A stretch of 64,000 nt of DNA from Rhodococcus qingshengii JCM 15477 (lineage in GTDB: Bacteria; Actinomycetota; Actinomycetes; Mycobacteriales; Mycobacteriaceae), in assembly GCF_023221595.1 (NCBI RefSeq), contig NZ_CP096563.1:664501-728500 (forward strand), in the 5' to 3' direction. The notes beneath the pieces were generated by a model that searched no databases, was not told where the DNA came from, and worked only from the letters and a program-made list of their open reading frames with translations. The translations under genes were made by a program, and so were the position numbers. Position 1 is the first letter of the stretch. Every line of letters starts with the position of its first letter. Positions 1-64,000 of the stretch are shown here, one piece after another.

Positions 1-342
1 GAGGGGGATAACGCTCGAACTGAGGGCTCCGACCACCGAACCGGTGACCAACAGCGCCATGCTGATCAGGAGTAGACGCCGTTTGCCGAACATGTCGCCC
101 AAGCGGCCCATGGTCGGGACGGCGACGGCGGCGGCGAGCAGCGTGGCGGTCACAGCCCACGCGGTATCGGACGCCGGCGCGTTCAGGTACTCGGGCAGAT
201 GCGGGATGATCGGGATGACCAGCGTCTGCATGAGCGAGACGACGATGCCGGAAAACGCCAGAACAGCCACCACTGCGGTGGTGGCTGGCGACTTCGTTGT
301 CTGTGGCGGCGTTGTCGGTGGTGGAGAAGTGGTTGACGACAT
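1..342 (-). CDS. MFS drug-efflux transporter, N-terminal part (runs off the left edge)
   Basis: Reading leftwards from an ATG at 342, 114 codons are visible before the window ends. After a Pro/Thr-rich cytoplasmic N-terminus there is a first membrane helix (roughly residues 20-45), an extracytoplasmic loop, then a second helix followed by GRLGDMFGKRRLLL. That is the classic motif A of major facilitator transporters between helices 2 and 3. The order of features fits the 14-helix DHA2 drug:H+ antiporter group, but the rest of the protein is outside the window. It is divergent from a TetR-family regulator at 501, with a palindrome between them, so it is probably the regulator's target. The substrate cannot be read from this fragment. 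Confidence 0.85.
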   Translation of the reverse strand, partial: MSSTTSPPPTTPPQTTKSPATTAVVAVLAFSGIVVSLMQTLVIPIIPHLPEYLNAPASDTAWAVTATLLAAAVAVPTMGRLGDMFGKRRLLLISMALLVTGSVVGALSSSVIPL

Positions 343-378
343 TGCGGTAACTCCATCGGAGGAAGAACGAATAATGGT

Positions 379-424
379 TTAAGTCAGTTGATTGAACTAA
401 AGTTAAATCAAGTGACTGACTTAA
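379..424. promoter_or_regulatory. Palindromic operator candidate between the MFS gene and its TetR regulator
   Basis: TTAAGTCAG (379-387) is an exact inverted repeat of CTGACTTAA (416-424), and the arms continue inward as TTGATT and AATCAA. The site lies between two divergent genes, one of them a TetR regulator, which is where such a protein usually binds. The AT-rich composition stands out from the surrounding GC-rich DNA. Binding by the neighbouring regulator is inferred. Confidence 0.6.
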
Positions 425-500
425 CGGAAGGGTGCGCCTCCGATCGTGACGAATATCTCCGGTGCCGAGCAGCTTCGGATGGTCGAGGATGATGGTGCCC

Positions 501-1175
501 ATGACTACGAGGACTGAGGACGCGTCGGCCGACGTCGGCGGCGCCGCAAATTCCGCGCGCTCTGCTGCAACCCGAGACCGCATTCTCGCCGTCGCCGAGC
601 AGTTGTTCGCCGAGCACGGTGTCTTCGCGGTTTCGAACCGCCAGGTGAGTGAAGCGGCGGGTCAGGGCAACAATGCAGCCGTCGGATACCACTTCGGGAC
701 CAAGACCGATCTGGTCCGCGCGATCGTGAACAAGCATTCCCAGCAGGTCGAGAAGAAGCGTGGCGAACTGCTGTGTGAGATCGAAGGGTCCACAAACGTT
801 CGTGACTGGATTTCGTGTCTGGTTCGGGCGTCGACCGATCACTACGCCGAAATGGGTGGCCCGACTTGGTACGCGCGGTTCAGTGCACAGATTCTCACCG
901 ACCCGGTCCTGCGGAAAATCGTCTACGACGAGGTACTGGCCTCGCCCACCCTGCAGGAGACGCTTCGGGGACTCTCTGACTGTCTGGCCGACATGCCGAT
1001 GAGTGTTCGACGCGCCCGCGCGGACATCGGACGCAATGCGATCGTGCACATGTTCGCCGAACGTGAGCGCACGCTTGCCGAAGAGGGGCCGGACGCGGTC
1101 ACGTCATGGGAGGACTTCACGACCGACCTCGTCGACGCGCTGGTCGGACTTTGGACGGCTCCGATCAGCCGCTGA
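501..1175 (+). CDS. TetR/AcrR family transcriptional regulator
   Basis: Protein of 224 residues. Residues about 20-65 form a TetR helix-turn-helix: a first helix starting at RDRILAVAEQLF, then VSEAAGQGNNAAVGYHFGTK, which is the recognition helix with the usual YxxFxxK ending. The C-terminal ligand domain shows no family name I can place. I chose the ATG at 501; in-frame starts at 462 (GTG), 489 and 492 are also possible. It is divergent from an MFS efflux gene and shares a palindromic region with it, so it is most likely that transporter's repressor. Its last 11 bases overlap the convergent DMT exporter gene. Confidence 0.85.
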   Translation: MTTRTEDASADVGGAANSARSAATRDRILAVAEQLFAEHGVFAVSNRQVSEAAGQGNNAAVGYHFGTKTDLVRAIVNKHSQQVEKKRGELLCEIEGSTNVRDWISCLVRASTDHYAEMGGPTWYARFSAQILTDPVLRKIVYDEVLASPTLQETLRGLSDCLADMPMSVRRARADIGRNAIVHMFAERERTLAEEGPDAVTSWEDFTTDLVDALVGLWTAPISR

Positions 1176-2124
1176 CCGGCCGTTTGTCCGCGCTAGCCGC
1201 CCGCCCCGGGGCAACCCTGCGCAATGGATCTCGCGTCGGCGGAAGATCCAGGAGCAAGCCGACTCCGGCAAGAATGATGACAAGACCGCCAACGAGCGCG
1301 AAGGTAACAGGCTCGTTCAACCACAGCACTCCGATAGCTGATGCCGAAATCGGAACGAGAAGAGTGACGGCCGATGCCGCGACTGGACCCGCCTGACGAA
1401 TTATCCAGAAGTAGACCAGGTAGCCACCGGCGGTAGCCCCCAGCCCCAGGACTACCACGGCGATGAGTGGGCCGACGGTTATGGGCCCCGGAGGGGGAGC
1501 GACGGCGGACACCGGCACCAAGAGGGCGACCGCGGCAAGTTGTTGGCCGAGGGCCAGCGTCAGGGGTGGAGTGTCCTGGAACGACTTTCGTGCGTAGACA
1601 CCTCCGACTGCGTACAGCAGCGCCGCGGTCAAAGATGCGCCAATGGCCAGCATTGCGCGACTGTCGATCGCTGACGGAATTCCGCCGACAAGCACCGAGA
1701 CGCCGACGATGCCGATCGCGACCCCCGAGAGTTTTCGCCAGGTGATCTTTTGTCGAAGCCAGAAAGCGGCGACGAATACGGTGAACATCGGAGTCGTGGC
1801 GTTCAGGATCGACGCCGTCGACGAGTTGAGGCCGACGATCGCAGTTGCGACAAGTGTCAGGGGCCCAGCGACGTTGAGGGCAGCCAGCAGTAGGAATGCA
1901 GGAAACCGATGACCGACCGCGCGCCAGGTCGATCTGCTGGAAGCAGTTATCAGCGCGAGAACCAACGCTGCAACAATGAAGCGGCCGTGCGTCGTGCCGA
2001 CGGCGCCGAGAGTTGGTGCTGCCACAGCAACCAGGGGGAACGAGCTTCCCCAAAGCATGCCGACCAACAGCAAAGCTCCAACTACGGCGAATCGGCTGCT
2101 GCCGATTGCTTTCCAGTTCTTCAT
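1165..2124 (-). CDS. EamA/DMT-family exporter
   Basis: Protein of 319 residues with about ten hydrophobic helices arranged as two EamA repeats. The first repeat begins LLLVGMLWGSSFPLVAVAAP, the typical start of drug/metabolite transporters, and the second begins near residue 155. Members export amino acids, metabolites or drugs across the cytoplasmic membrane; no substrate is readable. Upstream, at 2180-2198, is a TATACC-N7-GGTATA palindrome of the type bound by CsoR copper sensors, and a CsoR gene lies 5 kb away at 7349. A copper- or metal-responsive role is therefore plausible but would be unusual for this family. The last 11 bases overlap the convergent TetR gene. Confidence 0.85.
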   Translation of the reverse strand: MKNWKAIGSSRFAVVGALLLVGMLWGSSFPLVAVAAPTLGAVGTTHGRFIVAALVLALITASSRSTWRAVGHRFPAFLLLAALNVAGPLTLVATAIVGLNSSTASILNATTPMFTVFVAAFWLRQKITWRKLSGVAIGIVGVSVLVGGIPSAIDSRAMLAIGASLTAALLYAVGGVYARKSFQDTPPLTLALGQQLAAVALLVPVSAVAPPPGPITVGPLIAVVVLGLGATAGGYLVYFWIIRQAGPVAASAVTLLVPISASAIGVLWLNEPVTFALVGGLVIILAGVGLLLDLPPTRDPLRRVAPGRAASADKRPVSG

Positions 2125-2179
2125 TGCTCCTCTTCGTCGACGACCTCGCGGACATGGCTGGTTGATGCCAGACCTACCC

Positions 2180-2198
2180 TATACCCCCAGTAGGTATA
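2180..2198. promoter_or_regulatory. CsoR-type operator candidate 1
   Basis: TATACC-CCCAGTA-GGTATA, six-base inverted arms with a seven-base centre that carries a C/G run. It lies 56 bases upstream of the DMT exporter start. It shares its layout with sites at 2316, 6104 and 6294, and fits the general pattern of CsoR operators. Confidence 0.6.
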
Positions 2199-2315
2199 AG
2201 GTTGACTGTGTCGTGATGCTGCAGGTGATCCGAGACTGGTGACGCATTATTCTTTCTCCCGCAATGGTTTATACGGCGAGATGTCAACTGAACGCACCCT
2301 TAGGCTCAGTCAAAG

Positions 2316-2332
2316 ATACCTATAGGGGGTAT
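2316..2332. promoter_or_regulatory. CsoR-type operator candidate 2
   Basis: ATACC-TATAGGG-GGTAT, five-base arms with a seven-base centre, 64 bases upstream of the small YHS-like gene at 2397. Same architecture as the other three sites in the first 6.4 kb. Confidence 0.6.
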
Positions 2333-2396
2333 ATTGGCGGTTGTATCGGGCTCGCTTTGCGGGCCGCATCCGTCCCGCAAAAGAACAGGAATCCCA

Positions 2397-2675
2397 ATGA
2401 GCAGTTGTGGCTGTGGCAACACCCCGAAGTCTGACGCCAAAGGCGATGTCGGCGCTGTCGGTTCGGCGATGCCGACCGGTGTGAAAGACCTACTCACCGC
2501 TGGCAGTAGTGAACTTGTCGAATGTCGGGTCATGCCCGGCAGCGTGATCGAGAAGGTGCGTGCCGAAGCGGAAGGCCTGTTCCGTGACTTCGAAGGTAAT
2601 CGGTACTGGTTCTGCTGCAAGGGATGTGGTCCTCGATTCGACGCAAATCCGAGGAAGTACGCCGACGTGAGTTGA
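2397..2675 (+). CDS. Small cysteine-rich YHS-like metal-binding protein
   Basis: Protein of 92 residues starting MSSCGCG. The C-terminal half reads like a YHS domain: a conserved Cys and Met (ECRVMPGS), then NRYWFCCKGCGPRFDANPRK, which matches the usual YxFCsxxCxxxFxxxPxxY pattern of metal-binding YHS proteins. These small domains are often found in copper enzymes or copper-responsive operons. I prefer the ATG at 2397 to earlier in-frame starts because translation then begins with the Cys motif and downstream of the operator-like site at 2316. With a CsoR gene in the same region, a role in binding or buffering copper in the cytoplasm is the best guess. Confidence 0.75.
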   Translation: MSSCGCGNTPKSDAKGDVGAVGSAMPTGVKDLLTAGSSELVECRVMPGSVIEKVRAEAEGLFRDFEGNRYWFCCKGCGPRFDANPRKYADVS

Positions 2676-2754
2676 GCCAAGAGTGGTGGTGCAGGCGATG
2701 GCTGCACCACCACTTTCGTTGTAGCGCTGTCGGGGTTCAGTCGGACCGTCGACG

Positions 2755-4077
2755 TCAGACGGTGCGAGCGCACGCGCACTGGGCAGCCGCCAAGGTGCAT
2801 TCGCCTCGGGTGGTTTCGTACGTCGCCTGTCCGGGCAATTCAACAACCGTCTCCCGAGGCCAAAGTACAAATCCTGCAACGGCTCCCACTGCGGCAAGCG
2901 CTGCAAGGATGCTCCAGGTGACCGCAAATCCCGCGCTCGAACCAACCCATCCGGCGATCGGATAGGTGACAAGCCAGGCAAGGTGCGACAGGGAGAACTG
3001 GGCTGCGAACACCTCCGGTATACCTGCGGGTTCGACGGAGCGCCGAAGTACTTTTCCGGTCGGAGTGACGATCATGGCCATGCCGGCGCCGACGAGCGCC
3101 CACACTGCGGCAGTGAGCATCCACGTGAATACACCGGCCACGGCGAGGGCTGCTGCCGCGCCGGCGCTGACGACCAGGACAACGGAACCTGCTGTCATCA
3201 CAGTTCGTTCAGCGGTTCTGTCGAGAACGCGTGGAAGAAGAAGCGCGGTCACCAACGTGCCGGTGCCTGACGCGGCAAGCATCCACGCCACGTCGGATTG
3301 GGTTCCACCGAGCTCGTCGCGGACGTAGTTGACGGTGTTGACCACCACGATCGATCCGGCTGCTGCCACCACGAGATTGAGTGCCATGATGCCGCGCAGT
3401 CGCGGCGTGGTCACGAAGATCCGCACCCCCGACGCGATCCGATCCCACGCTTTGCGGTGAGTACTTCGGCGAGCGTTGGGGATTCGGGTGGCCAGCACGA
3501 GCAGTGCCGAGACCGCAAAGCCCACGGAGGTGGCGACGAACAACAGGTTGAATGTCATGAAGGACAGTGCGACTGCGGCAAGAACAGGGCTGAGCAGGCT
3601 TTCCATCGTGTAAGCGACCTGCGATGCCGACAGTGCGCGGGTGAAATCGGCCTCGTCGGTCACGATGTCAGGGATGACCGCTTGGAACGTGGGAGTGAAC
3701 GCTGCCGACGCAGCTTGGAGAACGCCCACCAGCACGTAGATGTGCCAGATCTCGCTGACGAAGGGCAATGCGATCACGACTGCTGCACGAATGGCGTCGA
3801 GGGCAACGAGGAAAGCCCGTCTCGGCAACCGGTCTACGTACGCCGCCGCGAGTGGAGCGATCACGACGTACAGGGACATCTTGATCGTCAGCGCGGTGGC
3901 CAGCACGGCTCCGGCGCTCGGTCCGGCGAGTTCGTAGGCGAGTAGACCCAGCGCAACCGTCGCCAACCCGGTGCCGAACAGCGCGATGATCTGGGCGCTG
4001 AAGAGCAGGCGATAGTCGCGAATCAAGAACAGACGCAAAATGTTCCGTTCCGGTGCGGACTTAGCGATCCGGTTCAT
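2755..4077 (-). CDS. MFS transporter (EntS/MFS_3 type)
   Basis: Protein of 440 residues with about twelve membrane helices. It starts with a charged stretch and LFLIRDYRLLFSAQIIALFG, typical of the MFS_3 group that includes the enterobactin exporter EntS. A motif-A-like loop AAAYVDRLPRRAFLV follows helix 2. The C-terminal tail has three cysteines (GECTLAAAQCACARTV), uncommon for the family and possibly a metal-binding tail. Its start overlaps the end of the AhpD-like gene by 17 bases, which implies translational coupling, and both sit behind the DHA2 transporter at 4662 in the same direction. Export of a small hydrophobic or metal-linked compound is likely; the substrate is unknown. Confidence 0.8.
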   Translation of the reverse strand: MNRIAKSAPERNILRLFLIRDYRLLFSAQIIALFGTGLATVALGLLAYELAGPSAGAVLATALTIKMSLYVVIAPLAAAYVDRLPRRAFLVALDAIRAAVVIALPFVSEIWHIYVLVGVLQAASAAFTPTFQAVIPDIVTDEADFTRALSASQVAYTMESLLSPVLAAVALSFMTFNLLFVATSVGFAVSALLVLATRIPNARRSTHRKAWDRIASGVRIFVTTPRLRGIMALNLVVAAAGSIVVVNTVNYVRDELGGTQSDVAWMLAASGTGTLVTALLLPRVLDRTAERTVMTAGSVVLVVSAGAAAALAVAGVFTWMLTAAVWALVGAGMAMIVTPTGKVLRRSVEPAGIPEVFAAQFSLSHLAWLVTYPIAGWVGSSAGFAVTWSILAALAAVGAVAGFVLWPRETVVELPGQATYETTRGECTLAAAQCACARTV

Positions 4078-4588
4078 TTGGTTTCACTCCCGCGACAAGA
4101 TTGAAAGCTCCGGTCAGGACATTGAGGGCGACGATTCCGACTACGTCGGCGATCTCGCGATCACCGTAGCCGTGCGCTCGAAGGCCCGTGATGTGTTCGT
4201 TTGAAATCGAGGCAGGCTCCCGATAGACGCGAAGTCCGAGGTCGATCATTGCCGCGATGGCGGGATCGGCCGAGGTGCCGGCGCGGGCACGCTCGATCTC
4301 GTCCGCCTCGACGCCGTTGGCGCGCGCGGCGGCGACGTGGGCTTCGAGGCAAACAGCGCAACCTTGCTGGACCTGCACAGCGATAGAGATTCGCTCGGTG
4401 ATCTTGCGGCTCAGTTTCGCTCGCTTCATTGCTCGGCTGAGTTGCAGATAGCCGCCCAGCACAGCGGGCGAATGAGCCATCGCCGCGACCATGTCACCGA
4501 CCTGTCCGTGACGGTTGACGAGTTCGGCGAGAAGGTCTTTCGATGCACCGACAGCGGTGGTGGGCGTGAGAGAAGCAAGGCGCGACAT
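4061..4588 (-). CDS. AhpD-like carboxymuconolactone decarboxylase family peroxidase
   Basis: Protein of 175 residues. The core (residues about 60-110) has GCAVCLEAH, with Cys77, Cys80 and His84, the CxxC-xxxH active site of AhpD-like alkylhydroperoxidases. The second half repeats the helical fold weakly. These enzymes reduce peroxides using their own dithiol. A TTAGGA ribosome site precedes the ATG. It lies between two MFS genes on the same strand and overlaps the downstream one by 17 bases, so the three are probably one transcript. A role in dealing with oxidative stress tied to metal or drug exposure fits the setting. Confidence 0.85.
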   Translation of the reverse strand: MSRLASLTPTTAVGASKDLLAELVNRHGQVGDMVAAMAHSPAVLGGYLQLSRAMKRAKLSRKITERISIAVQVQQGCAVCLEAHVAAARANGVEADEIERARAGTSADPAIAAMIDLGLRVYREPASISNEHITGLRAHGYGDREIADVVGIVALNVLTGAFNLVAGVKPNEPDR

Positions 4589-4609
4589 AACGAGTCCTAA
4601 GTGGTTCCG

Positions 4610-4655
4610 CCGGTGGTGGGTTCGGCTGGTGACAGCCGGCCGAACCCACCACCGG
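4610..4655 (-). terminator. Strong 17-bp hairpin between DHA2 and AhpD genes
   Basis: CCGGTGGTGGGTTCGGC (4610-4626) is a perfect inverted repeat of 4639-4655, with a 12-base loop. It begins 7 bases past the DHA2 stop and ends 22 bases before the AhpD start. No T-run follows it on the minus strand, so it may be an mRNA-stabilising or partial-termination hairpin that sets the ratio of upstream to downstream products. Confidence 0.6.
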
Positions 4656-4661
4656 AGTTGG

Positions 4662-6092
4662 TCAAGAATTGACGGTGGATTGAACGGGTCGAGGATCGTC
4701 GACCTTGGTCGACCGCATCACGATCGCGGTGATTGCTGCGCCAACCACTGCGATGGCGGCTGCTCCGAGGAACACGGCGGAGAAACCGTTCGTCAACTCC
4801 GTCAGGTCACCGAGTTGATCAGCGCCGAACACTGCTGCGATCGCGGTCATCACCGCGAGGCCGACAGCCGAGCCGACCTGGTAGCTGACGTTGACGATGC
4901 CGGAAGCCAATCCGCCCTCTTCCGGGCGCGCAGCCGAAATCGCCGTACCGAGTGAGGGAATGAACGCCAGCGTCATACCTGCCGCAGCCACGAGCGATGC
5001 CGGCAGTACGTCGACCCAGAAGTTGCCGGTGGGCTGGATCAACGACATCCAACCCAAACCGATTCCCAGTACCAGCAATCCGGTCACGATCATCGCTTTT
5101 GCACCGAAGCGTGCCATGGCCCGTGGTGCCACGACGACCATGCCGAGCATGACGAAGATCGTCATCGGCAGCAGCGCCGCACCGGCCGGGAAGGCGCTGT
5201 ATCCGAGCACTTGCTGCAGGTACAGGTTCAGGAAGAACCACATCGGTATCCAGGCAGCGCCGAGGACGAGCTGAGCGATGTTCGCGGCACCGAGGTTGGG
5301 CGCCTTGAAGATTCCCAGACGCACCAGAGGTTCCCGACGCTTGGACTGGATCAACACGAATGCACCCAACAGAGCGGCCGAAACGGCGAGCGCCAGCCAC
5401 GTCTGCCCGGATCCCCATCCGACATCAGGTGCTCTGACGATGCCGAAGACTCCGACAGCAAGACCTGCGGTGACAGCGAGTGCGCCGAGGAAGTCGATCG
5501 ACCCGGTACGTGCCGGTGCGTTCGGCATCAGGAGGGGAGTAGCGATCAGCGCGATGACAGCGATGGGAATGTTGAGGTAAAACACCCAAGGCCAGCTGGT
5601 GTATTCGGTGATGACGCCGCCGAGGAACACGCCGGCCGTACCGCCGGCCGGGGCGGCAGCGCCGTAGATGGACAGCGCCTTGGTCATCTCTTTCTGCGTG
5701 CTGCCGAACAGCATCATCAGCAAGGTGAGCGCCGACGGCGCGATGAGTGCGGCGCCTGCGCCCTGGACTGCACGGCCCGCAAGTTCGACGGCGACGTTAC
5801 CGGCGGCACCGGCGACAACGGAACCGATCAGCAGGATCAGCCAACCAGCGGAGAACACTCTGCGGGCGCCGAACAGGTCGGACAGGCGGCCGCCGAGGAG
5901 GAGTAGCCCGCCGAACGCGATGACGTACGCATTGAAGACCCAGGTCAGGCCTTCTTGGGAAAAGCCGAGATCGCTCTGCATCTGGGGGAGAGCGACGCCG
6001 ATGATGGAGGTGTCCATGATGACCATGAACTGAGCGGCGGCGATCAACGCCAACGCCCACCACTTACGGGTGGATTTCGGTTGTGTGGACAT
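4662..6092 (-). CDS. MFS DHA2-family drug transporter
   Basis: Protein of 476 residues with about 14 helices. MVIMDTSIIGVALPQMQSDL near the N-terminus and GGRLSDLFGARRVF (motif A) are hallmarks of DHA2 proton antiporters of the EmrB/QacA type, and the loop PWVFYLNIPIAV follows helix 6. The start is the ATG at 6092, with AAGGAACTC in front; upstream in-frame codons run through a separate small ORF. It is preceded by that 48-residue ORF and by ATACC/GGTAT palindromes at 6104 and 6294, and followed by the AhpD and MFS_3 genes. I infer a four-gene unit controlled by the nearby CsoR. Confidence 0.85.
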   Translation of the reverse strand: MSTQPKSTRKWWALALIAAAQFMVIMDTSIIGVALPQMQSDLGFSQEGLTWVFNAYVIAFGGLLLLGGRLSDLFGARRVFSAGWLILLIGSVVAGAAGNVAVELAGRAVQGAGAALIAPSALTLLMMLFGSTQKEMTKALSIYGAAAPAGGTAGVFLGGVITEYTSWPWVFYLNIPIAVIALIATPLLMPNAPARTGSIDFLGALAVTAGLAVGVFGIVRAPDVGWGSGQTWLALAVSAALLGAFVLIQSKRREPLVRLGIFKAPNLGAANIAQLVLGAAWIPMWFFLNLYLQQVLGYSAFPAGAALLPMTIFVMLGMVVVAPRAMARFGAKAMIVTGLLVLGIGLGWMSLIQPTGNFWVDVLPASLVAAAGMTLAFIPSLGTAISAARPEEGGLASGIVNVSYQVGSAVGLAVMTAIAAVFGADQLGDLTELTNGFSAVFLGAAAIAVVGAAITAIVMRSTKVDDPRPVQSTVNS

Positions 6093-6102
6093 TCTGAGTT
6101 CC

Positions 6103-6249
6103 TTACCTGTACGGGGTATAGGTGATGCTCGTGTGGTCGGGGGGTGTCGAAAGCGAGCCGGGGCGACATCGGCGCAGCGCTTCGTTGAGGTGCGCGGGGA
6201 AATGCTGTTCTTGGAACTCATTCGGCCGGCGCTCTGCGTAGATGCGCAT
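6103..6249 (-). CDS. Small ORF of 48 codons ahead of the DHA2 transporter
   Basis: An ATG at 6249 is preceded by a strong AAGGAGATCC ribosome site, much better than chance would give. The ORF encodes a 48-residue polar peptide starting MRIYAERRPNEFQEQHF and ending TYTPYR. Its TAA at 6105-6103 is followed at once by the ribosome site of the DHA2 gene (start 6092). The peptide has no signal or membrane segment. It may be a small functional protein or a leader coupled to the transporter. A CsoR-like site lies on each side of it. I do not recognise a family. Confidence 0.55.
   Translation of the reverse strand: MRIYAERRPNEFQEQHFPAHLNEALRRCRPGSLSTPPDHTSITYTPYR
6104..6118. promoter_or_regulatory. 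CsoR-type operator candidate 3 (weaker)
   Basis: TACC-TGTACGG-GGTA, four-base arms and the same seven-base centre as the other sites, located between the small ORF and the DHA2 gene and overlapping the small ORF's stop codon. It could control an internal promoter. The shorter arms make it the least certain of the four. Confidence 0.4.
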
Positions 6250-6293
6250 CGGATCTCCTTCGAGTGAATTCAGGGTGTTCGAGTAGTTCGTTG

Positions 6294-6312
6294 CATACCC
6301 TAGGGGGGTATG
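6294..6312. promoter_or_regulatory. CsoR-type operator candidate 4 (divergent promoter)
   Basis: CATACC-CTAGGGG-GGTATG, perfect six-base arms around a seven-base centre. It sits between the leftward small ORF/DHA2 operon and the rightward His-rich protein/csoR genes, so one site could control both directions. This is the best match of the four. Confidence 0.7.
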
Positions 6313-6403
6313 GTACAAATTGCAACAGGTTCGATGTCAAGGAGTGCAGAACCTGACGCAGACGGCAACGAGAGTGCTGCCGACCCAAACTTTGGAGGGC
6401 AAG

Positions 6404-7150
6404 ATGTTCAGCGACAACGGCTACACACTGGAATTGGCAACGTCGGAGGCGACCGTCGGCAACCATGTCCCCTTGCAGTTCCGGATCCTGGATCCGGTTG
6501 GAACTCCCTTGATCCGGTACACGGACACCCACGACAAGCAGTTGCATCTGATCGTGGTCGGTCTGGACCTGACCGGATTCCAGCACGTGCATCCCGAATT
6601 GGACGAGAACGGAAACTGGCATGTGTCAGTCGATTTCGATCATGCGGGAGACTATCGAGTCTTCGCTGATTTCACTCCGGACGGTGGTGACGGAATCACG
6701 CTCAGTGCGGATGTGCGCGTCGCCGGATCCTACGATCCTCGGTCGTTGCCCGCCGCTACTGCCGCCACGACGGTCGACGGCTACGCAGTCTCTCTCGAAG
6801 GCGCGGCCCACGCAGGGCAGACATCGAAGCTCACACTCTCGGTCAGTCGTGACGGAATCCCGGTCACAGACTTGCAGCCCTACCTTGCCGCATACGGGCA
6901 TCTGGTCGCGTTACGTGCCTCCGACCTCGCCTATCTCCATGTCCATCCGGACGGCTACCCCGGTGACGGTGTCACGCCGGCAGGACCGGCAATCACCTTC
7001 TACGCCAACATGCCGAGCGCCGAGGATTACCGGTTGTTTTTGGACTTCAAGCACGGCGGAGTGGTGCGTACGGCGGAATTCACGCTGACGGCCGACAATG
7101 CGACCCCACCTGCGTCCGAACATGCGAACCACGCGCACCACGGGCACTGA
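6404..7150 (+). CDS. His-rich copper-associated protein without a visible signal peptide
   Basis: Protein of 248 residues from the ATG at 6404, which has GGAGGGCAAG in front. Two beta-rich halves repeat the same theme: HLIVVGLDLTGFQHVHPEL near residue 50 and HLVALRASDLAYLHVHPDG near residue 170, and the C-terminus ends HANHAHHGH. The paired HVHP motifs and His tail suggest metal binding. Relatives I recall in actinobacteria carry an N-terminal signal or membrane segment; here none is encoded, even from an earlier TTG at 6320, because the CsoR-like site at 6294 lies just upstream. The copy may be cytoplasmic or N-terminally truncated. It probably shares a transcript with csoR. Confidence 0.75.
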   Translation: MFSDNGYTLELATSEATVGNHVPLQFRILDPVGTPLIRYTDTHDKQLHLIVVGLDLTGFQHVHPELDENGNWHVSVDFDHAGDYRVFADFTPDGGDGITLSADVRVAGSYDPRSLPAATAATTVDGYAVSLEGAAHAGQTSKLTLSVSRDGIPVTDLQPYLAAYGHLVALRASDLAYLHVHPDGYPGDGVTPAGPAITFYANMPSAEDYRLFLDFKHGGVVRTAEFTLTADNATPPASEHANHAHHGH

Positions 7151-7348
7151 GACCGAATGCGTTTCGCAGCAGCGGGAAAACGGGCATGGGCAATCGCCAT
7201 GCACCCATCTGTTCGTGCAGTAGCGAAGTGCGTGGCGATGTGCACAGTGATTGCTCTGCAAGACAAGGGAAGTCGAAGAGTATCCGCACATCGCACCGGT
7301 AACGAGAATTGTTGCGAAGTCATGCGTTGACGAACAGGAGGACATCGA

Positions 7349-7726
7349 ATGTCGGAAGCGGCAGAAGTTGGCAGTGCGCCAAGCAGCGCTCCAAACAGTG
7401 TCCAAGGCAGTGATGCGACCGGCGATGTGTGCTGCACGGGAGATTCGCACGGCTACATCACCGCCAAGGGCGACTACCTGGCGCGTCTGCGTCGCATTGA
7501 AGGTCAAGCTCGCGGCCTGCAGCGCATGGTCGACGAGGACAAGTACTGTATCGACATCCTGACGCAGGTGTCGGCGATGACCAAGGGCCTCCAGGCGGTG
7601 GCCATGGGCCTGCTCGAGGACCACATCGGCCACTGCGTCGTCAAAGCCGCTGTTGCCGGTGGGCCCGAGGCGGACGCGAAGATCAAAGAAGCGAACGATG
7701 CGATTGCGCGATTGGTCCGCTCATAG
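7349..7726 (+). CDS. csoR: CsoR-type copper-sensing transcriptional repressor
   Basis: Protein of 125 residues with a 40-residue flexible N-terminus, then the all-helical CsoR/RcnR domain. The copper ligands of mycobacterial CsoR are all present: Cys67 preceded by Tyr66 (DEDKYCIDILTQ), His92 and Cys96 (EDHIGHCV), and the allosteric Glu107 (GGPEAD). This identifies a Cu(I) sensor rather than a nickel, formaldehyde or persulfide member. Without copper the tetramer binds G-tract palindromes and represses; copper releases it. Four candidate sites lie within 5.2 kb, in front of transporters and metal-binding proteins. CAGGAGG precedes the start. No copper P-type ATPase is visible in the window, which is unusual. 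Confidence 0.92.
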   Translation: MSEAAEVGSAPSSAPNSVQGSDATGDVCCTGDSHGYITAKGDYLARLRRIEGQARGLQRMVDEDKYCIDILTQVSAMTKGLQAVAMGLLEDHIGHCVVKAAVAGGPEADAKIKEANDAIARLVRS

Positions 7727-7733
7727 AATTGTG

Positions 7734-8138
7734 ATGAACATTGATACCTTGGTGCGCATGTTCAGTATCGAGATCCGTCGTACATTCGCTGTGAGGCAGG
7801 GGCTTCCGGCACCGGTGCGGGACGCGAAGAACTTGCCGCCGCTGATGCCTGCCGAGGGATTTCGCGTGACGATGCGAGTGGCGTTCTCGTTCGAGGACGA
7901 CCAACTCGGAGAACGTGGATGGTTTGTCGACACGGACGCTCTGGACGAGTCCGTCGATCGATGTGCCGAGCAATTGGCGAGCGGTGCCTGGCCGGAGATT
8001 TTCGATTTCCGTCCGTCATTCGAGAATGTCTCGAAGTGGGCTTTCACTGAACTTGCCTCCAGCATTCCTCAGCTGACCTACGTCGAACTCGACAACGAGA
8101 CGATCGGTGTGGCAACAAGATACGTCAGATCACAATGA
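7734..8138 (+). CDS. Degenerate 6-pyruvoyl-tetrahydropterin synthase/QueD-like protein
   Basis: Protein of 134 residues starting 7 bases after csoR. The order of motifs follows the PTPS/QueD fold: an N-terminal strand MFSIEIRRTFAVRQ, a GWFVDTDAL segment corresponding to the usual GMVxDF, then SFENVSKWAFTELAS corresponding to PTxENLAxW, and a final YVELDNETIGVATRY corresponding to the ExxxxxAxY end. The three zinc-binding histidines of active enzymes are absent, so it cannot use the normal mechanism. An ATG at 7758 is an alternative start. The fold assignment is from pattern matching only. Confidence 0.55.
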   Translation: MNIDTLVRMFSIEIRRTFAVRQGLPAPVRDAKNLPPLMPAEGFRVTMRVAFSFEDDQLGERGWFVDTDALDESVDRCAEQLASGAWPEIFDFRPSFENVSKWAFTELASSIPQLTYVELDNETIGVATRYVRSQ

Positions 8139-8150
8139 TCTGACGTATCT
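8118..8150. terminator. Perfect 15-bp hairpin overlapping the stop of the PTPS-like gene
   Basis: AGATACGTCAGATCA (8118-8132) and its exact complement (8136-8150) surround a three-base loop. The stop codon TGA (8136-8138) lies inside the hairpin. It is placed between convergent genes and, being symmetrical, could stop transcription from both sides. Confidence 0.75.
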
Positions 8151-8179
8151 CGTTGACGCACCGCGTTCGGTCGACCGGC

Positions 8180-9781
8180 CTACTGGTAGAGGCGCAACGC
8201 AGAACCGATGAAGGTCTTACCGAATGCGAGTCCGGCCTTGTTGAAGTAGAAGCTCAAGACCGTATCTGCAAACGGGACTGCGGACACCGTTTTGGTGATC
8301 TGTGACTCGGCGTCCGCCCACTCCGCGCACGCTGCGTCGCCGGTCAAGCCGGATGCCTTGGCAACGGCTGCTTCGTAGGCGGGGTTGTTGATCGAAGAGA
8401 AGTTCTTACCTGCTGCCGGAGCAGGACCGGAGAAGAACGGGACGAACCCGCTGGGAACCGAATTGTTGATCTGGATCCACGCGATGTCCCACTGGTTGTT
8501 GTCCTTGCCACTGAGCATGACGTCGACAACCTTGGTCTGGTCGGCTCCTGTCACCTCGACGGTCGCACCGAGGTCGGACCATGCCGACTGGGTGAGCTCG
8601 GCCGCCGCGCTGCGCGCATCTTCGCCGGCAGCGTAGAAGAGGCGGAGGGTCAGCGGCTTTCCGTCCTTGCTTCGTTTGCCGTCGGAGCCGGCGGTCCAAC
8701 CTGCAGCGTCCAGTGTTGCCTTTGCTGCGCTGAGGTCGAAGTCCGGAATGTTGCCTGCGACAGAGTCGTACACACAGGCTCGGGGCTCGACGGAGACAAG
8801 ACTTGTTGCACGGGTGCCCTGGCCGCCGGTGATGACCTCAGCGAGATCGTCGAGATTGACAGCCTGGACGAGAGCTTTTCGAACGGCGGGATCACTGGTC
8901 GGATTGTCCGCAATCTGATTGAAGTACATCTGACCGGCGGGAAGTGGGCGCTGGACCGAGTCGAAATTGGCGGCATCGATGCGATCCTTGTCCGGACCGG
9001 CGATCGGAGATGCGCTCAGTTCGCCTGAGAGAAGCTGGTTTGCTGCGGTGCTGACATTGGGTGCCATGACAGCAATGACTGTCTTGGGGACACCCGGTGT
9101 GTCGGAGGTGGTGTCGTCGGGCCCCCAGCTGTAACCGTCACGACGCTCGAACGTGTAGTGGTCATTGGCCGAGACTTCGGTGACTTCGAACATGCCGGAG
9201 CCCAGCGACTTGTTGTTCGAGGCGGTCGGATCTTCGAGTCCGGCATCGCACATGATCGGGAGGCGACTGATGGTGAGGAGGAGGAACGGGGTCGGCGCCG
9301 GAGTGGTTACCGTAATGGTGCGGGTGGCGAGATCGGCAGTGGCCGAAGCGCCGATGGGAACTGTGGTGCCGCGTTGTTGTGAACCCTTGGCTGGATCGGC
9401 TACGAAGTTGATGTTGTTCGCGACGGTCTGCGCAGTCAGCGTCGACCCGTCGGTACAGGTCACGCCTTCACGAATGGTGAAGGACGCGGAGGTCGGCGTT
9501 TCTTCCCACTTCTCGGCCAACCATGGTTTGAATTCACTGGTTTCAGGATCCTGGTAGACCAAGGAGTCGTACGCCAGCTTCGAAATTTCCGCGGTTGCCG
9601 CAGAGCCGGACATGATCGGGTTGAGTGCACCTGGATCGCCTTGCAACGCGTACCGGAAGGTTCCGTCAGTCAGAGGCTCACCGCCGCCGGAGCCCGAGGA
9701 CGTGCCTCCCGAGCTGCAAGCCGACAATACGAGCGCGAGCCCCGCGGTCGCGGCAAGCGTCGAATAGGAGCGGTGTTTCAT
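8180..9781 (-). CDS. ABC transporter substrate-binding lipoprotein (oligopeptide/nickel type, SBP_bac_5)
   Basis: Protein of 533 residues with a lipoprotein signal: basic start, hydrophobic core, and LSACSSGG, the lipobox with the lipidated Cys at residue 22. After a Ser/Gly linker, the mature part has the family 5 layout: GTFRYALQGDPGALNPI, then YDSLVYQDPETSEFKPWLAEKWE, which marks peptide, nickel and sugar-acid binding proteins. It would capture a substrate outside the membrane for an ABC importer. No permease or ATPase gene is next to it, so it is an orphan that must work with components elsewhere, or the partners have been lost. Confidence 0.9.
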   Translation of the reverse strand: MKHRSYSTLAATAGLALVLSACSSGGTSSGSGGGEPLTDGTFRYALQGDPGALNPIMSGSAATAEISKLAYDSLVYQDPETSEFKPWLAEKWEETPTSASFTIREGVTCTDGSTLTAQTVANNINFVADPAKGSQQRGTTVPIGASATADLATRTITVTTPAPTPFLLLTISRLPIMCDAGLEDPTASNNKSLGSGMFEVTEVSANDHYTFERRDGYSWGPDDTTSDTPGVPKTVIAVMAPNVSTAANQLLSGELSASPIAGPDKDRIDAANFDSVQRPLPAGQMYFNQIADNPTSDPAVRKALVQAVNLDDLAEVITGGQGTRATSLVSVEPRACVYDSVAGNIPDFDLSAAKATLDAAGWTAGSDGKRSKDGKPLTLRLFYAAGEDARSAAAELTQSAWSDLGATVEVTGADQTKVVDVMLSGKDNNQWDIAWIQINNSVPSGFVPFFSGPAPAAGKNFSSINNPAYEAAVAKASGLTGDAACAEWADAESQITKTVSAVPFADTVLSFYFNKAGLAFGKTFIGSALRLYQ

Positions 9782-9944
9782 TGTGCCTCCGTGAAGGAGC
9801 CGGGGCCCGGGAGTGAATCGTGAGGGCGCAGTCGAGTGTGACCGCTAAATCTTGGCGTAGGACGTGACGGGCATCTCGGTCGATCCTCACGAAAATCGGG
9901 CGGATTTTTGTTCGATTTCACGAAGGTTGGAGTTCTGGTTCAGT

Positions 9945-10400
9945 TCACGGGGAGTCGAGGTCACTTCGTCGTGGCCACCCGGTCTCCGTGAGCACGGTTG
10001 CTGGAACTGACCTCAACGGGGAGGTGGGGCCGAGACCGTGGAGGTCTGCGTCGTCGTCGATTTCGGACCAGAATTCGTCCGCCGAAACATCAAGGCCGAG
10101 AGCGATCCACGGCGGTCCGGCTTCTTGGAACGCGTACGAGACGGTTCCGGTACGCGGAATTGTCGTATCGAACAGTCGGTCTCCGACGGGATAGCCCTGC
10201 TGCTCGCCGACCAAAGTCAAGGTAGTCGGTTCGAAGGATGCATCGCGCAGAATCTTCTCGACTGCGCGGTCGAAGCTCTGCTGGACGCTGAACTCTTCGT
10301 CCGAGTTCGAACCGGTGAACTCGGGGAAATGCGCACAACACAAAACGTATGGGCCTGCTGAGTTGCAGTAGAGACGAAACACGGGAAATCCACCGGCCAC
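9945..10400 (-). CDS. Hypothetical protein
   Basis: Protein of 151 residues from a GTG at 10400 with no clear ribosome site. It starts MAGGFPVFRLYCNSAGPYVL, contains a Cys pair (LCCAHFPEF), and is acidic in the C-terminal half (SEIDDDADL). No signal peptide, membrane segment or family motif is recognised. The codon bias and lack of stops support a real gene. It is divergent from the methyltransferase at 10492 with 91 bases between. Confidence 0.55.
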   Translation of the reverse strand: MAGGFPVFRLYCNSAGPYVLCCAHFPEFTGSNSDEEFSVQQSFDRAVEKILRDASFEPTTLTLVGEQQGYPVGDRLFDTTIPRTGTVSYAFQEAGPPWIALGLDVSADEFWSEIDDDADLHGLGPTSPLRSVPATVLTETGWPRRSDLDSP

Positions 10401-10491
10401 GACGTGACGTTAGCAGGGCGTCGAAATGGAGAAGTTGCTGTTTCAGCAAAGATGGTTGCGTGAGTTGTGGAAGGTCGTTCATCCTGGGTGC

Positions 10492-11166
10492 ATGAGCCAC
10501 GAACACCACAATCACCACGAAAACTCCGATACCACCGAGAATCCGTACGCCAAGGCGGACGCACAGTTCTGGAACTCGCTGTACGAGGAACGCCCCGCGC
10601 GCTGGAGCGGAAATCCCAACCCACAGTTGATTGCCGAAGCCTCCGACCTGGAACCGGGCACGGCACTCGACGTCGGTTGCGGCGAAGGTGCCGACGCTTT
10701 GTGGTTGGCGCGTCGCGGGTGGAAGGTCACCGGCACCGACATCTCGTCGGTTGCGCTCGGCCGCGCCCAGGCTCACGTCGACGGCGAGGGCGTCGACATC
10801 GAATGGCTGGAAGCCGACCTGACGAAGTGGGATCCGCAGGGGCGCTCGTTCGATCTGGTGTCCGCGCAGTTCTTCCACATGCTCGAACCCGCGCGCGGGG
10901 AATTGTTCCGTGCTCTCGGAGATCTGGTCGCGCCCGGCGGGCATTTGCTGATCGTGGGCCACTCACCTCACGAGTCGCCGACCGAGCACCATCGGGCCAT
11001 GCTCCATACACCCGAATACGTGGAGTCGCTGTTCACCGATGGTTGGAAGGTGTTGGTCTCGGAGTCGCGGGAACGTGATCTTCCCGCGAACCCCGAGATG
11101 CATCACACGACGGATACCGTTGTGCTGCTTCAGCGATTGAGTGCGAGCACCGACAGCAACTCGTAA
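10492..11166 (+). CDS. Class I SAM-dependent methyltransferase
   Basis: Protein of 224 residues. A His-rich N-terminus ([11 protein letters not shown]) is followed by [20 protein letters not shown], typical of tellurite/thiopurine-like or UbiE-like methyltransferases. The SAM-binding motif I is [20 protein letters not shown] with motif II TGTDIS, and the [15 protein letters not shown] region is post motif III. The target of methylation is not evident; relatives include TehB-like enzymes and detoxifying methyltransferases. Its 3' end overlaps the convergent agmatinase-family gene by 37 bases. Confidence 0.85.
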
Positions 11167-12086
11167 GCGACGTGGGCCGCTGCGATACCGGTGATCTCGG
11201 CGTGGTCGTACGCCGGCGCTACCTCGACGATGTCGGCGCCGACCACGTTGAGTCCCACCAACCCACGCAGTGTGTTCAACAATTCGCGCGAGGTCATGCC
11301 GCCCGCTTCGGGTGTTCCGGTGCCCGGAGCGTGGGCGGGATCGAGTACGTCGATGTCGACGGAGACGTACACCGGCCCACCGTCGAGGCGCTTACGCATG
11401 CGCTCGACGATGCTGGCGACACCGTCGACCTCGTAGTCGTCACTGCGGATCACCTGGAAGCCGAGGACGCGGTCGTCTTCGAGGTCCTTCTCGCTGTAGA
11501 GCGGTCCACGGATGCCGATGTGCTGCGAACGCTCCATGTCGATCAGGCCCTCTTCACTGGCGCGGCGGAAGGGGGTGCCGTGGGTGAAAGGCTGACCGAA
11601 GTAGGTGTCCCAGGTGTCGAGATGAGCGTCGAAGTGCAGGACGGCGATCGGGCCGTGATCGCGGGCCAGTGAGCGCAGGATCGGCAGTGCGATGGTGTGG
11701 TCGCCGCCGAGCGTGAGCACGGAGGAACCGTCGGCGCGCAGGTCGGTAACGGCGGACTGAACCGTCGTGAGAGCTTCCTGGATGTCGAAGGGGTTGACGC
11801 CGATGTCGCCGAAATCGGCTACCTGCTGGTTGGCGAAGGGCGAGACCTTCAGCGCCGGGTTGTACGGACGCAGGAGCTTCGACGCAGCGCGGATGTGCCC
11901 CGGACCGAACCGGGCACCGGGGCGGTAGCTGACACCCGAATCGAAGGGGATGCCGAGGATCGTCACGTCGGCGCGCGAGACCTCGTCCAGGCGCGGGAGC
12001 CGCGCAAAGGTGGTCGGCTCGGCGTAGCGGGGGACGCGCGTGGCGTCGACGGGTCCGATGAACGATCCGGGGTTGTTGGTAGCCAT
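11130..12086 (-). CDS. Agmatinase-family ureohydrolase, probable 4-guanidinobutyrase
   Basis: Protein of 318 residues from the ATG at 12086. All binuclear manganese ligands are visible: His in LGGDHTIAL, Asp-x-His-x-Asp in HFDAHLDTW, and Asp-x-Asp in [12 protein letters not shown]. The family removes urea from guanidino compounds such as agmatine or 4-guanidinobutyrate. It lies divergent from the XRE-cupin regulator and next to an amino acid oxidase and a nitrilase-type amidase, with GABA aminotransferase downstream. No arginine decarboxylase is seen. The context therefore favours 4-guanidinobutyrate as substrate, giving urea and GABA. Agmatine or guanidinopropionate remain possible. Confidence 0.88.
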
Positions 12087-12180
12087 GTGCAGAGGTCCCT
12101 GCTCTCGATTCGGCGCACACCGGGCGCCCTTCAGTGATGTAGCTCTCTGAGCAAGTATGGTTTCTTCAAGAGGCTCGGTT

Positions 12181-12200
12181 GTCAACCCCTGTTTCCTGAA
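12181..12200. promoter_or_regulatory. Promoter/operator motif upstream of the agmatinase-family gene
   Basis: On the minus strand, towards the agmatinase-family gene, the DNA reads CAGGAAACAGGGGTTGACA (from 12197 down). It fuses a GGAAACA box to a TTGACA -35 element. A near copy in the opposite orientation stands before the nitrilase gene (12894-12913). The two copies flank the XRE-cupin regulator gene, so that regulator is the likely binder. Confidence 0.6.
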
Positions 12201-12232
12201 AGGGACACGGCGGTCGTGAAGGAGTGGGTTCA

Positions 12233-12868
12233 GTGGCCAAGGCGAAGGAAGCGGTCGAGCCGGTCGGACCGCGCATCGGGGCGAGGCTCAAGGCGGCACG
12301 TCAATCGAAGCGGTTGACCCTCGACGACCTGGCCGAGGCCTGTGGTGTGACCAAGGGGTATCTCTCGAAACTCGAGCGCGATCACGTCAACGCGTCGGTG
12401 GCGACCCTGATAAAGGTGTGCGCGGTGCTCGAGATCCCCGTCGGATCCCTGTTCGAGAATGCGTCCGCCGGTGAAGTAGTCCGCGCCGACGCCATGCCGC
12501 AAATCAGCTTCGGTGGCGAAAAGATGACGGAGTACCTGCTCACGCCTACCAACGAGCGTCGAATTCAGGTGCTGCTCGGCGAGCTGGAACCAGGCGGCGG
12601 AAGTGGTCGGGAGTTCTACAGTCTGCCGATCGACGTGAACTTCGTGCACGTGCTCGAGGGCGGCTTGCGGGTCTCGTTCGAGGGCGGTCGGACGGATCCG
12701 AACGGTGAGGCCGTCGATGCCGAAGACGTCGTACTTGCGGCGGGCGATTCCTTCACATTCACGCCGACGCACAACCATAGTTTTCAGGCCGAAGGCTCGG
12801 TTCTGGCGAAGGTTCTGTGGGTCTTGAATCCGGCATTGCCGGAAGGGCCCCGCGCGTCGTCTTCGTGA
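12233..12868 (+). CDS. XRE-family regulator with C-terminal cupin sensor domain
   Basis: Protein of 211 residues. Residues about 18-72 are an XRE helix-turn-helix ([20 protein letters not shown], then [20 protein letters not shown]). Residues about 110-195 form a cupin-like beta-barrel, which in this regulator type (PuuR-like) binds small metabolites. The GTG at 12233 is chosen because AAGGAG lies 9 bases upstream; the GTG at 12224 would put that site against the start codon. The gene sits between the ureohydrolase and the amidase/oxidase operon, and the same GGAAACA...TTGACA motif lies on both its sides. It probably senses arginine or a guanidino or amino product of the pathway. Confidence 0.85.
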
Positions 12869-12893
12869 GACTCGAATCCGCGAATGTTGATTC

Positions 12894-12913
12894 TTAGGAA
12901 ACAAGAGTTGACA
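12894..12913 (+). promoter_or_regulatory. Promoter/operator motif upstream of the amidase-oxidase operon
   Basis: TTAGGAAACAAGAGTTGACA has the same arrangement as the motif upstream of the ureohydrolase; 16 of 19 aligned bases agree when that site is read on its own coding strand. TTGACA is a good -35 element. The 100-base leader to the nitrilase start at 13002 fits a promoter here. Confidence 0.6.
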
Positions 12914-13001
12914 TGATTGGCGGCACCCGTCACGCTGGTAGTTGTCCCCGTCACACACACCGTCGAAAATTGGCGTCACGGAACTCCTGAAGGAGCGCAC
13001 C

Positions 13002-13847
13002 ATGCATGTCGATTCAGTTCGAGTTGGCCTGTTCCAAGGTCCGCTCACCACCCCGGACACCTTTGCGTCGGTGGAGTTCAACCTCGCTGCAATCGACACT
13101 GCTGCCCGCGAGGCTGCAGCATCCGGTGCGAAGATCCTGCTGACGCCGGAGATGTCCGCAACCGGCTACGACATCGGCGAACTGGTGTCGCTACGCGCGG
13201 AACCGGCCGACGGCCCGATCTTCGATTCCGTCGCCGCGATTGCTCGAAGTGCAGGCATCGCAGTCGTCTACGGCTACCCCGAACTCGACGGGGGAGATGT
13301 CTACAACAGTGTGCAGGTGGTGGACCGCGACGGCACTTCGCTTGCGCACTACCGCAAGACGCACCTGTTCGGCACGCTCGACCGCGAACATTTCCGGCCA
13401 GGTGAGACCCTGGTGGTCGGGTTCGATTTCGAGGGCATCCGCTGCGGGTTGTTGATCTGCTACGACGTGGAATTTCCGGAAGCGGTTCGGGCCCATGCCG
13501 ACGCCGGTACCGAATGGCTCATCGTGCCGACAGGCTTGATGACTCCTTACGAACACATTGCGCAGCAAGTGGTTCCGGCCCGCGCCTACGAGAGTCAGAT
13601 GTTCGTCACCTACGTCAATCGCTGCGGTGCCGAAACCGAGCTGACCTACTGCGGTCTCTCGTGCGCCATCGCACCAGACGGTGCCGAGTTGGCGAGGGCC
13701 GGCGGCGACCAGGAATTGCTCTTCGCGGACATCGCCGCCGCCACCGTCGCGCAATCGCGCACTCTCAATACACATCTCGACGATCGACGCCTCGATCTGT
13801 ATCCAGACCTTCCTGTCACGACTGTCTCCAAGGAGAACCGTAGATGA
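13002..13847 (+). CDS. Nitrilase-superfamily amidase, probable 4-guanidinobutyramide amidase
   Basis: Protein of 281 residues with the catalytic triad of carbon-nitrogen hydrolases: Glu50 (LLTPEMSATGY), Lys119 (HYRKTHLFG) and Cys153 (GLLICYDVEFPE). GAAGGAG precedes the ATG at 13002. The stop overlaps the oxidase start by four bases (ATGA), so the two are translated together. An amidase coupled to a decarboxylating amino acid oxygenase hydrolyses the amide that the oxygenase releases. For arginine that is 4-guanidinobutyramide to 4-guanidinobutyrate and ammonia; for lysine it would be 5-aminovaleramide (DavA reaction). The adjacent guanidinobutyrase-type gene favours arginine. Confidence 0.88.
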   Translation: MHVDSVRVGLFQGPLTTPDTFASVEFNLAAIDTAAREAAASGAKILLTPEMSATGYDIGELVSLRAEPADGPIFDSVAAIARSAGIAVVYGYPELDGGDVYNSVQVVDRDGTSLAHYRKTHLFGTLDREHFRPGETLVVGFDFEGIRCGLLICYDVEFPEAVRAHADAGTEWLIVPTGLMTPYEHIAQQVVPARAYESQMFVTYVNRCGAETELTYCGLSCAIAPDGAELARAGGDQELLFADIAAATVAQSRTLNTHLDDRRLDLYPDLPVTTVSKENRR

Positions 13848-15532
13848 CCATCCCAGTAGCTCCGGACAGTTCCTCGGAACCCGGCAAGCAGCCGCCCCTC
13901 ACGATGTTCGGACCGGATTTTCCGTTCCCGTACGACGACTACGTTTCCAGTCCGGCGGGACTCGGCTCGGTGCCCGACCTGGCACTGGGTACCGAGGTTG
14001 CCGTGATCGGTGGCGGACTCTCCGGCATGATCGCGGCCTACGAGTTGCTCAAGATCGGTCTCAAACCGATTGTCTACGAAGCTGATCAGATCGGTGGCCG
14101 GATGCGGTCGGTCGAGTTCGACGGGCACCCCGGGGTGGTCGCCGAGATGGGCGCAATGCGTTTCCCACCATCGTCGACGACGTTGTTCCACTACCTGAAC
14201 GAACTGGGTCTGCAGACCGAAGAGTTCCCCAATCCCCTTGCCGAGGTCACGCCGAGCACCGTCATCGATCTCAAGGGCGAGAGCCACTACGCGCACACTC
14301 TCGAGGATCTGCCGCCGATCTACACCGAGGTGGCGCAGGCCTGGCAGCGCACTCTCGAAGAGCATGCCGATCTGATTCCGTTGCAGCAGGCCATTCGTGA
14401 CCGCGACACCGCAGAAATCAAGCGGATCTGGAACGACCTCGTGGTGCGCTACGACGACCAGACGTTCTACGGATTCCTCGCCGCGTCGAAGCACTTCAAG
14501 TCCTTCCACATGCGGGAAGTGTTCGGACAGGTCGGATTCGGTACGGGCGGTTGGGATACCGACTACCCCAATTCGATCCTCGAAATCCTTCGTGTGGTCA
14601 TCACGGCCGCCGACGACGACCACCGCGGCATCGTCGGTGGATCGCAGCAGCTGCCGATGCGGTTGTGGAACCGCGCCCCGGCGCACATGGCGCATTGGCC
14701 TGCCGGTACTACGGTCGCTTCGCTCAACGACGGTGAGACGCGTCCCCGCGTCACCGAACTCCGGCGTACCGAGCCCGGCAACATCACGGTCACCGACTCC
14801 GAAGGTTTCATTCGCACGTATGCGAGTGCCGTTGTGACAGTGCAGAGTTGGATGCTGCTGAACAATATCAGGTGTGACGACGATCTGTTCCCGATCGACC
14901 ACTGGACTGCGATCGAGCGAACTCACTACATGGGTTCGACCAAGGTGTTCGTTCTCGTCGACCGCCCGTTCTGGAAGGACAAGGACCCCGTGACCGGCCG
15001 TGATTCGGTGTCGATGACACTGACCGACCGTATGAGTCGCGGCACCTACCTGCTGGATCAAGGCGAGGGCAAGCCAGGCCTGATCTGCTTGTCGTACACC
15101 TGGTCGGACGATTCGCTGAAGCTGCTGGCGCTCGACGCCACCGAGCGCATGAACATCATGCTGCGCTCTCTCGAAGAGATCTACCCCGGCGTTGACTTCC
15201 GCAGCCACATCATCTCGAGCCCGGTGACGCTGTCGTGGGAAACCGAGCGCGACTTCATGGGCGCATTCAAGGCGAACCTTCCGGGGCACTACCGCTACCA
15301 GGAGCGCCTGTTCTCCCACTTCGTGCAGAATGATCTCGAACCGCGTCATCGGGGAATCTTCCTCGCCGGTGACGACGTGTCGTGGACCGCCGGCTGGGCT
15401 GAGGGCGCGATCCAGACCGCGATCAACGCGGTATGGGGCGTCGTCAACCATCTCGGCGGCGCTGCGCCTGCCGAGAATCCCGGACCCGGCGACGTGTTCG
15501 AGGAGCTTGCTCCGATCAGGTTGGGCGACTGA
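13844..15532 (+). CDS. Flavin amino acid 2-monooxygenase/oxidase, probable arginine 2-monooxygenase
   Basis: Protein of 562 residues. The FAD-binding Rossmann motif VAVIGGGLSGMIAAYELLK starts near residue 50, with IVYEADQIGGRMRS (the GGRxxS motif of flavin amine oxidases) after it. The C-terminus has IFLAGDDVSWTAGWAEGAIQ, the FAD-contacting GxxxSxxxGWxEGA segment. Length and motifs match tryptophan and lysine 2-monooxygenases, which oxidise and decarboxylate an amino acid to its amide. Translation is coupled to the upstream amidase. With guanidinobutyrase and GABA genes nearby I infer arginine as substrate. Lysine (DavB-like) or simple L-amino acid oxidase activity cannot be excluded. Confidence 0.85.
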   Translation: MTIPVAPDSSSEPGKQPPLTMFGPDFPFPYDDYVSSPAGLGSVPDLALGTEVAVIGGGLSGMIAAYELLKIGLKPIVYEADQIGGRMRSVEFDGHPGVVAEMGAMRFPPSSTTLFHYLNELGLQTEEFPNPLAEVTPSTVIDLKGESHYAHTLEDLPPIYTEVAQAWQRTLEEHADLIPLQQAIRDRDTAEIKRIWNDLVVRYDDQTFYGFLAASKHFKSFHMREVFGQVGFGTGGWDTDYPNSILEILRVVITAADDDHRGIVGGSQQLPMRLWNRAPAHMAHWPAGTTVASLNDGETRPRVTELRRTEPGNITVTDSEGFIRTYASAVVTVQSWMLLNNIRCDDDLFPIDHWTAIERTHYMGSTKVFVLVDRPFWKDKDPVTGRDSVSMTLTDRMSRGTYLLDQGEGKPGLICLSYTWSDDSLKLLALDATERMNIMLRSLEEIYPGVDFRSHIISSPVTLSWETERDFMGAFKANLPGHYRYQERLFSHFVQNDLEPRHRGIFLAGDDVSWTAGWAEGAIQTAINAVWGVVNHLGGAAPAENPGPGDVFEELAPIRLGD

Positions 15533-15553
15533 GCTCACCGCAACTGCCGAAAT

Positions 15554-15593
15554 GTCGTGCCCGATGGGGGTTGGTACTCCTATCGGGCACGAC
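15554..15593. terminator. 12-bp hairpin after the oxidase gene
   Basis: GTCGTGCCCGAT (15554-15565) pairs exactly with ATCGGGCACGAC (15582-15593); the loop can pair further through GGGGG and CTCCT. It is followed by CTCTTTCC. It lies between the oxidase and the glutamate dehydrogenase, so it may end or attenuate the transcript. Confidence 0.65.
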
Positions 15594-15659
15594 CTCTTTC
15601 CGGTGATCCACGCAACACTGGAAAGTGTTCGGATCCAATAATTTCCAGGAGGGTGTTCA

Positions 15660-18600
15660 ATGGCGAGCACATCATCGGCGACCAAGACCGCAGCTGCAGA
15701 ATCGAGACCGGCAGGCGGTGATCGATCCGGTGACCCGGCGCTCGAACTGGTCGCCGAATTGGCAGCAGCGGGCCAGCGACTCGTCTTCCGTCAGGGTGAC
15801 AACCTGAACAGTGACGATCTGACCTGCGTGGTGCTGTGGCCGTCCGGAGAGCCCTCCCTCTCCGATCTGTGCGAGAACTTCGAGTCTCTCGGACTCCGAG
15901 TTTCGACGCACCGCCCGCTTCCGACCGTTCTGGGTTCGGCGCATTACTTCACCTTCGAGCCGAGCACCTTCGACGGCAGTGCGCTGGAGAAGATGGCGGA
16001 CGCCTTCGAAGCCGTCATCGCCGGACAGACCCGGATGGATGCGTTCTCCAGTCTGATCGGACGAGCAGACATCACCTGGCGCGATGCAGAGTTGCTGCGC
16101 GCTGCGTGCCGTTTCCTCGCTCAGGCTCGTATCGGTTTGTCCGAGAGCTACATCGTCGGAGTGTTGGCAGCGAAGCCACTCTTCGTACGGCAGGCGATCG
16201 AACTTTTCACCGCGCGTTTCGACCCCGCCGTGGCGGGTGTGCGTGAGACAGCTGTGGCTACCGCAACGGCAGCTATCGACGAATCAGTCGACGGTGCAGA
16301 CACTCTCGACGAGGATCGCGTCTTGCGCGGCGTGCGTTCGTTCCTGCAGGCGACTCTGCGCACCAACTGGTACCTGCGCGGTGAGAGCGGCGAACCGCTA
16401 CCGTACGCGTCGTTCAAGATCGACTCGCAGTTGCTCTCCACTCCGCAGAAGACCGTTCCCTTCCGCGAGATCTACGTCAGCGCACCCAATGTCGAAGGCG
16501 TTCACCTGCGTAGTTCCTCCGTCGCCCGTGGCGGCCTGCGTTGGTCGGATCGATACGAGGACTACCGCACCGAGGCCCTGAGCCTCATGAAGACCCAGAG
16601 CGTGAAGAATTCCCCGATCGTTCCTTCGGGTGCCAAGGGCGCGTTCGTGGTTCGGGGCACGTCGTCACCGACTCCGGCGCAGGTGCAGGAGTCGTACAGC
16701 ACCTTCATTCGCGGCTTGCTGGACGTGGTGGACAACATCGTCGACGGCGCTGCGGTACACCCGGCAGAAGTAATCGAGTACGACGGTGAAGACTCCTATC
16801 TCGTCGTGGCAGCAGACAAGGGGACAGCGCGGTTCTCGGACGTCGCGAACGGCATCGCCGTCGAGCGTGGTTTCTGGCTCGGCGACGCTTTTGCTTCTGG
16901 CGGTTCGGCCGGATACGACCACAAGGCGATGGGCATCACCGCTCGCGGAGCCTGGGTGGCGGTACGACGGCACTTCGCCGAGCGCGACCTCGATGTCGAC
17001 ACCGATCCGTTCACCGTCGCGGGTATCGGGGACATGTCCGGCGACGTGTTCGGCAACGGAATGTTGCTCTCGCACAAGATCCGTCTGGTCGCGGCATTCG
17101 ATCACCGCCACATCTTCATCGACCCGAACCCTGACACCGAGACGAGCTTTGCCGAACGCGCTCGCCTCTTCACCGTGCCGCGCTCGTCCTGGGACGACTT
17201 CGATCGCACCGTGATGTCGCCGGGCGGTGGCGTCTGGCCGCGGAGCGCGAAGTCGATCCGCCTTCCGCTCGAGGCGCGTGCGGCCCTCGGAATCACCGAG
17301 GAGAACTTGACCCCGCAGGAACTGATCCGAGCGGTCCTGTGTGCTCCGGTGGACCTGTTGTGGAACGGCGGCGTCGGTACCTACGTGAAAGCGTCGACCG
17401 AAAGCAACGTCGACGCGGCCGATCCGTCCAACGACGCAGTTCGCGTCAGCGCTGACGAGTTGCGTGCAACCGTGGTGGGTGAGGGCGGCAACCTGGGTTT
17501 CACCCAACGTGCCCGCATCGAATATGCCGCTGGCGGAGGACGAATCAACGCCGACTTCATCGACAACGCGGCAGGCGTGGCTACCTCGGACCGTGAGGTC
17601 AACATCAAGATCGCACTCGCAGAGTTGGACGCGACCTTGCGCAATGAACTACTTGCGGCGGCCCAGGACGAGGTAGCCGCATCGGTACTCGAGGCCAGCG
17701 AAGATCAGACCCTCGCGATCAGCCTGGCCGAGCACCGCGCTCCCGCCCTACTCGATCAGCACGAACGGTTGATCGAGAACCTCGTCTCGGCGGGCGCCAT
17801 GAAGCGACTGGAAGAATCTCTGCCCGACGCCAAGGCGCTGGCGGTCAGGGCGCGTGCCGGGCAGGGTCTCCTGCGGCCGGAACTTGCTGTGCTGGTGGCG
17901 CAGTCGAAGAACGTACTGACTGCGGAACTGGGCGCATCGACGGTCCCGGACAATCAGATCTTCGCCGATCGTCTCCCGCAGTACTTCCCGCTCTCCGTCG
18001 TCGAGGCCGCACCGGACGCAGTCCGCGCACATCGGTTGGGCCGCGACATCATCATCACCTCGGTGGTCGACGAACTGGTCAACCGCGTCGGCCCCGGCGT
18101 GCTGTTCCGGCTCGAGGAACACCTCGGAGTCCACAGTCCGGAAGCGGCTCTGGCCTACGCAGTGGTCAGCGAAGTGCTTGGAACGGAGGACCTTCGACGT
18201 GAAATCCTGAACTCCGATCTCAGTGCCACCGAACAGCTGAAGGCTCTCGATCGCTTGCAGCAGCTGTTGGAATCCGAAATGAGCTGGGTGTTGCGCCGCC
18301 CGGGTGCTGCCGGCCGGTTCACCGTGAACCCGCGCGCCGACATCGATCGGTGGGCAGCCCCGGTGCGGGAACTCACCGACGGTTTGTCGACAAGCGAGCG
18401 CATCGAGGCGTCTTTCGGAGCGCTCGCCCTGGCAGACATTGCACTGCAGGAGAATACGACGGCCGCGGCCGCAGCCGCGATCTATCGGGAACTCTCCGAC
18501 GCTCTCGATCTGGGCGATGTTCTCGGGGGCGTCGACGTTGCCGTCGGTGCCTCGCATTGGGAGGTCATGGGCAGCGCTGCCGTCCACGCCAGGTTGACGG

Positions 18601-18851
18601 CGCGTTTCGCAGACCTCGTGTCCGGAGCGCTCGGAGAAGGTATTCCGGAGGTCGTCGAGCTGTGGACCGCCGCCAATCCGCAAGCGGTGCGCCGGTTCAC
18701 GGCTTTGATGTCGAGTGTGAGCCGCAGTGGAGCGCTGGACACCGCCCGTCTCTGCACGGTCGACGCCGAACTCGAACTACTCGTCCGCGGTGCGTCGAGC
18801 TTCGCTTCGGTGCATGCGGAGGAGCGTTCAGCGGCCCTCCCAGGCGAGTAG
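15660..18851 (+). CDS. gdh: Large NAD-dependent glutamate dehydrogenase (about 115-kDa class)
   Basis: Protein of 1063 residues, too long for the usual hexameric enzyme and shorter than the 180-kDa mycobacterial type, so it fits the roughly 115-kDa class. Seen motifs: SSVARGGLRWSDRYEDYRTE and the following Lys-rich KTQSVKNSPIVPSGAKGAF (substrate binding), and GIGDMSGDVFGNGML (dinucleotide binding). CAGGAGGG precedes the ATG. It converts glutamate to 2-oxoglutarate and ammonia. Placed between the oxidase and the GABA aminotransferase, it would regenerate the 2-oxoglutarate that the aminotransferase uses and feed carbon to the TCA cycle. Its last 24 bases overlap the convergent PucR gene. Confidence 0.9.
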   Translation: MASTSSATKTAAAESRPAGGDRSGDPALELVAELAAAGQRLVFRQGDNLNSDDLTCVVLWPSGEPSLSDLCENFESLGLRVSTHRPLPTVLGSAHYFTFEPSTFDGSALEKMADAFEAVIAGQTRMDAFSSLIGRADITWRDAELLRAACRFLAQARIGLSESYIVGVLAAKPLFVRQAIELFTARFDPAVAGVRETAVATATAAIDESVDGADTLDEDRVLRGVRSFLQATLRTNWYLRGESGEPLPYASFKIDSQLLSTPQKTVPFREIYVSAPNVEGVHLRSSSVARGGLRWSDRYEDYRTEALSLMKTQSVKNSPIVPSGAKGAFVVRGTSSPTPAQVQESYSTFIRGLLDVVDNIVDGAAVHPAEVIEYDGEDSYLVVAADKGTARFSDVANGIAVERGFWLGDAFASGGSAGYDHKAMGITARGAWVAVRRHFAERDLDVDTDPFTVAGIGDMSGDVFGNGMLLSHKIRLVAAFDHRHIFIDPNPDTETSFAERARLFTVPRSSWDDFDRTVMSPGGGVWPRSAKSIRLPLEARAALGITEENLTPQELIRAVLCAPVDLLWNGGVGTYVKASTESNVDAADPSNDAVRVSADELRATVVGEGGNLGFTQRARIEYAAGGGRINADFIDNAAGVATSDREVNIKIALAELDATLRNELLAAAQDEVAASVLEASEDQTLAISLAEHRAPALLDQHERLIENLVSAGAMKRLEESLPDAKALAVRARAGQGLLRPELAVLVAQSKNVLTAELGASTVPDNQIFADRLPQYFPLSVVEAAPDAVRAHRLGRDIIITSVVDELVNRVGPGVLFRLEEHLGVHSPEAALAYAVVSEVLGTEDLRREILNSDLSATEQLKALDRLQQLLESEMSWVLRRPGAAGRFTVNPRADIDRWAAPVRELTDGLSTSERIEASFGALALADIALQENTTAAAAAAIYRELSDALDLGDVLGGVDVAVGASHWEVMGSAAVHARLTARFADLVSGALGEGIPEVVELWTAANPQAVRRFTALMSSVSRSGALDTARLCTVDAELELLVRGASSFASVHAEERSAALPGE

Positions 18852-20345
18852 CGATAGCAGTAGTTCGGCTCTGACCCTGGCCTGCCCGAGGTCGCATTGC
18901 AGCAGTTCCTCGATGCGTGCGATGCGGCCTCGGAGGGTGTGCCGATGAACACCGAGTTCGGCTGCGGCCGACTCCCATTGGCCGTTTGCCTCGAGATAGG
19001 CGCGCAAAGACGCGGCCAGTGCGGTTCCGTGTGCCTGGTCGTGTTCCGTCAGCACCGGGATGGTGTCCGCAGCCATGGCGATCAATGCCTCACGGGCAGA
19101 CTCGGATGCCAGAATCGTCGAACCACTCAGAGCGTCGAACTCGAGAATACGCGCCGTAGCCGTCGTGAGGTTGGCCGCGGCGCGGGCCTGGACGAGTGCG
19201 CGGGGTGCGTCGAGAAGACGGTGAGGGGTGCTGATTCCGGCACGCACGGCTTTCGCTTCGGTGGGGGAGAGCTGCGCCAGTAGTGTTTTGGCGGTGTCGA
19301 TTGTGTCGGTTCCGCGGAGGAGGACGGTCAGCGAACCGTCCTCGGATTGCGCGAACAACGGCCGGCCTGCTCGCGCGAGAGCGTTGTCGAGTTCGCGAAG
19401 AACTGGGCCGAGTCCGGATCCGCGAACGTGGACGACACGAATGTTGCCGTGCGTGTCGCTTGCCTCGTCCAAGTACGACGGCACACTGTCTTCGGGGATT
19501 CGGCCGTCGAGTAAGAGCCCGAAAGCCATGGCGTTGAGTCGAGTTCGCTCGGCCCGTAGTCGAACCGGTTTCTCGAGTTCGAGAGTGAGCAGCGAGACCG
19601 CATGCCCGAGCAACACTCTGTCGATATTGCTCAGGGGCCCGGCGCCCGCCATGGCGAGGTAGCCGTGCCAACTGTCGGTGACGCCGACGGGGGACAGTGT
19701 CAGCGTCCGTTCGGGTGTGCTCTGCGAGATCGACGCCGGAGCGTTGGGATCGCGGGTGGTGGCCGCGACCGCGCGAACCTCGGTGATCAACGACTTCTGG
19801 TTTGCCGGATGCACCGCGGTGATCCGATCACCGACAAACGCCACCGAAGTTTTTGTGGCCGTGGCTAGTTCACGCACGATCGCCGACACGCCACCGCGCA
19901 GTGCAACGCGGGTGATGCGTGTCTGTACTTCTGCCGCGCGGAGTACCGATTCGTATTCCTGCTGGCTCAGACGGGTCATCACCGCGCGCGTGACCGCCGC
20001 GAACGGGGTCGTGAACGGCACTTCCAGCAGGGGGAGCCCGCGACTGCGGGCGGCGGCAATCAGGTCTGCGGGCACACTCTCGTGGGAAAGGCCGGTCCCG
20101 AAACCCAGAGCCGATACTTCTGCGGCGGCCAGACGGCCGATGTACTCGCTGTAGTCGGTGGCGTCCGCGCCCACCAGTGCCAGCCCGGTGGTGAGCACCA
20201 ATTCGCCGCCGGAAAGCCACGGGGTGGGGTCCGTCAGCTCTGTGGCCTGCGCGAACGTGACGGGGTGGGTGGCAGCTGCTCGGTCGGTGAGCAGAGCCAG
20301 CGAGAGGTGTTTCTGGCGCAAGAGCCACGAGATCGGAACCGTCAC
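18828..20345 (-). CDS. PucR-family transcriptional regulator
   Basis: Protein of 505 residues from the GTG at 20345. The N-terminal PucR domain (residues about 1-130) contains LLTDRAAATHPVTFAQATEL and LSGGELVLTTGLAL. The C-terminus ends with an HTH_30 domain (YLEANGQWESAAAELGVHRH, then TLRGRIARIEELL), typical of PucR and CdaR activators. It is divergent from gabT with 128 bases between, so it most likely activates the gab genes in response to GABA or a precursor. Earlier in-frame starts would run into the gabT promoter and are less likely. Confidence 0.88.
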   Translation of the reverse strand: MTVPISWLLRQKHLSLALLTDRAAATHPVTFAQATELTDPTPWLSGGELVLTTGLALVGADATDYSEYIGRLAAAEVSALGFGTGLSHESVPADLIAAARSRGLPLLEVPFTTPFAAVTRAVMTRLSQQEYESVLRAAEVQTRITRVALRGGVSAIVRELATATKTSVAFVGDRITAVHPANQKSLITEVRAVAATTRDPNAPASISQSTPERTLTLSPVGVTDSWHGYLAMAGAGPLSNIDRVLLGHAVSLLTLELEKPVRLRAERTRLNAMAFGLLLDGRIPEDSVPSYLDEASDTHGNIRVVHVRGSGLGPVLRELDNALARAGRPLFAQSEDGSLTVLLRGTDTIDTAKTLLAQLSPTEAKAVRAGISTPHRLLDAPRALVQARAAANLTTATARILEFDALSGSTILASESAREALIAMAADTIPVLTEHDQAHGTALAASLRAYLEANGQWESAAAELGVHRHTLRGRIARIEELLQCDLGQARVRAELLLSLLAWEGR

Positions 20346-20473
20346 CTGATCAAGGCTAGCTGTCGTTGCCGATATGGAGTAGCCCTGGAGCTCCGGGTAT
20401 CCATTTCGGCAGTGCTTGCGATGCTTCGCGCGTCGCATACTCGAATGCAATACACAACCGAGAGGGTGGTCAC

Positions 20474-21838
20474 ATGAGTGCAATCGAATACCGGCTTCCG
20501 CAGGAGCGTCGCATCGTCACGGAGTTCCCGGGCCCGCGCTCGGCTGCGCTCGCCGAACGCCGTAAGAAGGTCGTCGGCGCCGGCGTCGCATCCACCCTCC
20601 CGGTCTACGTCGCCGACGCAGACGGCGGAGTCATCGTCGACGTCGACGGCAACTCGCTGATCGACCTCGGTGCCGGTATCGCGGTGACCAGCGTCGGCGC
20701 CTCCAACCCGGCCGTCGTGTCCGCAGTTCAGGATCAGGTCGCGCACTTCACCCACACCTGTTTCATGGTCGCTCCGTACGAGGGCTACGTCGAGGTCGCC
20801 GAGCGTCTCGCCGAACTCACCCCCGGTGACCACGAGAAGCGTTCCGTGCTGTTCAACTCCGGCGCAGAAGCCGTCGAGAACGCCGTCAAGATCGCCCGTC
20901 ACGCAACCGGTCGCGACGCAGTCGTCGTCTTCGACCACGCGTACCACGGCCGCACCAACCTCACGATGGCACTGACGTCGAAGTCCATGCCGTACAAGAG
21001 CGGCTTCGGTCCGTTCGCCCCCGAGGTCTACCGCGTCCCGATGTCCTACCCGTACCGCGAGGGCCTCAATGTCGACGGCTCCAAGATCACCGGTGAGCAG
21101 GCCGCACAGCGCGCCATCACGATGATCGAGAAGCAGGTCGGCGCTGCCAACACGGCCGCCATCCTCATCGAGCCCATTCAGGGTGAGGGCGGATTCATCG
21201 TTCCCGCAGAGGGATTCCTCCCGACGCTCGTCGCGTGGGCCAAGGAGAACGGCGTCGTCTTCATCGCCGACGAGGTTCAGGCAGGCTTCGCTCGTACCGG
21301 CGCCTGGTTCGCCAGCGATCACGAGGGCATCGTGCCCGACCTGGTCACGCTCGCCAAGGGCATCGCAGGCGGCATGCCGCTCGCCGCTGTCACGGGCCGC
21401 GCCGAGCTCATCGACGCTGTCCACCCCGGCGGCCTCGGTGGCACCTACGGCGGTAACCCCGTCGCCTGCGCCGCTGCATTGGCGTCCATCGACCAGATGC
21501 GTGAGCTCGACCTCTGTGGCCGCGCACGCACCATCGAGTCGACCGTCGTCGGCCGAATGAACGCACTGGCAAAGGAACTCGACGTCATCGGCGACGTTCG
21601 CGGTCGCGGCGCCATGCTCGCCATCGAGCTGGTCAAGCCCGGTGGGCAGGAGCCGGACGCCGACATCACCAAGAAGATCGCCGCCGAATGCCTCGCTGCC
21701 GGCGTCGTGATCCTCACCTGCGGTACCTACGGCAACGTCATCCGTCTGCTCCCGCCGCTGGTCATCTCCGAAGAGCTGCTCGACGACGCGTTGACCGTCC
21801 TCGAGACCGCCATCCGCACTGCAGCACAGGGGAACTGA
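20474..21838 (+). CDS. gabT: 4-aminobutyrate aminotransferase
   Basis: Protein of 454 residues. Class III aminotransferase features are clear: VLFNSGAEAVENAVKIAR, the PLP-phosphate loop HAYHGRTNLTMALT, FIADEVQAGFARTG, and the Schiff-base Lys in LAKGIAGGMPLAAV. GGTYGGNPVACAAA is the GABA-aminotransferase-type substrate loop. It transfers the amino group of GABA to 2-oxoglutarate, making succinate semialdehyde and glutamate. GAGAGGG precedes the ATG at 20474. The next gene, a semialdehyde dehydrogenase, starts one base after the stop. 5-Aminovalerate (DavT activity) is the main alternative substrate. Confidence 0.92.
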   Translation: MSAIEYRLPQERRIVTEFPGPRSAALAERRKKVVGAGVASTLPVYVADADGGVIVDVDGNSLIDLGAGIAVTSVGASNPAVVSAVQDQVAHFTHTCFMVAPYEGYVEVAERLAELTPGDHEKRSVLFNSGAEAVENAVKIARHATGRDAVVVFDHAYHGRTNLTMALTSKSMPYKSGFGPFAPEVYRVPMSYPYREGLNVDGSKITGEQAAQRAITMIEKQVGAANTAAILIEPIQGEGGFIVPAEGFLPTLVAWAKENGVVFIADEVQAGFARTGAWFASDHEGIVPDLVTLAKGIAGGMPLAAVTGRAELIDAVHPGGLGGTYGGNPVACAAALASIDQMRELDLCGRARTIESTVVGRMNALAKELDVIGDVRGRGAMLAIELVKPGGQEPDADITKKIAAECLAAGVVILTCGTYGNVIRLLPPLVISEELLDDALTVLETAIRTAAQGN

Positions 21839-21839
21839 C

Positions 21840-23285
21840 ATGTCCAACGTCTCGGATCTTCTCGACTCGGTACCCAAGGATCTCTGGCTCGGCGGCAAGC
21901 TCGTCCCGGCCGAGAAGACCTTCGCGGTCTACAACCCGGCAACGGGTGAGGAACTCGCCCAGGTAGCCGACGCCACCGCTGCCGACGGTATCCGCGCGCT
22001 CGACCTCGCCGCTGCGGCGCAGGAAGACTGGGCGGCCACTCCGGCACGTGTACGCGGCGAGATTCTGCGCACCGCCTTCGAATTGCTGCACGCCCGCGCC
22101 GAGGACTTCGCGCTGATGATGACCCTGGAAATGGGTAAGTCGTTGGCAGAGAGCCGCGGTGAGGTCAACTACGGCGGCGAATTCCTGCGCTGGTTCAGCG
22201 AGGAAGCAGTACGCATCGGCGGACGTTTCACGCAGGCTCCGGCCGGTAACGGTCGCATCCTGGTCACCAAGGAAGCCGTCGGACCGGTCCTCGCGATCAC
22301 CCCGTGGAACTTCCCGCTCGCCATGGGCACACGCAAGATCGGACCGGCGCTGGCTGCCGGTTGCACCATCATCGTCAAGCCCGCCGAGGACACGCCGCTG
22401 ACCATGCAGCTCCTCGGTCAGGTGTTCGCCGACGCAGGTCTGCCCGACGGTGTGCTCTCGATCCTCCCGACGTCCGACGCGGCCTCCATCAGTGGACCGC
22501 TGATGGAAGATGCGCGTCTGCGCAAGGTCACCTTCACCGGCTCCACTGGCGTCGGAAAGTTGTTGGTGCGCAATGCTGCTGACAAGCTGCTCCGCACGTC
22601 GATGGAACTCGGTGGCAATGCGCCGTTCATCGTCTTCGACGACGCCGACATCGACGCAGCTGTCGACGGCGCAATGCTCGCGAAGATGCGTAACGGCGGC
22701 GAGGCCTGCACCGCGGCCAACCGCATCTACGTCGCCAACTCGGTGCGCGAAGAGTTCACCGACAAGTTCACCGCCAAGGTTGCGGCCTTGAAGGTGGGCG
22801 CCGGTGACGCCGAGGGCACCAACATCGGCCCGCTGATCAACACCAAGCAACTCGCAACCGTCACCGGACTCGTCGACGACGCCGTGTCCAAGGGTGCTCG
22901 CGTTCGCACCGGTGGATCGGCACCCGAAGGCCCCGGGTTCTTCTTCACCCCGACGGTCCTCGACCAGGTGCCCGCCGACGCGCGCCTGCTGAAGGAAGAG
23001 ATCTTCGGACCCGTTGCGGCAGTGGTCGGTTTCGACACCGAAGACGAAGCGATCGCGGCTGCGAACAACACCGAATACGGCCTCGTGGCGTACTTCTACA
23101 CCCGCGACATCGACCGTGCGATGCGCGTCTCGGCCAAGCTGGACACCGGCATGGTGGGCGTCAACCGCGGCGCGATCTCCGATGCTGCCGCGCCGTTCGG
23201 TGGGGTGAAGGAATCGGGCTTCGGCCGTGAAGGCGGAACCGAGGGTATCGACGAGTATCTCGATACCAAGTACGTAGCGCTCTAA
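21840..23285 (+). CDS. gabD: Succinate-semialdehyde dehydrogenase
   Basis: Protein of 481 residues of the aldehyde dehydrogenase superfamily. Visible are AITPWNFPLAMGTRKIGPAL, the NAD(P) site FTGSTGVGKLL, the general base Glu in MELGGNAPFIVFDDAD, and the catalytic Cys in NGGEACTAANR. GAAPFGGVKESGFGREGG-like sequence near the C-terminus is typical of GabD. It oxidises succinate semialdehyde to succinate. The one-base gap after gabT shows a shared transcript, and a 21-bp hairpin right after the stop ends it. Confidence 0.92.
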   Translation: MSNVSDLLDSVPKDLWLGGKLVPAEKTFAVYNPATGEELAQVADATAADGIRALDLAAAAQEDWAATPARVRGEILRTAFELLHARAEDFALMMTLEMGKSLAESRGEVNYGGEFLRWFSEEAVRIGGRFTQAPAGNGRILVTKEAVGPVLAITPWNFPLAMGTRKIGPALAAGCTIIVKPAEDTPLTMQLLGQVFADAGLPDGVLSILPTSDAASISGPLMEDARLRKVTFTGSTGVGKLLVRNAADKLLRTSMELGGNAPFIVFDDADIDAAVDGAMLAKMRNGGEACTAANRIYVANSVREEFTDKFTAKVAALKVGAGDAEGTNIGPLINTKQLATVTGLVDDAVSKGARVRTGGSAPEGPGFFFTPTVLDQVPADARLLKEEIFGPVAAVVGFDTEDEAIAAANNTEYGLVAYFYTRDIDRAMRVSAKLDTGMVGVNRGAISDAAAPFGGVKESGFGREGGTEGIDEYLDTKYVAL

Positions 23286-23289
23286 CTTG

Positions 23290-23333
23290 CTGTGCGCCTT
23301 TATTAACCGCGGGCGGTTAATAAAGGCGCACAG
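23290..23333. terminator. Perfect 21-bp bidirectional hairpin terminator
   Basis: Bases 23290-23310 pair perfectly with 23313-23333 around a two-base GG loop. The inner stem is AT-rich (TTTATTAACC) and the outer part is GC-rich. It lies between gabD and the convergent flavin reductase gene, ending 5 bases before the reductase stop, so it can end both transcripts. Confidence 0.85.
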
Positions 23334-23337
23334 TTGT

Positions 23338-23916
23338 CTATTGACCTAACGGAGTCGGGCGGTAGTACTTGCCCTCGTGGTAGAGCAGCGGCGCGGCAGC
23401 GGATTCGTCGTCTTCTTCGGCGTGAACCCGCGTGACGAGTCCGATGACCAGCGTGTGGTCGCCGACAGGGATCAGCTGGTCGACCTTGACGCGCATCCAG
23501 CTGGGGGTGCCGTGCAGCACCGGTTCCCCGGTGTCGAGCACTGCCCACAGTGACTCGTCTGCAAAACGCTGATCGGCACTACGCGCAAAGCGCTGGGCCA
23601 GATGCTGCTGATGTTCGCCGAGAAGGTGGATCACCAAGGACTCGGCTGCCTTGAGTGCATTGATGCTCGACGACGTCTCCGCGATGTTGAACGAGACGAG
23701 CGGCGGCTCGAGGGAGACGGACGAGAACGAGGTGGCGGTGAAACCCACCGGGCCGGTACCCGAATCGAGGGTCACGACGGTGACACCGGCGGGGTGGCGG
23801 CGAAGCGCAGCGCGGTAGTCACCGGCGCAGATGCCGGTGGACAACTCGGGCGTCGCCGCTACTTCGGGGACGTCGGGGGTGGTGTGGCTGGAAACGGCAT
23901 TCGGCTTGTCAGACAA
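23338..23916 (-). CDS. Flavin reductase family protein (HpaC/DszD-like)
   Basis: Protein of 192 residues. After a 30-residue polar N-terminus comes the flavin reductase fold: [20 protein letters not shown], the flavin loop [20 protein letters not shown] and [23 protein letters not shown]. These proteins reduce FMN or FAD with NAD(P)H for a two-component monooxygenase. No oxygenase partner is adjacent; it could serve enzymes elsewhere. The N-terminal extension is longer than usual. It is convergent with gabD, sharing its terminator. Confidence 0.88.
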
Positions 23917-24124
23917 CGGGAACTCTCCGGCTGGAACTCGAGGTGTGCGGTGTGGTCGAGGTGACTGCGCTCGGCATACACAGACATGCGTCGGTGCGGC
24001 ACAGATCTACGTGCCGTCGACGCCAGTGGTTGCCGGCCGGGGTCCTGGTTGCAGTGCACATGGTGCGTCCAACTATAGGTGGACGCACGTCTGAGTGGTT
24101 TCGGACCGGGCTGGCTGAAGTGCT

Positions 24125-24598
24125 TCAGTCCATGTCGACGGCGAGGCCGGCGGTGATTCGGAGGAGTTCGGAGTACGTCGTGCGAAAGACCGTGTTGGGG
24201 TGCCCGGCGGCTGCCCACAACTCGGGGTACTGCTCGAGGGCGGTATCGATGTACGTCGGCAGGTTGGTGGGATGCCCGAGCGGAGCGACCCCACCGATCG
24301 GCTGGCCCGTCGCCGACTTCGCCATCTCCAGCGGCGCCCGCGTGAGCTTGCCTTCGAGGCGTTCGCCGGTGGCCTTCAGATTCACCTGATGCGCGCCGGA
24401 GACCAGCAGCAGGACCGGATCGTCGTCGAGAAGGAACACCAGTGACTTGGTGATCGCGCCTACCTCCACCCCGACGGCCGCCGCTGCCTCGGCCGCGGTG
24501 TGCGTGGCGTCGGGCTGCGTGACGATGACGCCGTGGTGACCCCGCGAGATCAGTGTTTCGGCGACGTGCGAGGCGTTGGGGTGGAGGAGGCTCGTCAT
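24125..24598 (-). CDS. YbaK/EbsC-type aminoacyl-tRNA deacylase
   Basis: Protein of 157 residues. Family marks are HTAAEAAAAVGVEVGAITKS (with the catalytic-region Lys), LLLVSGAHQVNLKATG, ATGQPIGGVAPLGHP and a final YSELLRITAGLAVDMD. Proteins of this group hydrolyse mischarged tRNAs such as Cys-tRNA(Pro) or Ala-tRNA(Pro). It stands 15 bases downstream of the DUF3533 membrane protein gene on the same strand, so they may be co-transcribed, though the functions have no obvious link. Confidence 0.88.
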   Translation of the reverse strand: MTSLLHPNASHVAETLISRGHHGVIVTQPDATHTAAEAAAAVGVEVGAITKSLVFLLDDDPVLLLVSGAHQVNLKATGERLEGKLTRAPLEMAKSATGQPIGGVAPLGHPTNLPTYIDTALEQYPELWAAAGHPNTVFRTTYSELLRITAGLAVDMD

Positions 24599-24613
24599 GA
24601 GTTCAGACTAGGA

Positions 24614-25717
24614 CTAGTCGGCGTTCGCCACAGCTGGAGTCGGCGTCGTGTCGGTGGACTTTCGGTTACGACGGATCGTGAAGCCGAACAGCATGACCGC
24701 ACCGATCAGCGCGTAAAGGAACAGCGTCAGAGCAGGCTGGCCGACGCCGACGTTGTTGAAGTAGACGATGCTCCGGACGCCTTCGGTGCCGGCGCCGGGT
24801 GTGATCCACCGGCCGATGGCGGCGTAGAACGAGGGAATCACGTTGGAGCCGAATGCGCCTCCCGCACTGGGATTGCCGAGGATCACGAAGACGGCGATAG
24901 CCAGCGGGACTGCCAGAACGCCGATGGCGGCGCGCAATCCGAGTGTGAACATGGCGGTGCCGAACACCACGGCTGTTCCCAGGATCCAGAGCGGGAACCA
25001 GTGGCCCGCGAAAGTTCCGAGTACGTGTGAGGTGATGAGGGCGCCGAGGGCTCCCGAGATGATCGAGTAGATCGCGATCACGCCCGTGTGTGCGCTTGCC
25101 TGGCGGAGAGTCTTCGGCGCACCGATGAACAGTCCGATGGCTGCCGCAAGGAGATAGCCGCCGACGACCCAGCCGACCGAGAGGTAGAAGCCGGAGAGGC
25201 CGCGGTTGTCGTGGGCTCCGACGGGGATCTCGTCGCGGACGACGAACTGTCGGTCCTGTGTCGCCTCGACCTTCGTGAACACCGCTTCGAGCGACGTCGC
25301 GATGGAGCTGCCTCCCGCGCTCGCGGTGATCAGGGTGTCCGGTCCGGCCGGGTTGATGACAAACGCGCCCTGGATCTCGCGGTCGTTGATCATGCGGCGA
25401 GCGGTCGCCGTGCTGTCGACCACCTGAGCGTCGAGCGGGCTGCCGTCGATGGCGTTGAGTTTGTCGGCGATCTGCTGATCCATGCCGTCCGGTGTGCCCT
25501 GATCGGCGATGACCGCGATTTCGATGTCTCGCGGAGTCGGCTGATGGAAGGCGGCGACGTAGCTGAGGATGAAGCCCATCTGCAGCAGGAGCACGCCGAC
25601 GAACAGCGCGGCCATCACCTTGGGCGCGCCGTATTTCACGAGCAGATTGTCGTGGTGGTGTTCGTCGTGGGTGGAGCTGTTGTCTGGTGCGGCGTGTGCC
25701 GGATGCGTAGTGGTCAC
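24614..25717 (-). CDS. DUF3533/YhgE-Pip-like membrane protein (ABC-2 type permease fold)
   Basis: Protein of 367 residues. A His-rich cytoplasmic start (HDEHHHDN) precedes the first membrane helix at residues about 34-55. A roughly 130-residue outside domain follows (DIEIAVIADQGTPDGMDQQI onward), then five or six helices in the C-terminal half. This is the layout of DUF3533/Pip-like proteins, distantly related to ABC-2 permeases and often controlled by an adjacent TetR gene. Exactly that is seen here: a TetR gene starts 70 bases away in the other direction. Efflux or envelope stress is the likely theme; the substrate is unknown. Confidence 0.8.
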   Translation of the reverse strand: MTTTHPAHAAPDNSSTHDEHHHDNLLVKYGAPKVMAALFVGVLLLQMGFILSYVAAFHQPTPRDIEIAVIADQGTPDGMDQQIADKLNAIDGSPLDAQVVDSTATARRMINDREIQGAFVINPAGPDTLITASAGGSSIATSLEAVFTKVEATQDRQFVVRDEIPVGAHDNRGLSGFYLSVGWVVGGYLLAAAIGLFIGAPKTLRQASAHTGVIAIYSIISGALGALITSHVLGTFAGHWFPLWILGTAVVFGTAMFTLGLRAAIGVLAVPLAIAVFVILGNPSAGGAFGSNVIPSFYAAIGRWITPGAGTEGVRSIVYFNNVGVGQPALTLFLYALIGAVMLFGFTIRRNRKSTDTTPTPAVANAD

Positions 25718-25750
25718 GAAAGAGTCCTGATCTTGTCGAAAGTAAAGAGC

Positions 25751-25785
25751 TTGTCAATACCCGAGGTATTGAATACTCTAGGTAT
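25751..25785 (+). promoter_or_regulatory. Promoter with overlapping palindromic operators, giving a leaderless TetR mRNA
   Basis: CAATACC-CGA-GGTATTG (25755-25771) is a perfect palindrome and a second, weaker one (ATAC/GTAT, 25773-25785) follows. A consensus-like promoter overlaps them: TTGTCA at 25751, 17 bases, TACTCT at 25774. The expected transcript start falls at the GTG codon 25787 itself, so the TetR mRNA should be leaderless. Confidence 0.65.
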
Positions 25786-25786
25786 C

Positions 25787-26428
25787 GTGACTGAATCTCG
25801 TCAACCGGACTGGACGCCGGTAACCCGCCCCGGACGTGACGTGGTGCGGCAAAGACTGCTCGACGCTGCGGCGGAAGAGTTTGCGGAGCGCGGATTCAGT
25901 GCTGCACGTCTCACTGAAGTTGCCCGCCGCGCGGGCTTCACCAAGGGGGCTGTCTACTCCAACTTCGAGTCGAAACAAGATCTGTTCGCCGAACTGTTCG
26001 CGCAACGGTCTCTCGAACTGGCCGGCCGTGTGCTTGCCGAGATCGCCGGGATGAACCCGGCCGACGCGGCGGGCAAAGGTGGCGAGGCCATTGCAACATG
26101 GATGGTCGACGACCCGGGGTGGTCACTGCTCGTCCTCGAATTCGGAGTGCTCGCCGGACGTGATCCGCAGATCGCTCAGGCGTACTTACGTGAGCGTCGC
26201 CACTTGCGCAGTCAACTCGTGGAGTTGATCGGTGAACGTGCCCGTGAATGGGGAGTGGACGATTCCTTCGATGTGCGGACCACTGCAATCTCGTTGATGG
26301 CGTTGATATCCGGGCTCGTTCTCGAACACTCCGTGGATCCGGAAGAGGTTGATCAGAGCGTCATGGGTGCCGCCGTGACGGCACTCTTCGCCGGCGCCGT
26401 CGCACGGGCAGGATTGCCCGCCGTCTGA
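25787..26428 (+). CDS. TetR/AcrR family transcriptional regulator
   Basis: Protein of 213 residues. The DNA-binding domain is residues about 15-65: RQRLLDAAAEEFAERGFSAA, LTEVARRAGFTKGAVYSNFE and SKQDLF, a textbook TetR helix-turn-helix. The C-terminal half (LEFGVLAGRDPQIAQAYLRE) is like regulators of efflux genes. The start is GTG 25787, directly after the operator-like palindromes and with no Shine-Dalgarno sequence. It probably represses itself and the divergent DUF3533 membrane protein gene. Confidence 0.88.
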   Translation: MTESRQPDWTPVTRPGRDVVRQRLLDAAAEEFAERGFSAARLTEVARRAGFTKGAVYSNFESKQDLFAELFAQRSLELAGRVLAEIAGMNPADAAGKGGEAIATWMVDDPGWSLLVLEFGVLAGRDPQIAQAYLRERRHLRSQLVELIGERAREWGVDDSFDVRTTAISLMALISGLVLEHSVDPEEVDQSVMGAAVTALFAGAVARAGLPAV

Positions 26429-26437
26429 GTTGCTCGG

Positions 26438-26467
26438 TTGACAGGCAACAGATTTGAGAACTACCCT
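26438..26467 (+). promoter_or_regulatory. Promoter of the M-box/mgtA/mgtC transcript
   Basis: TTGACA (26438-26443), 18 bases, then TACCCT (26462-26467). The predicted start around 26474 is at the 5' edge of the M-box, as expected for a riboswitch leader. It lies 10 bases after the TetR gene stop. Confidence 0.6.
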
Positions 26468-26474
26468 CTGGGTG

Positions 26475-26640
26475 CAGTACCTCGTTAGGTGAGGCTTCTG
26501 CACGAACACAGGCCACTGATCTCACGACGTCGAGAGACGCCCAAGGTTAGGACAGATCTCCCCGGCTTAAGGGGTGATCCAAAGTGGCTTCCCGTTCTTG
26601 ATCGGGACACGTCGTGCAGTGCCAAAACTCGGACGTGGAG
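26475..26640 (+). ncRNA. M-box (ykoK) magnesium riboswitch
   Basis: Several conserved blocks of the M-box appear in the right order: GTTAGGTGAGGCT (26484-26496), ACAGGCCACTG (26508-26518), GTCGAGAGACGCC (26529-26541), CCGGCTTAAGG (26562-26572), AAAGTGGCTT (26581-26590) and CAGTGCCAAA (26617-26626). The aptamer binds several Mg2+ ions and lowers expression of downstream Mg2+ transport genes when Mg2+ is plentiful. Here the downstream genes are an MgtA-type ATPase and MgtC. The usual helix-linked terminator is not obvious downstream, so the output may act through translation or Rho and the leader ORF at 26776. Confidence 0.93.
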
Positions 26641-26775
26641 GTGTTTTCGCAGCTTGATGCCGGTTTCTTCCGGCGAAGGCGAGAGTACGTCGATATTCGG
26701 TTCTCCTGGCGTGTGCTGTGCGCATGTACTTGTGTGGCGTCATCGGACGCCCCGAACTTTCAGGAGGTGACCATC

Positions 26776-26862
26776 GTGGACGACCCGCCGAGTCGATATT
26801 CGACCCATCCTTCTGTTCTTGCCGACGATGCTCACCCCGGTCTTTTGCTCTTCAGTCACTGA
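26776..26862 (+). CDS. 28-residue leader peptide between the M-box and mgtA
   Basis: A GTG at 26776 follows AGGAGGTGA (26762-26770), a near-perfect ribosome binding site with ideal spacing, in a region with no other use for one. The ORF has 28 codons, beginning MDDPPSRYSTHP and ending with TGA at 26860-26862, 132 bases before mgtA. The acid-acid-Pro-Pro start resembles enterobacterial MgtL (MEPDP...), whose acidic and proline residues stall or destabilise ribosomes when Mg2+ is low. I infer a second Mg2+-sensing step by translation of this leader. It could instead be a small functional peptide. Confidence 0.6.
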   Translation: MDDPPSRYSTHPSVLADDAHPGLLLFSH

Positions 26863-26887
26863 CTCTTTGCATCCTCGGCTTCATCTG

Positions 26888-26902
26888 CGCGGCTTTGCCG
26901 CG
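26888..26902 (+). promoter_or_regulatory. Small hairpin in the mgtA leader
   Basis: CGCGGC-TTT-GCCGCG forms a six-bp stem with a three-base loop between the leader ORF and mgtA. No T-run follows. It may be part of the expression platform. Confidence 0.35.
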
Positions 26903-26994
26903 ACCGCTGACGACTTCCATTGTCGCTCAGCGCATTCTGCTGCCCTCATGCACTGGCATGGTCCGGCGTGTTCGGGCAGCCGAGGAGATTCGTC

Positions 26995-29688
26995 ATGTCA
27001 TTTTCCGTTCTCGCATTGCGGCCACGGCCCACGAGAAACATTGCACAACAAACACATTCAACAGTCCTGGCAAAGGAAAGCGCACAGGAATTGGTCGATT
27101 TCTCGGCCTCGGACACGCGCACCGTTCTCGCGGATCTGACCACGACGGCCAACGGCCTTCGTGACGATCAGATCGACGATCTTCGTCGGCAATACGGGCG
27201 CAACGATGTCCGCCACGACCGCCCGGCGCCGGCAATCGTGCAGTTCGCGGGAGCCTTCAAGAACCCGTTCATCCTGATCCTGGTATTCCTCGCCCTGATC
27301 ATGGTCGGGACCGACGTGGTCTGGGCGGACCCCGAGGACGGTCCTTCCTACGAGGGCATCATCACTCTCGGGTTGATGATCTTTGTCAGTGTCTCACTGA
27401 GGTTCTGGCAGGAATACCGTTCGAGTCGCGCCGCCGAGGCGCTCAAGGCGATGGTTACGACGACCGTCGCGGCCACCCGCAAGATCAACAACACCGTGGT
27501 CACGGCTGAGATTCCGATCGAGCAGTTACTGCCGGGGGATGTAGTCCAGCTTGCCGCCGGCGACATGATCCCGGCCGATGTCCGCATCATCCGGGCCAAG
27601 GATCTACAGGTCAATCAGTCCATGCTCAGCGGTGAATCGATGCCGGCCGAGAAGTCGGCGGACCCGTCGTCGGGGATCGACGTCGATCGGCTGCTCGAAG
27701 CCGAGAACATCGGGTTCATGGGTACTTCCGTCGTGTCGGGCAGTGGCACCGCCGTTGCGGTGCACACCGGCAAGCGGACTTACTTCGGTGCCATGACAGC
27801 ACAATTGGCGTCCAAGCGACCCGAAACCAGCTTCGACGTCGGGGTGCGCAGTGTCAGCTATCTGCTGATCAAGTTCATGCTGATCATGGTTCCCGCGGTG
27901 TTCATCATCAACGGACTGACCAAGGACTGGAGCCAAGCACTACTCTTCGGCGTCGCCACCGCCGTGGGGTTGACTCCGGAAATGTTGCCGCTCATCGTGA
28001 CGGCGAACCTGGCCAAGGGTGCGCTCCACATGTCGCGCAAGAAGGTGATCGTCAAGCAGATCAACGCGATTCAGAACTTCGGTGCCATGGACGTTCTGTG
28101 CACGGACAAGACCGGAACTCTCACCGAGGACCGCATCGTTCTCGGTGAGCATCTCGATACTGCCGGACGTAAGTCCGAGGACGTATTGCGGCTAGCGGCG
28201 GTCAATTCCGTGAATCAGACCGGATTGCGCAGTCTTCTCGACGACGCGGTGATCGAGGCCGCCGGTCCCGAAGTGGTCGAGGAGATCTCGCGTCGGCACG
28301 GGTTGGTGGACGAGATTCCCTTCGACTTCAAGCGCCGTCGACTCTCCGTGGTGGTCGACCACGGAGACGCCGATCTGATCGTAACCAAAGGTGCAGTGGA
28401 AGAGCTCCTTTCGGTCTGTGAATCGGTGGAACTGGACGGGGTGACCCACCAATTGACACCGGGATGGCTGGCCCGAGTCGACCGTCTGGTCGCGGAGCTG
28501 AACGGTCAAGGCAAGCGAGTGCTTGCGGTGGCAACCAAGACAGTCGTCGAAGAGCAGCGCCGCGAGTACTCGAAGGCCGACGAAGAGGGCATGACCCTGG
28601 TCGGTCTGCTGGCCTTCCTCGACCCGCCGAAGGAATCTGCGGCCGGGGCGATCGAAGCCCTCGCGAGCCACGGAGTCGCGGTCAAGGTAGTGACGGGTGA
28701 CAACGAACTGGTCGCCGAAACCGTCTGCGGCAAAGTCGGTATCGACGTGGGGACCGTGGTCTCCGGCGCAGAGATCGAAGCGTTGAGCGACGACGCCCTC
28801 GACGAGTTGGTGCAACGGACAACCGTATTCGCGAAGACGGATCCGATGCAGAAGGCACGCATTGTCGAATCGCTGCGCCGGGTCGGCCACACGGTTGGTT
28901 TCCTCGGTGACGGTGTCAACGACGCACCCGCACTGCGGGCTGCGGACATCGGCATCTCCGTTGACACAGCGGCGGACATCGCCCGCGAATCCGCGGACAT
29001 CATCTTGCTGGAGAAGGACCTCGGTGTACTCGAACAAGGAGTCATCGAAGGGCGTCGTACCTTCGGAAACATCCAGAAGTACATCAAGATGACTGCGTCG
29101 TCGAACTTCGGGAACGTCTTCTCGGTGCTCGTCGCCAGTGCCCTGCTGCCGTTCATCCCCATGATTCCCGTAGTTCTGTTGTTGCAGAACCTGATCTACG
29201 ATCTTTCGATGCTCACGATCCCGTGGGACCGTGTCGACGACGACTTCCTCGCGAAGCCCCGCAAGTGGGAGACCAAGAGCCTTCGCCGGTTCATGGTGTT
29301 CATCGGCCCGATCAGTTCGATCTTCGATATCTCGACGTTCGCGCTGATGTGGTTCGTGTTCGCCGCCAACTCTCCCGAGCATGCAGCGCTGTTCCAATCG
29401 GGTTGGTTCATCGAGTCATTGATCTCGCAGACGCTGATCGTTCACATGATCCGCACCCGCAAGATCCCGTTCATCCAGTCGCGTGCATCGCTGCCGGTAC
29501 TGCTCAGCACAGGCGCCGCCTGCGTCTTCGCGCTGGTGTTCCCGTTCACGTCCTGGGGTCATTCCCTCGGGTTGGTTTCACTGCCGTGGAACTACTTCCC
29601 GTGGCTGGTCCTCACTCTCGCGGCATACTGCGTCGTCACGCAGGTGGCCAAGGGAATGTTCATCCGTCGATTCGCGACCTGGCTCTAG
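26995..29688 (+). CDS. mgtA: MgtA-type P-type ATPase, magnesium transporter
   Basis: Protein of 897 residues from the ATG at 26995, with GAGGAG 7 bases ahead. P-type ATPase motifs: SMLSGESMPAEK (actuator TGES equivalent), the phosphorylated Asp371 in CTDKTGTLTED, KGAVEELLSVCE, and the hinge GDGVNDAPALRAADIGISVD. The membrane segment VGLTPEMLPLIVTANLAKGA is the signature of the P3B magnesium ATPases rather than copper pumps. It imports Mg2+ under limitation. The upstream M-box and the coupled mgtC gene agree with this. The N-terminus (first 35 residues) is basic and has no family match; a start further upstream at 26920 is less likely. Confidence 0.95.
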   Translation: MSFSVLALRPRPTRNIAQQTHSTVLAKESAQELVDFSASDTRTVLADLTTTANGLRDDQIDDLRRQYGRNDVRHDRPAPAIVQFAGAFKNPFILILVFLALIMVGTDVVWADPEDGPSYEGIITLGLMIFVSVSLRFWQEYRSSRAAEALKAMVTTTVAATRKINNTVVTAEIPIEQLLPGDVVQLAAGDMIPADVRIIRAKDLQVNQSMLSGESMPAEKSADPSSGIDVDRLLEAENIGFMGTSVVSGSGTAVAVHTGKRTYFGAMTAQLASKRPETSFDVGVRSVSYLLIKFMLIMVPAVFIINGLTKDWSQALLFGVATAVGLTPEMLPLIVTANLAKGALHMSRKKVIVKQINAIQNFGAMDVLCTDKTGTLTEDRIVLGEHLDTAGRKSEDVLRLAAVNSVNQTGLRSLLDDAVIEAAGPEVVEEISRRHGLVDEIPFDFKRRRLSVVVDHGDADLIVTKGAVEELLSVCESVELDGVTHQLTPGWLARVDRLVAELNGQGKRVLAVATKTVVEEQRREYSKADEEGMTLVGLLAFLDPPKESAAGAIEALASHGVAVKVVTGDNELVAETVCGKVGIDVGTVVSGAEIEALSDDALDELVQRTTVFAKTDPMQKARIVESLRRVGHTVGFLGDGVNDAPALRAADIGISVDTAADIARESADIILLEKDLGVLEQGVIEGRRTFGNIQKYIKMTASSNFGNVFSVLVASALLPFIPMIPVVLLLQNLIYDLSMLTIPWDRVDDDFLAKPRKWETKSLRRFMVFIGPISSIFDISTFALMWFVFAANSPEHAALFQSGWFIESLISQTLIVHMIRTRKIPFIQSRASLPVLLSTGAACVFALVFPFTSWGHSLGLVSLPWNYFPWLVLTLAAYCVVTQVAKGMFIRRFATWL

Positions 29689-29697
29689 GAGTTCACC

Positions 29698-30402
29698 GTG
29701 GAAATCCACGTCATCCTTGTGCGGATAGCGCTCGGGCTCGTCCTCGGCGCTGCCGTCGGGATCGAAAGGCAATGGCGCGCAAGGATGGCGGGTCTGCGAA
29801 CCAACGCGTTGGTGAGCTTGGGTGCGACGCTCTTCGTCATCATGGGCGCGTACGGGTTTCAGGGCCCGGACGCCGATCCGACGCGCGTCGCAGCGCAGAT
29901 CGTCTCGGGGATCGGTTTCCTCGGTGCTGGAGTGATCATGAAGCAGGGTGCGTCGGTCACCGGCCTGAACACTGCCGCCACTCTGTGGGCCACTGCCGCC
30001 GTCGGCGCACTGGCAGGCGGCGGAATGTACTGGGTCGCGGTGTTCGGTGCCGGCGCAATCATGTTGGCGAACACGCTGTTGAGGCCGTTGGGCCGGATGA
30101 TGGATCACCAGCCTGCCCGAACCGGACGCGAAGAACCACCCGCGGACTACACCTTCGAGGTGACCTGTCACGGCGACGCCGAAGCTCACATCAGAGGTCT
30201 TACCGTGCAGTCCATTTCGAGGCCCGAGTTTCAGCTCCGGTCAGTGCAGTCCTTCGACATCCCGGACAGCGACCGCGTGCGGGTGGTGGCCGAACTGGCT
30301 GCCGCGGAGCGAGACGACGGACTCCTGGAATCCGCCGTCAGCCGACTTAGCCTTGAACCGTTGGTGACTCACATTCGGTGGGAGGTGGAACCGTCGAAGT
30401 AG
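29698..30402 (+). CDS. mgtC: MgtC/SapB family membrane protein
   Basis: Protein of 234 residues. Residues 1-130 hold four to five membrane helices with the MgtC signature: GLVLGAAVGIERQWRARMAG, GLRTNALVSLGATLFVIMG, VSGIGFLGAGVIMKQG and GLNTAATLWATAAVGALAGG. The C-terminal 90 residues are a soluble ACT-like domain. MgtC proteins inhibit the F1Fo ATP synthase and support growth at low Mg2+ and in hosts. TAGGAG of the ribosome site overlaps the mgtA stop, so both are made from the same M-box-controlled mRNA. Confidence 0.92.
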   Translation: MEIHVILVRIALGLVLGAAVGIERQWRARMAGLRTNALVSLGATLFVIMGAYGFQGPDADPTRVAAQIVSGIGFLGAGVIMKQGASVTGLNTAATLWATAAVGALAGGGMYWVAVFGAGAIMLANTLLRPLGRMMDHQPARTGREEPPADYTFEVTCHGDAEAHIRGLTVQSISRPEFQLRSVQSFDIPDSDRVRVVAELAAAERDDGLLESAVSRLSLEPLVTHIRWEVEPSK

Positions 30403-30420
30403 ATTCAGGCTCGCTGTCAG

Positions 30421-31782
30421 TCAGCGCGCGTGTTCTTGCGGCGCAAGTGAGTTCCCCGGTGCAATGTTCGCGCAGTTGGACGGTGCAGGCTTGCCGTTCA
30501 AGCGGTCGTCGACCCAGGCGAGCGCACCGGGGAGCCAGAGCATGGCGCCGAGGAAGTGGCTGATGGTGTCGTACTGGTCGTACTGAATCGCCAGGCCGGC
30601 GTCGCAGTACTTGCGTGCGAGGGTGCGGACGTCGCCCGTGATCATCACGCCGTCTCCCGCTCCGACACCGGGGCCTCCGGGTTGGGTGCCCTCGATGGTG
30701 CCGTTGGCCGCCTGCGCGATGAACATCGGAATGGTCGGTGTCGCCGCGGTGCCCATGTTGATCTTGTTCACGACATCGACGTACTCGGGAACCGTATTGG
30801 GATCGGCGTACTCGGGTTTGACCAGATCCTGCCAGGTCAGTCCGGGATACTGTGCCAGCACATTGCCGATGGACGCGTCTTCGAGTCGAGCCATGACGTC
30901 GCGTCCACGGTCGCTGAGATACTTCCCGAAATCGATGTCGTACGAACGCGCAACGCCGACGACTGCCATGCCGACAACGCCGCCCCACCCGATGCTTCCG
31001 CTTGCGTAGCGAAGGTTGTTGGCCGGATTGACCAGCACGCCGCCCTGCGCGGCGCCGATCAAGTTGTCGTTGATCTCCGGTGCATACGCGGGAGCGAGGA
31101 TCGAAGCCCAGTTGGTGGCGATCGCTCCGCCGGAGTAACCCATCAGCGCGATCTCTGCGTCGTCGGTGATTCCGGTTTCCGGGACATCGCGGGCGGCACG
31201 CAGAGCGTCGAGCGTCATCATCCCGTATTCGGGTCCGGCAGCGAAGTTTGCATCCGGGCCCTCGGTGTCCGGGACGACGATCGTGTAGCCCAATGCGAAG
31301 AGCGGCCCGAACAAGGCTGCCTCGATGGACGTGAAGGTACCGCCGATGTTGAAGTTGCGTCCGCTGGGAGTCCAGTCGCCGATCGGGGTGTTACCCGCGA
31401 TGGCTCGCGACGGGCTGTCGTCGGGGTTCAGCGAATCGTAAAAGGACTGGTACGAAACAACTTTGTTCGGTTGGGCGTTGGCCGGGCGCAGGATCGAGGT
31501 GACGTTGGCGGACGGCTGTCCCAGGGCGTCGGTTGATCGGTAGAGAACCTGGACTGCCTGTATCGGGGTCGGGATGTTGAGCACGGTGTACGGCACGGTG
31601 CGAGTCTCGAGTACCGCACCCGGGGCGTACGACGAGAGGGGTGCCGCGCCGTCGTAGCTGTAGAAACCGTCATCGGGGGACTTGGCAAGGACTGGCTGCG
31701 CGAGCGCTACCGGTGCGCCGACGCCTGTCAGTGCAAGCGCGAGTACTCCGACAACTGCGCGAGATAAGACCCTTGACGACAT
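30421..31782 (-). CDS. Secreted lipase (LIP family, triacylglycerol lipase)
   Basis: Protein of 453 residues. A signal peptide is evident: SRVLSRAVVGVLALALTG then VGAPVALAQP, with cleavage likely after ALA. The alpha/beta hydrolase body has the nucleophile in LMGYSGGAIATNW (GxSxG), an acidic YDTISHFLG region carrying the catalytic His, and late Cys residues that may form a disulfide (KYCDAG, NCANI). The family splits long-chain triacylglycerols outside the cell; related proteins are common in Rhodococcus and Nocardia. GGAGGACG precedes the ATG at 31782. A TTACTC/GTAA palindrome lies upstream. Confidence 0.9.
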   Translation of the reverse strand: MSSRVLSRAVVGVLALALTGVGAPVALAQPVLAKSPDDGFYSYDGAAPLSSYAPGAVLETRTVPYTVLNIPTPIQAVQVLYRSTDALGQPSANVTSILRPANAQPNKVVSYQSFYDSLNPDDSPSRAIAGNTPIGDWTPSGRNFNIGGTFTSIEAALFGPLFALGYTIVVPDTEGPDANFAAGPEYGMMTLDALRAARDVPETGITDDAEIALMGYSGGAIATNWASILAPAYAPEINDNLIGAAQGGVLVNPANNLRYASGSIGWGGVVGMAVVGVARSYDIDFGKYLSDRGRDVMARLEDASIGNVLAQYPGLTWQDLVKPEYADPNTVPEYVDVVNKINMGTAATPTIPMFIAQAANGTIEGTQPGGPGVGAGDGVMITGDVRTLARKYCDAGLAIQYDQYDTISHFLGAMLWLPGALAWVDDRLNGKPAPSNCANIAPGNSLAPQEHAR

Positions 31783-31845
31783 ACTCGTCCTCCACATTGG
31801 TGTGCCACGCCCCACCCTGAGATCGTGGTGTGACGACCACCATAT

Positions 31846-31861
31846 ATTACTCGTGGGTAAT
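31846..31861. promoter_or_regulatory. Palindromic operator candidate upstream of the lipase
   Basis: ATTACTCGTGGGTAAT has five-base inverted arms (ATTAC/GTAAT). It lies 64 bases before the lipase start and overlaps the stop of the GNAT gene. A closely similar palindrome, TTACTCTTGAGTAA, stands at the start of the crotonase gene (60725). The shared 12 of 14 bases suggest one lipid-related regulator. Confidence 0.5.
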
Positions 31862-32296
31862 GTGGGGATCGGTCAGATCGGTCGTCGTATCGAGGTCTCG
31901 ACGTAGGAAGATTTCGGAGGACTCGCCTGGGAGTAACAGAACTCCCGCGTCGGTGTATCCCATTGCGCGATAGAAGTTCTGGGCTGATTCGTCGGCGAGT
32001 GTGGAGGTGAGGACCTGCGAGTGTCCCGCGCGGCTCATGCGTTTTTCCCAACCTGTGACCAAAGCGCGCCCGATGCCTTGGCCGCGGTTCGAAGACAGGA
32101 CGGTCAGCATGTTCATGAACGGAATCTCGTCCCAGAACAAGCCCCAGCGCAGCCATCCGATTGGATTACCGTTGTCCTCGGCGATGAGTATCCGGCCGCG
32201 TTGGACCACTGACGCGAGTTCCTCGGCAGCGACGTGCGAGTCGTGCTCACGTAAGAACGGCAAGTCTGTCTGCGCTGCGACGCGAATGTTCACCAC
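31847..32296 (-). CDS. GNAT family N-acetyltransferase
   Basis: Protein of 149 residues. It has the GNAT order: IRVAAQTDLPFLREHD (start of the fold), ILIAEDNGNPIGWLRWGLFW, the acetyl-CoA loop LSSNRGQGIGRALVTGWEKR (Q/RxxGxG/A) and LADESAQNFYRAMGYTDAG. The acceptor is unknown. GTG starts at 32296 or 32293 are equivalent. It is third in line behind a TerD-nuclease gene and another GNAT, with short gaps, so it may belong to the stress operon. Confidence 0.85.
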   Translation of the reverse strand: MVNIRVAAQTDLPFLREHDSHVAAEELASVVQRGRILIAEDNGNPIGWLRWGLFWDEIPFMNMLTVLSSNRGQGIGRALVTGWEKRMSRAGHSQVLTSTLADESAQNFYRAMGYTDAGVLLLPGESSEIFLRRDLDTTTDLTDPHITHE

Positions 32297-32314
32297 AGAA
32301 GTCAGTATCGCCGT

Positions 32315-32791
32315 TCAGTCGGAGTTGATGGCGTTCGGCTTGGACAGGTAGACGACTCCGGGGATGTGGCTGGGGTCCGGCGGCAATTGGGAGTAGCCCG
32401 CTCGGGTGTACAGGCGAATGTTCCGCAGGCTCCTGCTTCCGGTGAACAGCTCGAAACGTGTGATGTGCTCCGGAGCGTTCTGTTCCACGTGCTGCAAGAG
32501 GCGTCGGCCGAGGCCGTTGCCCGCCAAGTCCGGTGCCACCATGAGGCGACCGATCTGCCATGCGGTTCCGTCCGCGGTTCCTCGCACGGCCCCGACGAGC
32601 CGGCCGCCGCGTCGTGCGGTCCAGACAGTCGACTCCTGAACCCAGGCTCGGACCGTGGGTAGGTCCTCGTGGAGCGGGGGTATGTCCATGCTGTTGTTGG
32701 AGATTGCTTCCGAAACCCAGCAACAGCGTTGTAGAACAAGGATTTCCGCGGCGTCCTCGTCCGTTGCGCGCTCTATGACTATCTCGTTCAT
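32315..32791 (-). CDS. GNAT family N-acetyltransferase
   Basis: Protein of 158 residues. IERATDEDAAEILVLQRCCW opens the fold, GRLVGAVRGTADGTAWQIGR leads to the acetyl-CoA loop VAPDLAGNGLGRRLLQHVEQ, and LRNIRLYTRAGYSQL closes it. The substrate is unknown. Its ATG lies 2 bases past the TerD-nuclease stop, so the two genes are translated together. This ties it to the Ter island, where acetyltransferases may modify toxic or modified molecules. Confidence 0.87.
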   Translation of the reverse strand: MNEIVIERATDEDAAEILVLQRCCWVSEAISNNSMDIPPLHEDLPTVRAWVQESTVWTARRGGRLVGAVRGTADGTAWQIGRLMVAPDLAGNGLGRRLLQHVEQNAPEHITRFELFTGSRSLRNIRLYTRAGYSQLPPDPSHIPGVVYLSKPNAINSD

Positions 32792-32793
32792 TG

Positions 32794-34788
32794 TCAGTCT
32801 TCGTTGTCGACTTGTTCTTCACGAGGGAGATCGGACGCCTTCGGGGCGGCGGGGACCCATTCACGGAGCGGTTGAACGACTTCGGAGTAGAAGATTTCGG
32901 CCGAACTGGTCACACTGTTGATGAAACTCGCAGCAGTACCCGAACGCTTGCTGCCGAGTGTGAAGGACTGTGTCAGTACGAATGAACTGAGTTGGCCGCC
33001 TTGACTGTCTGTCAACAGACGTGGCGTTGTGCGCGCGGATGCAACGGTCTCGCAAGTCGACGAGGCCGGGCCGGTGAACAACGCTTCGACCAACAATTCG
33101 GCAGGAGCATTCTTCAACTGACGCAAAACCCAGGTGACTCGTTTTCCCGAAGTGCCTTCGTCTGGTGCAGAAACCGTTGTACTGCAGCTCACTTTGTTGG
33201 TTCTCAAATCAGCAGTAACCCGTAGCTCTCCGGCTGCGTCGGGGATTCGGAGGGTGGCGCTGAAGGTGCCGTCGTTCGCCAATTCGTTGACCGTCAGCGC
33301 GGTACGCGCATCCGCATCGTTGACCACCCGACGGGGCAACACGTGTTTGACGACGACACCGAGATCTGCAGTGAACCGCAGCGCAAGGTTCCGCGCGAGC
33401 GCGATCCACGACTGAGCGACCGCCGCTGCCTTCGGATCTCCAGGACGTAGAGTTCCGGCGCTCACGGAATCGCGTATCGATACCCAGTGCCGACCCATGT
33501 CGACGAACTCCGCGGCCCCGGACTTGGGATGTTCGATGTACCGGAGAAATTCGCTGAGAATCCAACCTTGCAGCGGATTGTCGATTCCGCCGTGCGAGAG
33601 CACCATCCGAGCCTCGTGGATGACTTCTGCCCAAGAGAGATGCCGCAGCGCAACTTTGGTGAGCTTGCGCTTGTCCACCTCGACGGGTAATTCGCCGGCG
33701 CCGGCAGGCAAGTCGTTGGAGAGGCTGATCACGACGTCGTACTTGTTCTTCTTGGCGACGTCGAGATAGTTTTCGAGCTGCTCTCGGGTATGGGTGCCTG
33801 CTCCAGTCTTTGCCTCGAGCAAGCCGGTCCAGAGCCGGCTTCCGCGGGCGATGCGCCACACCGCATCCGGGATCACCCGAGATTCACCTTTGACGTAGGG
33901 AACTTCGACATAGCCCTCGAACGAGCCGGCCGGCGCGCCCACGCGGGACGAAACCGCCCGCGCAAACAATGGAACCGCTTGCATCGTGGAAACCAATGCC
34001 GACGTTGTGCGTCGTTCTTGTTCCTCACCGGTTCCGACGCCGATCACCGAGAAGAGTCGTGCAGGTTGCCAGGCCTCGGACTCTGCGTGCTTGAATTCGG
34101 GTAGTGGGGCTTTCTTGGGCACCGGCTTCGCTGTACGAACACCACGCTGTCGGACGGGCTTCGCGGGCGTTGAGGGCTCTGTGACTGACGGTTCCTGTTC
34201 CGATATCGGTTGGATTGCCTCGAGCTCAGGTGACCCAGGCTCCTCGACGGGGGCATCCTCACTCACGTCGACTCCGAAGTCTTCGGCGAGCCCGGCGAGG
34301 CCTGATGCCCAACCTTGGCCGATTGCGCGAAGTTTCCACTTCCCGCTACGTCGATAGACCTGGCCGAAGACGAATGCGGTTTCGGTGGACGCGTCGGCGG
34401 TGACGTATTCGGCGATAGGAGAGCCACCGGAATCAACCAGTTGGAGCGCAAGTTTGCCGAGGTCGCCGAAAGAGCCGGTGTCGACGCTGCCTATCAAAGC
34501 GATCGCGTCGACCTGATCGGGTACAGCAGCGAGGTGGACGAGGAGGCGCTCGTGCGGACCGGATTCGGCTTCGCGGCGGCCGAGATAGCGAACCGAGCCG
34601 TCAGCAGATTCCTGTTGGTTGTAGAAGACGAAGTCCGCGTCGGACCTGACTTTTCCGTCGGCACCCAGAAGCAATGCCGAGGCATCGACACCGAATTCCG
34701 TATTGTCCCAGGTGATCACGATGTCGATCTGATCGAGTTCGTCGGGGAGCTCGATGTTCTGGCCTTTGGACAGAAATTGGTCTTCCAC
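32794..34788 (-). CDS. TerD domain fused to a PD-(D/E)xK nuclease domain
   Basis: Protein of 664 residues from the GTG at 34788, chosen because GAGGGG lies 6 bases upstream and translation then starts like other TerD proteins (FLSKGQNIEL). Residues 1-175 are TerD: FGVDASALLLGADGKVRSDA and WKLRAIGQGWASGLAGLAED. A Pro/Glu then basic linker runs to about 235. Residues about 240-400 hold a nuclease-like core: VIPDAVW (Asp308), LLEAKTG (Glu325-x-Lys327) and REQLENYLD (Gln337-x-x-x-Tyr341), the PD-(D/E)xK plus QxxxY pattern of RecB/restriction-like enzymes. The C-terminal 250 residues are unassigned. It suggests metal-sensing linked to DNA or RNA cleavage. Confidence 0.8.
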   Translation of the reverse strand: MEDQFLSKGQNIELPDELDQIDIVITWDNTEFGVDASALLLGADGKVRSDADFVFYNQQESADGSVRYLGRREAESGPHERLLVHLAAVPDQVDAIALIGSVDTGSFGDLGKLALQLVDSGGSPIAEYVTADASTETAFVFGQVYRRSGKWKLRAIGQGWASGLAGLAEDFGVDVSEDAPVEEPGSPELEAIQPISEQEPSVTEPSTPAKPVRQRGVRTAKPVPKKAPLPEFKHAESEAWQPARLFSVIGVGTGEEQERRTTSALVSTMQAVPLFARAVSSRVGAPAGSFEGYVEVPYVKGESRVIPDAVWRIARGSRLWTGLLEAKTGAGTHTREQLENYLDVAKKNKYDVVISLSNDLPAGAGELPVEVDKRKLTKVALRHLSWAEVIHEARMVLSHGGIDNPLQGWILSEFLRYIEHPKSGAAEFVDMGRHWVSIRDSVSAGTLRPGDPKAAAVAQSWIALARNLALRFTADLGVVVKHVLPRRVVNDADARTALTVNELANDGTFSATLRIPDAAGELRVTADLRTNKVSCSTTVSAPDEGTSGKRVTWVLRQLKNAPAELLVEALFTGPASSTCETVASARTTPRLLTDSQGGQLSSFVLTQSFTLGSKRSGTAASFINSVTSSAEIFYSEVVQPLREWVPAAPKASDLPREEQVDNED

Positions 34789-34878
34789 GAATTTCCCCTC
34801 ATCGCTGTGCACAGTCGGATTTCGCATCTTGATTGTCCAGGGGCAGATCGAATTTTGTGTGGTTTCGAATCCGCAGGG

Positions 34879-34924
34879 CAATTGTTCAGCCGCAGGCTGA
34901 ATTTGGCGCGCGGCTGAACAATTG
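34879..34924. repeat. 13-bp inverted repeat upstream of the TerD-nuclease gene
   Basis: CAATTGTTCAGCC (34879-34891) is exactly complementary to 34912-34924, and the 12-base GGCGCGCGGCTG occurs twice (34904 and 34924). The structure lies about 90-135 bases before the TerD-nuclease start, in its promoter or 5' leader. An operator or RNA hairpin is possible. Confidence 0.6.
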
Positions 34925-34969
34925 GCGCGCGGCTGGGAATGCAGAGAGTTTCAATTCAGGCATAACAAA

Positions 34970-35005
34970 CAAAACGCCCGCAACCAATTGGTCGCGGGCG
35001 TTTCG
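34970..35005 (-). terminator. Intrinsic terminator of the terC gene
   Basis: On the minus strand AAACGCCCGC and GCGGGCGTTT flank a 12-base centre (GACCAATTGGTT, itself palindromic), followed by TTGTTTGTTATG. It is 11 bases after the terC stop, a typical factor-independent terminator. Confidence 0.85.
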
Positions 35006-35015
35006 AAAAAGAACG

Positions 35016-36140
35016 TCAGACAGTTGCCGGAGTGTTCTCGTCCAACTTCGGATCTTCGTTCGCGATTCGCTTGTTGCGAATGAGGCTGCTGATGAAAGCA
35101 GCGCCGATCAAGAAGACACCGACCAGGCCGGTGATGATCTCGTTGATGTGAACGCCGATGGACACCATCAAGATGACGGCCAGAGCGCCGATGGCCCAGT
35201 GCGCACCGTGCTCGAGGTAGACGTAATCGGAGAGCGTGCCCTTGCGGACCAGGAAGACCGTGATGGAACGGACGAACATCGCGCCGACGAAGCCGAGGCC
35301 GAGGGCGATGATGATCGGGTCTGCCGTGATGGCGAATGCGCCGATGACGCCGTCGAACGAGAAGGACGCGTCGAGGACCTCGAGGTAGAGGAACAGGAAG
35401 AAGCCGGCCTTACCGGTCGCCTTCGCGAGCTGCGTGGGGCCGCCGGACTTGGCGGTTTCTTCCTCTTCGCCTTCTTCCGGCAGATTGAACAGTTCACCCA
35501 AGCCGTTGACCGCGATGTAGGTGATCATGCCCAGAACGCCCGAGATCATGACGGTGGAGACCTTGTCGTCAGCGGCGAGGAACGAACCACTCAGTACCAG
35601 GACGATGCCGGCCACGACGACGGAGAGCTGATCGAGCTTGCCGATGCGAGCGAGGGGCTTCTCGAGCCAAGACAGCCAGGTGATCTCACGCTCTTCGAAG
35701 ATGAAACCGAGGAAGAGCATCAGCAGGAACATGCCACCGAAGGCAGCGATCTGCGGGTGAGCGTCCGTGAGGATGGTTTCGTAGCTCGGCTCGTTCGTGC
35801 CGGGGAAGTACGCTGCACCGTCCGGCGGCGGGTTGAGCGCGAGGTCGAGTGCAGCAACGGGTCCGAGACCGGATGCAGCCCAGACGATCACGAGTGGGAA
35901 CACCAGACGCATACCGAAGACGGCGATGATGACGCCGATGGTGAGGAAGATCTTCTGCCAGAATTCACTCATTCTTTGCAGAACAGTGGCGTTGATGACG
36001 GCGTTGTCGAAGGAAAGCGAGATTTCCAGAATCGACAGGATGATGACGAGGAACAGTGCCTCGGGTCCGCCGTAGATGAACGCAACGATCATCGCGAGGA
36101 TCGAAATTGCGATGGATAAACCGAATATTCGCAGTACCAC
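35016..36140 (-). CDS. terC: TerC-like integral membrane protein (DUF475)
   Basis: Protein of 374 residues with about nine membrane helices. LEISLSFDNAVINATVLQRM and the repeated EVLDASFSFDGVIGAFAITA are the paired acidic SFDNA/SFDG motifs of TerC proteins, which put conserved Asp and Glu residues inside the membrane, probably for metal ions. An acidic loop (PEEGEEEETA) lies near residue 220. TerC works with TerD-type proteins in tellurite and stress resistance and may load metals on exported proteins. GTG at 36140 is used. A TerD gene starts 713 bases upstream on the same strand. Confidence 0.92.
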   Translation of the reverse strand: MVLRIFGLSIAISILAMIVAFIYGGPEALFLVIILSILEISLSFDNAVINATVLQRMSEFWQKIFLTIGVIIAVFGMRLVFPLVIVWAASGLGPVAALDLALNPPPDGAAYFPGTNEPSYETILTDAHPQIAAFGGMFLLMLFLGFIFEEREITWLSWLEKPLARIGKLDQLSVVVAGIVLVLSGSFLAADDKVSTVMISGVLGMITYIAVNGLGELFNLPEEGEEEETAKSGGPTQLAKATGKAGFFLFLYLEVLDASFSFDGVIGAFAITADPIIIALGLGFVGAMFVRSITVFLVRKGTLSDYVYLEHGAHWAIGALAVILMVSIGVHINEIITGLVGVFLIGAAFISSLIRNKRIANEDPKLDENTPATV

Positions 36141-36216
36141 GGAGCGTGGCCCTTTCTAGTTGGTCAATGCAGAGTGGTTACTGCAAGCGGTCTCTCACCG
36201 CATCCGAACGTGAAAA

Positions 36217-36254
36217 CGGGGAGGGTTCCACAGACTACTGCGGAACCTTCCCCG
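36217..36254 (-). terminator. Hairpin after terD
   Basis: CGGGGAGGGTTCC (36217-36229) pairs with GGAACCTTCCCCG (36242-36254) with one G-T pair. It lies in the 137 bases between terD and terC, 23 bases after the terD stop, so it may separate or weaken transcription of terC. Confidence 0.7.
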
Positions 36255-36277
36255 AGTCAGCTCGTCGAGAGCGAAGA

Positions 36278-36853
36278 TCAGACGTTGACGCCGTAATCGC
36301 GCGCGATGCCCGCGAGGCCGGACGCGTAGCCCTGGCCGATTGCGCGGAACTTCCACTCTGCACCGTTGCGGTACAGCTCACCGAAGACCATGGCGGTCTC
36401 GGTGGAAGCGTCCTCGGAGAGGTCGTAACGAGCGAGCTCGTTGCCGTTCGACTTGTCGACGACGCGGATGTACGCGTTGCGGACCTGGCCGAAGGACTGC
36501 GAGCGAGCTTCTGCGTCGTAGATCGAGACGGGGAAGACAACGCTCTCGACCTCGGCGGGAACCGCTGCGAGGTTCACGTCGATCTGCTCGTCGTCGCCTT
36601 CGCCTTCGCCGTCCGTGTTGTCACCCTTGTGCTCGATCGAGCCGTCGGGCGAACGGAGGTTGTTGAAGAAGATGAAGTGCTGGTCGGAGAGGACCTTCTT
36701 GTTCGAGCCTGCGCCGATTGCGCTGGCGTCGAGGTCGAAAGCAGCTCCGGTGGTGGAACGCGCGTCCCAGCCCAGGCCGACGACCACTGCAGTCAGGTTC
36801 GGGGCCTCCTTCGTGAGAGAGACATTGCCGCCTTTGGTCAAGCTGACGCCCAT
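36278..36853 (-). CDS. terD: TerD tellurium/stress resistance protein
   Basis: Protein of 191 residues, the standard TerD length. [20 protein letters not shown] opens it, [11 protein letters not shown] and [19 protein letters not shown] carry the acidic calcium-binding sites, and [20 protein letters not shown] closes it. TerD proteins are cytoplasmic Ca2+-binding scaffolds needed for tellurite, phage and oxidative stress resistance. AAAGGACCCC precedes the ATG. It is divergent from the coiled-coil gene at 37013 and upstream of terC. Confidence 0.95.
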
Positions 36854-37000
36854 TCAGGGGTCCTTTCAAGAGGAGAGACAAGGCCCACTACGACGCGAAG
36901 TCGTCTTGGGAGTGTGTTTACCTCCACCACCCTAACCGCAGTTCCGGTGTGTTCGCCGTAACAGCAGAATTACGAACCGAGAAGCGAAGTGCTGGACCCG

Positions 37001-37012
37001 TAGGATTCAATC
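37001..37012 (+). promoter_or_regulatory. Possible -10 element for a leaderless Ter operon mRNA
   Basis: TAGGAT at 37001-37006 ends 6 bases before the GTG start at 37013, the spacing expected when transcription begins on the start codon. No Shine-Dalgarno sequence is present. A -35 element is not clear. Confidence 0.4.
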
Positions 37013-38242
37013 GTGGTGGGAAGATGGTCGGAGCGCTTCAATCGGGGGGCAAGAGTGGGGGAGTCGGTCAGTCGTGCGCGGGAGGCGCAGACGGCCATGG
37101 TTTCGGCGTTCCTCGACATGGACAAGCGGCAGACCATCGCGTCGGCAGCAGTCGACGCTTCCGCCGAGCTGTACCCCGAGCGAGGGCTGCGCGCTGCGTG
37201 GGAACCCGTTCGGGATCGGTGCTTCCAGGCTGCGTCGGACTACCTCGACACATCCGAGCGCTATGGCAACGATCAGGTACTTCACCAGAACCCGAACGGT
37301 GCTCGGGTGGCATTCGAAAAGTCGGTAGCCGAACTCGTCGAGGCGGCGAAGGGCGTCGACGCCTTCTACAACGGGCATCGTGCGCACCTCGAGCAGGCGA
37401 CGGTCACGATGTCCGCCATTCCCGTCCTCGGCCAGCAGGCCCGAACCCTGGCGAACGCCGTCCGGGAAAAACTGGCTGCCACCGATCAGCGCTATCGCGA
37501 GTACCCGTCGGTGGTGACGGCCTCCGAACACCTCGACGACGCGGTTGCAGCGCTCGACAATGCGCGCTCATCCGGTCGCGCCGACGCAGTCCGCACGCGG
37601 GCCGAGAGTGTCCGCGAAGCGGTATCGGCGCTCGAGGAAGCATTGGCAGAAGCCCCGTCGACCCAGCACCGTGCCGAGATGACGATTTCCTCGGTCTCGA
37701 CCAGGTTGTCGGCAGTGCGCACTCGAGTGGACCGCCTGGATCCGGCGTACTCCGCATTGCTGCGCGAGTTCAACGCCGCGAGTTCCGCTGACCTCGTCGA
37801 CAACAGCAGTCGCAGCCGAGCACATATCGATCAGGCCGACATCGATCTCAAGGAAGCGAAGCAGTCGTTGGCTGCGGGAAACCCCGAACATGCACTGGCT
37901 TTGATGGCCGAAGCCCGCGTGCACCTCGCCGACGCCGAAGCGTGTGCCGACGCCGTGACGGACCGTCTCGCTACTCTGCGTGCAGTTCGGGCAGATCCGA
38001 GCCAAAAGGAACGTGAGGTTCGTTTCCGGCTGAAAGACGCCCAGATGTTCGCTGTTAACCAAGGGTTGGTGGCGGAGTGGGGCTCTGTACTCGATGCTCA
38101 ACTAGCAAGGATCGAGCGAGCGAGTGCGTCACTGTCGGGAACTCATCCGGACTACTGGTCGTATGTATTACAGCTGGACTCGGTATCGACGTTCATCACC
38201 GAAGTTGTCGAGAAGATGCGGGCGCGAGCCGGCAAAAACTGA
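37013..38242 (+). CDS. Coiled-coil protein of the Ter operon
   Basis: Protein of 409 residues, nearly all alpha-helical and without membrane segments. Long heptad-like stretches rich in Ala, Glu, Arg and Leu include TASEHLDDAVAALDNARSSG, AVSALEEALAEA and IDLKEAKQSLAAGNPEHALA, so coiled coils are expected over most of residues 90-330. I recall similar unnamed helical proteins next to terD in actinobacteria. No enzymatic motif is present. It opens the rightward Ter operon and could be a scaffold or membrane-associated structural part. A second GTG is at 37016. Confidence 0.7.
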   Translation: MVGRWSERFNRGARVGESVSRAREAQTAMVSAFLDMDKRQTIASAAVDASAELYPERGLRAAWEPVRDRCFQAASDYLDTSERYGNDQVLHQNPNGARVAFEKSVAELVEAAKGVDAFYNGHRAHLEQATVTMSAIPVLGQQARTLANAVREKLAATDQRYREYPSVVTASEHLDDAVAALDNARSSGRADAVRTRAESVREAVSALEEALAEAPSTQHRAEMTISSVSTRLSAVRTRVDRLDPAYSALLREFNAASSADLVDNSSRSRAHIDQADIDLKEAKQSLAAGNPEHALALMAEARVHLADAEACADAVTDRLATLRAVRADPSQKEREVRFRLKDAQMFAVNQGLVAEWGSVLDAQLARIERASASLSGTHPDYWSYVLQLDSVSTFITEVVEKMRARAGKN

Positions 38243-38334
38243 ATGGTCGGGCCGATCGGGGGATCGGAGTTGCCCGACGCGTTGTCACAGGGGGTCGTTT
38301 CATGGACTTGATTGCGGTTACAGAGAGAAGAGAA

Positions 38335-39492
38335 ATGCAGCACTTTCAACATCTCGAGGATGACGTGCGGGAGCAACTGTTCCTGCATGCGCCTCGATCG
38401 TTCGCGGATTCCGACGAGAGGGATCTGCTCGCGATTGCTCTGGGTGCAACTCTCTACGTTCCTGCCACCCGGGCCGGGTTGGCCGACATCGTGTCCAAGC
38501 GTGCGTCCGAGGGCGTCAGTTCGATGGTGCTCGATCTCGAGGATGCCGTCGCCGATCACGAGGTCGAATCGGCGCGAGCGAACGCGGTCGAAGCTCTCGA
38601 CAAGATCGCGTCCACCGACGCCGTCGGCATGCTGCTGTTCGTGCGGGTTCGTGAAGTCGCGGACATCCACAAGGTCGTCGCGTCGTTGACCGAGGGGCGC
38701 GCCGCGCTCACCGGGTTCGTCATCCCCAAGTTCGGCAGCGAGTCCGGCCCCGTGTTTCTCGACGCCGTCGCGGACGCATCCGAGTTGCTGGGCAAGCATC
38801 TCTACGCGATGCCGGTACTCGAATCACCCGCGCTTGTGCACCGCGATACTCGCGATCTCGAATTGCGCACCATCAGTGGGATTCTCGCGCAACACCGCGA
38901 TCGAATCCTTGCCGTCCGCATCGGCGCCACCGACATGTGCAGCACCTTCGGCATCCGTCGTGACCGCGATCTGACCATCTACGACGTGCGCGTGGTGGTC
39001 GACGTCATCGCCGACATCGTCAACTATCTCGGGCGCGCGGACGGTTCGGGTTTTGTCATCACCGGGCCCGTGTGGGAGTACTTCGCCGATCACGAACGCA
39101 TGTTCCGGCCGATGCTGCGCGCCACCCCGTTCGAGGAACACGACGCCGTCCGGTTCCGTCAGCATCTCGTCAGCCGCGACCTCGACGGTCTGCTCCGTGA
39201 GATCGCGCTGGACCGAGCCAACGGAATCCAGGGCAAGACGGTCATCCACCCGTCGCACGTCGCAGCGGTCAATGCATTGTCCGCCGTCACGCACGAGGAA
39301 TATCACGATGCCCTCGACATTCTCGGTGCCGACGCCGGGGGAGTTCAGGCGTCCGGCTACCGGAACAAGATGAACGAGATGAAGCCGCACCGCAATTGGG
39401 CCCATCAGACTGCGCTCCGAGCTCACGTGTTCGGTGTGACCAACAAGGGAATCACGTTCGTCGAGTTGCTGACGGCGTTGGTCGATCGATGA
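38335..39492 (+). CDS. HpcH/HpaI aldolase/citrate lyase-like enzyme of the Ter operon
   Basis: Protein of 385 residues. A TIM-barrel of the CitE type is indicated by LYVPATRAGLADIVSKRASE, the metal and substrate segment SSMVLDLEDAVADHEVESAR (DLEDAV with EDAV acidic ligands), and LAVRIGATDMCSTFG. The segment QGKTVIHPSHVAAVNALSAV is typical of CitE and malyl-CoA lyase. It would split or form a C-C bond on a small acid. I prefer the ATG at 38335 (MQHFQHL), as in relatives I recall, over 38302. Its stop overlaps the next start (ATGA), joining it to the PRTase gene. Confidence 0.85.
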   Translation: MQHFQHLEDDVREQLFLHAPRSFADSDERDLLAIALGATLYVPATRAGLADIVSKRASEGVSSMVLDLEDAVADHEVESARANAVEALDKIASTDAVGMLLFVRVREVADIHKVVASLTEGRAALTGFVIPKFGSESGPVFLDAVADASELLGKHLYAMPVLESPALVHRDTRDLELRTISGILAQHRDRILAVRIGATDMCSTFGIRRDRDLTIYDVRVVVDVIADIVNYLGRADGSGFVITGPVWEYFADHERMFRPMLRATPFEEHDAVRFRQHLVSRDLDGLLREIALDRANGIQGKTVIHPSHVAAVNALSAVTHEEYHDALDILGADAGGVQASGYRNKMNEMKPHRNWAHQTALRAHVFGVTNKGITFVELLTALVDR

Positions 39493-40778
39493 CAGAGGTT
39501 GTCCAGTCCCGGGACGTTCCCTGGGCTACAGCAGAATTCGGCTTGGACCTCGTTCACGGTGATTCGTCACTCGGGCATTCGGTGCCCGATCTGGTGATCC
39601 CGGGACTTCGGCGGAATCCGCGTCGCGCTCACCTGCTGGTGTCCACTGTGCTGGGAAAGCACGTGCCCACCGAGCCGTCCGTGGTCATCGGTGCTGCCGA
39701 CGACCTCGGCGATCTGGTGCGGACAACCCTCGGTGAGGGTGTCGACGTCGTCGTGCTCGGGTTTGCCGAAACCGCAACAGGTTTGGGTCATTGCGTTGCG
39801 GCCCGTCTGCGCGCTCACTGCTACCTGCACTCGACTCGTCGCGACGTACCAGGTGCTACGACGCTCGCCGGGTTCGAGGAGGGGCACTCGCACGCCACGA
39901 GCCATCTGATGCAGCCGACGTCCGCCGAACTGTTCGAGAACGACCTGCCTCTGGTCCTCGTCGACGACGAGATCTCCACCGGCGCCACCGCGATCGATGC
40001 CATCCGGGCGCTGCACGGGCAATGCCCGCGAAGCCGCTACGTCGTGGCCTCGCTGGTGGACATGAGAACCGAGGAACACCGAGTCGCCGGCGAAGCCGCG
40101 GCGGCAGAGTTGAATGTACGAATCGACTACGTCTCTCTCGCTTCGGGTTCGACGGTCCTGCCCGACGGCCTGACCGAGCGCGTCACGGCGCTGGATGCTC
40201 CGGATCTGAATCCGATCGGTGACCGCCGCGGCACGCTGTCTCAGATGGATCTGCCGTGGCCGGCACATGTCCCCGACGGTGGCAGGCACGGCTTTCTCGA
40301 CGGCGACACCGCGGCATTCGAGTCAGCCGTCGAGGCAGCGGTGTCCATTCTCAAATCGTCGATCGACGCGTCGCGTGCTGTGATCGTGATCGGTCACGAG
40401 GAGTTGATGTACCTGCCACTGCGCATCGCTGCAGGCTTGGAAAGCTCTGGGCGAGCGGTTCGGTACCAGACCACAACTCGCTCACCCGCGTACGTCGTCG
40501 ACGTGCCGGGATACCCGCTGCGTCGCGGGTTCACCTTTCCGGCACCCGAACTGGGTGAGAACGACCCTCGATACGTCTACAACGCGCAGTGGCCTGATGC
40601 GGCGGTCGACGCCCTTGCGTTGCTGGTCATCGACGAGCCCGCCGACACCGATCGGTTGACGGCGATGGACGGAGTGGTCGAGGTGTTGCGGAACTCCGGC
40701 ACCGACGTCCTGGTCGCCACCGTTCGCGGGGCCGATCCGTCGGCGCTGCGAGATTCCAGAGCAGGGAGCTCGTCATGA
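39489..40778 (+). CDS. Phosphoribosyltransferase with TRSP domain
   Basis: Protein of 429 residues. The N-terminal 250 residues are a phosphoribosyltransferase: the PRPP-binding loop is LVLVDDEISTGATAIDAIRA (residues about 156-170), after VVVLGFAETATGLGHCVAAR. The rest fits the TRSP domain found C-terminal to this PRTase group. PRTases build nucleoside-type compounds from a base or ring and PRPP. Comparative work on Ter systems proposed that this enzyme, the citrate lyase-like protein, StiP and HAD protein make a nucleoside-like metabolite. Start and stop both overlap neighbouring genes by four bases. Confidence 0.85.
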   Translation: MTEVVQSRDVPWATAEFGLDLVHGDSSLGHSVPDLVIPGLRRNPRRAHLLVSTVLGKHVPTEPSVVIGAADDLGDLVRTTLGEGVDVVVLGFAETATGLGHCVAARLRAHCYLHSTRRDVPGATTLAGFEEGHSHATSHLMQPTSAELFENDLPLVLVDDEISTGATAIDAIRALHGQCPRSRYVVASLVDMRTEEHRVAGEAAAAELNVRIDYVSLASGSTVLPDGLTERVTALDAPDLNPIGDRRGTLSQMDLPWPAHVPDGGRHGFLDGDTAAFESAVEAAVSILKSSIDASRAVIVIGHEELMYLPLRIAAGLESSGRAVRYQTTTRSPAYVVDVPGYPLRRGFTFPAPELGENDPRYVYNAQWPDAAVDALALLVIDEPADTDRLTAMDGVVEVLRNSGTDVLVATVRGADPSALRDSRAGSSS

Positions 40779-41884
40779 ACGAACCATTGGTCGGGCCCGA
40801 ATTCGGTTCGTACGCGCCGGGCGAAGTGAAGTGGCTGCTCAAGGATCTCTCGCACGTGGATCTCGAAGCGGATGTATCCGTGCGCGAGAAGCGTATTCAG
40901 TCGGGTGAGGCTCACTATGCCGAATCTCTTCCCATCGAGTACCAACCCGATCAGGCATACCGGGATCTTTTCGAGACGGTGCTCGCCGAGAGCGCTCCAC
41001 GGTTGGCGCGCGCTGTCGGGACCGTGATGGACCTGGTCTTGGCCGAGCGGGGGAGTGACATCACGCTGGTCTCACTCGCCCGGGCCGGAACACCGATCGG
41101 GATTCTGATGCGGCGCTGGGCCCAGCAGACCCGCGGGTTGACGTTGCCGCACTACGCGGTGTCCATCGTGCGTGGCAAAGGTATCGATTCCGTCGCACTC
41201 GATTATCTTGCGCACCATCACGACTCGGAGAACGTCGTCTTCGTCGACGGCTGGACGGGCAAGGGCGCAATCGCCCGCGAACTCGACGCAGCGTTGACGG
41301 AGTACCACGAGGCAGGCGGAGCGAAGTTCGACTCCGATCTGGCTGTTCTCGCCGACCCCGGACACTGCGTGCGAACGTACGGGACCCGTGACGACTTCCT
41401 GATCGCGTCGGCGTGCCTCAATTCGACGGTGTCCGGCTTGGTCTCACGAACTGTCCTCAACGACACCCTCATCGGGCCCGGCGATTTCCACGGCGCCAAG
41501 TTCTACGCCGACCTCGCCGACGTCGACGTTTCCAACAGGTTGCTCGACGTGGTCTCGGCCGAGTTCGATTCGGTTCGCGGCGACGCAGCGGATTCTCTTG
41601 CTGCAGTGCTCGATTCCGATCGGACGCCGACCTGGGCCGGTTGGGAGTCGGTGGAGAAGGTGCAGGCCGAGTACGGGATCTCGACGGTCAACTTCGTCAA
41701 ACCCGGTGTCGGAGAAACAACCAGGGTGCTGCTGCGCCGGCTTCCCTGGAAGGTTCTGGTGCGCGAACTCGAAGCCCCGGAGCACGCACACATCCGGTTG
41801 TTGGCACAGGCCCGTGGGGTCCCGGTCGAGGTCGTCCCGGATCTCGCCTACTCGTGTGTCGGCCTGATCAAGGACATCACGTGA
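40775..41884 (+). CDS. StiP-like PRTase-fold protein with C-terminal PELOTA RNA-binding domain
   Basis: Protein of 369 residues. The N-terminal 250 residues match the StiP (cysteine protease StiP/PRTase-like) family: SYAPGEVKWLLKDLS at the start, LVSLARAGTPIGILMRRWAQ in the middle and VVFVDGWTGKGAIARELDAA, which resembles a PRPP loop with DGWTGKG. The C-terminal 70 residues (RVLLRRLPWKVLVRELEAPE, then VPDLAYSCVGLIKDI) look like a PELOTA domain, which binds RNA. It may transfer a ribosyl product to RNA or a related acceptor. Its start overlaps the PRTase stop and its stop overlaps the HAD start by four bases each. Confidence 0.82.
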   Translation: MNEPLVGPEFGSYAPGEVKWLLKDLSHVDLEADVSVREKRIQSGEAHYAESLPIEYQPDQAYRDLFETVLAESAPRLARAVGTVMDLVLAERGSDITLVSLARAGTPIGILMRRWAQQTRGLTLPHYAVSIVRGKGIDSVALDYLAHHHDSENVVFVDGWTGKGAIARELDAALTEYHEAGGAKFDSDLAVLADPGHCVRTYGTRDDFLIASACLNSTVSGLVSRTVLNDTLIGPGDFHGAKFYADLADVDVSNRLLDVVSAEFDSVRGDAADSLAAVLDSDRTPTWAGWESVEKVQAEYGISTVNFVKPGVGETTRVLLRRLPWKVLVRELEAPEHAHIRLLAQARGVPVEVVPDLAYSCVGLIKDIT

Positions 41885-42738
41885 GCCGTGTGGACACCGC
41901 TGCGTCCCAGGTCCTGATCGCCACGGATCTGGACCGCACGATGATCTATTCGCAGGCCGCGATCGGCGGCGATCCCAGTGGCTCCGACCTGGATTCGGCA
42001 CCGAGCCCGCTGTGCGTCGAGTACTACAACGGCGGTCCGCTCTCGCACATGAGCGTCGAATCGATCGAACTGCTGACCGCGCTCAGCTCGCGGGTTCCGG
42101 TAATTCCGACGACGACCAGGACCATTGCGCAGTTCCAGCGGATCGATCTTCCCGGCGGACCGTGGAAGTACGCGATCACGAGCAACGGCGGAAACATCCT
42201 CGTAGACGGCGAAGCCGATCGCGACTGGCGAAACGAGATCGACCGTTCGACCCGTAAGTCCGGCGCCGAGTTGCCGCAGGTTCAGGCGGAACTGGAATCG
42301 CGGATCGACTCGAGCTGGGTCAGCTCCATTCGTGTTGCCGACGACCTGTTTCCATACCTGGTCGTCGATCTGGCCGTGATGCCGAGTGATTTCGAAACCG
42401 AATGGAATGGGTGGTGCGTGACGCGGGGCTGGAACGTCTCGCGTCAAGGCCGCAAGATCTACACGATGCCCGACGCGGTCTCGAAGTCACGAGCGCTGGC
42501 AGAGGTGCGCCGCAGACTGGTCGAGTCGGGTGATCTGGATCAGTCCGCCGTCGTGATCTCGGCTGGTGACGGCGCATTGGATGCGGACATGCTCGAATAC
42601 TCCGATTTCGCGATCAGGCCCAGGCACGGTGAGCTGGAAGAACTGAATTGGCAACGGCCGACCGTTACTGTGACAGAAAGGTCCGGTATCGCAGCGAGCG
42701 CGGAGATCTTGCGGTGGTTCTCTTCCGCGCTCGGGTAA
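41881..42738 (+). CDS. HAD-superfamily hydrolase of the Ter operon
   Basis: Protein of 285 residues starting with GTG 41881 inside the stop of the StiP gene. Motif I is LIATDLDRTMIYS (DxDxT), motif II IPTTTRTIAQF, the Lys is in PDAVSKSRALAEVRRR, and motif IV is ISAGDGALDADMLEYSDF. It is a cytoplasmic phosphatase of the Cof/sucrose-phosphatase type. In the operon it would remove a phosphate from the proposed nucleoside-like product. The substrate is inferred from context alone. Confidence 0.85.
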   Translation: MSRVDTAASQVLIATDLDRTMIYSQAAIGGDPSGSDLDSAPSPLCVEYYNGGPLSHMSVESIELLTALSSRVPVIPTTTRTIAQFQRIDLPGGPWKYAITSNGGNILVDGEADRDWRNEIDRSTRKSGAELPQVQAELESRIDSSWVSSIRVADDLFPYLVVDLAVMPSDFETEWNGWCVTRGWNVSRQGRKIYTMPDAVSKSRALAEVRRRLVESGDLDQSAVVISAGDGALDADMLEYSDFAIRPRHGELEELNWQRPTVTVTERSGIAASAEILRWFSSALG

Positions 42739-42765
42739 TACACGCTCTCTATGAAGGGGATTTAG

Positions 42766-44175
42766 TTGTCTGTATCGCTTGCCAAAGGGCAGAACGGCCC
42801 GCTGGACGTCTCGGATGTAGTTGTCTCGGTTCAGCTGGCTGCGGCCGCTGACCTGTCTGCACTCCTCGTGACGAGCAACGGAAAAGTTCGTTCCGACGCC
42901 GACTTCGTCTTCTTCAACCAGCCGACCGGACCCGGCGTGCAATTGGTACCCAACCCGGGTGGCATTGCCTCACTCCGAGTCTCACTCGCCGGCGTACCCG
43001 CCGATATCGAGCAGGTTCGCGCCGTCATCACGCTCGACGACGCTTCGTCGAACTTCGGGCGCACTGCTGCACCGACCGCTCGGGTCTCCGATGCGGCCGG
43101 GAACGTGTTGTACGAGTACGTGATCGACGGCCTCACCACCGAGTCCATCGTCATCGCGCTCGAGGTGTACCGACGCCAGGGTGCATGGAAGGTGCGCGCC
43201 GTCGGCCAGGGGTACGCGGGTGGATTTGCCGCGCTGGTCACCGATCATGGTGTGTCCGTCGACGATGCACCACCGCCGCCTCCCACTCCGGTCGCGGCTC
43301 CGGCGCCGATCACCCCGCCCTCGTCCGTCGCTCCTACACCGCCGGCGTACAACCAGCCGCCGCAGCAGCAGCCTTCGTACAACGCGCCGCCGGTTCCGCC
43401 GGCCCCGCCCGCGTACAACCAGCCGCCGGCCTACAACCAGGGACCGACGCCGCCGGCCTACCCGCCGGCGCAGCAGCCTGCCTACAACCAACAGCCTGCG
43501 TACAACCAGCAGCCGACGTACAACCAGGCACCCCCGGCGCCTCCCGTGCAGAACCAGCCGCCGGCGCAGCAGCCCGAGGTGAGCCTGGTCAAGGGACGCC
43601 CCGTCAGCCTGACCAAGGGCCAGAAGGTCACACTCCGCAAGGAGGGCGGCGTCGCGCTCACCATGATCCAGATGGGTCTGGGTTGGGATCCGATCAAGAA
43701 GAGCGGCCTGTTCGGAAGCCGTACCGCCGATGTCGACCTCGACGCTTCGGCACTCCTGTACGCCGACGGCAACCTCGTCGACGTCTGCTACTACGGTCAG
43801 TTGACGTCCAAGGACGGCTCGGTCCGTCACATGGGTGACAACCTGACCGGCGACGGAGACGGCGACGACGAGGTCATGCTCGTCGATCTTCAGCGGGTCC
43901 CGGCTCACGTGACCACCGTGATCTTCACCGTGACCTCGTACCGCGGACACACGTTCGAGCAGGTCTCCAACGCTTTCTGCCGTCTCGTGGACAGCACCAC
44001 CAACTCCGAGCTCGCTCGATACACGCTCCAGGGCGGCATGGCTTTCACCGGAATGGTGATGGCAAAGGTGTACCGCGTGAACGGTGAATGGAAGCTGCAG
44101 GCCATCGGTGAAGGTATCCAGGCCAAGCACGCAGGAGAAGCTGCGCCGCAGCTGGGCCGTTTCCTCACTGCTTGA
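42766..44175 (+). CDS. Double TerD protein with Pro/Tyr/Asn/Gln-rich linker
   Basis: Protein of 469 residues from a TTG at 42766 with AAGGGGA ahead. Residues about 1-165 are one TerD domain (MSVSLAKGQN, then WKVRAVGQGYAGGFAALVTD). Residues about 166-270 are a low-complexity linker with many AYNQ or TYNQ units and proline runs. Residues about 275-465 are a second, fuller TerD (SLTKGQKVTLRKEGGVALTM, VDLDASALLY, GDNLTGDGDGDDEVM). The first domain lacks some acidic residues of the calcium sites; the second keeps them. The linker repeats may be a flexible or phase-separating spacer. It follows the HAD gene by 27 bases. Confidence 0.9.
   Translation: MSVSLAKGQNGPLDVSDVVVSVQLAAAADLSALLVTSNGKVRSDADFVFFNQPTGPGVQLVPNPGGIASLRVSLAGVPADIEQVRAVITLDDASSNFGRTAAPTARVSDAAGNVLYEYVIDGLTTESIVIALEVYRRQGAWKVRAVGQGYAGGFAALVTDHGVSVDDAPPPPPTPVAAPAPITPPSSVAPTPPAYNQPPQQQPSYNAPPVPPAPPAYNQPPAYNQGPTPPAYPPAQQPAYNQQPAYNQQPTYNQAPPAPPVQNQPPAQQPEVSLVKGRPVSLTKGQKVTLRKEGGVALTMIQMGLGWDPIKKSGLFGSRTADVDLDASALLYADGNLVDVCYYGQLTSKDGSVRHMGDNLTGDGDGDDEVMLVDLQRVPAHVTTVIFTVTSYRGHTFEQVSNAFCRLVDSTTNSELARYTLQGGMAFTGMVMAKVYRVNGEWKLQAIGEGIQAKHAGEAAPQLGRFLTA
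43340..43535 (+). repeat. YNQ-coding repeat tract inside the double TerD gene
   Basis: About nine near copies of a unit encoding (P)(A/S/T)YNQ or YN plus prolines and glutamines, with TACAACCAG as the recurring DNA core. The irregular spacing suggests past slippage; copy number may vary among strains. Confidence 0.75.
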
Positions 44176-44333
44176 GTCGAGACTGCATACTCGAGATGAA
44201 TCCGGTTCGGCGGTAGGTGATTTCGATCGCCGTCCGTCGAACCGGACATCGTTTCCCCCTCTGTGCGTTAACCTCATGCGGCATGTCGAGCCGTCAGTCG
44301 AGCGGCCGTGCGCGAGAGGACTTGGCACAGTAG

Positions 44334-45227
44334 ATGATCATTCGAGGGAAACTTCTCGGTCGGGCGGCGGCCGTCGCAGGCGTTGTGCTGGCGCTCGTGA
44401 GCACCGGAATCGCGCAGGCTTCGGTGCCCCAGTCGGAAACTCGGTCAGGAGTATCCGGCACCGGGATCAAGTACGTCGCCCTCGGTGACTCCCGCGCCTC
44501 CGGCCCAAGGCTGGAACCGATGTACCCCGACGCCTGTTCGCGTTCGTACGAGAACTTCGCGGGCAAGATCTCTCGGGCACTCGAGGTCGCGGAGTTCACC
44601 GACGTCTCTTGCAGCGCGGCACGCGCCGAGAACATCATCGACACTCCACAGCTGATTCCGAACTACTGGCCTGTCCAACTCGATGCCGTTCACCCGGACA
44701 CCGACCTGATCACCATCTCGATCGGCGGCAACGACTCCAACAGCATCTTCCTCGGCCCCCTGTGCGTCGCTCCGGGGCCAGGAACCGATCGTGGATGCCG
44801 GTACGACCCGCTCGCGAATTCCGTCGCCCAATCCGGAATCGACCGGGCTGCCGGAGAATTGGATCGCATCCTGACTGCGGTCACGCAGCGCGCGCCTAAC
44901 GCTCGCATCTACCTGATCGGTGAGGGCGGCATGATCTCCTCTCGCGGATGCTGGCCGAACATTCCGTTCTCAGACGCCGACGCATCCTGGTTCATGGACT
45001 ACTTCGCTCGCTACAACACGAAGTTCGACGAGGTCGCCCACGCCCACGGTGTGCGCACTGTCGACATTGCGGCGGCGAGCATCGCCGGCGGACACGACGC
45101 ATGTGCGAGTGCAGATCAGCGTTGGTTCGAAGGCCTGTTCTCGGAGTCGACGGCGCAGCGCTTGCACTTCACGGACGCTGGGATGACCGCGGTGGCCGAT
45201 CTAGTGGTGGCGGACGTGCAAGGCTGA
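44334..45227 (+). CDS. Secreted SGNH/GDSL hydrolase
   Basis: Protein of 297 residues. A signal peptide is clear (IIRGKLLGRAAAVAGVVLAL, ending near IAQAS). SGNH blocks: VALGDSRASGPR (block I, nucleophile Ser), ISIGGNDSN (block III, Asn) and a C-terminal LHFTDAGMTAVADL carrying Asp and His (block V). Several Cys residues suggest disulfides. It is an extracytoplasmic esterase or lipase. It lies inside the Ter island between two TerD-domain genes but has no evident functional link to them, so it may be an unrelated insert. Confidence 0.88.
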   Translation: MIIRGKLLGRAAAVAGVVLALVSTGIAQASVPQSETRSGVSGTGIKYVALGDSRASGPRLEPMYPDACSRSYENFAGKISRALEVAEFTDVSCSAARAENIIDTPQLIPNYWPVQLDAVHPDTDLITISIGGNDSNSIFLGPLCVAPGPGTDRGCRYDPLANSVAQSGIDRAAGELDRILTAVTQRAPNARIYLIGEGGMISSRGCWPNIPFSDADASWFMDYFARYNTKFDEVAHAHGVRTVDIAAASIAGGHDACASADQRWFEGLFSESTAQRLHFTDAGMTAVADLVVADVQG

Positions 45228-45261
45228 CCGAGAGAGCCCGGTCATGGCATAGTTCGCTGCT

Positions 45262-46824
45262 GTGGGTATGACTTTTGTTCCCGGACAGAACGCGCCGCTG
45301 CAGGCGCCCGTGGTGACGTTTCGAGCCGAGAGCCAGACGCCGTTCGACGTGTCGGCGCTGGTAGCGGACGCGAACCTGCGGGCATTGACGTCCGCGGACT
45401 TCGTGTTCTACAACCAACCGTCCACCGCTGGAGTGCAACTCGACGAGAGTGGCATCCGGGTGGAGCTCGATCGACTTCACCCCGATGCGGCAGCGGTGTT
45501 GTGCATCGTGAGCGTGGATCCGGCAGCGACGGCCGCGGGAGCCTTTCGCACGGCCGGGCTCTCCGCCACCCTGAGCGATCAATCCGGTTCGGTCCTGGCC
45601 GAATTCGCGATCCCCACCGCAGGTACCGAGACAGCGGTCATCTGCTGGGAGCTGTACCGAAAGTCCGGTGCCTGGAAGATCCGGGCCGTCGGGCAGGGCT
45701 ATGCGGGTGGTCTGGCGGAACTGATCTCGGTGCACGGCGTCGAGGTCGACGACGAGCCGGCACAACCAGCCCCGACAGCCGCGCCCGCGTGGGACTCCGC
45801 GGTGGAGCCGTTGGAGGTGGGCCGAGGCCTCGAGCGCGCGTGGATGATCTTCGAGGACGCCTCACGATCTGCCGCTTCCTTCGTCTCCAGCAGTGAGTAC
45901 GCGCTTGCCCGTTTGGACGAGGATCTGACCGCAGCCGTCGCAGATCCGTCGTTGCGGAACTCGGCAGCGGGAGTGGCTGCGCGCGACGCCGCGCAGAAGC
46001 GTCACGACGACCTCGTCTCGCTCGCGAGGGACAATCACGCTCGCGACAGTGCTCAGCTTGCCCACGAACTCGGCGTGATCGACGGCGTGCTCCCGCGGTC
46101 GATGGCGTCGTGGAAGTCGGTGTCGTGGGCGGGCACAACTGATCCGGCCCAGATCACAGCCGTCAGCGACGGAATGCGTCTGGGCGAGCTGTCGGCTCCG
46201 GACCGCGGCACACTCACCGTTCCGTACTGCGTCCCGTTGCCATTGCGCCGGCCGATCTGGGTGGACAGCACGTCGAGCAAAGCAGCGCTCGGTCTGATCA
46301 GTGCCGTCACCGTGCGTGTCATGGCCGCCGGCCCGATGCCGCTACTCGACGTCGTCGACCTGACCGGCTCGCTCACTCCACTGACCGACCGACTGGCACC
46401 GATGCTCGCGGGCCCGGTCATCACCGCTCACACCGAGATCTCAGCACGCTTGCGGGCACTGGCCGAGGCCGTCGACATGGGCGAACTCGCGCGAATGAGT
46501 GGTGTCGCAGATGGCCCGAGTTCCCTGCGCCTGTTGATCCTCAGCGATTTCCCGCACGGGTACTCCGCCGAAGACGCACAGACCATCATGTTCCTCGCCG
46601 AACGCGGACCGGGAATCGGTTTGTCGATACTGATTGTCGGAGAGGACGAGTCGAACTTCGCGGAAGAATCCGTCGCCGCACTGTCCGAGGGGTGCCAACA
46701 TCTTTCGGCAGCAGGGCAGACGGAGGTTCACGATCCGTGGACCCGCACGCAATGGCACTTCACCCCGGACGTGCTCGACCCGATCTCCGAGTCGCGAATT
46801 CTGGCAGTGTTCGACCGTACCTAG
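45262..46824 (+). CDS. TerD-domain protein with FtsK/HerA-like C-terminal region
   Basis: Protein of 520 residues from GTG 45262. Residues about 1-165 are TerD (MTFVPGQNAPLQAP, DFVFYNQPSTAGVQL, WKIRAVGQGYAGGLAELISV). Residues about 190-280 are helical. Residues about 310-510 follow the order of FtsK/HerA-type ATPase domains (LTVPYCVPLPLRRPIWVDS, LISAVTVRVMAAGPMPLLDV, LRLLILSDFPHGYSAEDAQT, GPGIGLSILIVGED), but the P-loop Gly-Lys-Ser/Thr is missing. It may be an inactive ATPase relative that binds a partner. The tail assignment is tentative; TerD is certain. Confidence 0.7.
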   Translation: MGMTFVPGQNAPLQAPVVTFRAESQTPFDVSALVADANLRALTSADFVFYNQPSTAGVQLDESGIRVELDRLHPDAAAVLCIVSVDPAATAAGAFRTAGLSATLSDQSGSVLAEFAIPTAGTETAVICWELYRKSGAWKIRAVGQGYAGGLAELISVHGVEVDDEPAQPAPTAAPAWDSAVEPLEVGRGLERAWMIFEDASRSAASFVSSSEYALARLDEDLTAAVADPSLRNSAAGVAARDAAQKRHDDLVSLARDNHARDSAQLAHELGVIDGVLPRSMASWKSVSWAGTTDPAQITAVSDGMRLGELSAPDRGTLTVPYCVPLPLRRPIWVDSTSSKAALGLISAVTVRVMAAGPMPLLDVVDLTGSLTPLTDRLAPMLAGPVITAHTEISARLRALAEAVDMGELARMSGVADGPSSLRLLILSDFPHGYSAEDAQTIMFLAERGPGIGLSILIVGEDESNFAEESVAALSEGCQHLSAAGQTEVHDPWTRTQWHFTPDVLDPISESRILAVFDRT

Positions 46825-46908
46825 TGGCCGATGGCGGATTGCCGAGCGCACAGGCAGAGTGGTGGTACGACCACGCGCGGTGTGTGGCGGCAATACTCGA
46901 GGAGACTC

Positions 46909-47364
46909 ATGGCATTCTGGGATCAGTTGAAGGCTAAGGCTCAGGAGATGAACGGCCAGCTCAAGACAAAGACCAGCCAGTTCCAGAACAAGGAATTCAA
47001 GAACGCGAGCATGGCAATGTGCGCGTTGATCGCCGCCGCAGACGGTTCGATCGATCCGTCGGAGCGTCAGAAGACCGCCGCGCTGATCATGAGCAACGAG
47101 TCGCTCGCGGTCTTCCCGCCGGACGAGCTTCGTGAGCAGTTCGACTGGTACTGCAGCAAGCTGTCCTCGGACTACGAGTTCGGCAAGGTCGAGGCAACCG
47201 CGACCATCGCCAAGCTCAAGTCGAAGCAGGATCAGGCCCGCGCGGTCATCCAGATCGGCATCATCATCGGCGGCGCGGACGGCAACTTCGACGAGCACGA
47301 GCGCGGCGTCGTACGCGACATGTGTTTTGCAGTCGGAATCTCTCCGGCCGAGTTCGATCTCTGA
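46909..47364 (+). CDS. terB: TerB tellurite-resistance protein
   Basis: Protein of 151 residues from the ATG at 46909 with GAGGAG ahead. It is an all-helical TerB: SMAMCALIAAADGSIDPSER and the later IIIGGADGNFDEHERGVVRD are the two acidic metal-binding DG(S/N) sites. TerB sits at the inner membrane with TerC and TerD-type proteins in the proposed stress complex. It closes the Ter island, followed by a strong terminator. Confidence 0.94.
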   Translation: MAFWDQLKAKAQEMNGQLKTKTSQFQNKEFKNASMAMCALIAAADGSIDPSERQKTAALIMSNESLAVFPPDELREQFDWYCSKLSSDYEFGKVEATATIAKLKSKQDQARAVIQIGIIIGGADGNFDEHERGVVRDMCFAVGISPAEFDL

Positions 47365-47381
47365 TCGATTCAGAGCATGAA

Positions 47382-47421
47382 AGCGGGTGCGGCGCGAAAG
47401 CGCTGCACCCGCTCTTCTTTT
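47382..47421 (+). terminator. Intrinsic terminator after terB
   Basis: AGCGGGTGCGGCGC-GAAA-GCGCTGCACCCGCT forms a 14-bp stem with one G-T pair and a GAAA loop, followed by CTTCTTTT (47414-47421). It ends the Ter transcript; the convergent OHCU decarboxylase gene stops at 47421. Confidence 0.92.
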
Positions 47422-47942
47422 CAGTACTCGGGATAACCGTCCTCGGGTCCCAGCATGCGCTCGATCCTCGTCCGCGTGATCTTGGCGAGCTCGTCGACGC
47501 AGACCTTGCGCTCGACGGACCGTTCGTTGGACATGCGCTGGCCGATGTTTTCGAGCAGGTCGTCGGCGTCGTGGCCGTGCGAACACCACAGATACCGGAA
47601 GCCGAAGTTCCGCTCGTACTCCTCGCCGGCGCGATAGATGGTTGCCATGACGGCGTCGTCCGGAACCCAGATCGAGCATTGCTCGAGGTGGGACGGCACG
47701 CTGTTCCTACGGACGCCGACCGGTGGATGGCATTGCAGGGCGCGTTCGACGTCGACGTCCGAGAGGTTGAGAATCGCGTCCTCGGCGCGCGAGAGGATCT
47801 CCGCGTGGTCGGCGAACGGACGTCCGTCGCTGACCCACCCGGCCCACGTCAGCGAGCAGCAGCACTCGAACAATGCGTGAACCGCCTTCTGCCGCGGTAG
47901 TTCGTTGAAGCGCTCCAACCCGATCGATTGATGTAGCAGCAT
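47421..47942 (-). CDS. 2-oxo-4-hydroxy-4-carboxy-5-ureidoimidazoline (OHCU) decarboxylase
   Basis: Protein of 173 residues, all-helical. Catalytic features: RALQCHPPVGVRRNSVPSHL (His of the HPxIG-type motif with downstream residues), IYRAGEEYERNFGFRYLWCS (the NFGFxY motif and the acidic residue before it). The enzyme makes S-allantoin in uric acid breakdown. No uricase or HIU hydrolase gene is beside it. Upstream is about 480 bases without a gene and then an IS21 element, so partner genes may have been displaced, or may be elsewhere. Confidence 0.88.
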   Translation of the reverse strand: MLLHQSIGLERFNELPRQKAVHALFECCCSLTWAGWVSDGRPFADHAEILSRAEDAILNLSDVDVERALQCHPPVGVRRNSVPSHLEQCSIWVPDDAVMATIYRAGEEYERNFGFRYLWCSHGHDADDLLENIGQRMSNERSVERKVCVDELAKITRTRIERMLGPEDGYPEY

Positions 47943-48418
47943 GTGACCTCCCGGCCCGTTGTGCCTTCAGGCGCGCTCGACATGCCGCGCGGTAACCAGA
48001 TGCGCGACCATATCGATAATTCACTGCTTCACCTGGGAAAGGAAGGTTTGCTCACCGAGTTTTCAGGTTCTTAACGCGGCGTAACGAGCTGACCGACACG
48101 ATCTCCACCCGACAAGGTTCGCTGACGAAGCCGACTCACCCGGGCGCCGATGACTACAGGAGATGGCGAGCAATCTGTCCCGAAAAGAGGCCAATCAACG
48201 TTGCGTCTGATGCAACTTCACGGAGATCGGTTGGCGATCCCGCCGTCTCCGAAAGGCGACCAGCGGCTTGACAGGGTCGGCTCTCGTTTGAGGCTCTCGG
48301 CGTCGGCCCCTGCAATGGGCCGGGAGTGTGTCTCGTTCGCTGGCAGTCGTGGAGGCTCCGCGCGAGTTCGCGGTTGGCTCGATTTTGTATCGGGCCGTAG
48401 ATGTCATATCAAGAATCT
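47943..48418. other. Gene-free stretch upstream of the OHCU gene
   Basis: No convincing gene, tRNA or repeat was seen. The short open frames lack ribosome sites and show no family features. It should contain the promoter of the OHCU gene (leftward) and of the interrupted membrane protein gene (rightward). Confidence 0.5.
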
Positions 48419-48499
48419 ATGAGGTCGAGGGTGGATACGGTGGGCGAGCGGAGGGGGATGTGGATCGTCGCCGCATTGTCGATACTTGCTCTGGCAGCA
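48419..48499 (+). pseudogene. 5' fragment of a small membrane protein gene split by IS21
   Basis: From the ATG at 48419 (or GTG 48440 or ATG 48458) the frame encodes a basic start and MWIVAALSILALAA, the first part of a membrane helix, and is then cut by the IS21 left end at 48500. Its last six bases, GCAGCA, are the target duplication. When the element and one duplicate are removed, the frame continues directly into the fragment at 51153. Confidence 0.8.
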
Positions 48500-48690
48500 T
48501 GTCGGCGGCCATGAAATTCTGCCCGGAGACGGCCACGAAACTGCCCGCTGGCGGACATGAAACCTGCCCGGTGGCGGTCATGGGATCTGCCCGACACGAC
48601 GTCGTCTGCCTCACCGGCTCCGACGGTTGAGGCCCCTCCTCAGGTGCGATCGGCGGTGCTGAAGCGCCCGTCGCCCTGAGGAGGGACAAC

Positions 48691-50235
48691 TTGAAGTCTG
48701 CCGAGGAGATCATGGAAATCCTGGATGCCTACGACCTGACAGGGTCGTTGCGTGATGCCGGCGAGCTGGCCGGATGCTCGCACCACACGGTCAAGCACTA
48801 CGTGGACCGCCGTGCTGCCGGGGGTGAGCTGGACAAGGCCGTGACTCGGCCGCAGTTGATCGATGAGTACCTGCCCAAGGTCGAGGAGTGGGTCGAGCGG
48901 TCCAAGGGCAAGGTCCGTGCCGACAGAGCGCACGAGAAGCTGCTCGCGATGGGCTACAAGGGTTCGGAGCGCACCACCCGTCGTGCGGTCGCATCGGTGA
49001 AGAAGTCATACCGGTCAGGACATGTGCGGGTCCACCGGCCCTGGGTCACCGAGCCGGGGATGTGGCTGCAGTACGACTACGGCGACGGACCTGTCGTCGA
49101 CGGCGTCAAGACGGTTCTGTTCGTGGCGTGGCTGGCGTGGTCGCGGTTCCGGGTCGTGATCGCGCTGCGCGATAAGACCATGCCGTCCGTGTTCGCCGCG
49201 CTGGACCAGACCTTCCGCCGGTTGGGTGGGGTGCCGACCTACGTGCTGACCGACAACGAGAAGACCGTCACGACCGAGCACATCGCCGGGATCCCGGTCC
49301 GCAACGGACAGCTCGTCACCTTCGCCGAGCACTACTCGGTCGTGGTCCACACCTGTGTGCCGGCGGATCCGGCGTCCAAGGGCGGCACCGAGTCGTCGGT
49401 GAAGATCAGCAAGGCCGACCTGGTGCCCAAGGACACCAACCTGCGTGAGGAGTACGCGTCGTTTAGCGAGCTCGAGGAGGCGTGTGAGGCGTTCTGTCAG
49501 AAGGTCAACACCCGGGCTCACCGGACCACGAAGCGGCCACCGGTCGAGATGTTGGCCGAAGAGCGGACACGGCTACACCCGGTCCCGACACAGCCGCACA
49601 CAGTCGCGTTCGGCACCACCCGGGTAGTGCCGGGCAACACGCCGATGGTGATGTTCGAGTCCGGCCAGTACTCGGTGCCACACACCCTGCTCGGCGCCAC
49701 GGTGTGGGTTCGTGCCCAAGGACTCGGCGACGGCGAGGAGGTCGTCATCGTTCACGTCGGCGAGGACGGACCCGCCGAGGTCGCCCGCCACGCGCGCGCG
49801 ACGCCGGGCACGCCGAGGATCAACGACGAGCACTTCCCACCGCAGCCGGAAGGTCCGTTGAACCGGCAGCCGCGAGCGAAGAACCCAGCGGAAGCCGAGT
49901 TCCTCGACCTGGGCGAGGGCGCCCGCCTGTGGCTGGTCGAGGCCGCTGCGGCGGGCACGCCGCGGATGAGGGTCAAGATGGCCGAAGCCCTCAGCCTGGC
50001 CAAGCTGTTCGACCCCGTCGAGGTCGACTGGGCACTCGGCCACGCCGCCGTCCACGGCCGGTTCGCCGAGGCCGATCTGTCCTCGATCCTCGACCACCAC
50101 GCCCGGCAACCCGCTGTTGGCGAGCACCGTGCCGGCGAAGAACGGTCGCTGACCCAGGGCACCGCCGGATGGGCACGTCTCGGCCAGCACGACAGCCAGC
50201 ACGACAGCCGCGAGGGGAACGAGGTGACCCGATGA
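48691..50235 (+). CDS. istA: IS21-family transposase IstA
   Basis: Protein of 514 residues from a TTG at 48691 with AGGAGGG ahead. The N-terminal helix-turn-helix is SLRDAGELAGCSHHTVKHYV. The DDE catalytic core follows: MWLQYDYGDGPVVDGVKTVL (first Asp), VPTYVLTDNEKTVTTEH (second Asp) and the Glu in PADPASKGGTESSVKISKAD. The C-terminal third is basic and variable. It cuts and joins DNA at the element ends, together with IstB. No frameshift is seen, so it is probably active. Confidence 0.95.
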   Translation: MKSAEEIMEILDAYDLTGSLRDAGELAGCSHHTVKHYVDRRAAGGELDKAVTRPQLIDEYLPKVEEWVERSKGKVRADRAHEKLLAMGYKGSERTTRRAVASVKKSYRSGHVRVHRPWVTEPGMWLQYDYGDGPVVDGVKTVLFVAWLAWSRFRVVIALRDKTMPSVFAALDQTFRRLGGVPTYVLTDNEKTVTTEHIAGIPVRNGQLVTFAEHYSVVVHTCVPADPASKGGTESSVKISKADLVPKDTNLREEYASFSELEEACEAFCQKVNTRAHRTTKRPPVEMLAEERTRLHPVPTQPHTVAFGTTRVVPGNTPMVMFESGQYSVPHTLLGATVWVRAQGLGDGEEVVIVHVGEDGPAEVARHARATPGTPRINDEHFPPQPEGPLNRQPRAKNPAEAEFLDLGEGARLWLVEAAAAGTPRMRVKMAEALSLAKLFDPVEVDWALGHAAVHGRFAEADLSSILDHHARQPAVGEHRAGEERSLTQGTAGWARLGQHDSQHDSREGNEVTR

Positions 50236-51026
50236 CGACCAAGACCACCACACCATCGATGGCGTCCGCGCCGCCGTTGCCGGCCGAGTTGGAGGACCTC
50301 TTGCGGCGGCTTCGGCTGCCCCACATCCGTCGCCACGCACCGGAGGTCGTCGCGACCGCGAAGGCCCAACGCTGGGAGCCCGCCGAGGTGCTCAAGGCTC
50401 TGTTCGCCGAGGAGGTCGCCGGAAGGGAACGCTCCGCACTGGCCACCCGCAGGGCGGCTGCGGGGTTCCCGACCGGGAAGACGTTCGATGCGTGGCAGCC
50501 CGAGGCATCCTCGATCCCGGCACCGACCCAGCAGGCACTCCGCACCCTGGAATGGGTCCACCGTCGGGAAAACCTCGTCGTGTGCGGGCCGTCGGGGACC
50601 GGGAAGACGTTCCTACTGGAGGCACTCGGTCACCAAGCCGTCGAGGCCGGGTTGAAGGTCGCCTGGTTCACCCTGGAAGACCTCGGGGTCCTGCTGCGCC
50701 GCCATCGTGCCGACGACACGGTGTCCAAGGCCATCGCCCGTGTGCTGCGCGCCGATCTCGTTGTCGTCGACGACATCGGCCTGTTGCCGGTCGCCCAGGA
50801 TGCCGCCGAGGGGCTCTACCGGCTCGTCGACGCCGCCTACGAGAAGCGGTCGGTCGCGATCAGCTCGAACCTGCACCCGTCCGGGTTCGACGAGCTGATG
50901 CCCAAGACGCTGGCGACCGCCACCGTCGACCGGCTACTGCACCACGCCCACGTGTGCCAGACCAGCGGAGACTCCGTGCGACTTACCCAGGCACTCGCCG
51001 GCCGAGGGGTGAGTCCCTTGAGCTGA
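50232..51026 (+). CDS. istB: IS21-family helper ATPase IstB
   Basis: Protein of 264 residues, an AAA+ ATPase. Walker A is VVCGPSGTGKTFLLEALG, Walker B LVVVDDIGLLP, and sensor 1 VAISSNLHPSGF. IstB assembles on DNA, selects the target and stimulates IstA. Its ATG overlaps the istA stop by four bases (ATGA), the usual coupling. It appears intact. Confidence 0.95.
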   Translation: MTTKTTTPSMASAPPLPAELEDLLRRLRLPHIRRHAPEVVATAKAQRWEPAEVLKALFAEEVAGRERSALATRRAAAGFPTGKTFDAWQPEASSIPAPTQQALRTLEWVHRRENLVVCGPSGTGKTFLLEALGHQAVEAGLKVAWFTLEDLGVLLRRHRADDTVSKAIARVLRADLVVVDDIGLLPVAQDAAEGLYRLVDAAYEKRSVAISSNLHPSGFDELMPKTLATATVDRLLHHAHVCQTSGDSVRLTQALAGRGVSPLS

Positions 51027-51152
51027 GTGCTCTGGTCGGTGGTGGCCGCAAGCCCACTGGGCAGATCCCATGGCCACCACCGGGCAGTTCTCGTGACCGT
51101 CAGCGGGCAGGTCTCACGACCGCCCCTGGGCAGTTCCTACTGTCCCTTGACA

Positions 51153-51563
51153 GCAGCACTCATCTGCGCGGTGGTGACGTTCAGCATTGCTGTGCAGTCG
51201 ATCTCCGGTGGTATGGGTCCTGCTGTCGAAGCGAGGGTGCTGGACGTGGAGGACGGTGCCACGCTGGGCCGTTGTGTGCATCCGCGCACCTATACGGTGG
51301 GATGGGCGCAGGAGGAGGTGGACCACATCGAATCGTTCGTCGAGTGCTCCAGCGCGCACGAATACGCTGTGGGGCAGACGGTCAGGTTGTGGCGGGGTTC
51401 GAGTGGTCACTTGGTCGGATCGAGTCCGACGCTGATCGTGGCTTTGAGCAGTTCGCTGTCATTGGTGACGGGAGCGTTGGCGGTTTTCTCCGGGCGGAAG
51501 GCAGTTCGGGCGTGGCCGGCTCGACGGAAGGGGCGTAGTGATGTGGGGACGTTGAACATGTGA
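51153..51563 (+). pseudogene. 3' fragment of the small membrane protein gene split by IS21 (DUF3592-like)
   Basis: After the second GCAGCA copy the frame runs CTC ATC TGC..., encoding LICAVVTFSIAV (rest of the first helix), then a soluble part (VEARVLDVEDGATLGRCVHP to HEYAVGQTVRLWRG) and a second helix (PTLIVALSSSLSLVTGALAV), and stops at 51563. Joined to the 5' fragment it makes about 161 residues with a two-helix, DUF3592-like layout. Expression of this half alone is unlikely, although an open frame extends back into the IS end. Confidence 0.8.
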
Positions 51564-51777
51564 GTCCGTATGGCGGCGGTGGCAGGGAAACCGGAATTTC
51601 ACGTAACCGTCCTCGCAGCTACGCCATTCGAACGCAAGTAGCTCGGCGATTCTTTTTGTGGGGCGACGCAAGCGCTCGCTGCCTCGGAAGTAGCTCGTAG
51701 ACGTCACGATCTTCCACGGTTTATCTGCGCCGTTTGGTGTGTGAACGGCGAACTCTCCATGAGGTGCCGTGACTCAC

Positions 51778-51873
51778 TCAGAGGTTTTCGTCCTGGACGA
51801 CGGGTATTGATTGTTCGATGTAGTCGGCGTCGGGTGTCGCGTCGACGGCTGCGGGTACGCGGTCGTTTTCCAT
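51778..51873 (-). CDS. Possible 31-residue small ORF
   Basis: An ATG at 51873 preceded by AAGGACC opens a frame encoding an acidic peptide (MENDRVPAAVDATPDADYIE...) that stops at 51778. The composition is protein-like, acidic with Pro and Ala, but no family is recognised. It lies in a decayed region and may not be functional. Confidence 0.3.
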   Translation of the reverse strand: MENDRVPAAVDATPDADYIEQSIPVVQDENL

Positions 51874-51884
51874 GGCGGTGGTCC

Positions 51885-52022
51885 TTACTGTGCGGTGTGT
51901 CCTTCTGGCTGTGCGGATTTCAGTGTTGTTTGCGCGTTGTCGCGGCGTAGTGCTGCGGTGCTGTCCTCGAGTTCGAGGACCCGCCTGATGCCGACTAGGT
52001 TGATGCCGTCGGCGATGGGGTG
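51885..52022 (-). pseudogene. C-terminal fragment of a MerR/HspR-like regulator
   Basis: The frame encodes HPIADGINLVGIRRVLELED followed by STAALRRDNAQ. This is the pattern of the HspR/MerR effector-side helix (INLxGIRRILELE...). No helix-turn-helix part is encoded upstream, so only a remnant survives. A dnaK-linked hspR is expected elsewhere in the genome. Confidence 0.4.
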
Positions 52023-52327
52023 TTGCTCACCAGGCTCGCGGCGGGCACCCTCGAAGCTGCAGCGCCGGCCCCGCCGATCATGTTGCCTCGCTACTCGTAT
52101 CGGGTTCCGGTTATGCGGCCTCGAGCCACTCAACGCTCCCCTCCGTTGCAATTGAAGTGAAGGAACACTGCGCGATTCGAATACTGCACGGCCCGTCGAC
52201 CTCCCCGGTTGTCACTGATCCGGAGCAACAACGCATTCGAGGAGGCTTCAGATGATTGCTGGGGTGGGATTCGGTGGCTTCCATTGCCGTGGGAATGGCG
52301 GATAGCGCTCTCCTAGGTGACTCCATG

Positions 52328-52491
52328 CGAGCTCAAGCCGAACGCAGTTTTACTGACGCCCTGGTGAACACTTCGGCAGCCATGAAGCTCTTACGTCGAC
52401 TGCTCAAAGGACTGGAGTTGTGCTGAGTGTGATGGTCACCGACAGACTGGCCAGCTACAGATTGGATGCCCGTATCTCTGTCAGCTGCTGA
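52328..52491 (+). pseudogene. IS6-family transposase remnant
   Basis: Two overlapping frames together read AQAERSFTDALVNTSAAMKL, then LRRLLKGLEL, a stop and frame change, then VMVTDRLASYRLDARISV. The segment LLKGL...VTDRLxSY is characteristic of the DDE region of IS6-type transposases. Only about 55 codons remain, with a frameshift and stop. Confidence 0.5.
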
Positions 52492-52508
52492 AACCGCAGG
52501 CGTCTATG

Positions 52509-54302
52509 TCATGCGAGCGATCCCTCGAGCAGATCGACGAGAGCATCGGTATGGGTTAGTTGCGGATGGTGCCCGGCACCCGGCAGCGAGATCAGCTTGA
52601 TGTTCGGAAGTGACTCGAGCTGCGCAACCGCGGCGGGGTCGATTGGGTCTTTGCTTCCTGTGATGATGCGGACCGGGCCACTGAATCGCCTAAGCGCTTC
52701 TTGGAGTTCAGCACGCCACCGCTTCGATCCCGCACGGGCGAGATGCTCGGCCACGCTCTTGGAACTGCTTCGCTCGAGGTCACTGAGACTGGAAACGAGA
52801 GAATCCGCGCTCGCTTCTGATCCGGTCAGTTTGCGTGAGAGCCGTGCCGGGTCTGCGTGTCGCAAGTAGGCGCGTACGAGCGGCTTCAGTCTGGCCGAGG
52901 CACCCATCGGGGCCTGGAGGAAGAACGGTGCGATCAACGTGAGGGACTTCACCTGCGCCGGGAACCGGTCAGCCGCAACTACTGCAGCAGCCGCACCGAT
53001 GGAGTGGCCGACGAGGTCAGCAGGTTCACCAGCTACTACCGCCGGCAGCCACTCATCCCAGTCCTGAACGCCGGCCCCGCTACTGAGGCCGAGCCCGGGC
53101 AAGTCGACGACCCGCCCCTCGATGCCGGCAGCTACCTCTGCCCACGTGTCCGCGTTCACGGGCAAGCCGGGAAGAATCACCCGACTCGATCCTGGTACGC
53201 CGAGCTCAAATGTCCTCAGGCCGCCGACGTCGACGAATCGACGGTCGGCGGACATGACGGCACCAAACCGATGCGCTGCCAGGTAGTCGGCCCACCGTTC
53301 GAGGGACACCAGCACGTCGGGCATCAGGATCCCGTGTCTGTCGGCGAACTCGACGGCGGACTCTGTCGGATAGCGGTCGGCGGACATGAAGGTGAGGGTC
53401 TCGGGATCGGCCTTGGTGATCTGCTGCGGGAGCCGCTTGATGACGCCGATCGGAATCCTGACCCGCGGGACCTTCGCACCGAGATGCCGACCGACGTGTG
53501 TGAGCAGGTCCGCTAGCGGTGGGGTGTCGTCGTGGAGAACCCAGTAGGCCATGCCCTCAGCAGCGGGATCGACCGCAGCTGCCGTCATGAAGGCCGCCAG
53601 ATAGTCGACCGTGACGATCGGGAGAAACGTCGATTCGTTTCCAGGCAACGCTGCTGCGGTGCCGTTCCAAATCTGCTCGACTGTGCTGGCCAGCCCGATG
53701 TGCTGGTCGGATTCCCCGGTGGCGCTGTCGCCGATCACGCTGGACGGATTGACAATGGTCCAGGGAACTCCGTGCTTGAGGGCTCGGGCCTGGAAGATTG
53801 CGTCGGATTCCACTTTTGACGCTTCGTAGGCGCCAAGGTCCTTGTAAACCGCGGTGCGGTGATCGTCGGGCCATGGAACCGTTGTGGGGTCTTGTCCGCC
53901 GACGCGGTAGCCCGACACGTGGATCACGCGCTGCAGGTTGGGGAGGTCCTTGGCGAAGTCGATCAGCTTCTCGACGATGCCGACGTTCGCGCTGCGTGCC
54001 TCCTGGGCGGTCATTCCGAATCGGTAGGACCCGGCGCAGTTGTGGATCTCTGTGATGAAAGGGAACGCCGATGGGCCACCCGCGACGATTTCAGGAGCGT
54101 CGAAGTCGACGATCGTCGTGCTGATGCTCCGCGTCAGGCCATGCTCTCTGACCCATCGCTCGACACGGGCCCCGGACTCGGCGGTCCGAACTGCCGCCGT
54201 GACGTTCGTACCAGCCTCGGCGAGAGTCAGGACGAGGTGCCGACCGACCAGACCTGAGGCCCCGAAGACCAGGGCGTGACGGGAGACGTCGCGTGGAGTC
54301 AT
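52509..54302 (-). CDS. Fusion of an NAD(P)-dependent SDR/epimerase and an alpha/beta hydrolase
   Basis: Protein of 597 residues. Residues about 1-345 are an extended SDR: the dinucleotide loop ALVFGASGLVGRHLVLTLAE, then VIHVSGYRVGG and the YxxxK pair in LGAYEASKVESDAIF. Residues about 355-597 are an alpha/beta hydrolase: RTFELGVPGSSRVILPGLPV, the nucleophile in DLVGHSIGAAAAVV, the acid in ITGSKDPIDP and His in LPGAGHHPQLTH. The two activities may act in sequence on one compound, such as a lactone or ester with a ketone or alcohol. Its start overlaps the stop of the upstream TetR gene (ATGA), so the regulator probably controls it. Confidence 0.87.
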   Translation of the reverse strand: MTPRDVSRHALVFGASGLVGRHLVLTLAEAGTNVTAAVRTAESGARVERWVREHGLTRSISTTIVDFDAPEIVAGGPSAFPFITEIHNCAGSYRFGMTAQEARSANVGIVEKLIDFAKDLPNLQRVIHVSGYRVGGQDPTTVPWPDDHRTAVYKDLGAYEASKVESDAIFQARALKHGVPWTIVNPSSVIGDSATGESDQHIGLASTVEQIWNGTAAALPGNESTFLPIVTVDYLAAFMTAAAVDPAAEGMAYWVLHDDTPPLADLLTHVGRHLGAKVPRVRIPIGVIKRLPQQITKADPETLTFMSADRYPTESAVEFADRHGILMPDVLVSLERWADYLAAHRFGAVMSADRRFVDVGGLRTFELGVPGSSRVILPGLPVNADTWAEVAAGIEGRVVDLPGLGLSSGAGVQDWDEWLPAVVAGEPADLVGHSIGAAAAVVAADRFPAQVKSLTLIAPFFLQAPMGASARLKPLVRAYLRHADPARLSRKLTGSEASADSLVSSLSDLERSSSKSVAEHLARAGSKRWRAELQEALRRFSGPVRIITGSKDPIDPAAVAQLESLPNIKLISLPGAGHHPQLTHTDALVDLLEGSLA

Positions 54303-54898
54303 CGCGTTCCGCCAACGGTCTGGCAGCGCTGGTTGATGAGCTCCGCAACGATGTCAGCGGCCGAAATCAGGGGTTGCGTGTTCTGCGTAGCGCGAGAGAC
54401 GATGACCGCCCCCTCGATCGTCGACACAACAACGGTCGCCAGGGATCGGGCCTCGTCGGGGAGAACGCCGCTGGCCTCGAGAAACGCGGTTGTCAGGGCG
54501 ATCCACGACTCAAAGGCAGCGGCGCACGCCTGCCGCAGACGCTCGTTCTCCGCGCCCATCTCCAGGGTGACGACAGAGACCGGGCAACCCCGCCGGAAGT
54601 TGCTCTCGCTGACGATGGTCGTCAGGGCCTCGATCGCGGCGCGTGCGGCCTCGGCCGCATCGACCCGGGAAATCGCGGCCTCTGCAATCAGCGTCCCGAA
54701 TGCCTTCGTGGCGAGCTCAATCGCTGCGACGCCCAGGCCTTCCTTCCCGTCGGGGAAGTGGAAGTAGATCGACCCTTTCGGCGCTGCGGCGTGTTCGATC
54801 ACGGCGTTCAGGCCCGTGCCGCTGTAGCCGCTGGTCTGGATGAGCTCGAGCATGGATTCTGCGAGCCGTGCCCTTGTCAGGTCTCCTTTGGATGCCAT
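54299..54898 (-). CDS. TetR family regulator of the LmrA/YxaF type
   Basis: Protein of 199 residues. GDLTRARLAESMLELIQTSG, YSGTGLNAVIEHAAAPKGSI and YFHFPDGKEGLG are characteristic of the LmrA/YxaF branch, with the FPDGKE loop after the recognition helix. The C-terminal domain (RRGCPVSVVTLEMGAENERL) carries the Cys common in this branch. Just upstream is TAGACCGGTCTA, which fits the operators of this group. It is translationally coupled to the SDR-hydrolase gene, so it likely represses its own operon until a ligand such as a quinone, flavonoid or electrophile binds. Confidence 0.88.
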   Translation of the reverse strand: MASKGDLTRARLAESMLELIQTSGYSGTGLNAVIEHAAAPKGSIYFHFPDGKEGLGVAAIELATKAFGTLIAEAAISRVDAAEAARAAIEALTTIVSESNFRRGCPVSVVTLEMGAENERLRQACAAAFESWIALTTAFLEASGVLPDEARSLATVVVSTIEGAVIVSRATQNTQPLISAADIVAELINQRCQTVGGTR

Positions 54899-54908
54899 GA
54901 GTCAACAA

Positions 54909-54920
54909 TAGACCGGTCTA
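54909..54920. promoter_or_regulatory. TAGACCGGTCTA operator of the TetR/SDR-hydrolase operon
   Basis: A perfect 12-base palindrome 11 bases upstream of the TetR start. TAGACC/GGTCTA half-sites are known for LmrA/YxaF-type repressors. Confidence 0.75.
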
Positions 54921-55040
54921 CATATTATTTTCAACCGAGAGAATGCATCTACCAACCAGTCTCGTCGTGATCGACATGCGTGTGACCGCCGACGCCATCA
55001 TCGGAGTGCCGGCGACCTAGGATCCGGCCAAGGCTTCGGG

Positions 55041-55499
55041 TCAGGTCCGCTTGCGGGTCGCGATCTCGTCGGAGAGCTGCTGAACGTGGGCGGCGTCCGC
55101 GTCCCGGGCAAGGGCGACGTAGTGGTCCATGACGGCCGGCCGGTAGCGCACGGGCAACGTCTGTCCTGGGGCGAGTCGTGTCAGCTCGGTGATCGTGAGG
55201 TCTTCGTCTGCGATACCGCGGAACAAGATGCCGTCGGAGGTCTCCACGTCGAACATCAGGACCACGCGTGGATTGCTGTTGACCTCCCGCCAGTCGACGA
55301 GAACGCCGAGCGCAAGCACCCCCGTCCGCAGTTCCGCATTGCGCTTGCGTGCATCACTGCTCATGAGCGGGTTCGGGGCGACGCCCGGAAAGTCGGGTCC
55401 GACGCCGAGTGATTCCCGACTCAGGTCAGGCCTGAGCTTCGACATCACATCGTCGAGCGTCATCTTTGAATCGTTGCGCTTCTTTTTCCAACCGAACAT
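55041..55499 (-). CDS. Hypothetical protein, 152 residues
   Basis: Starts at the ATG 55499, with GGAGGGG ahead, as MFGWKKKRNDSKMTLDDVMS. A short basic start precedes an alpha/beta part: LGVLVDWREVNSNPRVVLMF, DVETSDGILFRGIADEDLTI, LAPGQTLPVRYRPAVMDHYV. The last two segments resemble short domains of unknown function in which a beta-barrel sets a quantity such as polymer length, seen in actinobacteria. No signal peptide or membrane helix. No function is proposed. Confidence 0.7.
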   Translation of the reverse strand: MFGWKKKRNDSKMTLDDVMSKLRPDLSRESLGVGPDFPGVAPNPLMSSDARKRNAELRTGVLALGVLVDWREVNSNPRVVLMFDVETSDGILFRGIADEDLTITELTRLAPGQTLPVRYRPAVMDHYVALARDADAAHVQQLSDEIATRKRT

Positions 55500-55896
55500 C
55501 CTGACCCCTCCATCACAGCGGCGCCGGAATCTCGGCCTGGAGCTTCGCTCTGATCGCGATTGCATGTCGCGGTCATTCTCGATCTCCGTCGCATCGTCCC
55601 GTCCACCTGCGGGTCGAAAGGCCTTTCAATCTGCACTCGCGCGTGCGGACAGACTTTTCGCTCACCAGTTGCACGCCAGTCCCTCTTGCCGGTGCAATTT
55701 CCGTTGTCAGAAGGCGAAATCCATGAAGGGGACCGAGATTGGCCCCCAGACGCGAATGGAAGGTCGCCATGACGAACGACGCCCCTCACCATCGCGCCCG
55801 CATTGGTCGCCCGCCACCTCGGCCACCACAGCCCTGGATGCAGCGATGTTCGACAGCAATCGCGAGCGGGCTTGTGAGCGGTTGTGGGAGTGGGCG
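55500..55896. other. 397-base gap without a gene
   Basis: No intact gene, RNA or repeat was found. Short rightward open frames occur but have no ribosome sites and overlap the APC permease on the other strand. Promoter signals for the leftward gene at 55499 are expected here. Confidence 0.5.
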
Positions 55897-57876
55897 TCAA
55901 CCGACGTGGACGTGTGGCCGGCGGGACTGGTCGGGTTCGGCGCGGCGGAGGACCTCACGGGTCACGGGAGCTGTTTCGCCTTCACCGATGAACAGGAAGC
56001 GGAGCAGGTACATGATCGGGTTTCCCTCCGTCCACTCGAAGTAGACGTCGGGAATCACGCCGGTGATGTCCCTCGTCCGCAGGAGAACCGCCGCAATGGT
56101 GTTGGGGACGGCCGGGCTGTCGACCCACAGAATCCGGTGCTCACCGCGCTGTCGGCCGTGGACGAGGAGGTCGGTGCTGAATTCGGAGGAGTCCGTGACG
56201 TTTACCTCGATGAAGATGATCGACTCGCCTTCGGGGATGTTGCTTTCGGCGCGCTGCTGCGATTCCTTCTGCCGATACTCGTCCTCGTCGAGACGGTCGA
56301 CGTCGTGCGCCACCATCGCGAGGTAACCCTTCTCGGCTGCCTCGGCGATGAATTGCAGCGCAGTCTCGTCGAGTTCGACGGAGGTTGCCCGAAGTTCGAA
56401 GGCTCGCGAGATCCGGGAAAGGAAGGACACCACCATGATCGCGGCGATGAAGAACGACGCCACTTTCACACCGTCTGGACGTTCGAAGATGTTCGCGATC
56501 GTCGTGTAGACGAACAAAACTGCAACAAAACTGAACCCTACGAACAGTTTTCGCTGACCGTGCTTACGAGCGGACAGGGCAACGGCGACGGTCGCCGACG
56601 AGATGAGCACGAGGACACCGGTTGCGTACGCGGAACTCTGAGCGTCGACACCGGCGTCGAAGTAGATCGTGACAGTGATGGCGATGACGCTGAACACGAG
56701 GACCAGCGGACGCACGGCGCGGGCCCACGACGGCGCCATGCCGTAGCGGGGGAGATACCTCGGAACAAGATTGAGCAACCCTGCCATTGCCGACGCACCG
56801 GCAAACCAAAGGATCAGGATCGTGCTGAGATCGTAGACGGTTCCGAAGATCTCACCCAGATAGTCGTGGGCGAGAAAGGCAAGCGCGCGACCGTTGGCAG
56901 CGCCTCCGGGTTGGAACTCGTTTTCTGGGATCAGGATGGTGGTGACCAGGCTCGACGTCAGCAGGAATCCGCTCATGATCAGCGCCGCCGTGGTGAGCAG
57001 GCGCCGCGCACCTTTGATGCGGCCACGTGGATTCTGTTCGGTGTCGTGCGGATCGCCCTTGATCTGCGGCATGACCGCGACGCCGGTTTCGAAGCCGGAC
57101 AGACCGAGAGCCAACTTCGGGAAGACGATCAGCGCGATCAGGATCATCATCGCCGGGTTTCCGTGCTCGGTGGTCATGGCGCGCGTCCAGTCGGTGACCA
57201 ACGACGGCGCGGTCGCGATGTGCCACAGACCTACGGAGATGACCACCACGTTCAAGGCGAGGTAGACGGCGACCAATCCGACAGCGATACCGATCGCTTC
57301 GGTGAATCCGCGGAGGAAGACCGCAGCGAGGAGCGCGAGCAGAACCAGGGTGACGGCGACGGTGTGTCCGGAGAGAAAGGTTGGAGCAAAAGGGTTCTCG
57401 ACGAGGTGCGCCGTGGCATCGGCAGCCGAGAGCGTCATGGTGATGAGGAAATCGGTGGCTGCGAAGCCGAGAAGCACGAGAACGAAGATCTTGCCGCGCC
57501 ACTTGGGCAGCAGCTTCTCGAGCATGGCGATCGAACCCTCGCCATGCGGACTCTCGCGAGCCACTCGCCGGTAGACCGGTAGAGCGCCGAAGAGTGTCAG
57601 CAGGATCAATACGACTGTCGCGATGGGAGCCAACGTGCCGGCCGCCAGTGCCGCGATACCGGGTTGGTAACCGAGAGTGGAGAAGTAATCGACACCCGTC
57701 AGACACATCACCTTCCACCACGGGTGGCGCTTCTCCTTCTTCGGCGCCATCCGGTGTGGCCCCAGATGTCCGGCTGGTTCCTCGGTGATGTCCGCGAGCA
57801 GCCAGGACTCGGTGCGTTGTTTCACAGACGGAGCCGTGTTGTCGGCCGGAACCTCGTTGTCGGCTGCGGTCACCAC
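55897..57876 (-). CDS. APC-superfamily permease with C-terminal cytoplasmic domain
   Basis: Protein of 659 residues. About 12 membrane helices lie between residues 60 and 480, starting [20 protein letters not shown] and including [20 protein letters not shown], typical of amino acid/polyamine/organocation carriers. The C-terminal 160 residues are soluble and acidic with mixed alpha/beta sequence ([20 protein letters not shown]), unusual for the family. I recall similar proteins annotated as amino acid permeases next to envelope genes. The substrate is not clear; K+ or an amino acid is possible. Its GTG lies 4 bases past the stop of the polysaccharide deacetylase gene, so both are probably co-transcribed. 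Confidence 0.85.
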
Positions 57877-57880
57877 GGCG

Positions 57881-58699
57881 TCACGGCTTCAGATAGACGT
57901 CGTTGAGCGTGACGGTCCGCAGGTTCCGGCTCCGGATTAGGTCCACCAGTTGCGGATACACGTGGGTCACGGGCAGATAGTTGAGGTGCCCGATCACGAT
58001 GGCCCCCGGATTGAAGTACTGGTTCGCCATTTGGAGGATGTACTCCTCGGTGATCAACGAAGAATCCGACAGCGACCCGTACCAGAGGGTGGGCACGGTG
58101 TAGCCGACGCTCGCGGCCACGGAATCGACTGTCGCGTTGTGCCTTCCGTACGGCGGCCGAAAGTACGGCGCCGCGTCCACGCCGTAGGTGTTGCGAAGGA
58201 ACGTGCCGTTCTTCGTCAGCTCGTCGGCGATCTGCTGCTTCGACACGGACGTCAGATCCGGGTGCGAGTAGGTGTGATTGCCGAGCTGAATTTGTCCGCT
58301 CTCGACCAGCGGTCTGAGAAGTCCGGCGTTTTCGGTCCACGAGTTGTATTGCCCGTTGACGAAGTACGTCAAACGGATGCCGGTGTCTTTTGCGAACTGT
58401 GTGTAGAGGCGCACGACTTCGGAGCTGGCTCCGTCGTCAACCGTCAGGGCAAACAGATCCCCACCGCCGGGTAACGCGGTCAACGATCCGCCGGCGGGCA
58501 GCGGCACCCGGGCAGACGGCGGTGGAGGCGGCAACAAGGCAGGCGGGAGATCCGGGACAGGGACGGGGTCGGTTGGTTCGTCGGCTGCAGCGATTGCCGT
58601 CCCGACCGAACGTGACGAACACGCGGTTCCCATGGTCACCGCGGCGGTTCCGGTCAGAGTTGCTGCTGCGAGGGTACTGAGGAAGCGTCGGCGGTCCAC
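57881..58699 (-). CDS. Polysaccharide deacetylase (NodB domain), exported
   Basis: Protein of 272 residues. The N-terminus has a twin-arginine signal ([16 protein letters not shown]) and a possible lipidation Cys (GTACSS). A Pro-rich linker precedes the NodB domain: TVDDGASSE (motif 1, metal Asp), [10 protein letters not shown] (motif 2, two His), [11 protein letters not shown] (motif 3) and VIGHLNYLP (motif 5-type His). It removes acetyl groups from cell wall or surface glycans, in agreement with nearby envelope genes. The GTG at 58699 starts it. It is divergent from the LytR-CpsA-Psr gene. Confidence 0.9.
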
Positions 58700-58770
58700 A
58701 GGGCGGAGCCTAGAGCAGATTTGCCTAATTCGGACTTCATTCTCAGCGTTCTTTCAGCCAATGACCAGCC

Positions 58771-60351
58771 GTGTCCGGTATCGACAGGTTCTACTCAGGA
58801 ACGGTGGATAGCGTGTCGGCCGTGGAACCGCGACCTCGACACTCGGCAACCAGGCACAGGCGTAGGCGTCAACCGCAGCGGTCGACGCTCTCGGTGGGGC
58901 GCAAGCTGGCGGCGGCGTCCCTGTCGACGACGATTCTGGTGGGCGTCGGAATCGGCTGGTACGTGCAGTCGGATCTCACGTCGGGGCTGTATCGATCGGA
59001 CGCGCTCTCCGCCCTCGGTGACGACGCCGGCAGTTCGCTCGACGGGGATACCAACATCTTGTTGATCGGGCTCGACAGTCGTAAAGCGATGGACGGCAGC
59101 GACCTGCCGGCCGAGTTCGTCACCGACAAGCTGCATGCGGGGGACAGTGATGTGGGTGGATACAACACGAACACGCTTATCCTGCTCCATGTTCCGGGCG
59201 ATGGCGGCAAGGCCAGTGCAGTGGCGATCCCACGCGACGACTACGTCGCGGTACCCGGCTACGGAATGGCCAAGATCAAGGAAGCGTACGGAATGGCGAA
59301 GGCTGATGCGGACGCCAAACTCATAGCGGACGGTGTGACGGATCCTGCTGCACGAGAACAACAAGCGCGTGAAGTCGGAAGACGGTCGACACTGACCACC
59401 GTGCAGAATCTGCTCAAGGTTCCGATCGATCACTTTGCCGAAGTGAACCTGATGGGCTTCTACGACGTCGTCTCGGCTATCGGCCCCGTTCAGGTGTGCC
59501 TCAACAATCCGGTGCAGGATGACTTCTCGGGCGCCAACTTCCCGGCCGGAGTTCAGACTCTCGATGCGTCACAGGCACTTTCGTTTGTCCGTCAACGCCA
59601 CGGCCTGGACAACGGGGACTTGGATCGCACCCACCGGCAGCAGGCTTTCATCAGCGCGGTGATCGCCAACTTGAAGGGCTCCGGCGTCATCGGAAACATT
59701 CCGAAGATGACGGCACTGACCGACGTGGTGAAGAAGGACGTGGTGATCGATTCTGCCATGGATCCCGTCCGATTCGCTTCTCAGGCAAGCGCTCTCGCAG
59801 GTGGGAACATCGACTTCTACACCCTGCCCATCGAGGGATACGAGACCGTCGACGGCCAGGACGTCAACATGGTCGATCCGGCGCGTCTGCGTAGTGAAGT
59901 GTCGCGGATCTTCGCGGGAGGTGACTCGGCATCTGCACCTGCGATGGACACTGCTGTCTCGACCGGGAACGAAGTTGTGGACATCCGCAACGGAACCGCG
60001 ACGGACGGGTTGGGCGCCGCGTTGGCAGCGGCGACGAAAGCGTCGGGAGTCGAAGTCGGAGAGGTGAGCACCGCAGTTGCGACGGCAAAGTCGGTGGTCA
60101 GCTATGGAGTCGGCGCCAAAGCCGTCGCAGAGGCGCTGGCCGAGCAGTTGGGCGTGGCCGCAGTGCCTAACGAGCAGGCAGCGGCCGAATCAGTGTCTGT
60201 ACTGATCGGTGAGGACAATGCGCAGACCGTGTTCTCGGCCGCTCCGGCGCAGTCGGACTCGTCGGTATCCGCCGGCACCGTTCCCGATACGGGAGCGCAG
60301 GGATCACCCATCCGGGCCGACGCGAATGGCGGCATTCCCTGTGTGGACTGA
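58771..60351 (+). CDS. LytR-CpsA-Psr (LCP) family protein with LytR_C domain
   Basis: Protein of 526 residues. A basic N-terminus and one helix (SLSTTILVGVGIGWYVQ) anchor it. The LCP domain starts at NILLIGLDSRKAMDG and contains YNTNTLILLHVPGDG, AVAIPRDDYVAVPG, and LSFVRQRHGLDNGDLDRTHR with the conserved Arg and Asp residues that bind pyrophosphate and polyprenyl phosphate. The last 130 residues are a LytR_C domain (VVDIRNGTATDGLGAALAAA). LCP enzymes attach glycopolymers such as arabinogalactan to peptidoglycan. A GTG at 58804 is an alternative start. Confidence 0.92.
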   Translation: MSGIDRFYSGTVDSVSAVEPRPRHSATRHRRRRQPQRSTLSVGRKLAAASLSTTILVGVGIGWYVQSDLTSGLYRSDALSALGDDAGSSLDGDTNILLIGLDSRKAMDGSDLPAEFVTDKLHAGDSDVGGYNTNTLILLHVPGDGGKASAVAIPRDDYVAVPGYGMAKIKEAYGMAKADADAKLIADGVTDPAAREQQAREVGRRSTLTTVQNLLKVPIDHFAEVNLMGFYDVVSAIGPVQVCLNNPVQDDFSGANFPAGVQTLDASQALSFVRQRHGLDNGDLDRTHRQQAFISAVIANLKGSGVIGNIPKMTALTDVVKKDVVIDSAMDPVRFASQASALAGGNIDFYTLPIEGYETVDGQDVNMVDPARLRSEVSRIFAGGDSASAPAMDTAVSTGNEVVDIRNGTATDGLGAALAAATKASGVEVGEVSTAVATAKSVVSYGVGAKAVAEALAEQLGVAAVPNEQAAAESVSVLIGEDNAQTVFSAAPAQSDSSVSAGTVPDTGAQGSPIRADANGGIPCVD

Positions 60352-60420
60352 CTCTCAGGTAATTCGCACCAAACTCACGCTGACTTCTTCGATCTGCGGG
60401 TCTACATTGGAGAAGTCGAA

Positions 60421-60458
60421 CTCAGTCGGGTACTTCACCTTTGGGGTACCTGACTGAG
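60421..60458. promoter_or_regulatory. Palindrome upstream of the small membrane protein gene
   Basis: CTCAGTCGGGTACT (60421-60434) is nearly complementary to GGTACCTGACTGAG (60445-60458), 12 of 14 positions pairing. It lies between the LCP gene and the small membrane protein gene (60485), so it may be a terminator of the first or an operator of the second. Confidence 0.5.
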
Positions 60459-60484
60459 ATTGCGTAGTTGAAAGGATCACCGAC

Positions 60485-60691
60485 ATGGCTACAACAGCAG
60501 CGGTACAGAATCCGACACGCTCACGTGCCAGGACCATGTCCTTGTCCGAGTACGTGGCCGAGCATCCGGCGCAGCGCGTTTTCCCACCGACCAGTGAGCG
60601 GGCGGCCAGGATGGCGATGCTCATCATGTTCGCCCTGATGGCCGTCACCCTCGTCGTACTGGTACTTGACGAGGCAGGAATTTTCGGATGA
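60485..60691 (+). CDS. Small single-span membrane protein, 68 residues
   Basis: The ATG at 60485 follows GAAAGGATC. The peptide has a polar basic N-terminus (TTAAVQNPTRSRARTMSLSE), a possible amphipathic segment, and one membrane helix near the end (AMLIMFALMAVTLVVLVL). No family is recognised. It is probably anchored with its N-terminus in the cytoplasm. It lies between an LCP gene and a crotonase gene, perhaps with its own promoter. Confidence 0.7.
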   Translation: MATTAAVQNPTRSRARTMSLSEYVAEHPAQRVFPPTSERAARMAMLIMFALMAVTLVVLVLDEAGIFG

Positions 60692-60724
60692 AGGCAGCGG
60701 TCTTCGGCTGAGCCGGACCTTTAG

Positions 60725-60738
60725 TTACTCTTGAGTAA
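60725..60738. promoter_or_regulatory. Palindrome TTACTCTTGAGTAA at the crotonase start
   Basis: Six-base arms TTACTC/GAGTAA with two bases between, the last base (A60738) being the first of the ATG. There is no Shine-Dalgarno sequence, so the mRNA may be leaderless, and a repressor bound here would block transcription start. It shares 12 of 14 bases with the palindrome at 31846 upstream of the secreted lipase. Confidence 0.55.
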
Positions 60739-61568
60739 TGACTGAACAGAAGAGCTGGAATGCGTTCACCGTCGAGCGCGAAGACAACATCGCCCAGGTG
60801 ACGCTGATCGGGCCGAGCAAGGGCAACGCGATGGGGCCGGATTTCTGGAGTGAACTCCCCGAAATCTTCGCCGACCTCGACGCCGACCCCGAGGTGCGTG
60901 CAATCGTCATCGCCGGTTCCGGCAAGCACTTCTCGTTCGGACTGGACCTGCCGGCGATGAGCGGTGAATTCGGTGCCGTCCTCGCGGACAAGGCTCAGGC
61001 AGGCCCGCGCACCAAGTTCCACGACATGATCAAGCGCATGCAGTCGGGCATCAATGCCGTCGCAGATTGCCGCAAGCCCGTCGTCGCAGCTGTGCAGGGC
61101 TGGTGCATCGGCGGCGGCGTCGACCTGATCACGGCGGCGGACATCCGCTACGCAAGTGCCGATGCCAAGTTCAGCATCCGCGAGGTCAAGGTCGCGATCG
61201 TCGCAGACATGGGCAGCCTCGCGCGTCTGCCCGCGATCATCGGCGACGGACACCTGCGTGAGTTGGCTCTGACCGGCAAGGACATCGACGCAGCGCGCGC
61301 CGAGAAGATCGGCCTCGTCAACGACGTTTTCGAAGATGCCGACGCGGTACTGGCAGCGGCGCGCGCGACCGCCAAGGAGATTGCGCTCAACCCGCCGCTC
61401 GTCGTCCACGGGATCAAGGACGTGCTCGATCACACCCGCAGCGCGAGCGTGAACGACAGCCTTCGCTACGTCGCAGCCTGGAACGCGGCGTTCCTGCCTT
61501 CGCAGGATCTGACCGAGGCCATCACCGCCGTCTTCCAGAAGCGCCCGCCAGTCTTCCAGGGTGAGTAG
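60738..61568 (+). CDS. Crotonase-family enzyme, dienoyl-CoA isomerase-like
   Basis: Protein of 276 residues. The crotonase oxyanion-hole motifs are IAGSGKHFSFGLDLPAM and KPVVAAVQGWCIGGGVDLIT. DIRYASADAKFSIREVKVAI followed by VADMGSLARLPAIIG has acidic residues at the positions used by delta(3,5)-delta(2,4)-dienoyl-CoA isomerases. It would act in beta-oxidation of unsaturated fatty acids. It has no RBS and starts on a palindrome shared with the lipase promoter, suggesting fatty-acid-responsive control. Plain enoyl-CoA hydratase is the alternative. Confidence 0.88.
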   Translation: MTEQKSWNAFTVEREDNIAQVTLIGPSKGNAMGPDFWSELPEIFADLDADPEVRAIVIAGSGKHFSFGLDLPAMSGEFGAVLADKAQAGPRTKFHDMIKRMQSGINAVADCRKPVVAAVQGWCIGGGVDLITAADIRYASADAKFSIREVKVAIVADMGSLARLPAIIGDGHLRELALTGKDIDAARAEKIGLVNDVFEDADAVLAAARATAKEIALNPPLVVHGIKDVLDHTRSASVNDSLRYVAAWNAAFLPSQDLTEAITAVFQKRPPVFQGE

Positions 61569-61610
61569 GAACTGCAAGGGTGAGTAGGAACTGCAAGAGC
61601 GAGTAAAAAC
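61559..61610 (+). repeat. Tandem 19-bp repeat spanning the crotonase stop codon
   Basis: GGGTGAGTAGGAACTGCAA occurs at 61559-61577 and exactly again at 61578-61596, then a diverged third copy starts with GAGCGAGTAAAAAC. The gene's stop TAG (61566-61568) is in the first copy. A slippage duplication of the gene end and 3' region is the simplest explanation. Confidence 0.85.
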
Positions 61611-61616
61611 AGCACA

Positions 61617-61652
61617 AAAATCCCCGCACATCTTCCGATGTGCGGGGATTTT
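61617..61652. terminator. Bidirectional terminator between crotonase and ppa
   Basis: A perfect 16-bp stem (AAAATCCCCGCACATC and its complement) surrounds a TTCC loop, with A and T runs on the two sides. It can stop the rightward crotonase and the leftward ppa transcripts. Confidence 0.93.
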
Positions 61653-61674
61653 CGTTAGGCCTGAGAACTCGAGC

Positions 61675-62166
61675 TCAGTGACCGCCGTTGGCAGCGAGAC
61701 GCTTGATCGAAGCCTCGATCTCGGCCTCTGCCTCGGCGCGGCCGACCCAGTTGGCTGCCTCGACGTGCTTGTTCGGCTCGAGGTCCTTGTAGTGGACGAA
61801 AAAGTGCTTGATCGCATCGAGCTCGAACTGTGAGATGTCACCCAGATCCTGGATGTGATCCCAGCGGGGGTCACCGGCCGGAACGCAGAGGACCTTGTCG
61901 TCTCCGCCGGCCTCGTCGACCATCTTGAACATCGCGACTGCGCGAGCCTCGACGATGACGCCGGGGAAGACCGACTCGGGGAGCAGGACCATGGCGTCGA
62001 GCGGATCGCCGTCCTCACCCAGGGTGTTTTCGATGAAGCCGTAGTCGGCCGGGTAGCCGAAAGCTGTGTAGAGGTAGCGATCGAGTTTGACGCGACCGGT
62101 TACGTGGTCGACCTCGTACTTGTTGCGCTGACCCTTGGGGATCTCGATGGTGACGTCGAACTCCAC
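61675..62166 (-). CDS. ppa: Inorganic pyrophosphatase
   Basis: Protein of 163 residues, close to the mycobacterial Ppa in length and sequence: [40 protein letters not shown], the active-site [11 protein letters not shown] (DxDPxD metal ligands), and [20 protein letters not shown]. It splits pyrophosphate to phosphate, driving biosynthesis. The start is GTG 62166 with GAGGA 7 bases upstream; upstream codons are unlike the family. It is divergent from dacB, a usual arrangement in this group. Confidence 0.96.
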
Positions 62167-62269
62167 GCCGATTCCTCGCTGTCGTGTCGGTAATGATTCG
62201 TCGGAAGGATATCGGGTCAAGGATAAGGTTGCCTGACCACCCAGTAGGCAGAGCACAGACGGAGGGGCG

Positions 62270-63679
62270 TTGGCGGGCCAAGGAAAGAAGAAGATCGGCT
62301 CGTTGGAAGAGAGTCGACGGCGTAACTTCCGCATCCTTCTGGCGGTCGGTGCAGTGGTTGTACTGGCCGTCGCCGGAGTTGTCGTCGTGAAACTCGGTAC
62401 GTCGAACGACACCGCGGGCAGCGCGACCGTGACTACGTCGCCGCAGCCTGCGCTCGTGACGCCGTCACCTCAGGTGGTGCCCGTCCCGACGGACGCACCG
62501 ATCCCGAGCGCGGCGGGAATCGCCGCGGCGATCGGCCCGGCTGTGGCCAACCCGGATCTGGGGAAGTTCACCGGAGTTGTCGCTGATGCACTCACCGGAA
62601 ACATTCTGTGGAGCGCAGACCCGTCGACGCCGATGACGCCTGCGTCCACGACGAAGGTGCTGACCGCATCGGCGGCACTGCTGAAGTTGCCGCTCGACCA
62701 CCGGCTGTCCACGACGGTGGTTCCCGGAGCGAGCCCCGGGCAGGTCGTTCTGGTCGGCGGTGGTGACCCGACGCTGACGGCCACGCCGAAGGGGCAGAGC
62801 GGGTATTACGCCAATGCTGCTCACATCGCGGATCTCGTCGACCAGATCAAGGCTGCCGGTACGCCGGTGACCAGCGTCGTGGTGGACTCGAGCTTGTTCA
62901 AGGGCGACAACATGGCCACCGGCTGGTTCCCCGCGGACATCGCGGCCGGCTACATCACCCCGATCGAATCGGTGATGATCGAAGGTGGTCGGTACGACGG
63001 CACTCAAGACGAGTCGCCGCGTTCGGAAACGCCCGCGTTGGACGCGGGCAAGGTCCTCGCTCAGGCCCTCGGTGTCGATCCCGCCAACGTGAGTCTCGGC
63101 GCGGCGCCTGCCGGTGCCAAGCCGATCGCCACCGTGCAGTCGGCGCCGCTGAGCGACCGGCTGCTGCAGATGATGGAACATTCCGACAACGTGCTCGCCG
63201 AGACCATCGGGCGTGAGGTCGCGATTGCCTCCGGAATCGAAGCCTCGTTCACCGGAGCAGTCGACGCGACCGGCAAGACCCTGCAGGCGGCCGGGTTCGA
63301 CTACACCGGTGTATCGCTGCACGATTCCAGCGGACTGTCCGTCGACGATCTCATTCCCGCTCAGGTACTCGATCGCGTCATGACGGCTGCGGCCGGTGAC
63401 GGTGATCCGAAACTGCGTCCGCTGCTGGACTACCTTCCGGTGGCCGGCGGAACAGGAAGTTTGTCCGACCGCTACGCGTCCGGAAACCGAACCGGTGCGG
63501 GTTGGGTGCGAGCCAAGACGGGAACTCTCTCAACGGCCAGCGCGTTGTCAGGGTTCGTGGTCGATCAGAACGGGCGAGTGCTCACCTTCGCACTGATGTC
63601 CAATGACCGGCCGCCAGAAGTGAGCCGTCCTGCCCTGGACGCGATTGCCGGAGCATTGAGGAATTGCGGGTGCCAATAG
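62270..63679 (+). CDS. dacB: D-alanyl-D-alanine carboxypeptidase, peptidase S13 (DacB)
   Basis: Protein of 469 residues. After a basic start one membrane anchor ([20 protein letters not shown]) and a Pro/Thr linker lead to the S13 domain: SxxK in [13 protein letters not shown], SxN in [12 protein letters not shown] and KTG in [14 protein letters not shown]. It trims or modifies peptidoglycan stem peptides outside the membrane. I used TTG 62270; its GGAGGGG is very close, so a later TTG at 62300 is also possible. The next gene starts on the last base of the stop codon, forming an operon. Confidence 0.9.
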
Positions 63680-64000
63680 TGGCCGAAAAGACTCCACAAG
63701 ATGATGAAGCCTCGGCTCCGCTCGGTGGTGCCGTCGACTGGAGTCTTGCCGCCAAAGCCGGGATAAAACTGGCGCGCGGCGGCCCCGCGATGTCTCGCTA
63801 CACGGCCGAGACGGCAACCGCAGAACTCGCCGAAGCGTCCGAGCGCGCAGAACTGCCGGTTCGTGAAGTGACCGGGCTGGCCGACGGTCTACCGGTCCCG
63901 GCTGCTGACGTGCTTGACCGGGCCGGGTGGATCACGGCGGCCTCGCGGTCGATGGCACATCTCACCGGCGCCGACCCTGACGGCAGTGGCAATCTCATCG
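63679..64000 (+). CDS. Zinc-dependent metalloprotease-like protein (DUF2342), N-terminal part
   Basis: GTG 63679 shares its G with the TAG stop of dacB; 107 codons are visible before the window ends. The start (LGGAVDWSLAAKAGIKLARG, then RYTAETATAELAEASERAEL) matches the actinobacterial family labelled zinc-dependent metalloprotease/F420-associated, usually found between dacB and tilS. The catalytic part is outside the window, so the enzymatic claim rests on synteny. Confidence 0.8.
   Translation, partial: MAEKTPQDDEASAPLGGAVDWSLAAKAGIKLARGGPAMSRYTAETATAELAEASERAELPVREVTGLADGLPVPAADVLDRAGWITAASRSMAHLTGADPDGSGNLI

Follow-up and report, generated by a model that had tools for sequence, protein, structure and literature searches.

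Gene arrangement at the Ter locus

The window analysed here, a stretch of 64,000 nucleotides from Rhodococcus qingshengii JCM 15477, contains the Ter stress system in its Rhodococcus/Nocardia form, with TerD, TerC-family and TerB genes at one locus together with adjacent PRTase_2-TRSP, StiP-PELOTA and HAD genes (Table 1). The first-pass annotation had described lyase, PRTase-TRSP, StiP-PELOTA and HAD genes overlapping by four bases each and surrounded by five TerD domains, TerC and TerB, and we found this description to be accurate. Starts and stops read directly from the sequence give overlaps of exactly 4 bases at three gene junctions (ATGA, ATGA and GTGA): the lyase gene, for which ATG 38302 is an alternative in-frame start, ends in TGA, the PRTase_2-TRSP and StiP-PELOTA genes each run from ATG to TGA, and the HAD gene runs from GTG to TAA. 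The Ter components were all recovered by Pfam and profile matches, the five TerD domains lying in the stand-alone protein, in the tandem protein (two) and in the two fusions. The overlaps are compatible with translational coupling; the tight stoichiometry previously read from them does not follow.

Table 1. Features of the Ter locus, in coordinates of the window.
Feature	Position	Strand	Basis or remark
TerD with PD-(D/E)xK-type nuclease-like region	32794..34827	-	Pfam TerD, E 4.4e-44; nuclease activity predicted
TerC-family (DUF475) integral membrane protein	35016..36140	-	DUF475 6.4e-132, TerC 3.4e-15
Stand-alone TerD	36278..36853	-	6.8e-85
Actinobacterial Ter-locus coiled-coil protein	37013..38242	+	Window copy without a Pfam family over cut-off
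C-C bond lyase, CitE/CLYBL-like TIM barrel, optional enzyme	38335..39492	+	Pfam C-C_Bond_Lyase, E 2.1e-122
PRTase_2-TRSP, canonical APRT-like phosphoribosyltransferase with TRSP domain	39489..40778	+	Pfam PRTase_2, E 1.5e-64; TRSP, E 1.4e-32
StiP-PELOTA, PRTase fold, single-acid PRPP loop, L7Ae-like tail	40775..41884	+	Pfam StiP, E 1.4e-104; PELOTA_1, E 1.1e-35; alignment; predicted fold
HAD-IIB phosphatase (predicted)	41881..42738	+	Invariant residues; PDB matches
Tandem TerD, two domains with Pro-rich linker	42766..44175	+	Pfam
SGNH/GDSL hydrolase, probably accessory	44334..45227	+	In 6/124 loci
TerD with FtsK-like C-terminus without P-loop	45262..46824	+	FtsK likeness by eye
TerB	46909..47364	+	2e-24

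The nuclease fusion of the first-pass annotation is a candidate nuclease supported by its motifs: wherever the alignment has a residue at these positions (120-121 sequences, the window included), PD and ExK do not vary. For the FtsK-like TerD the TerD domain is present, but the FtsK likeness was judged by eye and the Walker A P-loop GxxxxGK[ST] is absent from the C-terminus in the 10 aligned sequences. Two genes had gone unnamed, those for the coiled-coil protein and the SGNH hydrolase. In the 124 loci described below, the coiled coil occurs in 32 and TelA in 39, and they never share a locus, so homology between them was suspected; hhalign found none, and we rejected this relationship. A search of 10 proteins against the PADLOC defence families gave weak matches only (JetC-like coiled coil, 5.6e-5; PRTase_III-A, 0.009).

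Predicted module and its distribution

The locus had been put forward as an undescribed system. However, a Ter 'nucleoside-like metabolite' module was predicted in 2012 (Anantharaman, Iyer and Aravind, 2012, as related in citing papers; PMC7824862), is common among relatives, and has in print a nucleoside-type product sensed by TerB/TerD (excerpts of PMC7824862 and PMC8115787); lyase, PRTase_2, TRSP, StiP, PELOTA and Ter, moreover, all have Pfam families. In these excerpts the product is only a prediction, and among the literature matches listed we saw none that examines the function of the module. Our analysis adds mechanism, in that the core is narrowed to three proteins, the protease label of StiP is weakened and a concrete, testable reaction is offered.

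As far as the citing papers convey it, the 2012 module shares Ter proteins, PRTases and HAD with the window, where they stand with StiP-PELOTA and the CitE-like lyase; the layout of the window further comprises a DUF475-type TerC, its own coiled coil and the TerD-nuclease and TerD-FtsK-like fusions. The Ter ATP-grasp gene that defines the enterobacterial plasmid-type Ter cluster is absent from the window, its genome holding a single match, under cut-off. In the IncHI2-type ter locus of p112298-catA (L031), PRTase, HAD, StiP and HpcH/HpaI genes likewise form one run beside terZ, TerD, terB, terC and terD; unlike the window, this locus has ATP-grasp, DUF4236, TerW, TerY-C, PP2C and kinase genes, and its HAD gene precedes StiP instead of following it.

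The link proposed between TerD proteins and a biosynthetic operon that uses PRPP was borne out among 61 related genomes, the genus of some relatives being assigned from named protein matches. The 30 genomes with StiP are also those with PRTase_2, and TerD is present in these 30 and in one more (74% complete); StiP never occurs without TerD, and 30 genomes have neither of the two (hypergeometric 1.3e-16, a value uncorrected for kinship). We then compared 124 loci, a set that leaves aside L001-L030 (short), L036 (fragmented gene calls), L149 (no StiP profile match) and the later additions L156-L160; Firmicutes are over-represented in it, because 80 of the 124 were retrieved as the best matches of a query of Lachnospiraceae type. 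PRTase_2 adjoins StiP in 114 of these loci, which puts their adjacency above chance. A HAD match was found in 85 loci and adjoins StiP in 68 of them; the lyase is present in 103/124 and the ATP-grasp gene in 18/124. The smallest core is PRTase_2, StiP and HAD, with lyase and ATP-grasp optional. As a separate observation, StiP is physically joined to PRTase_2 in many relatives, one open frame encoding both PRTases in 16/124 loci.

Folds and conserved residues of the enzymes

StiP is, by its predicted structure, a PRTase-fold protein. Residue columns were counted over 121 of the 124 sequences, with spans of <=300 residues, including the divergent L147 and L148, excluded. The alignment of 121 shows a PRPP loop with one single, non-vicinal acid, polar residues that do not vary where the loops of the PRTase core end, and a loop 1 of the form S-L-x-R-x-G that has no acid where CriT has D680. 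The best structural matches of StiP are PRPP-dependent ribofuranosyltransferases, at only 8-10% identity and with a Z lead over the next rows of 0.5 to 1.5, partly a tie; these enzymes are absent from the best 50 Foldseek rows. Like CriT/CrpP (Hib Bcs3), Cj1432 and T. composti 7shg, the window combines a PRTase-fold enzyme lacking a vicinal acid pair with a HAD phosphatase; it differs from CriT, Cj1432 and 7shg in the low identity, the loop 1 and the PELOTA tail of StiP. For Cj1432, PRPP consumption and the liberation of phosphate have been monitored by 31P NMR (PMC12096443). Because loop 1 has no acid, we do not file StiP as a member of the ribofuranosyltransferases and claim only that it may work like them.

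In the tail, K300, E305, T307, R308, R312 and R313 (trimmed numbering) are present in 121/121 sequences. The StiP profile matches L7Ae (E 0.005) across the kink-turn-binding stretch of L7Ae, K-x-G-x-x-E-x-T-(K/R)-x-x-x-R, with the L7Ae Asn replaced by Gly. L147 and L148, outside the 121, differ at some of the positions called invariant: they lack the loop Lys and keep the tail residues in part. Judged from these residues, it is possible that the product is placed on RNA through the PELOTA tail.

Among the other enzymes, the PRTase_2 part has the PRPP motif of a type I phosphoribosyltransferase, including its acid pair and TG, and the fold search hardly extended into the adjoining TRSP domain. 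The lyase profile matches CLYBL 5vxc (E 1.8e-8), and its CitE-type residues are kept, E163 and D200 being >=90% conserved in 29 sequences. The HAD protein gave no Pfam match over cut-off and matches NCBIfam HAD-IIB models below their cut-offs, but D16, D18, T78, K202, G229, D230 and D234 are invariant in 21/21 aligned sequences (of the 85 found). It keeps both D of the DxD motif, of which CrpP has the first only. The best PDB matches of the HAD profile are 6cj0/6d3v, a strong match that is partly due to proteobacterial rows (window HAD alone against the same chains, 7.4e-6). A HAD orthologue in the Ter cluster of Pseudomonas plasmid pPA272 is ~92% identical to the solved P. aeruginosa 'trehalose phosphatase' structures, so that structures for one of the core enzymes seem to have been solved already, under a different name; the window HAD shares just 22% identity with the pPA272 copy. 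We take these structures (6cj0, 6d3v and 6d3w) to represent the extrachromosomal TPP described in PMC6838324.

Proposed reaction and competing readings

The operon enzymes seem to add ribose twice before a phosphate is trimmed off, the product being a prediction only; we found no reported reaction or product for PRTase_2 or StiP. We tentatively favour, as the most likely model, base phosphoribosylation followed by O-ribosylation and dephosphorylation, with the product bound by TerD/TerB. PRTase_2-TRSP, as its fold and PRPP motif suggest, would act as an ordinary phosphoribosyltransferase, joining PRPP to a small acceptor that resembles a base. StiP would then transfer a second ribose-5-phosphate from PRPP onto a hydroxyl, either on that nucleotide or on RNA bound through PELOTA, a step consistent with its fold and single-acid PRPP loop, and HAD, with its catalytic residues in place, would remove the exposed 5-phosphate, as in the two-step ribofuranosylation of bacterial glycans. 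In some lineages only, the CitE-like lyase, or elsewhere the ATP-grasp enzyme, may prepare or decorate the acceptor. In line with the published hypothesis, TerD and TerB may bind the product and in turn affect the membrane protein DUF475/TerC and, by way of the TerD-nuclease and TerD-FtsK-like fusions, DNA. This model faces some counter-evidence: besides the low identity and partly tied structural ranking of StiP, its acid-free loop 1, the residues lacking in L147 and L148 and the share of proteobacterial rows in the HAD match, the HAD match is absent in 20 of 89 long loci (18 if weak matches in L147 and L148 are counted), and T6P is not a riboside. In addition, terZ-F alone confers tellurite resistance in E. 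coli (excerpt of PMC8115787), so the product of the module is not needed for the tellurite phenotype. The question of the product can be addressed directly in vitro with PRPP.

A more specific version, which we regard as rather unlikely, is that PRTase_2, StiP and HAD form a bacterial two-step O-ribosylation machine of the stress response, in which a double phosphoribosyltransferase would place ribose on a hydroxyl, either of RNA recognised by the L7Ae-type tail or of its own nucleotide product, with HAD trimming the phosphate. If true, bacteria would have a counterpart to the RNA ribosylation of the Rit1 type, or the module would yield a disaccharide-nucleoside alarmone read by TerD. Rit1 transfers phosphoribose from PRPP onto initiator tRNA (excerpt of PMC7694415), and the reaction proposed for StiP would likewise be a PRPP-dependent RNA ribosylation.

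The module could instead make a small-molecule signal only, a possible but doubtful reading in which the lyase and ATP-grasp enzymes supply nucleobase-like substrates to the two PRTases, HAD frees a nucleoside analogue sensed by TerD/TerB, the bond made by StiP is N-glycosidic and the PELOTA tail is structural or a substrate clamp. This is the hypothesis in print (excerpt of PMC7824862), and it agrees with the likeness of StiP to PyrR and HPRT and with the frequency and kept CitE-type residues of the lyase. However, lyase and ATP-grasp are dispensable, the single-acid PRPP loop of StiP differs from that of nucleobase PRTases, and the L7Ae-type residues are invariant, though incomplete in L147 and L148. 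It is improbable that StiP regulates by binding RNA as PyrR does, its PRTase fold sensing PRPP or a nucleotide and its tail binding structured RNA, with catalysis left to PRTase_2 and HAD. PyrR is among its closest solved folds and the L7Ae match would suit such a role, but the invariant loop-end residues and the fusions to PRTase_2 suit an enzyme, and neither in the window nor in 20 other loci did we find an Rfam RNA next to the operon. The single Rfam match of the window, an M-box, lies ~12 kb away, and the two in the other loci (an RT-5 RNA and a tRNA) are separated from StiP by >=3 kb; we therefore rejected the idea that a riboswitch or another Rfam RNA accompanies the operon.

The first-pass annotation had spoken of an island, and a mobile tellurite-resistance island whose biosynthetic genes serve tellurite detoxification would be in keeping with the plasmid distribution of StiP (2567 of 72,556 plasmid records, mostly from Klebsiella, Escherichia, Enterobacter and Salmonella, 1683 of them predicted conjugative), with an IS21-like istAB pair downstream (48691-51026) and with the lack of StiP in 6/28 same-genus genomes. 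We consider this very improbable: StiP is present in 22/28 same-genus genomes, the window's own included, the order TerC, TerD, lyase, PRTase_2, StiP, HAD, TerD is kept in 24/24 same-family loci mapped (the window, L034 and 22 others, the StiP-positive G004, G010 and G025 not being among them), and terZ-F, as noted above, confers resistance without the module. StiP relatives are also found in many environmental bacteria. That StiP is a cysteine protease and the operon a proteolytic stress response is hardly credible and was rejected, since only the family name given by Pfam and NCBI speaks for it, no cysteine is invariant (the best column reaches 117/121 and lacks it in Citrobacter, Rhizobium and ME3 proteins) and the predicted fold is that of a PRTase.

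Operon, gene content, and published Ter systems

The first-pass annotation had placed four overlapping genes at the center of this locus, and we found all four at those positions, with junction overlaps ATGA, ATGA, and GTGA when starts and stops were read directly. It had further proposed an undescribed system, which was not borne out: a passage of PMC7824862 already describes a Ter system in which PRTases and HAD enzymes yield a nucleoside or nucleotide derivative and TerB and TerD are possible sensors, and a passage of PMC8115787 treats the Klebsiella genes as a cluster that putatively makes a nucleoside-like metabolite. Each of these papers cites Anantharaman, Iyer and Aravind, 2012, and Rhodococcus ter genes are mentioned in a section of PMC6790187. 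As a locus, it is ordinary. According to an excerpt of PMC8115787, E. coli MG1655 was made tellurite resistant by terZ-F without the module, and therefore the module does something else or more; in K. pneumoniae, terC has a part in resistance to both tellurite and zinc (PMC12054061, excerpt). We take the module as the putative source of a ribosylated signal or of a mark on RNA; that the Ter proteins would be readers of that product combines the published hypothesis with our own inference.

Features of the Ter locus and other elements of the window
Feature	Position	Strand	Match
M-box magnesium riboswitch	26474-26647		RF00380, 149.6 bits
P-type cation ATPase	26920-29688
MgtC	29698-30402
TerD-nuclease-like fusion	32794-34827	minus
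TerD	36278-36853	minus	Pfam
Coiled coil	37013-38242		no Pfam family over cut-off
Lyase	38335-39492	plus	C-C_Bond_Lyase (Pfam)
PRTase_2-TRSP	39489-40778	plus	PRTase_2 + TRSP (Pfam)
StiP-PELOTA	40775-41884	plus	StiP + PELOTA_1 (Pfam)
HAD	41881-42738	plus	HAD-IIB models, below their cut-offs
TerC/DUF475	flanks operon	minus
Tandem TerD	flanks operon
TerB	flanks operon
TerD with FtsK-like tail	45262-46824
IS21-like istA/istB pair	48691-51026		frames named by eye

The TerD fusions were also compared. Every one of the 120-121 sequences that have a residue at these positions keeps PD and ExK of the nuclease-like part. This architecture gave 306 significant matches, and among the 120 listed the named ones are mostly Rhodococcus and Nocardia; our profile search placed it beside the operon in just 3 loci of the 124, and the gene may lie elsewhere in other genomes. 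The FtsK-like tail is probably not an ATPase, because no P-loop was found in any of 10 aligned sequences. The FtsK-like domain also holds an invariant D-F-P-H-G-Y segment (10/10).

Conserved order and core of the module

With profiles from window and plasmid proteins, we mapped 124 StiP loci, 80 of them best matches to a Lachnospiraceae-type query, so that Firmicutes are over-represented. The order TerC, TerD, lyase, PRTase_2, StiP, HAD, TerD, TerD is shared by the window, a Nocardia farcinica locus (L034), and 22 same-family loci (24/24), and in 22 of these 24 a coiled coil precedes the lyase; in loci of the same class but another family (L137-L144), it lies behind the HAD gene. PRTase_2 adjoins StiP in 114 of 124 loci and is present in 117, the lyase in 103, HAD in 85, and ATP-grasp in 18. 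Phage ME3, a plasmid from Rhizobium, and two same-phylum but distant loci lack both lyase and ATP-grasp near StiP, and all of them retain PRTase_2, StiP, and a HAD-like gene. No Ter ATP-grasp scored above cut-off in the organism's own genome, and a HAD match is missing in 20 of 89 long loci (18 if weak matches in L147 and L148 count). Since lyase and ATP-grasp are dispensable across loci, the core and its conserved chemistry come down to two predicted PRPP-type enzymes and usually one phosphatase. We regard this double PRTase and phosphatase core, with a ribofuranosyltransferase-like StiP, as the strongest new lead.

Several loci showed further features. The conserved coiled coil occurs in 32 of 124 loci and never shares one with TelA (39/124), to which no homology was found. 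In a distant same-phylum version (L147:8970-11830), TerD genes are followed by PRTase_2, by a StiP of very divergent sequence, and by a HAD-like gene; no lyase was found there. In a Pseudomonas plasmid Ter cluster, a 'trypsin-like peptidase domain' gene (L156:6884-8023) lies between ATP-grasp and PRTase.

Candidate chemistry of HAD, lyase, and StiP

The HAD motifs (DxD, Thr, Lys, and GD...D) are invariant in 21/21 aligned sequences. The best PDB matches of the HAD profile, which includes proteobacterial rows, were 6cj0 and 6d3v, both named 'trehalose phosphatase' (E 1.6e-39, against 7.7e-8 for the match that follows), and the window HAD alone matches these two at 7.4e-6. Plasmid pPA272 carries, between its PRTase and StiP genes, one annotated as trehalose-6-phosphatase; the product shares about 92% identity with 6d3v (by visual count, 20 of 251 residues differ), and its cysteines 85 and 231 are those named for P. 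aeruginosa TPP, called extrachromosomal, in a passage of PMC6838324, an inhibitor study of T6P phosphatases. We infer that 6d3v is that TPP. Because of the identity between this Ter-cluster HAD and 6d3v, a core pathway enzyme appears already to have a structure and in vitro activity (removal of a primary phosphate from a glycoside). Such activity would also suit a ribosyl 5-phosphate. Identity between the HAD of the window and that of pPA272 is 22%. The lyase profile matched CLYBL (E 1.8e-8), CitE, and malyl-CoA lyase, and the Mg-binding glutamate and aspartate of that superfamily show conservation of 90% or more across 29 sequences.

A single stop-free open frame spans PRTase_2 and StiP in 16 of 124 loci, 15 of them high-GC actinobacterial and one (L101) at 31% GC; the frames are separate in the window and 25 other loci above 60% GC. 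This fusion suggests that the two act in one pathway, and there may be channelling between them. The best PDB match of the StiP profile was L7Ae (E 0.005), over K-x-G-x-x-E-x-T-(K/R)-x-x-x-R, and the window StiP alone matched only eL8 (0.27). K, E, T, R, R, and R of this stretch are invariant in 121/121 StiP sequences, a count without the divergent L147 and L148, which keep it only in part. L7Ae holds kink-turns through Asn, Glu, and Lys of that stretch; the Asn is Gly in StiP. As L7Ae-type residues are kept, RNA binding by the PELOTA tail is plausible. Pfam and plasmid annotations name StiP a cysteine protease, which we rejected: no cysteine is invariant, and the best column (117/121) lacks it in the Citrobacter, Rhizobium, and ME3 proteins.

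Distribution of the module and TerD

StiP was present in 30 of 61 related genomes; within the genus the figure is 22 of 28, counting the organism's own genome. A sample of 296 genomes from across the phylum gave 15 with StiP, 14 of them over cut-off. Among 72,556 plasmid records 2567 hold StiP, and among 50,697 phage records 3 do: two are the same phage ME3, and the other is an unverified scaffold whose genes look bacterial. Among the 61 relatives, the genomes in which PRTase_2 passed cut-off are the 30 with StiP; TerD is found in all of these and also in G026, a 74% complete genome (StiP/TerD hypergeometric 1.3e-16, taking genomes as independent despite kinship). Given these shared genomes, TerD and the module come together within this group. 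Outside it they can be separable: Bacillus subtilis, a control, has TerD without StiP, and in 14 of 89 long loci the retrieved surroundings of StiP show no TerD.

Elsewhere in the window, the M-box precedes the P-type cation ATPase and MgtC, with no sign of belonging to the Ter locus, and the IS21-like pair lies just downstream of TerB. An RT-5 RNA (Rfam) was seen near a Lachnospiraceae Ter locus (L037:1267-1379).
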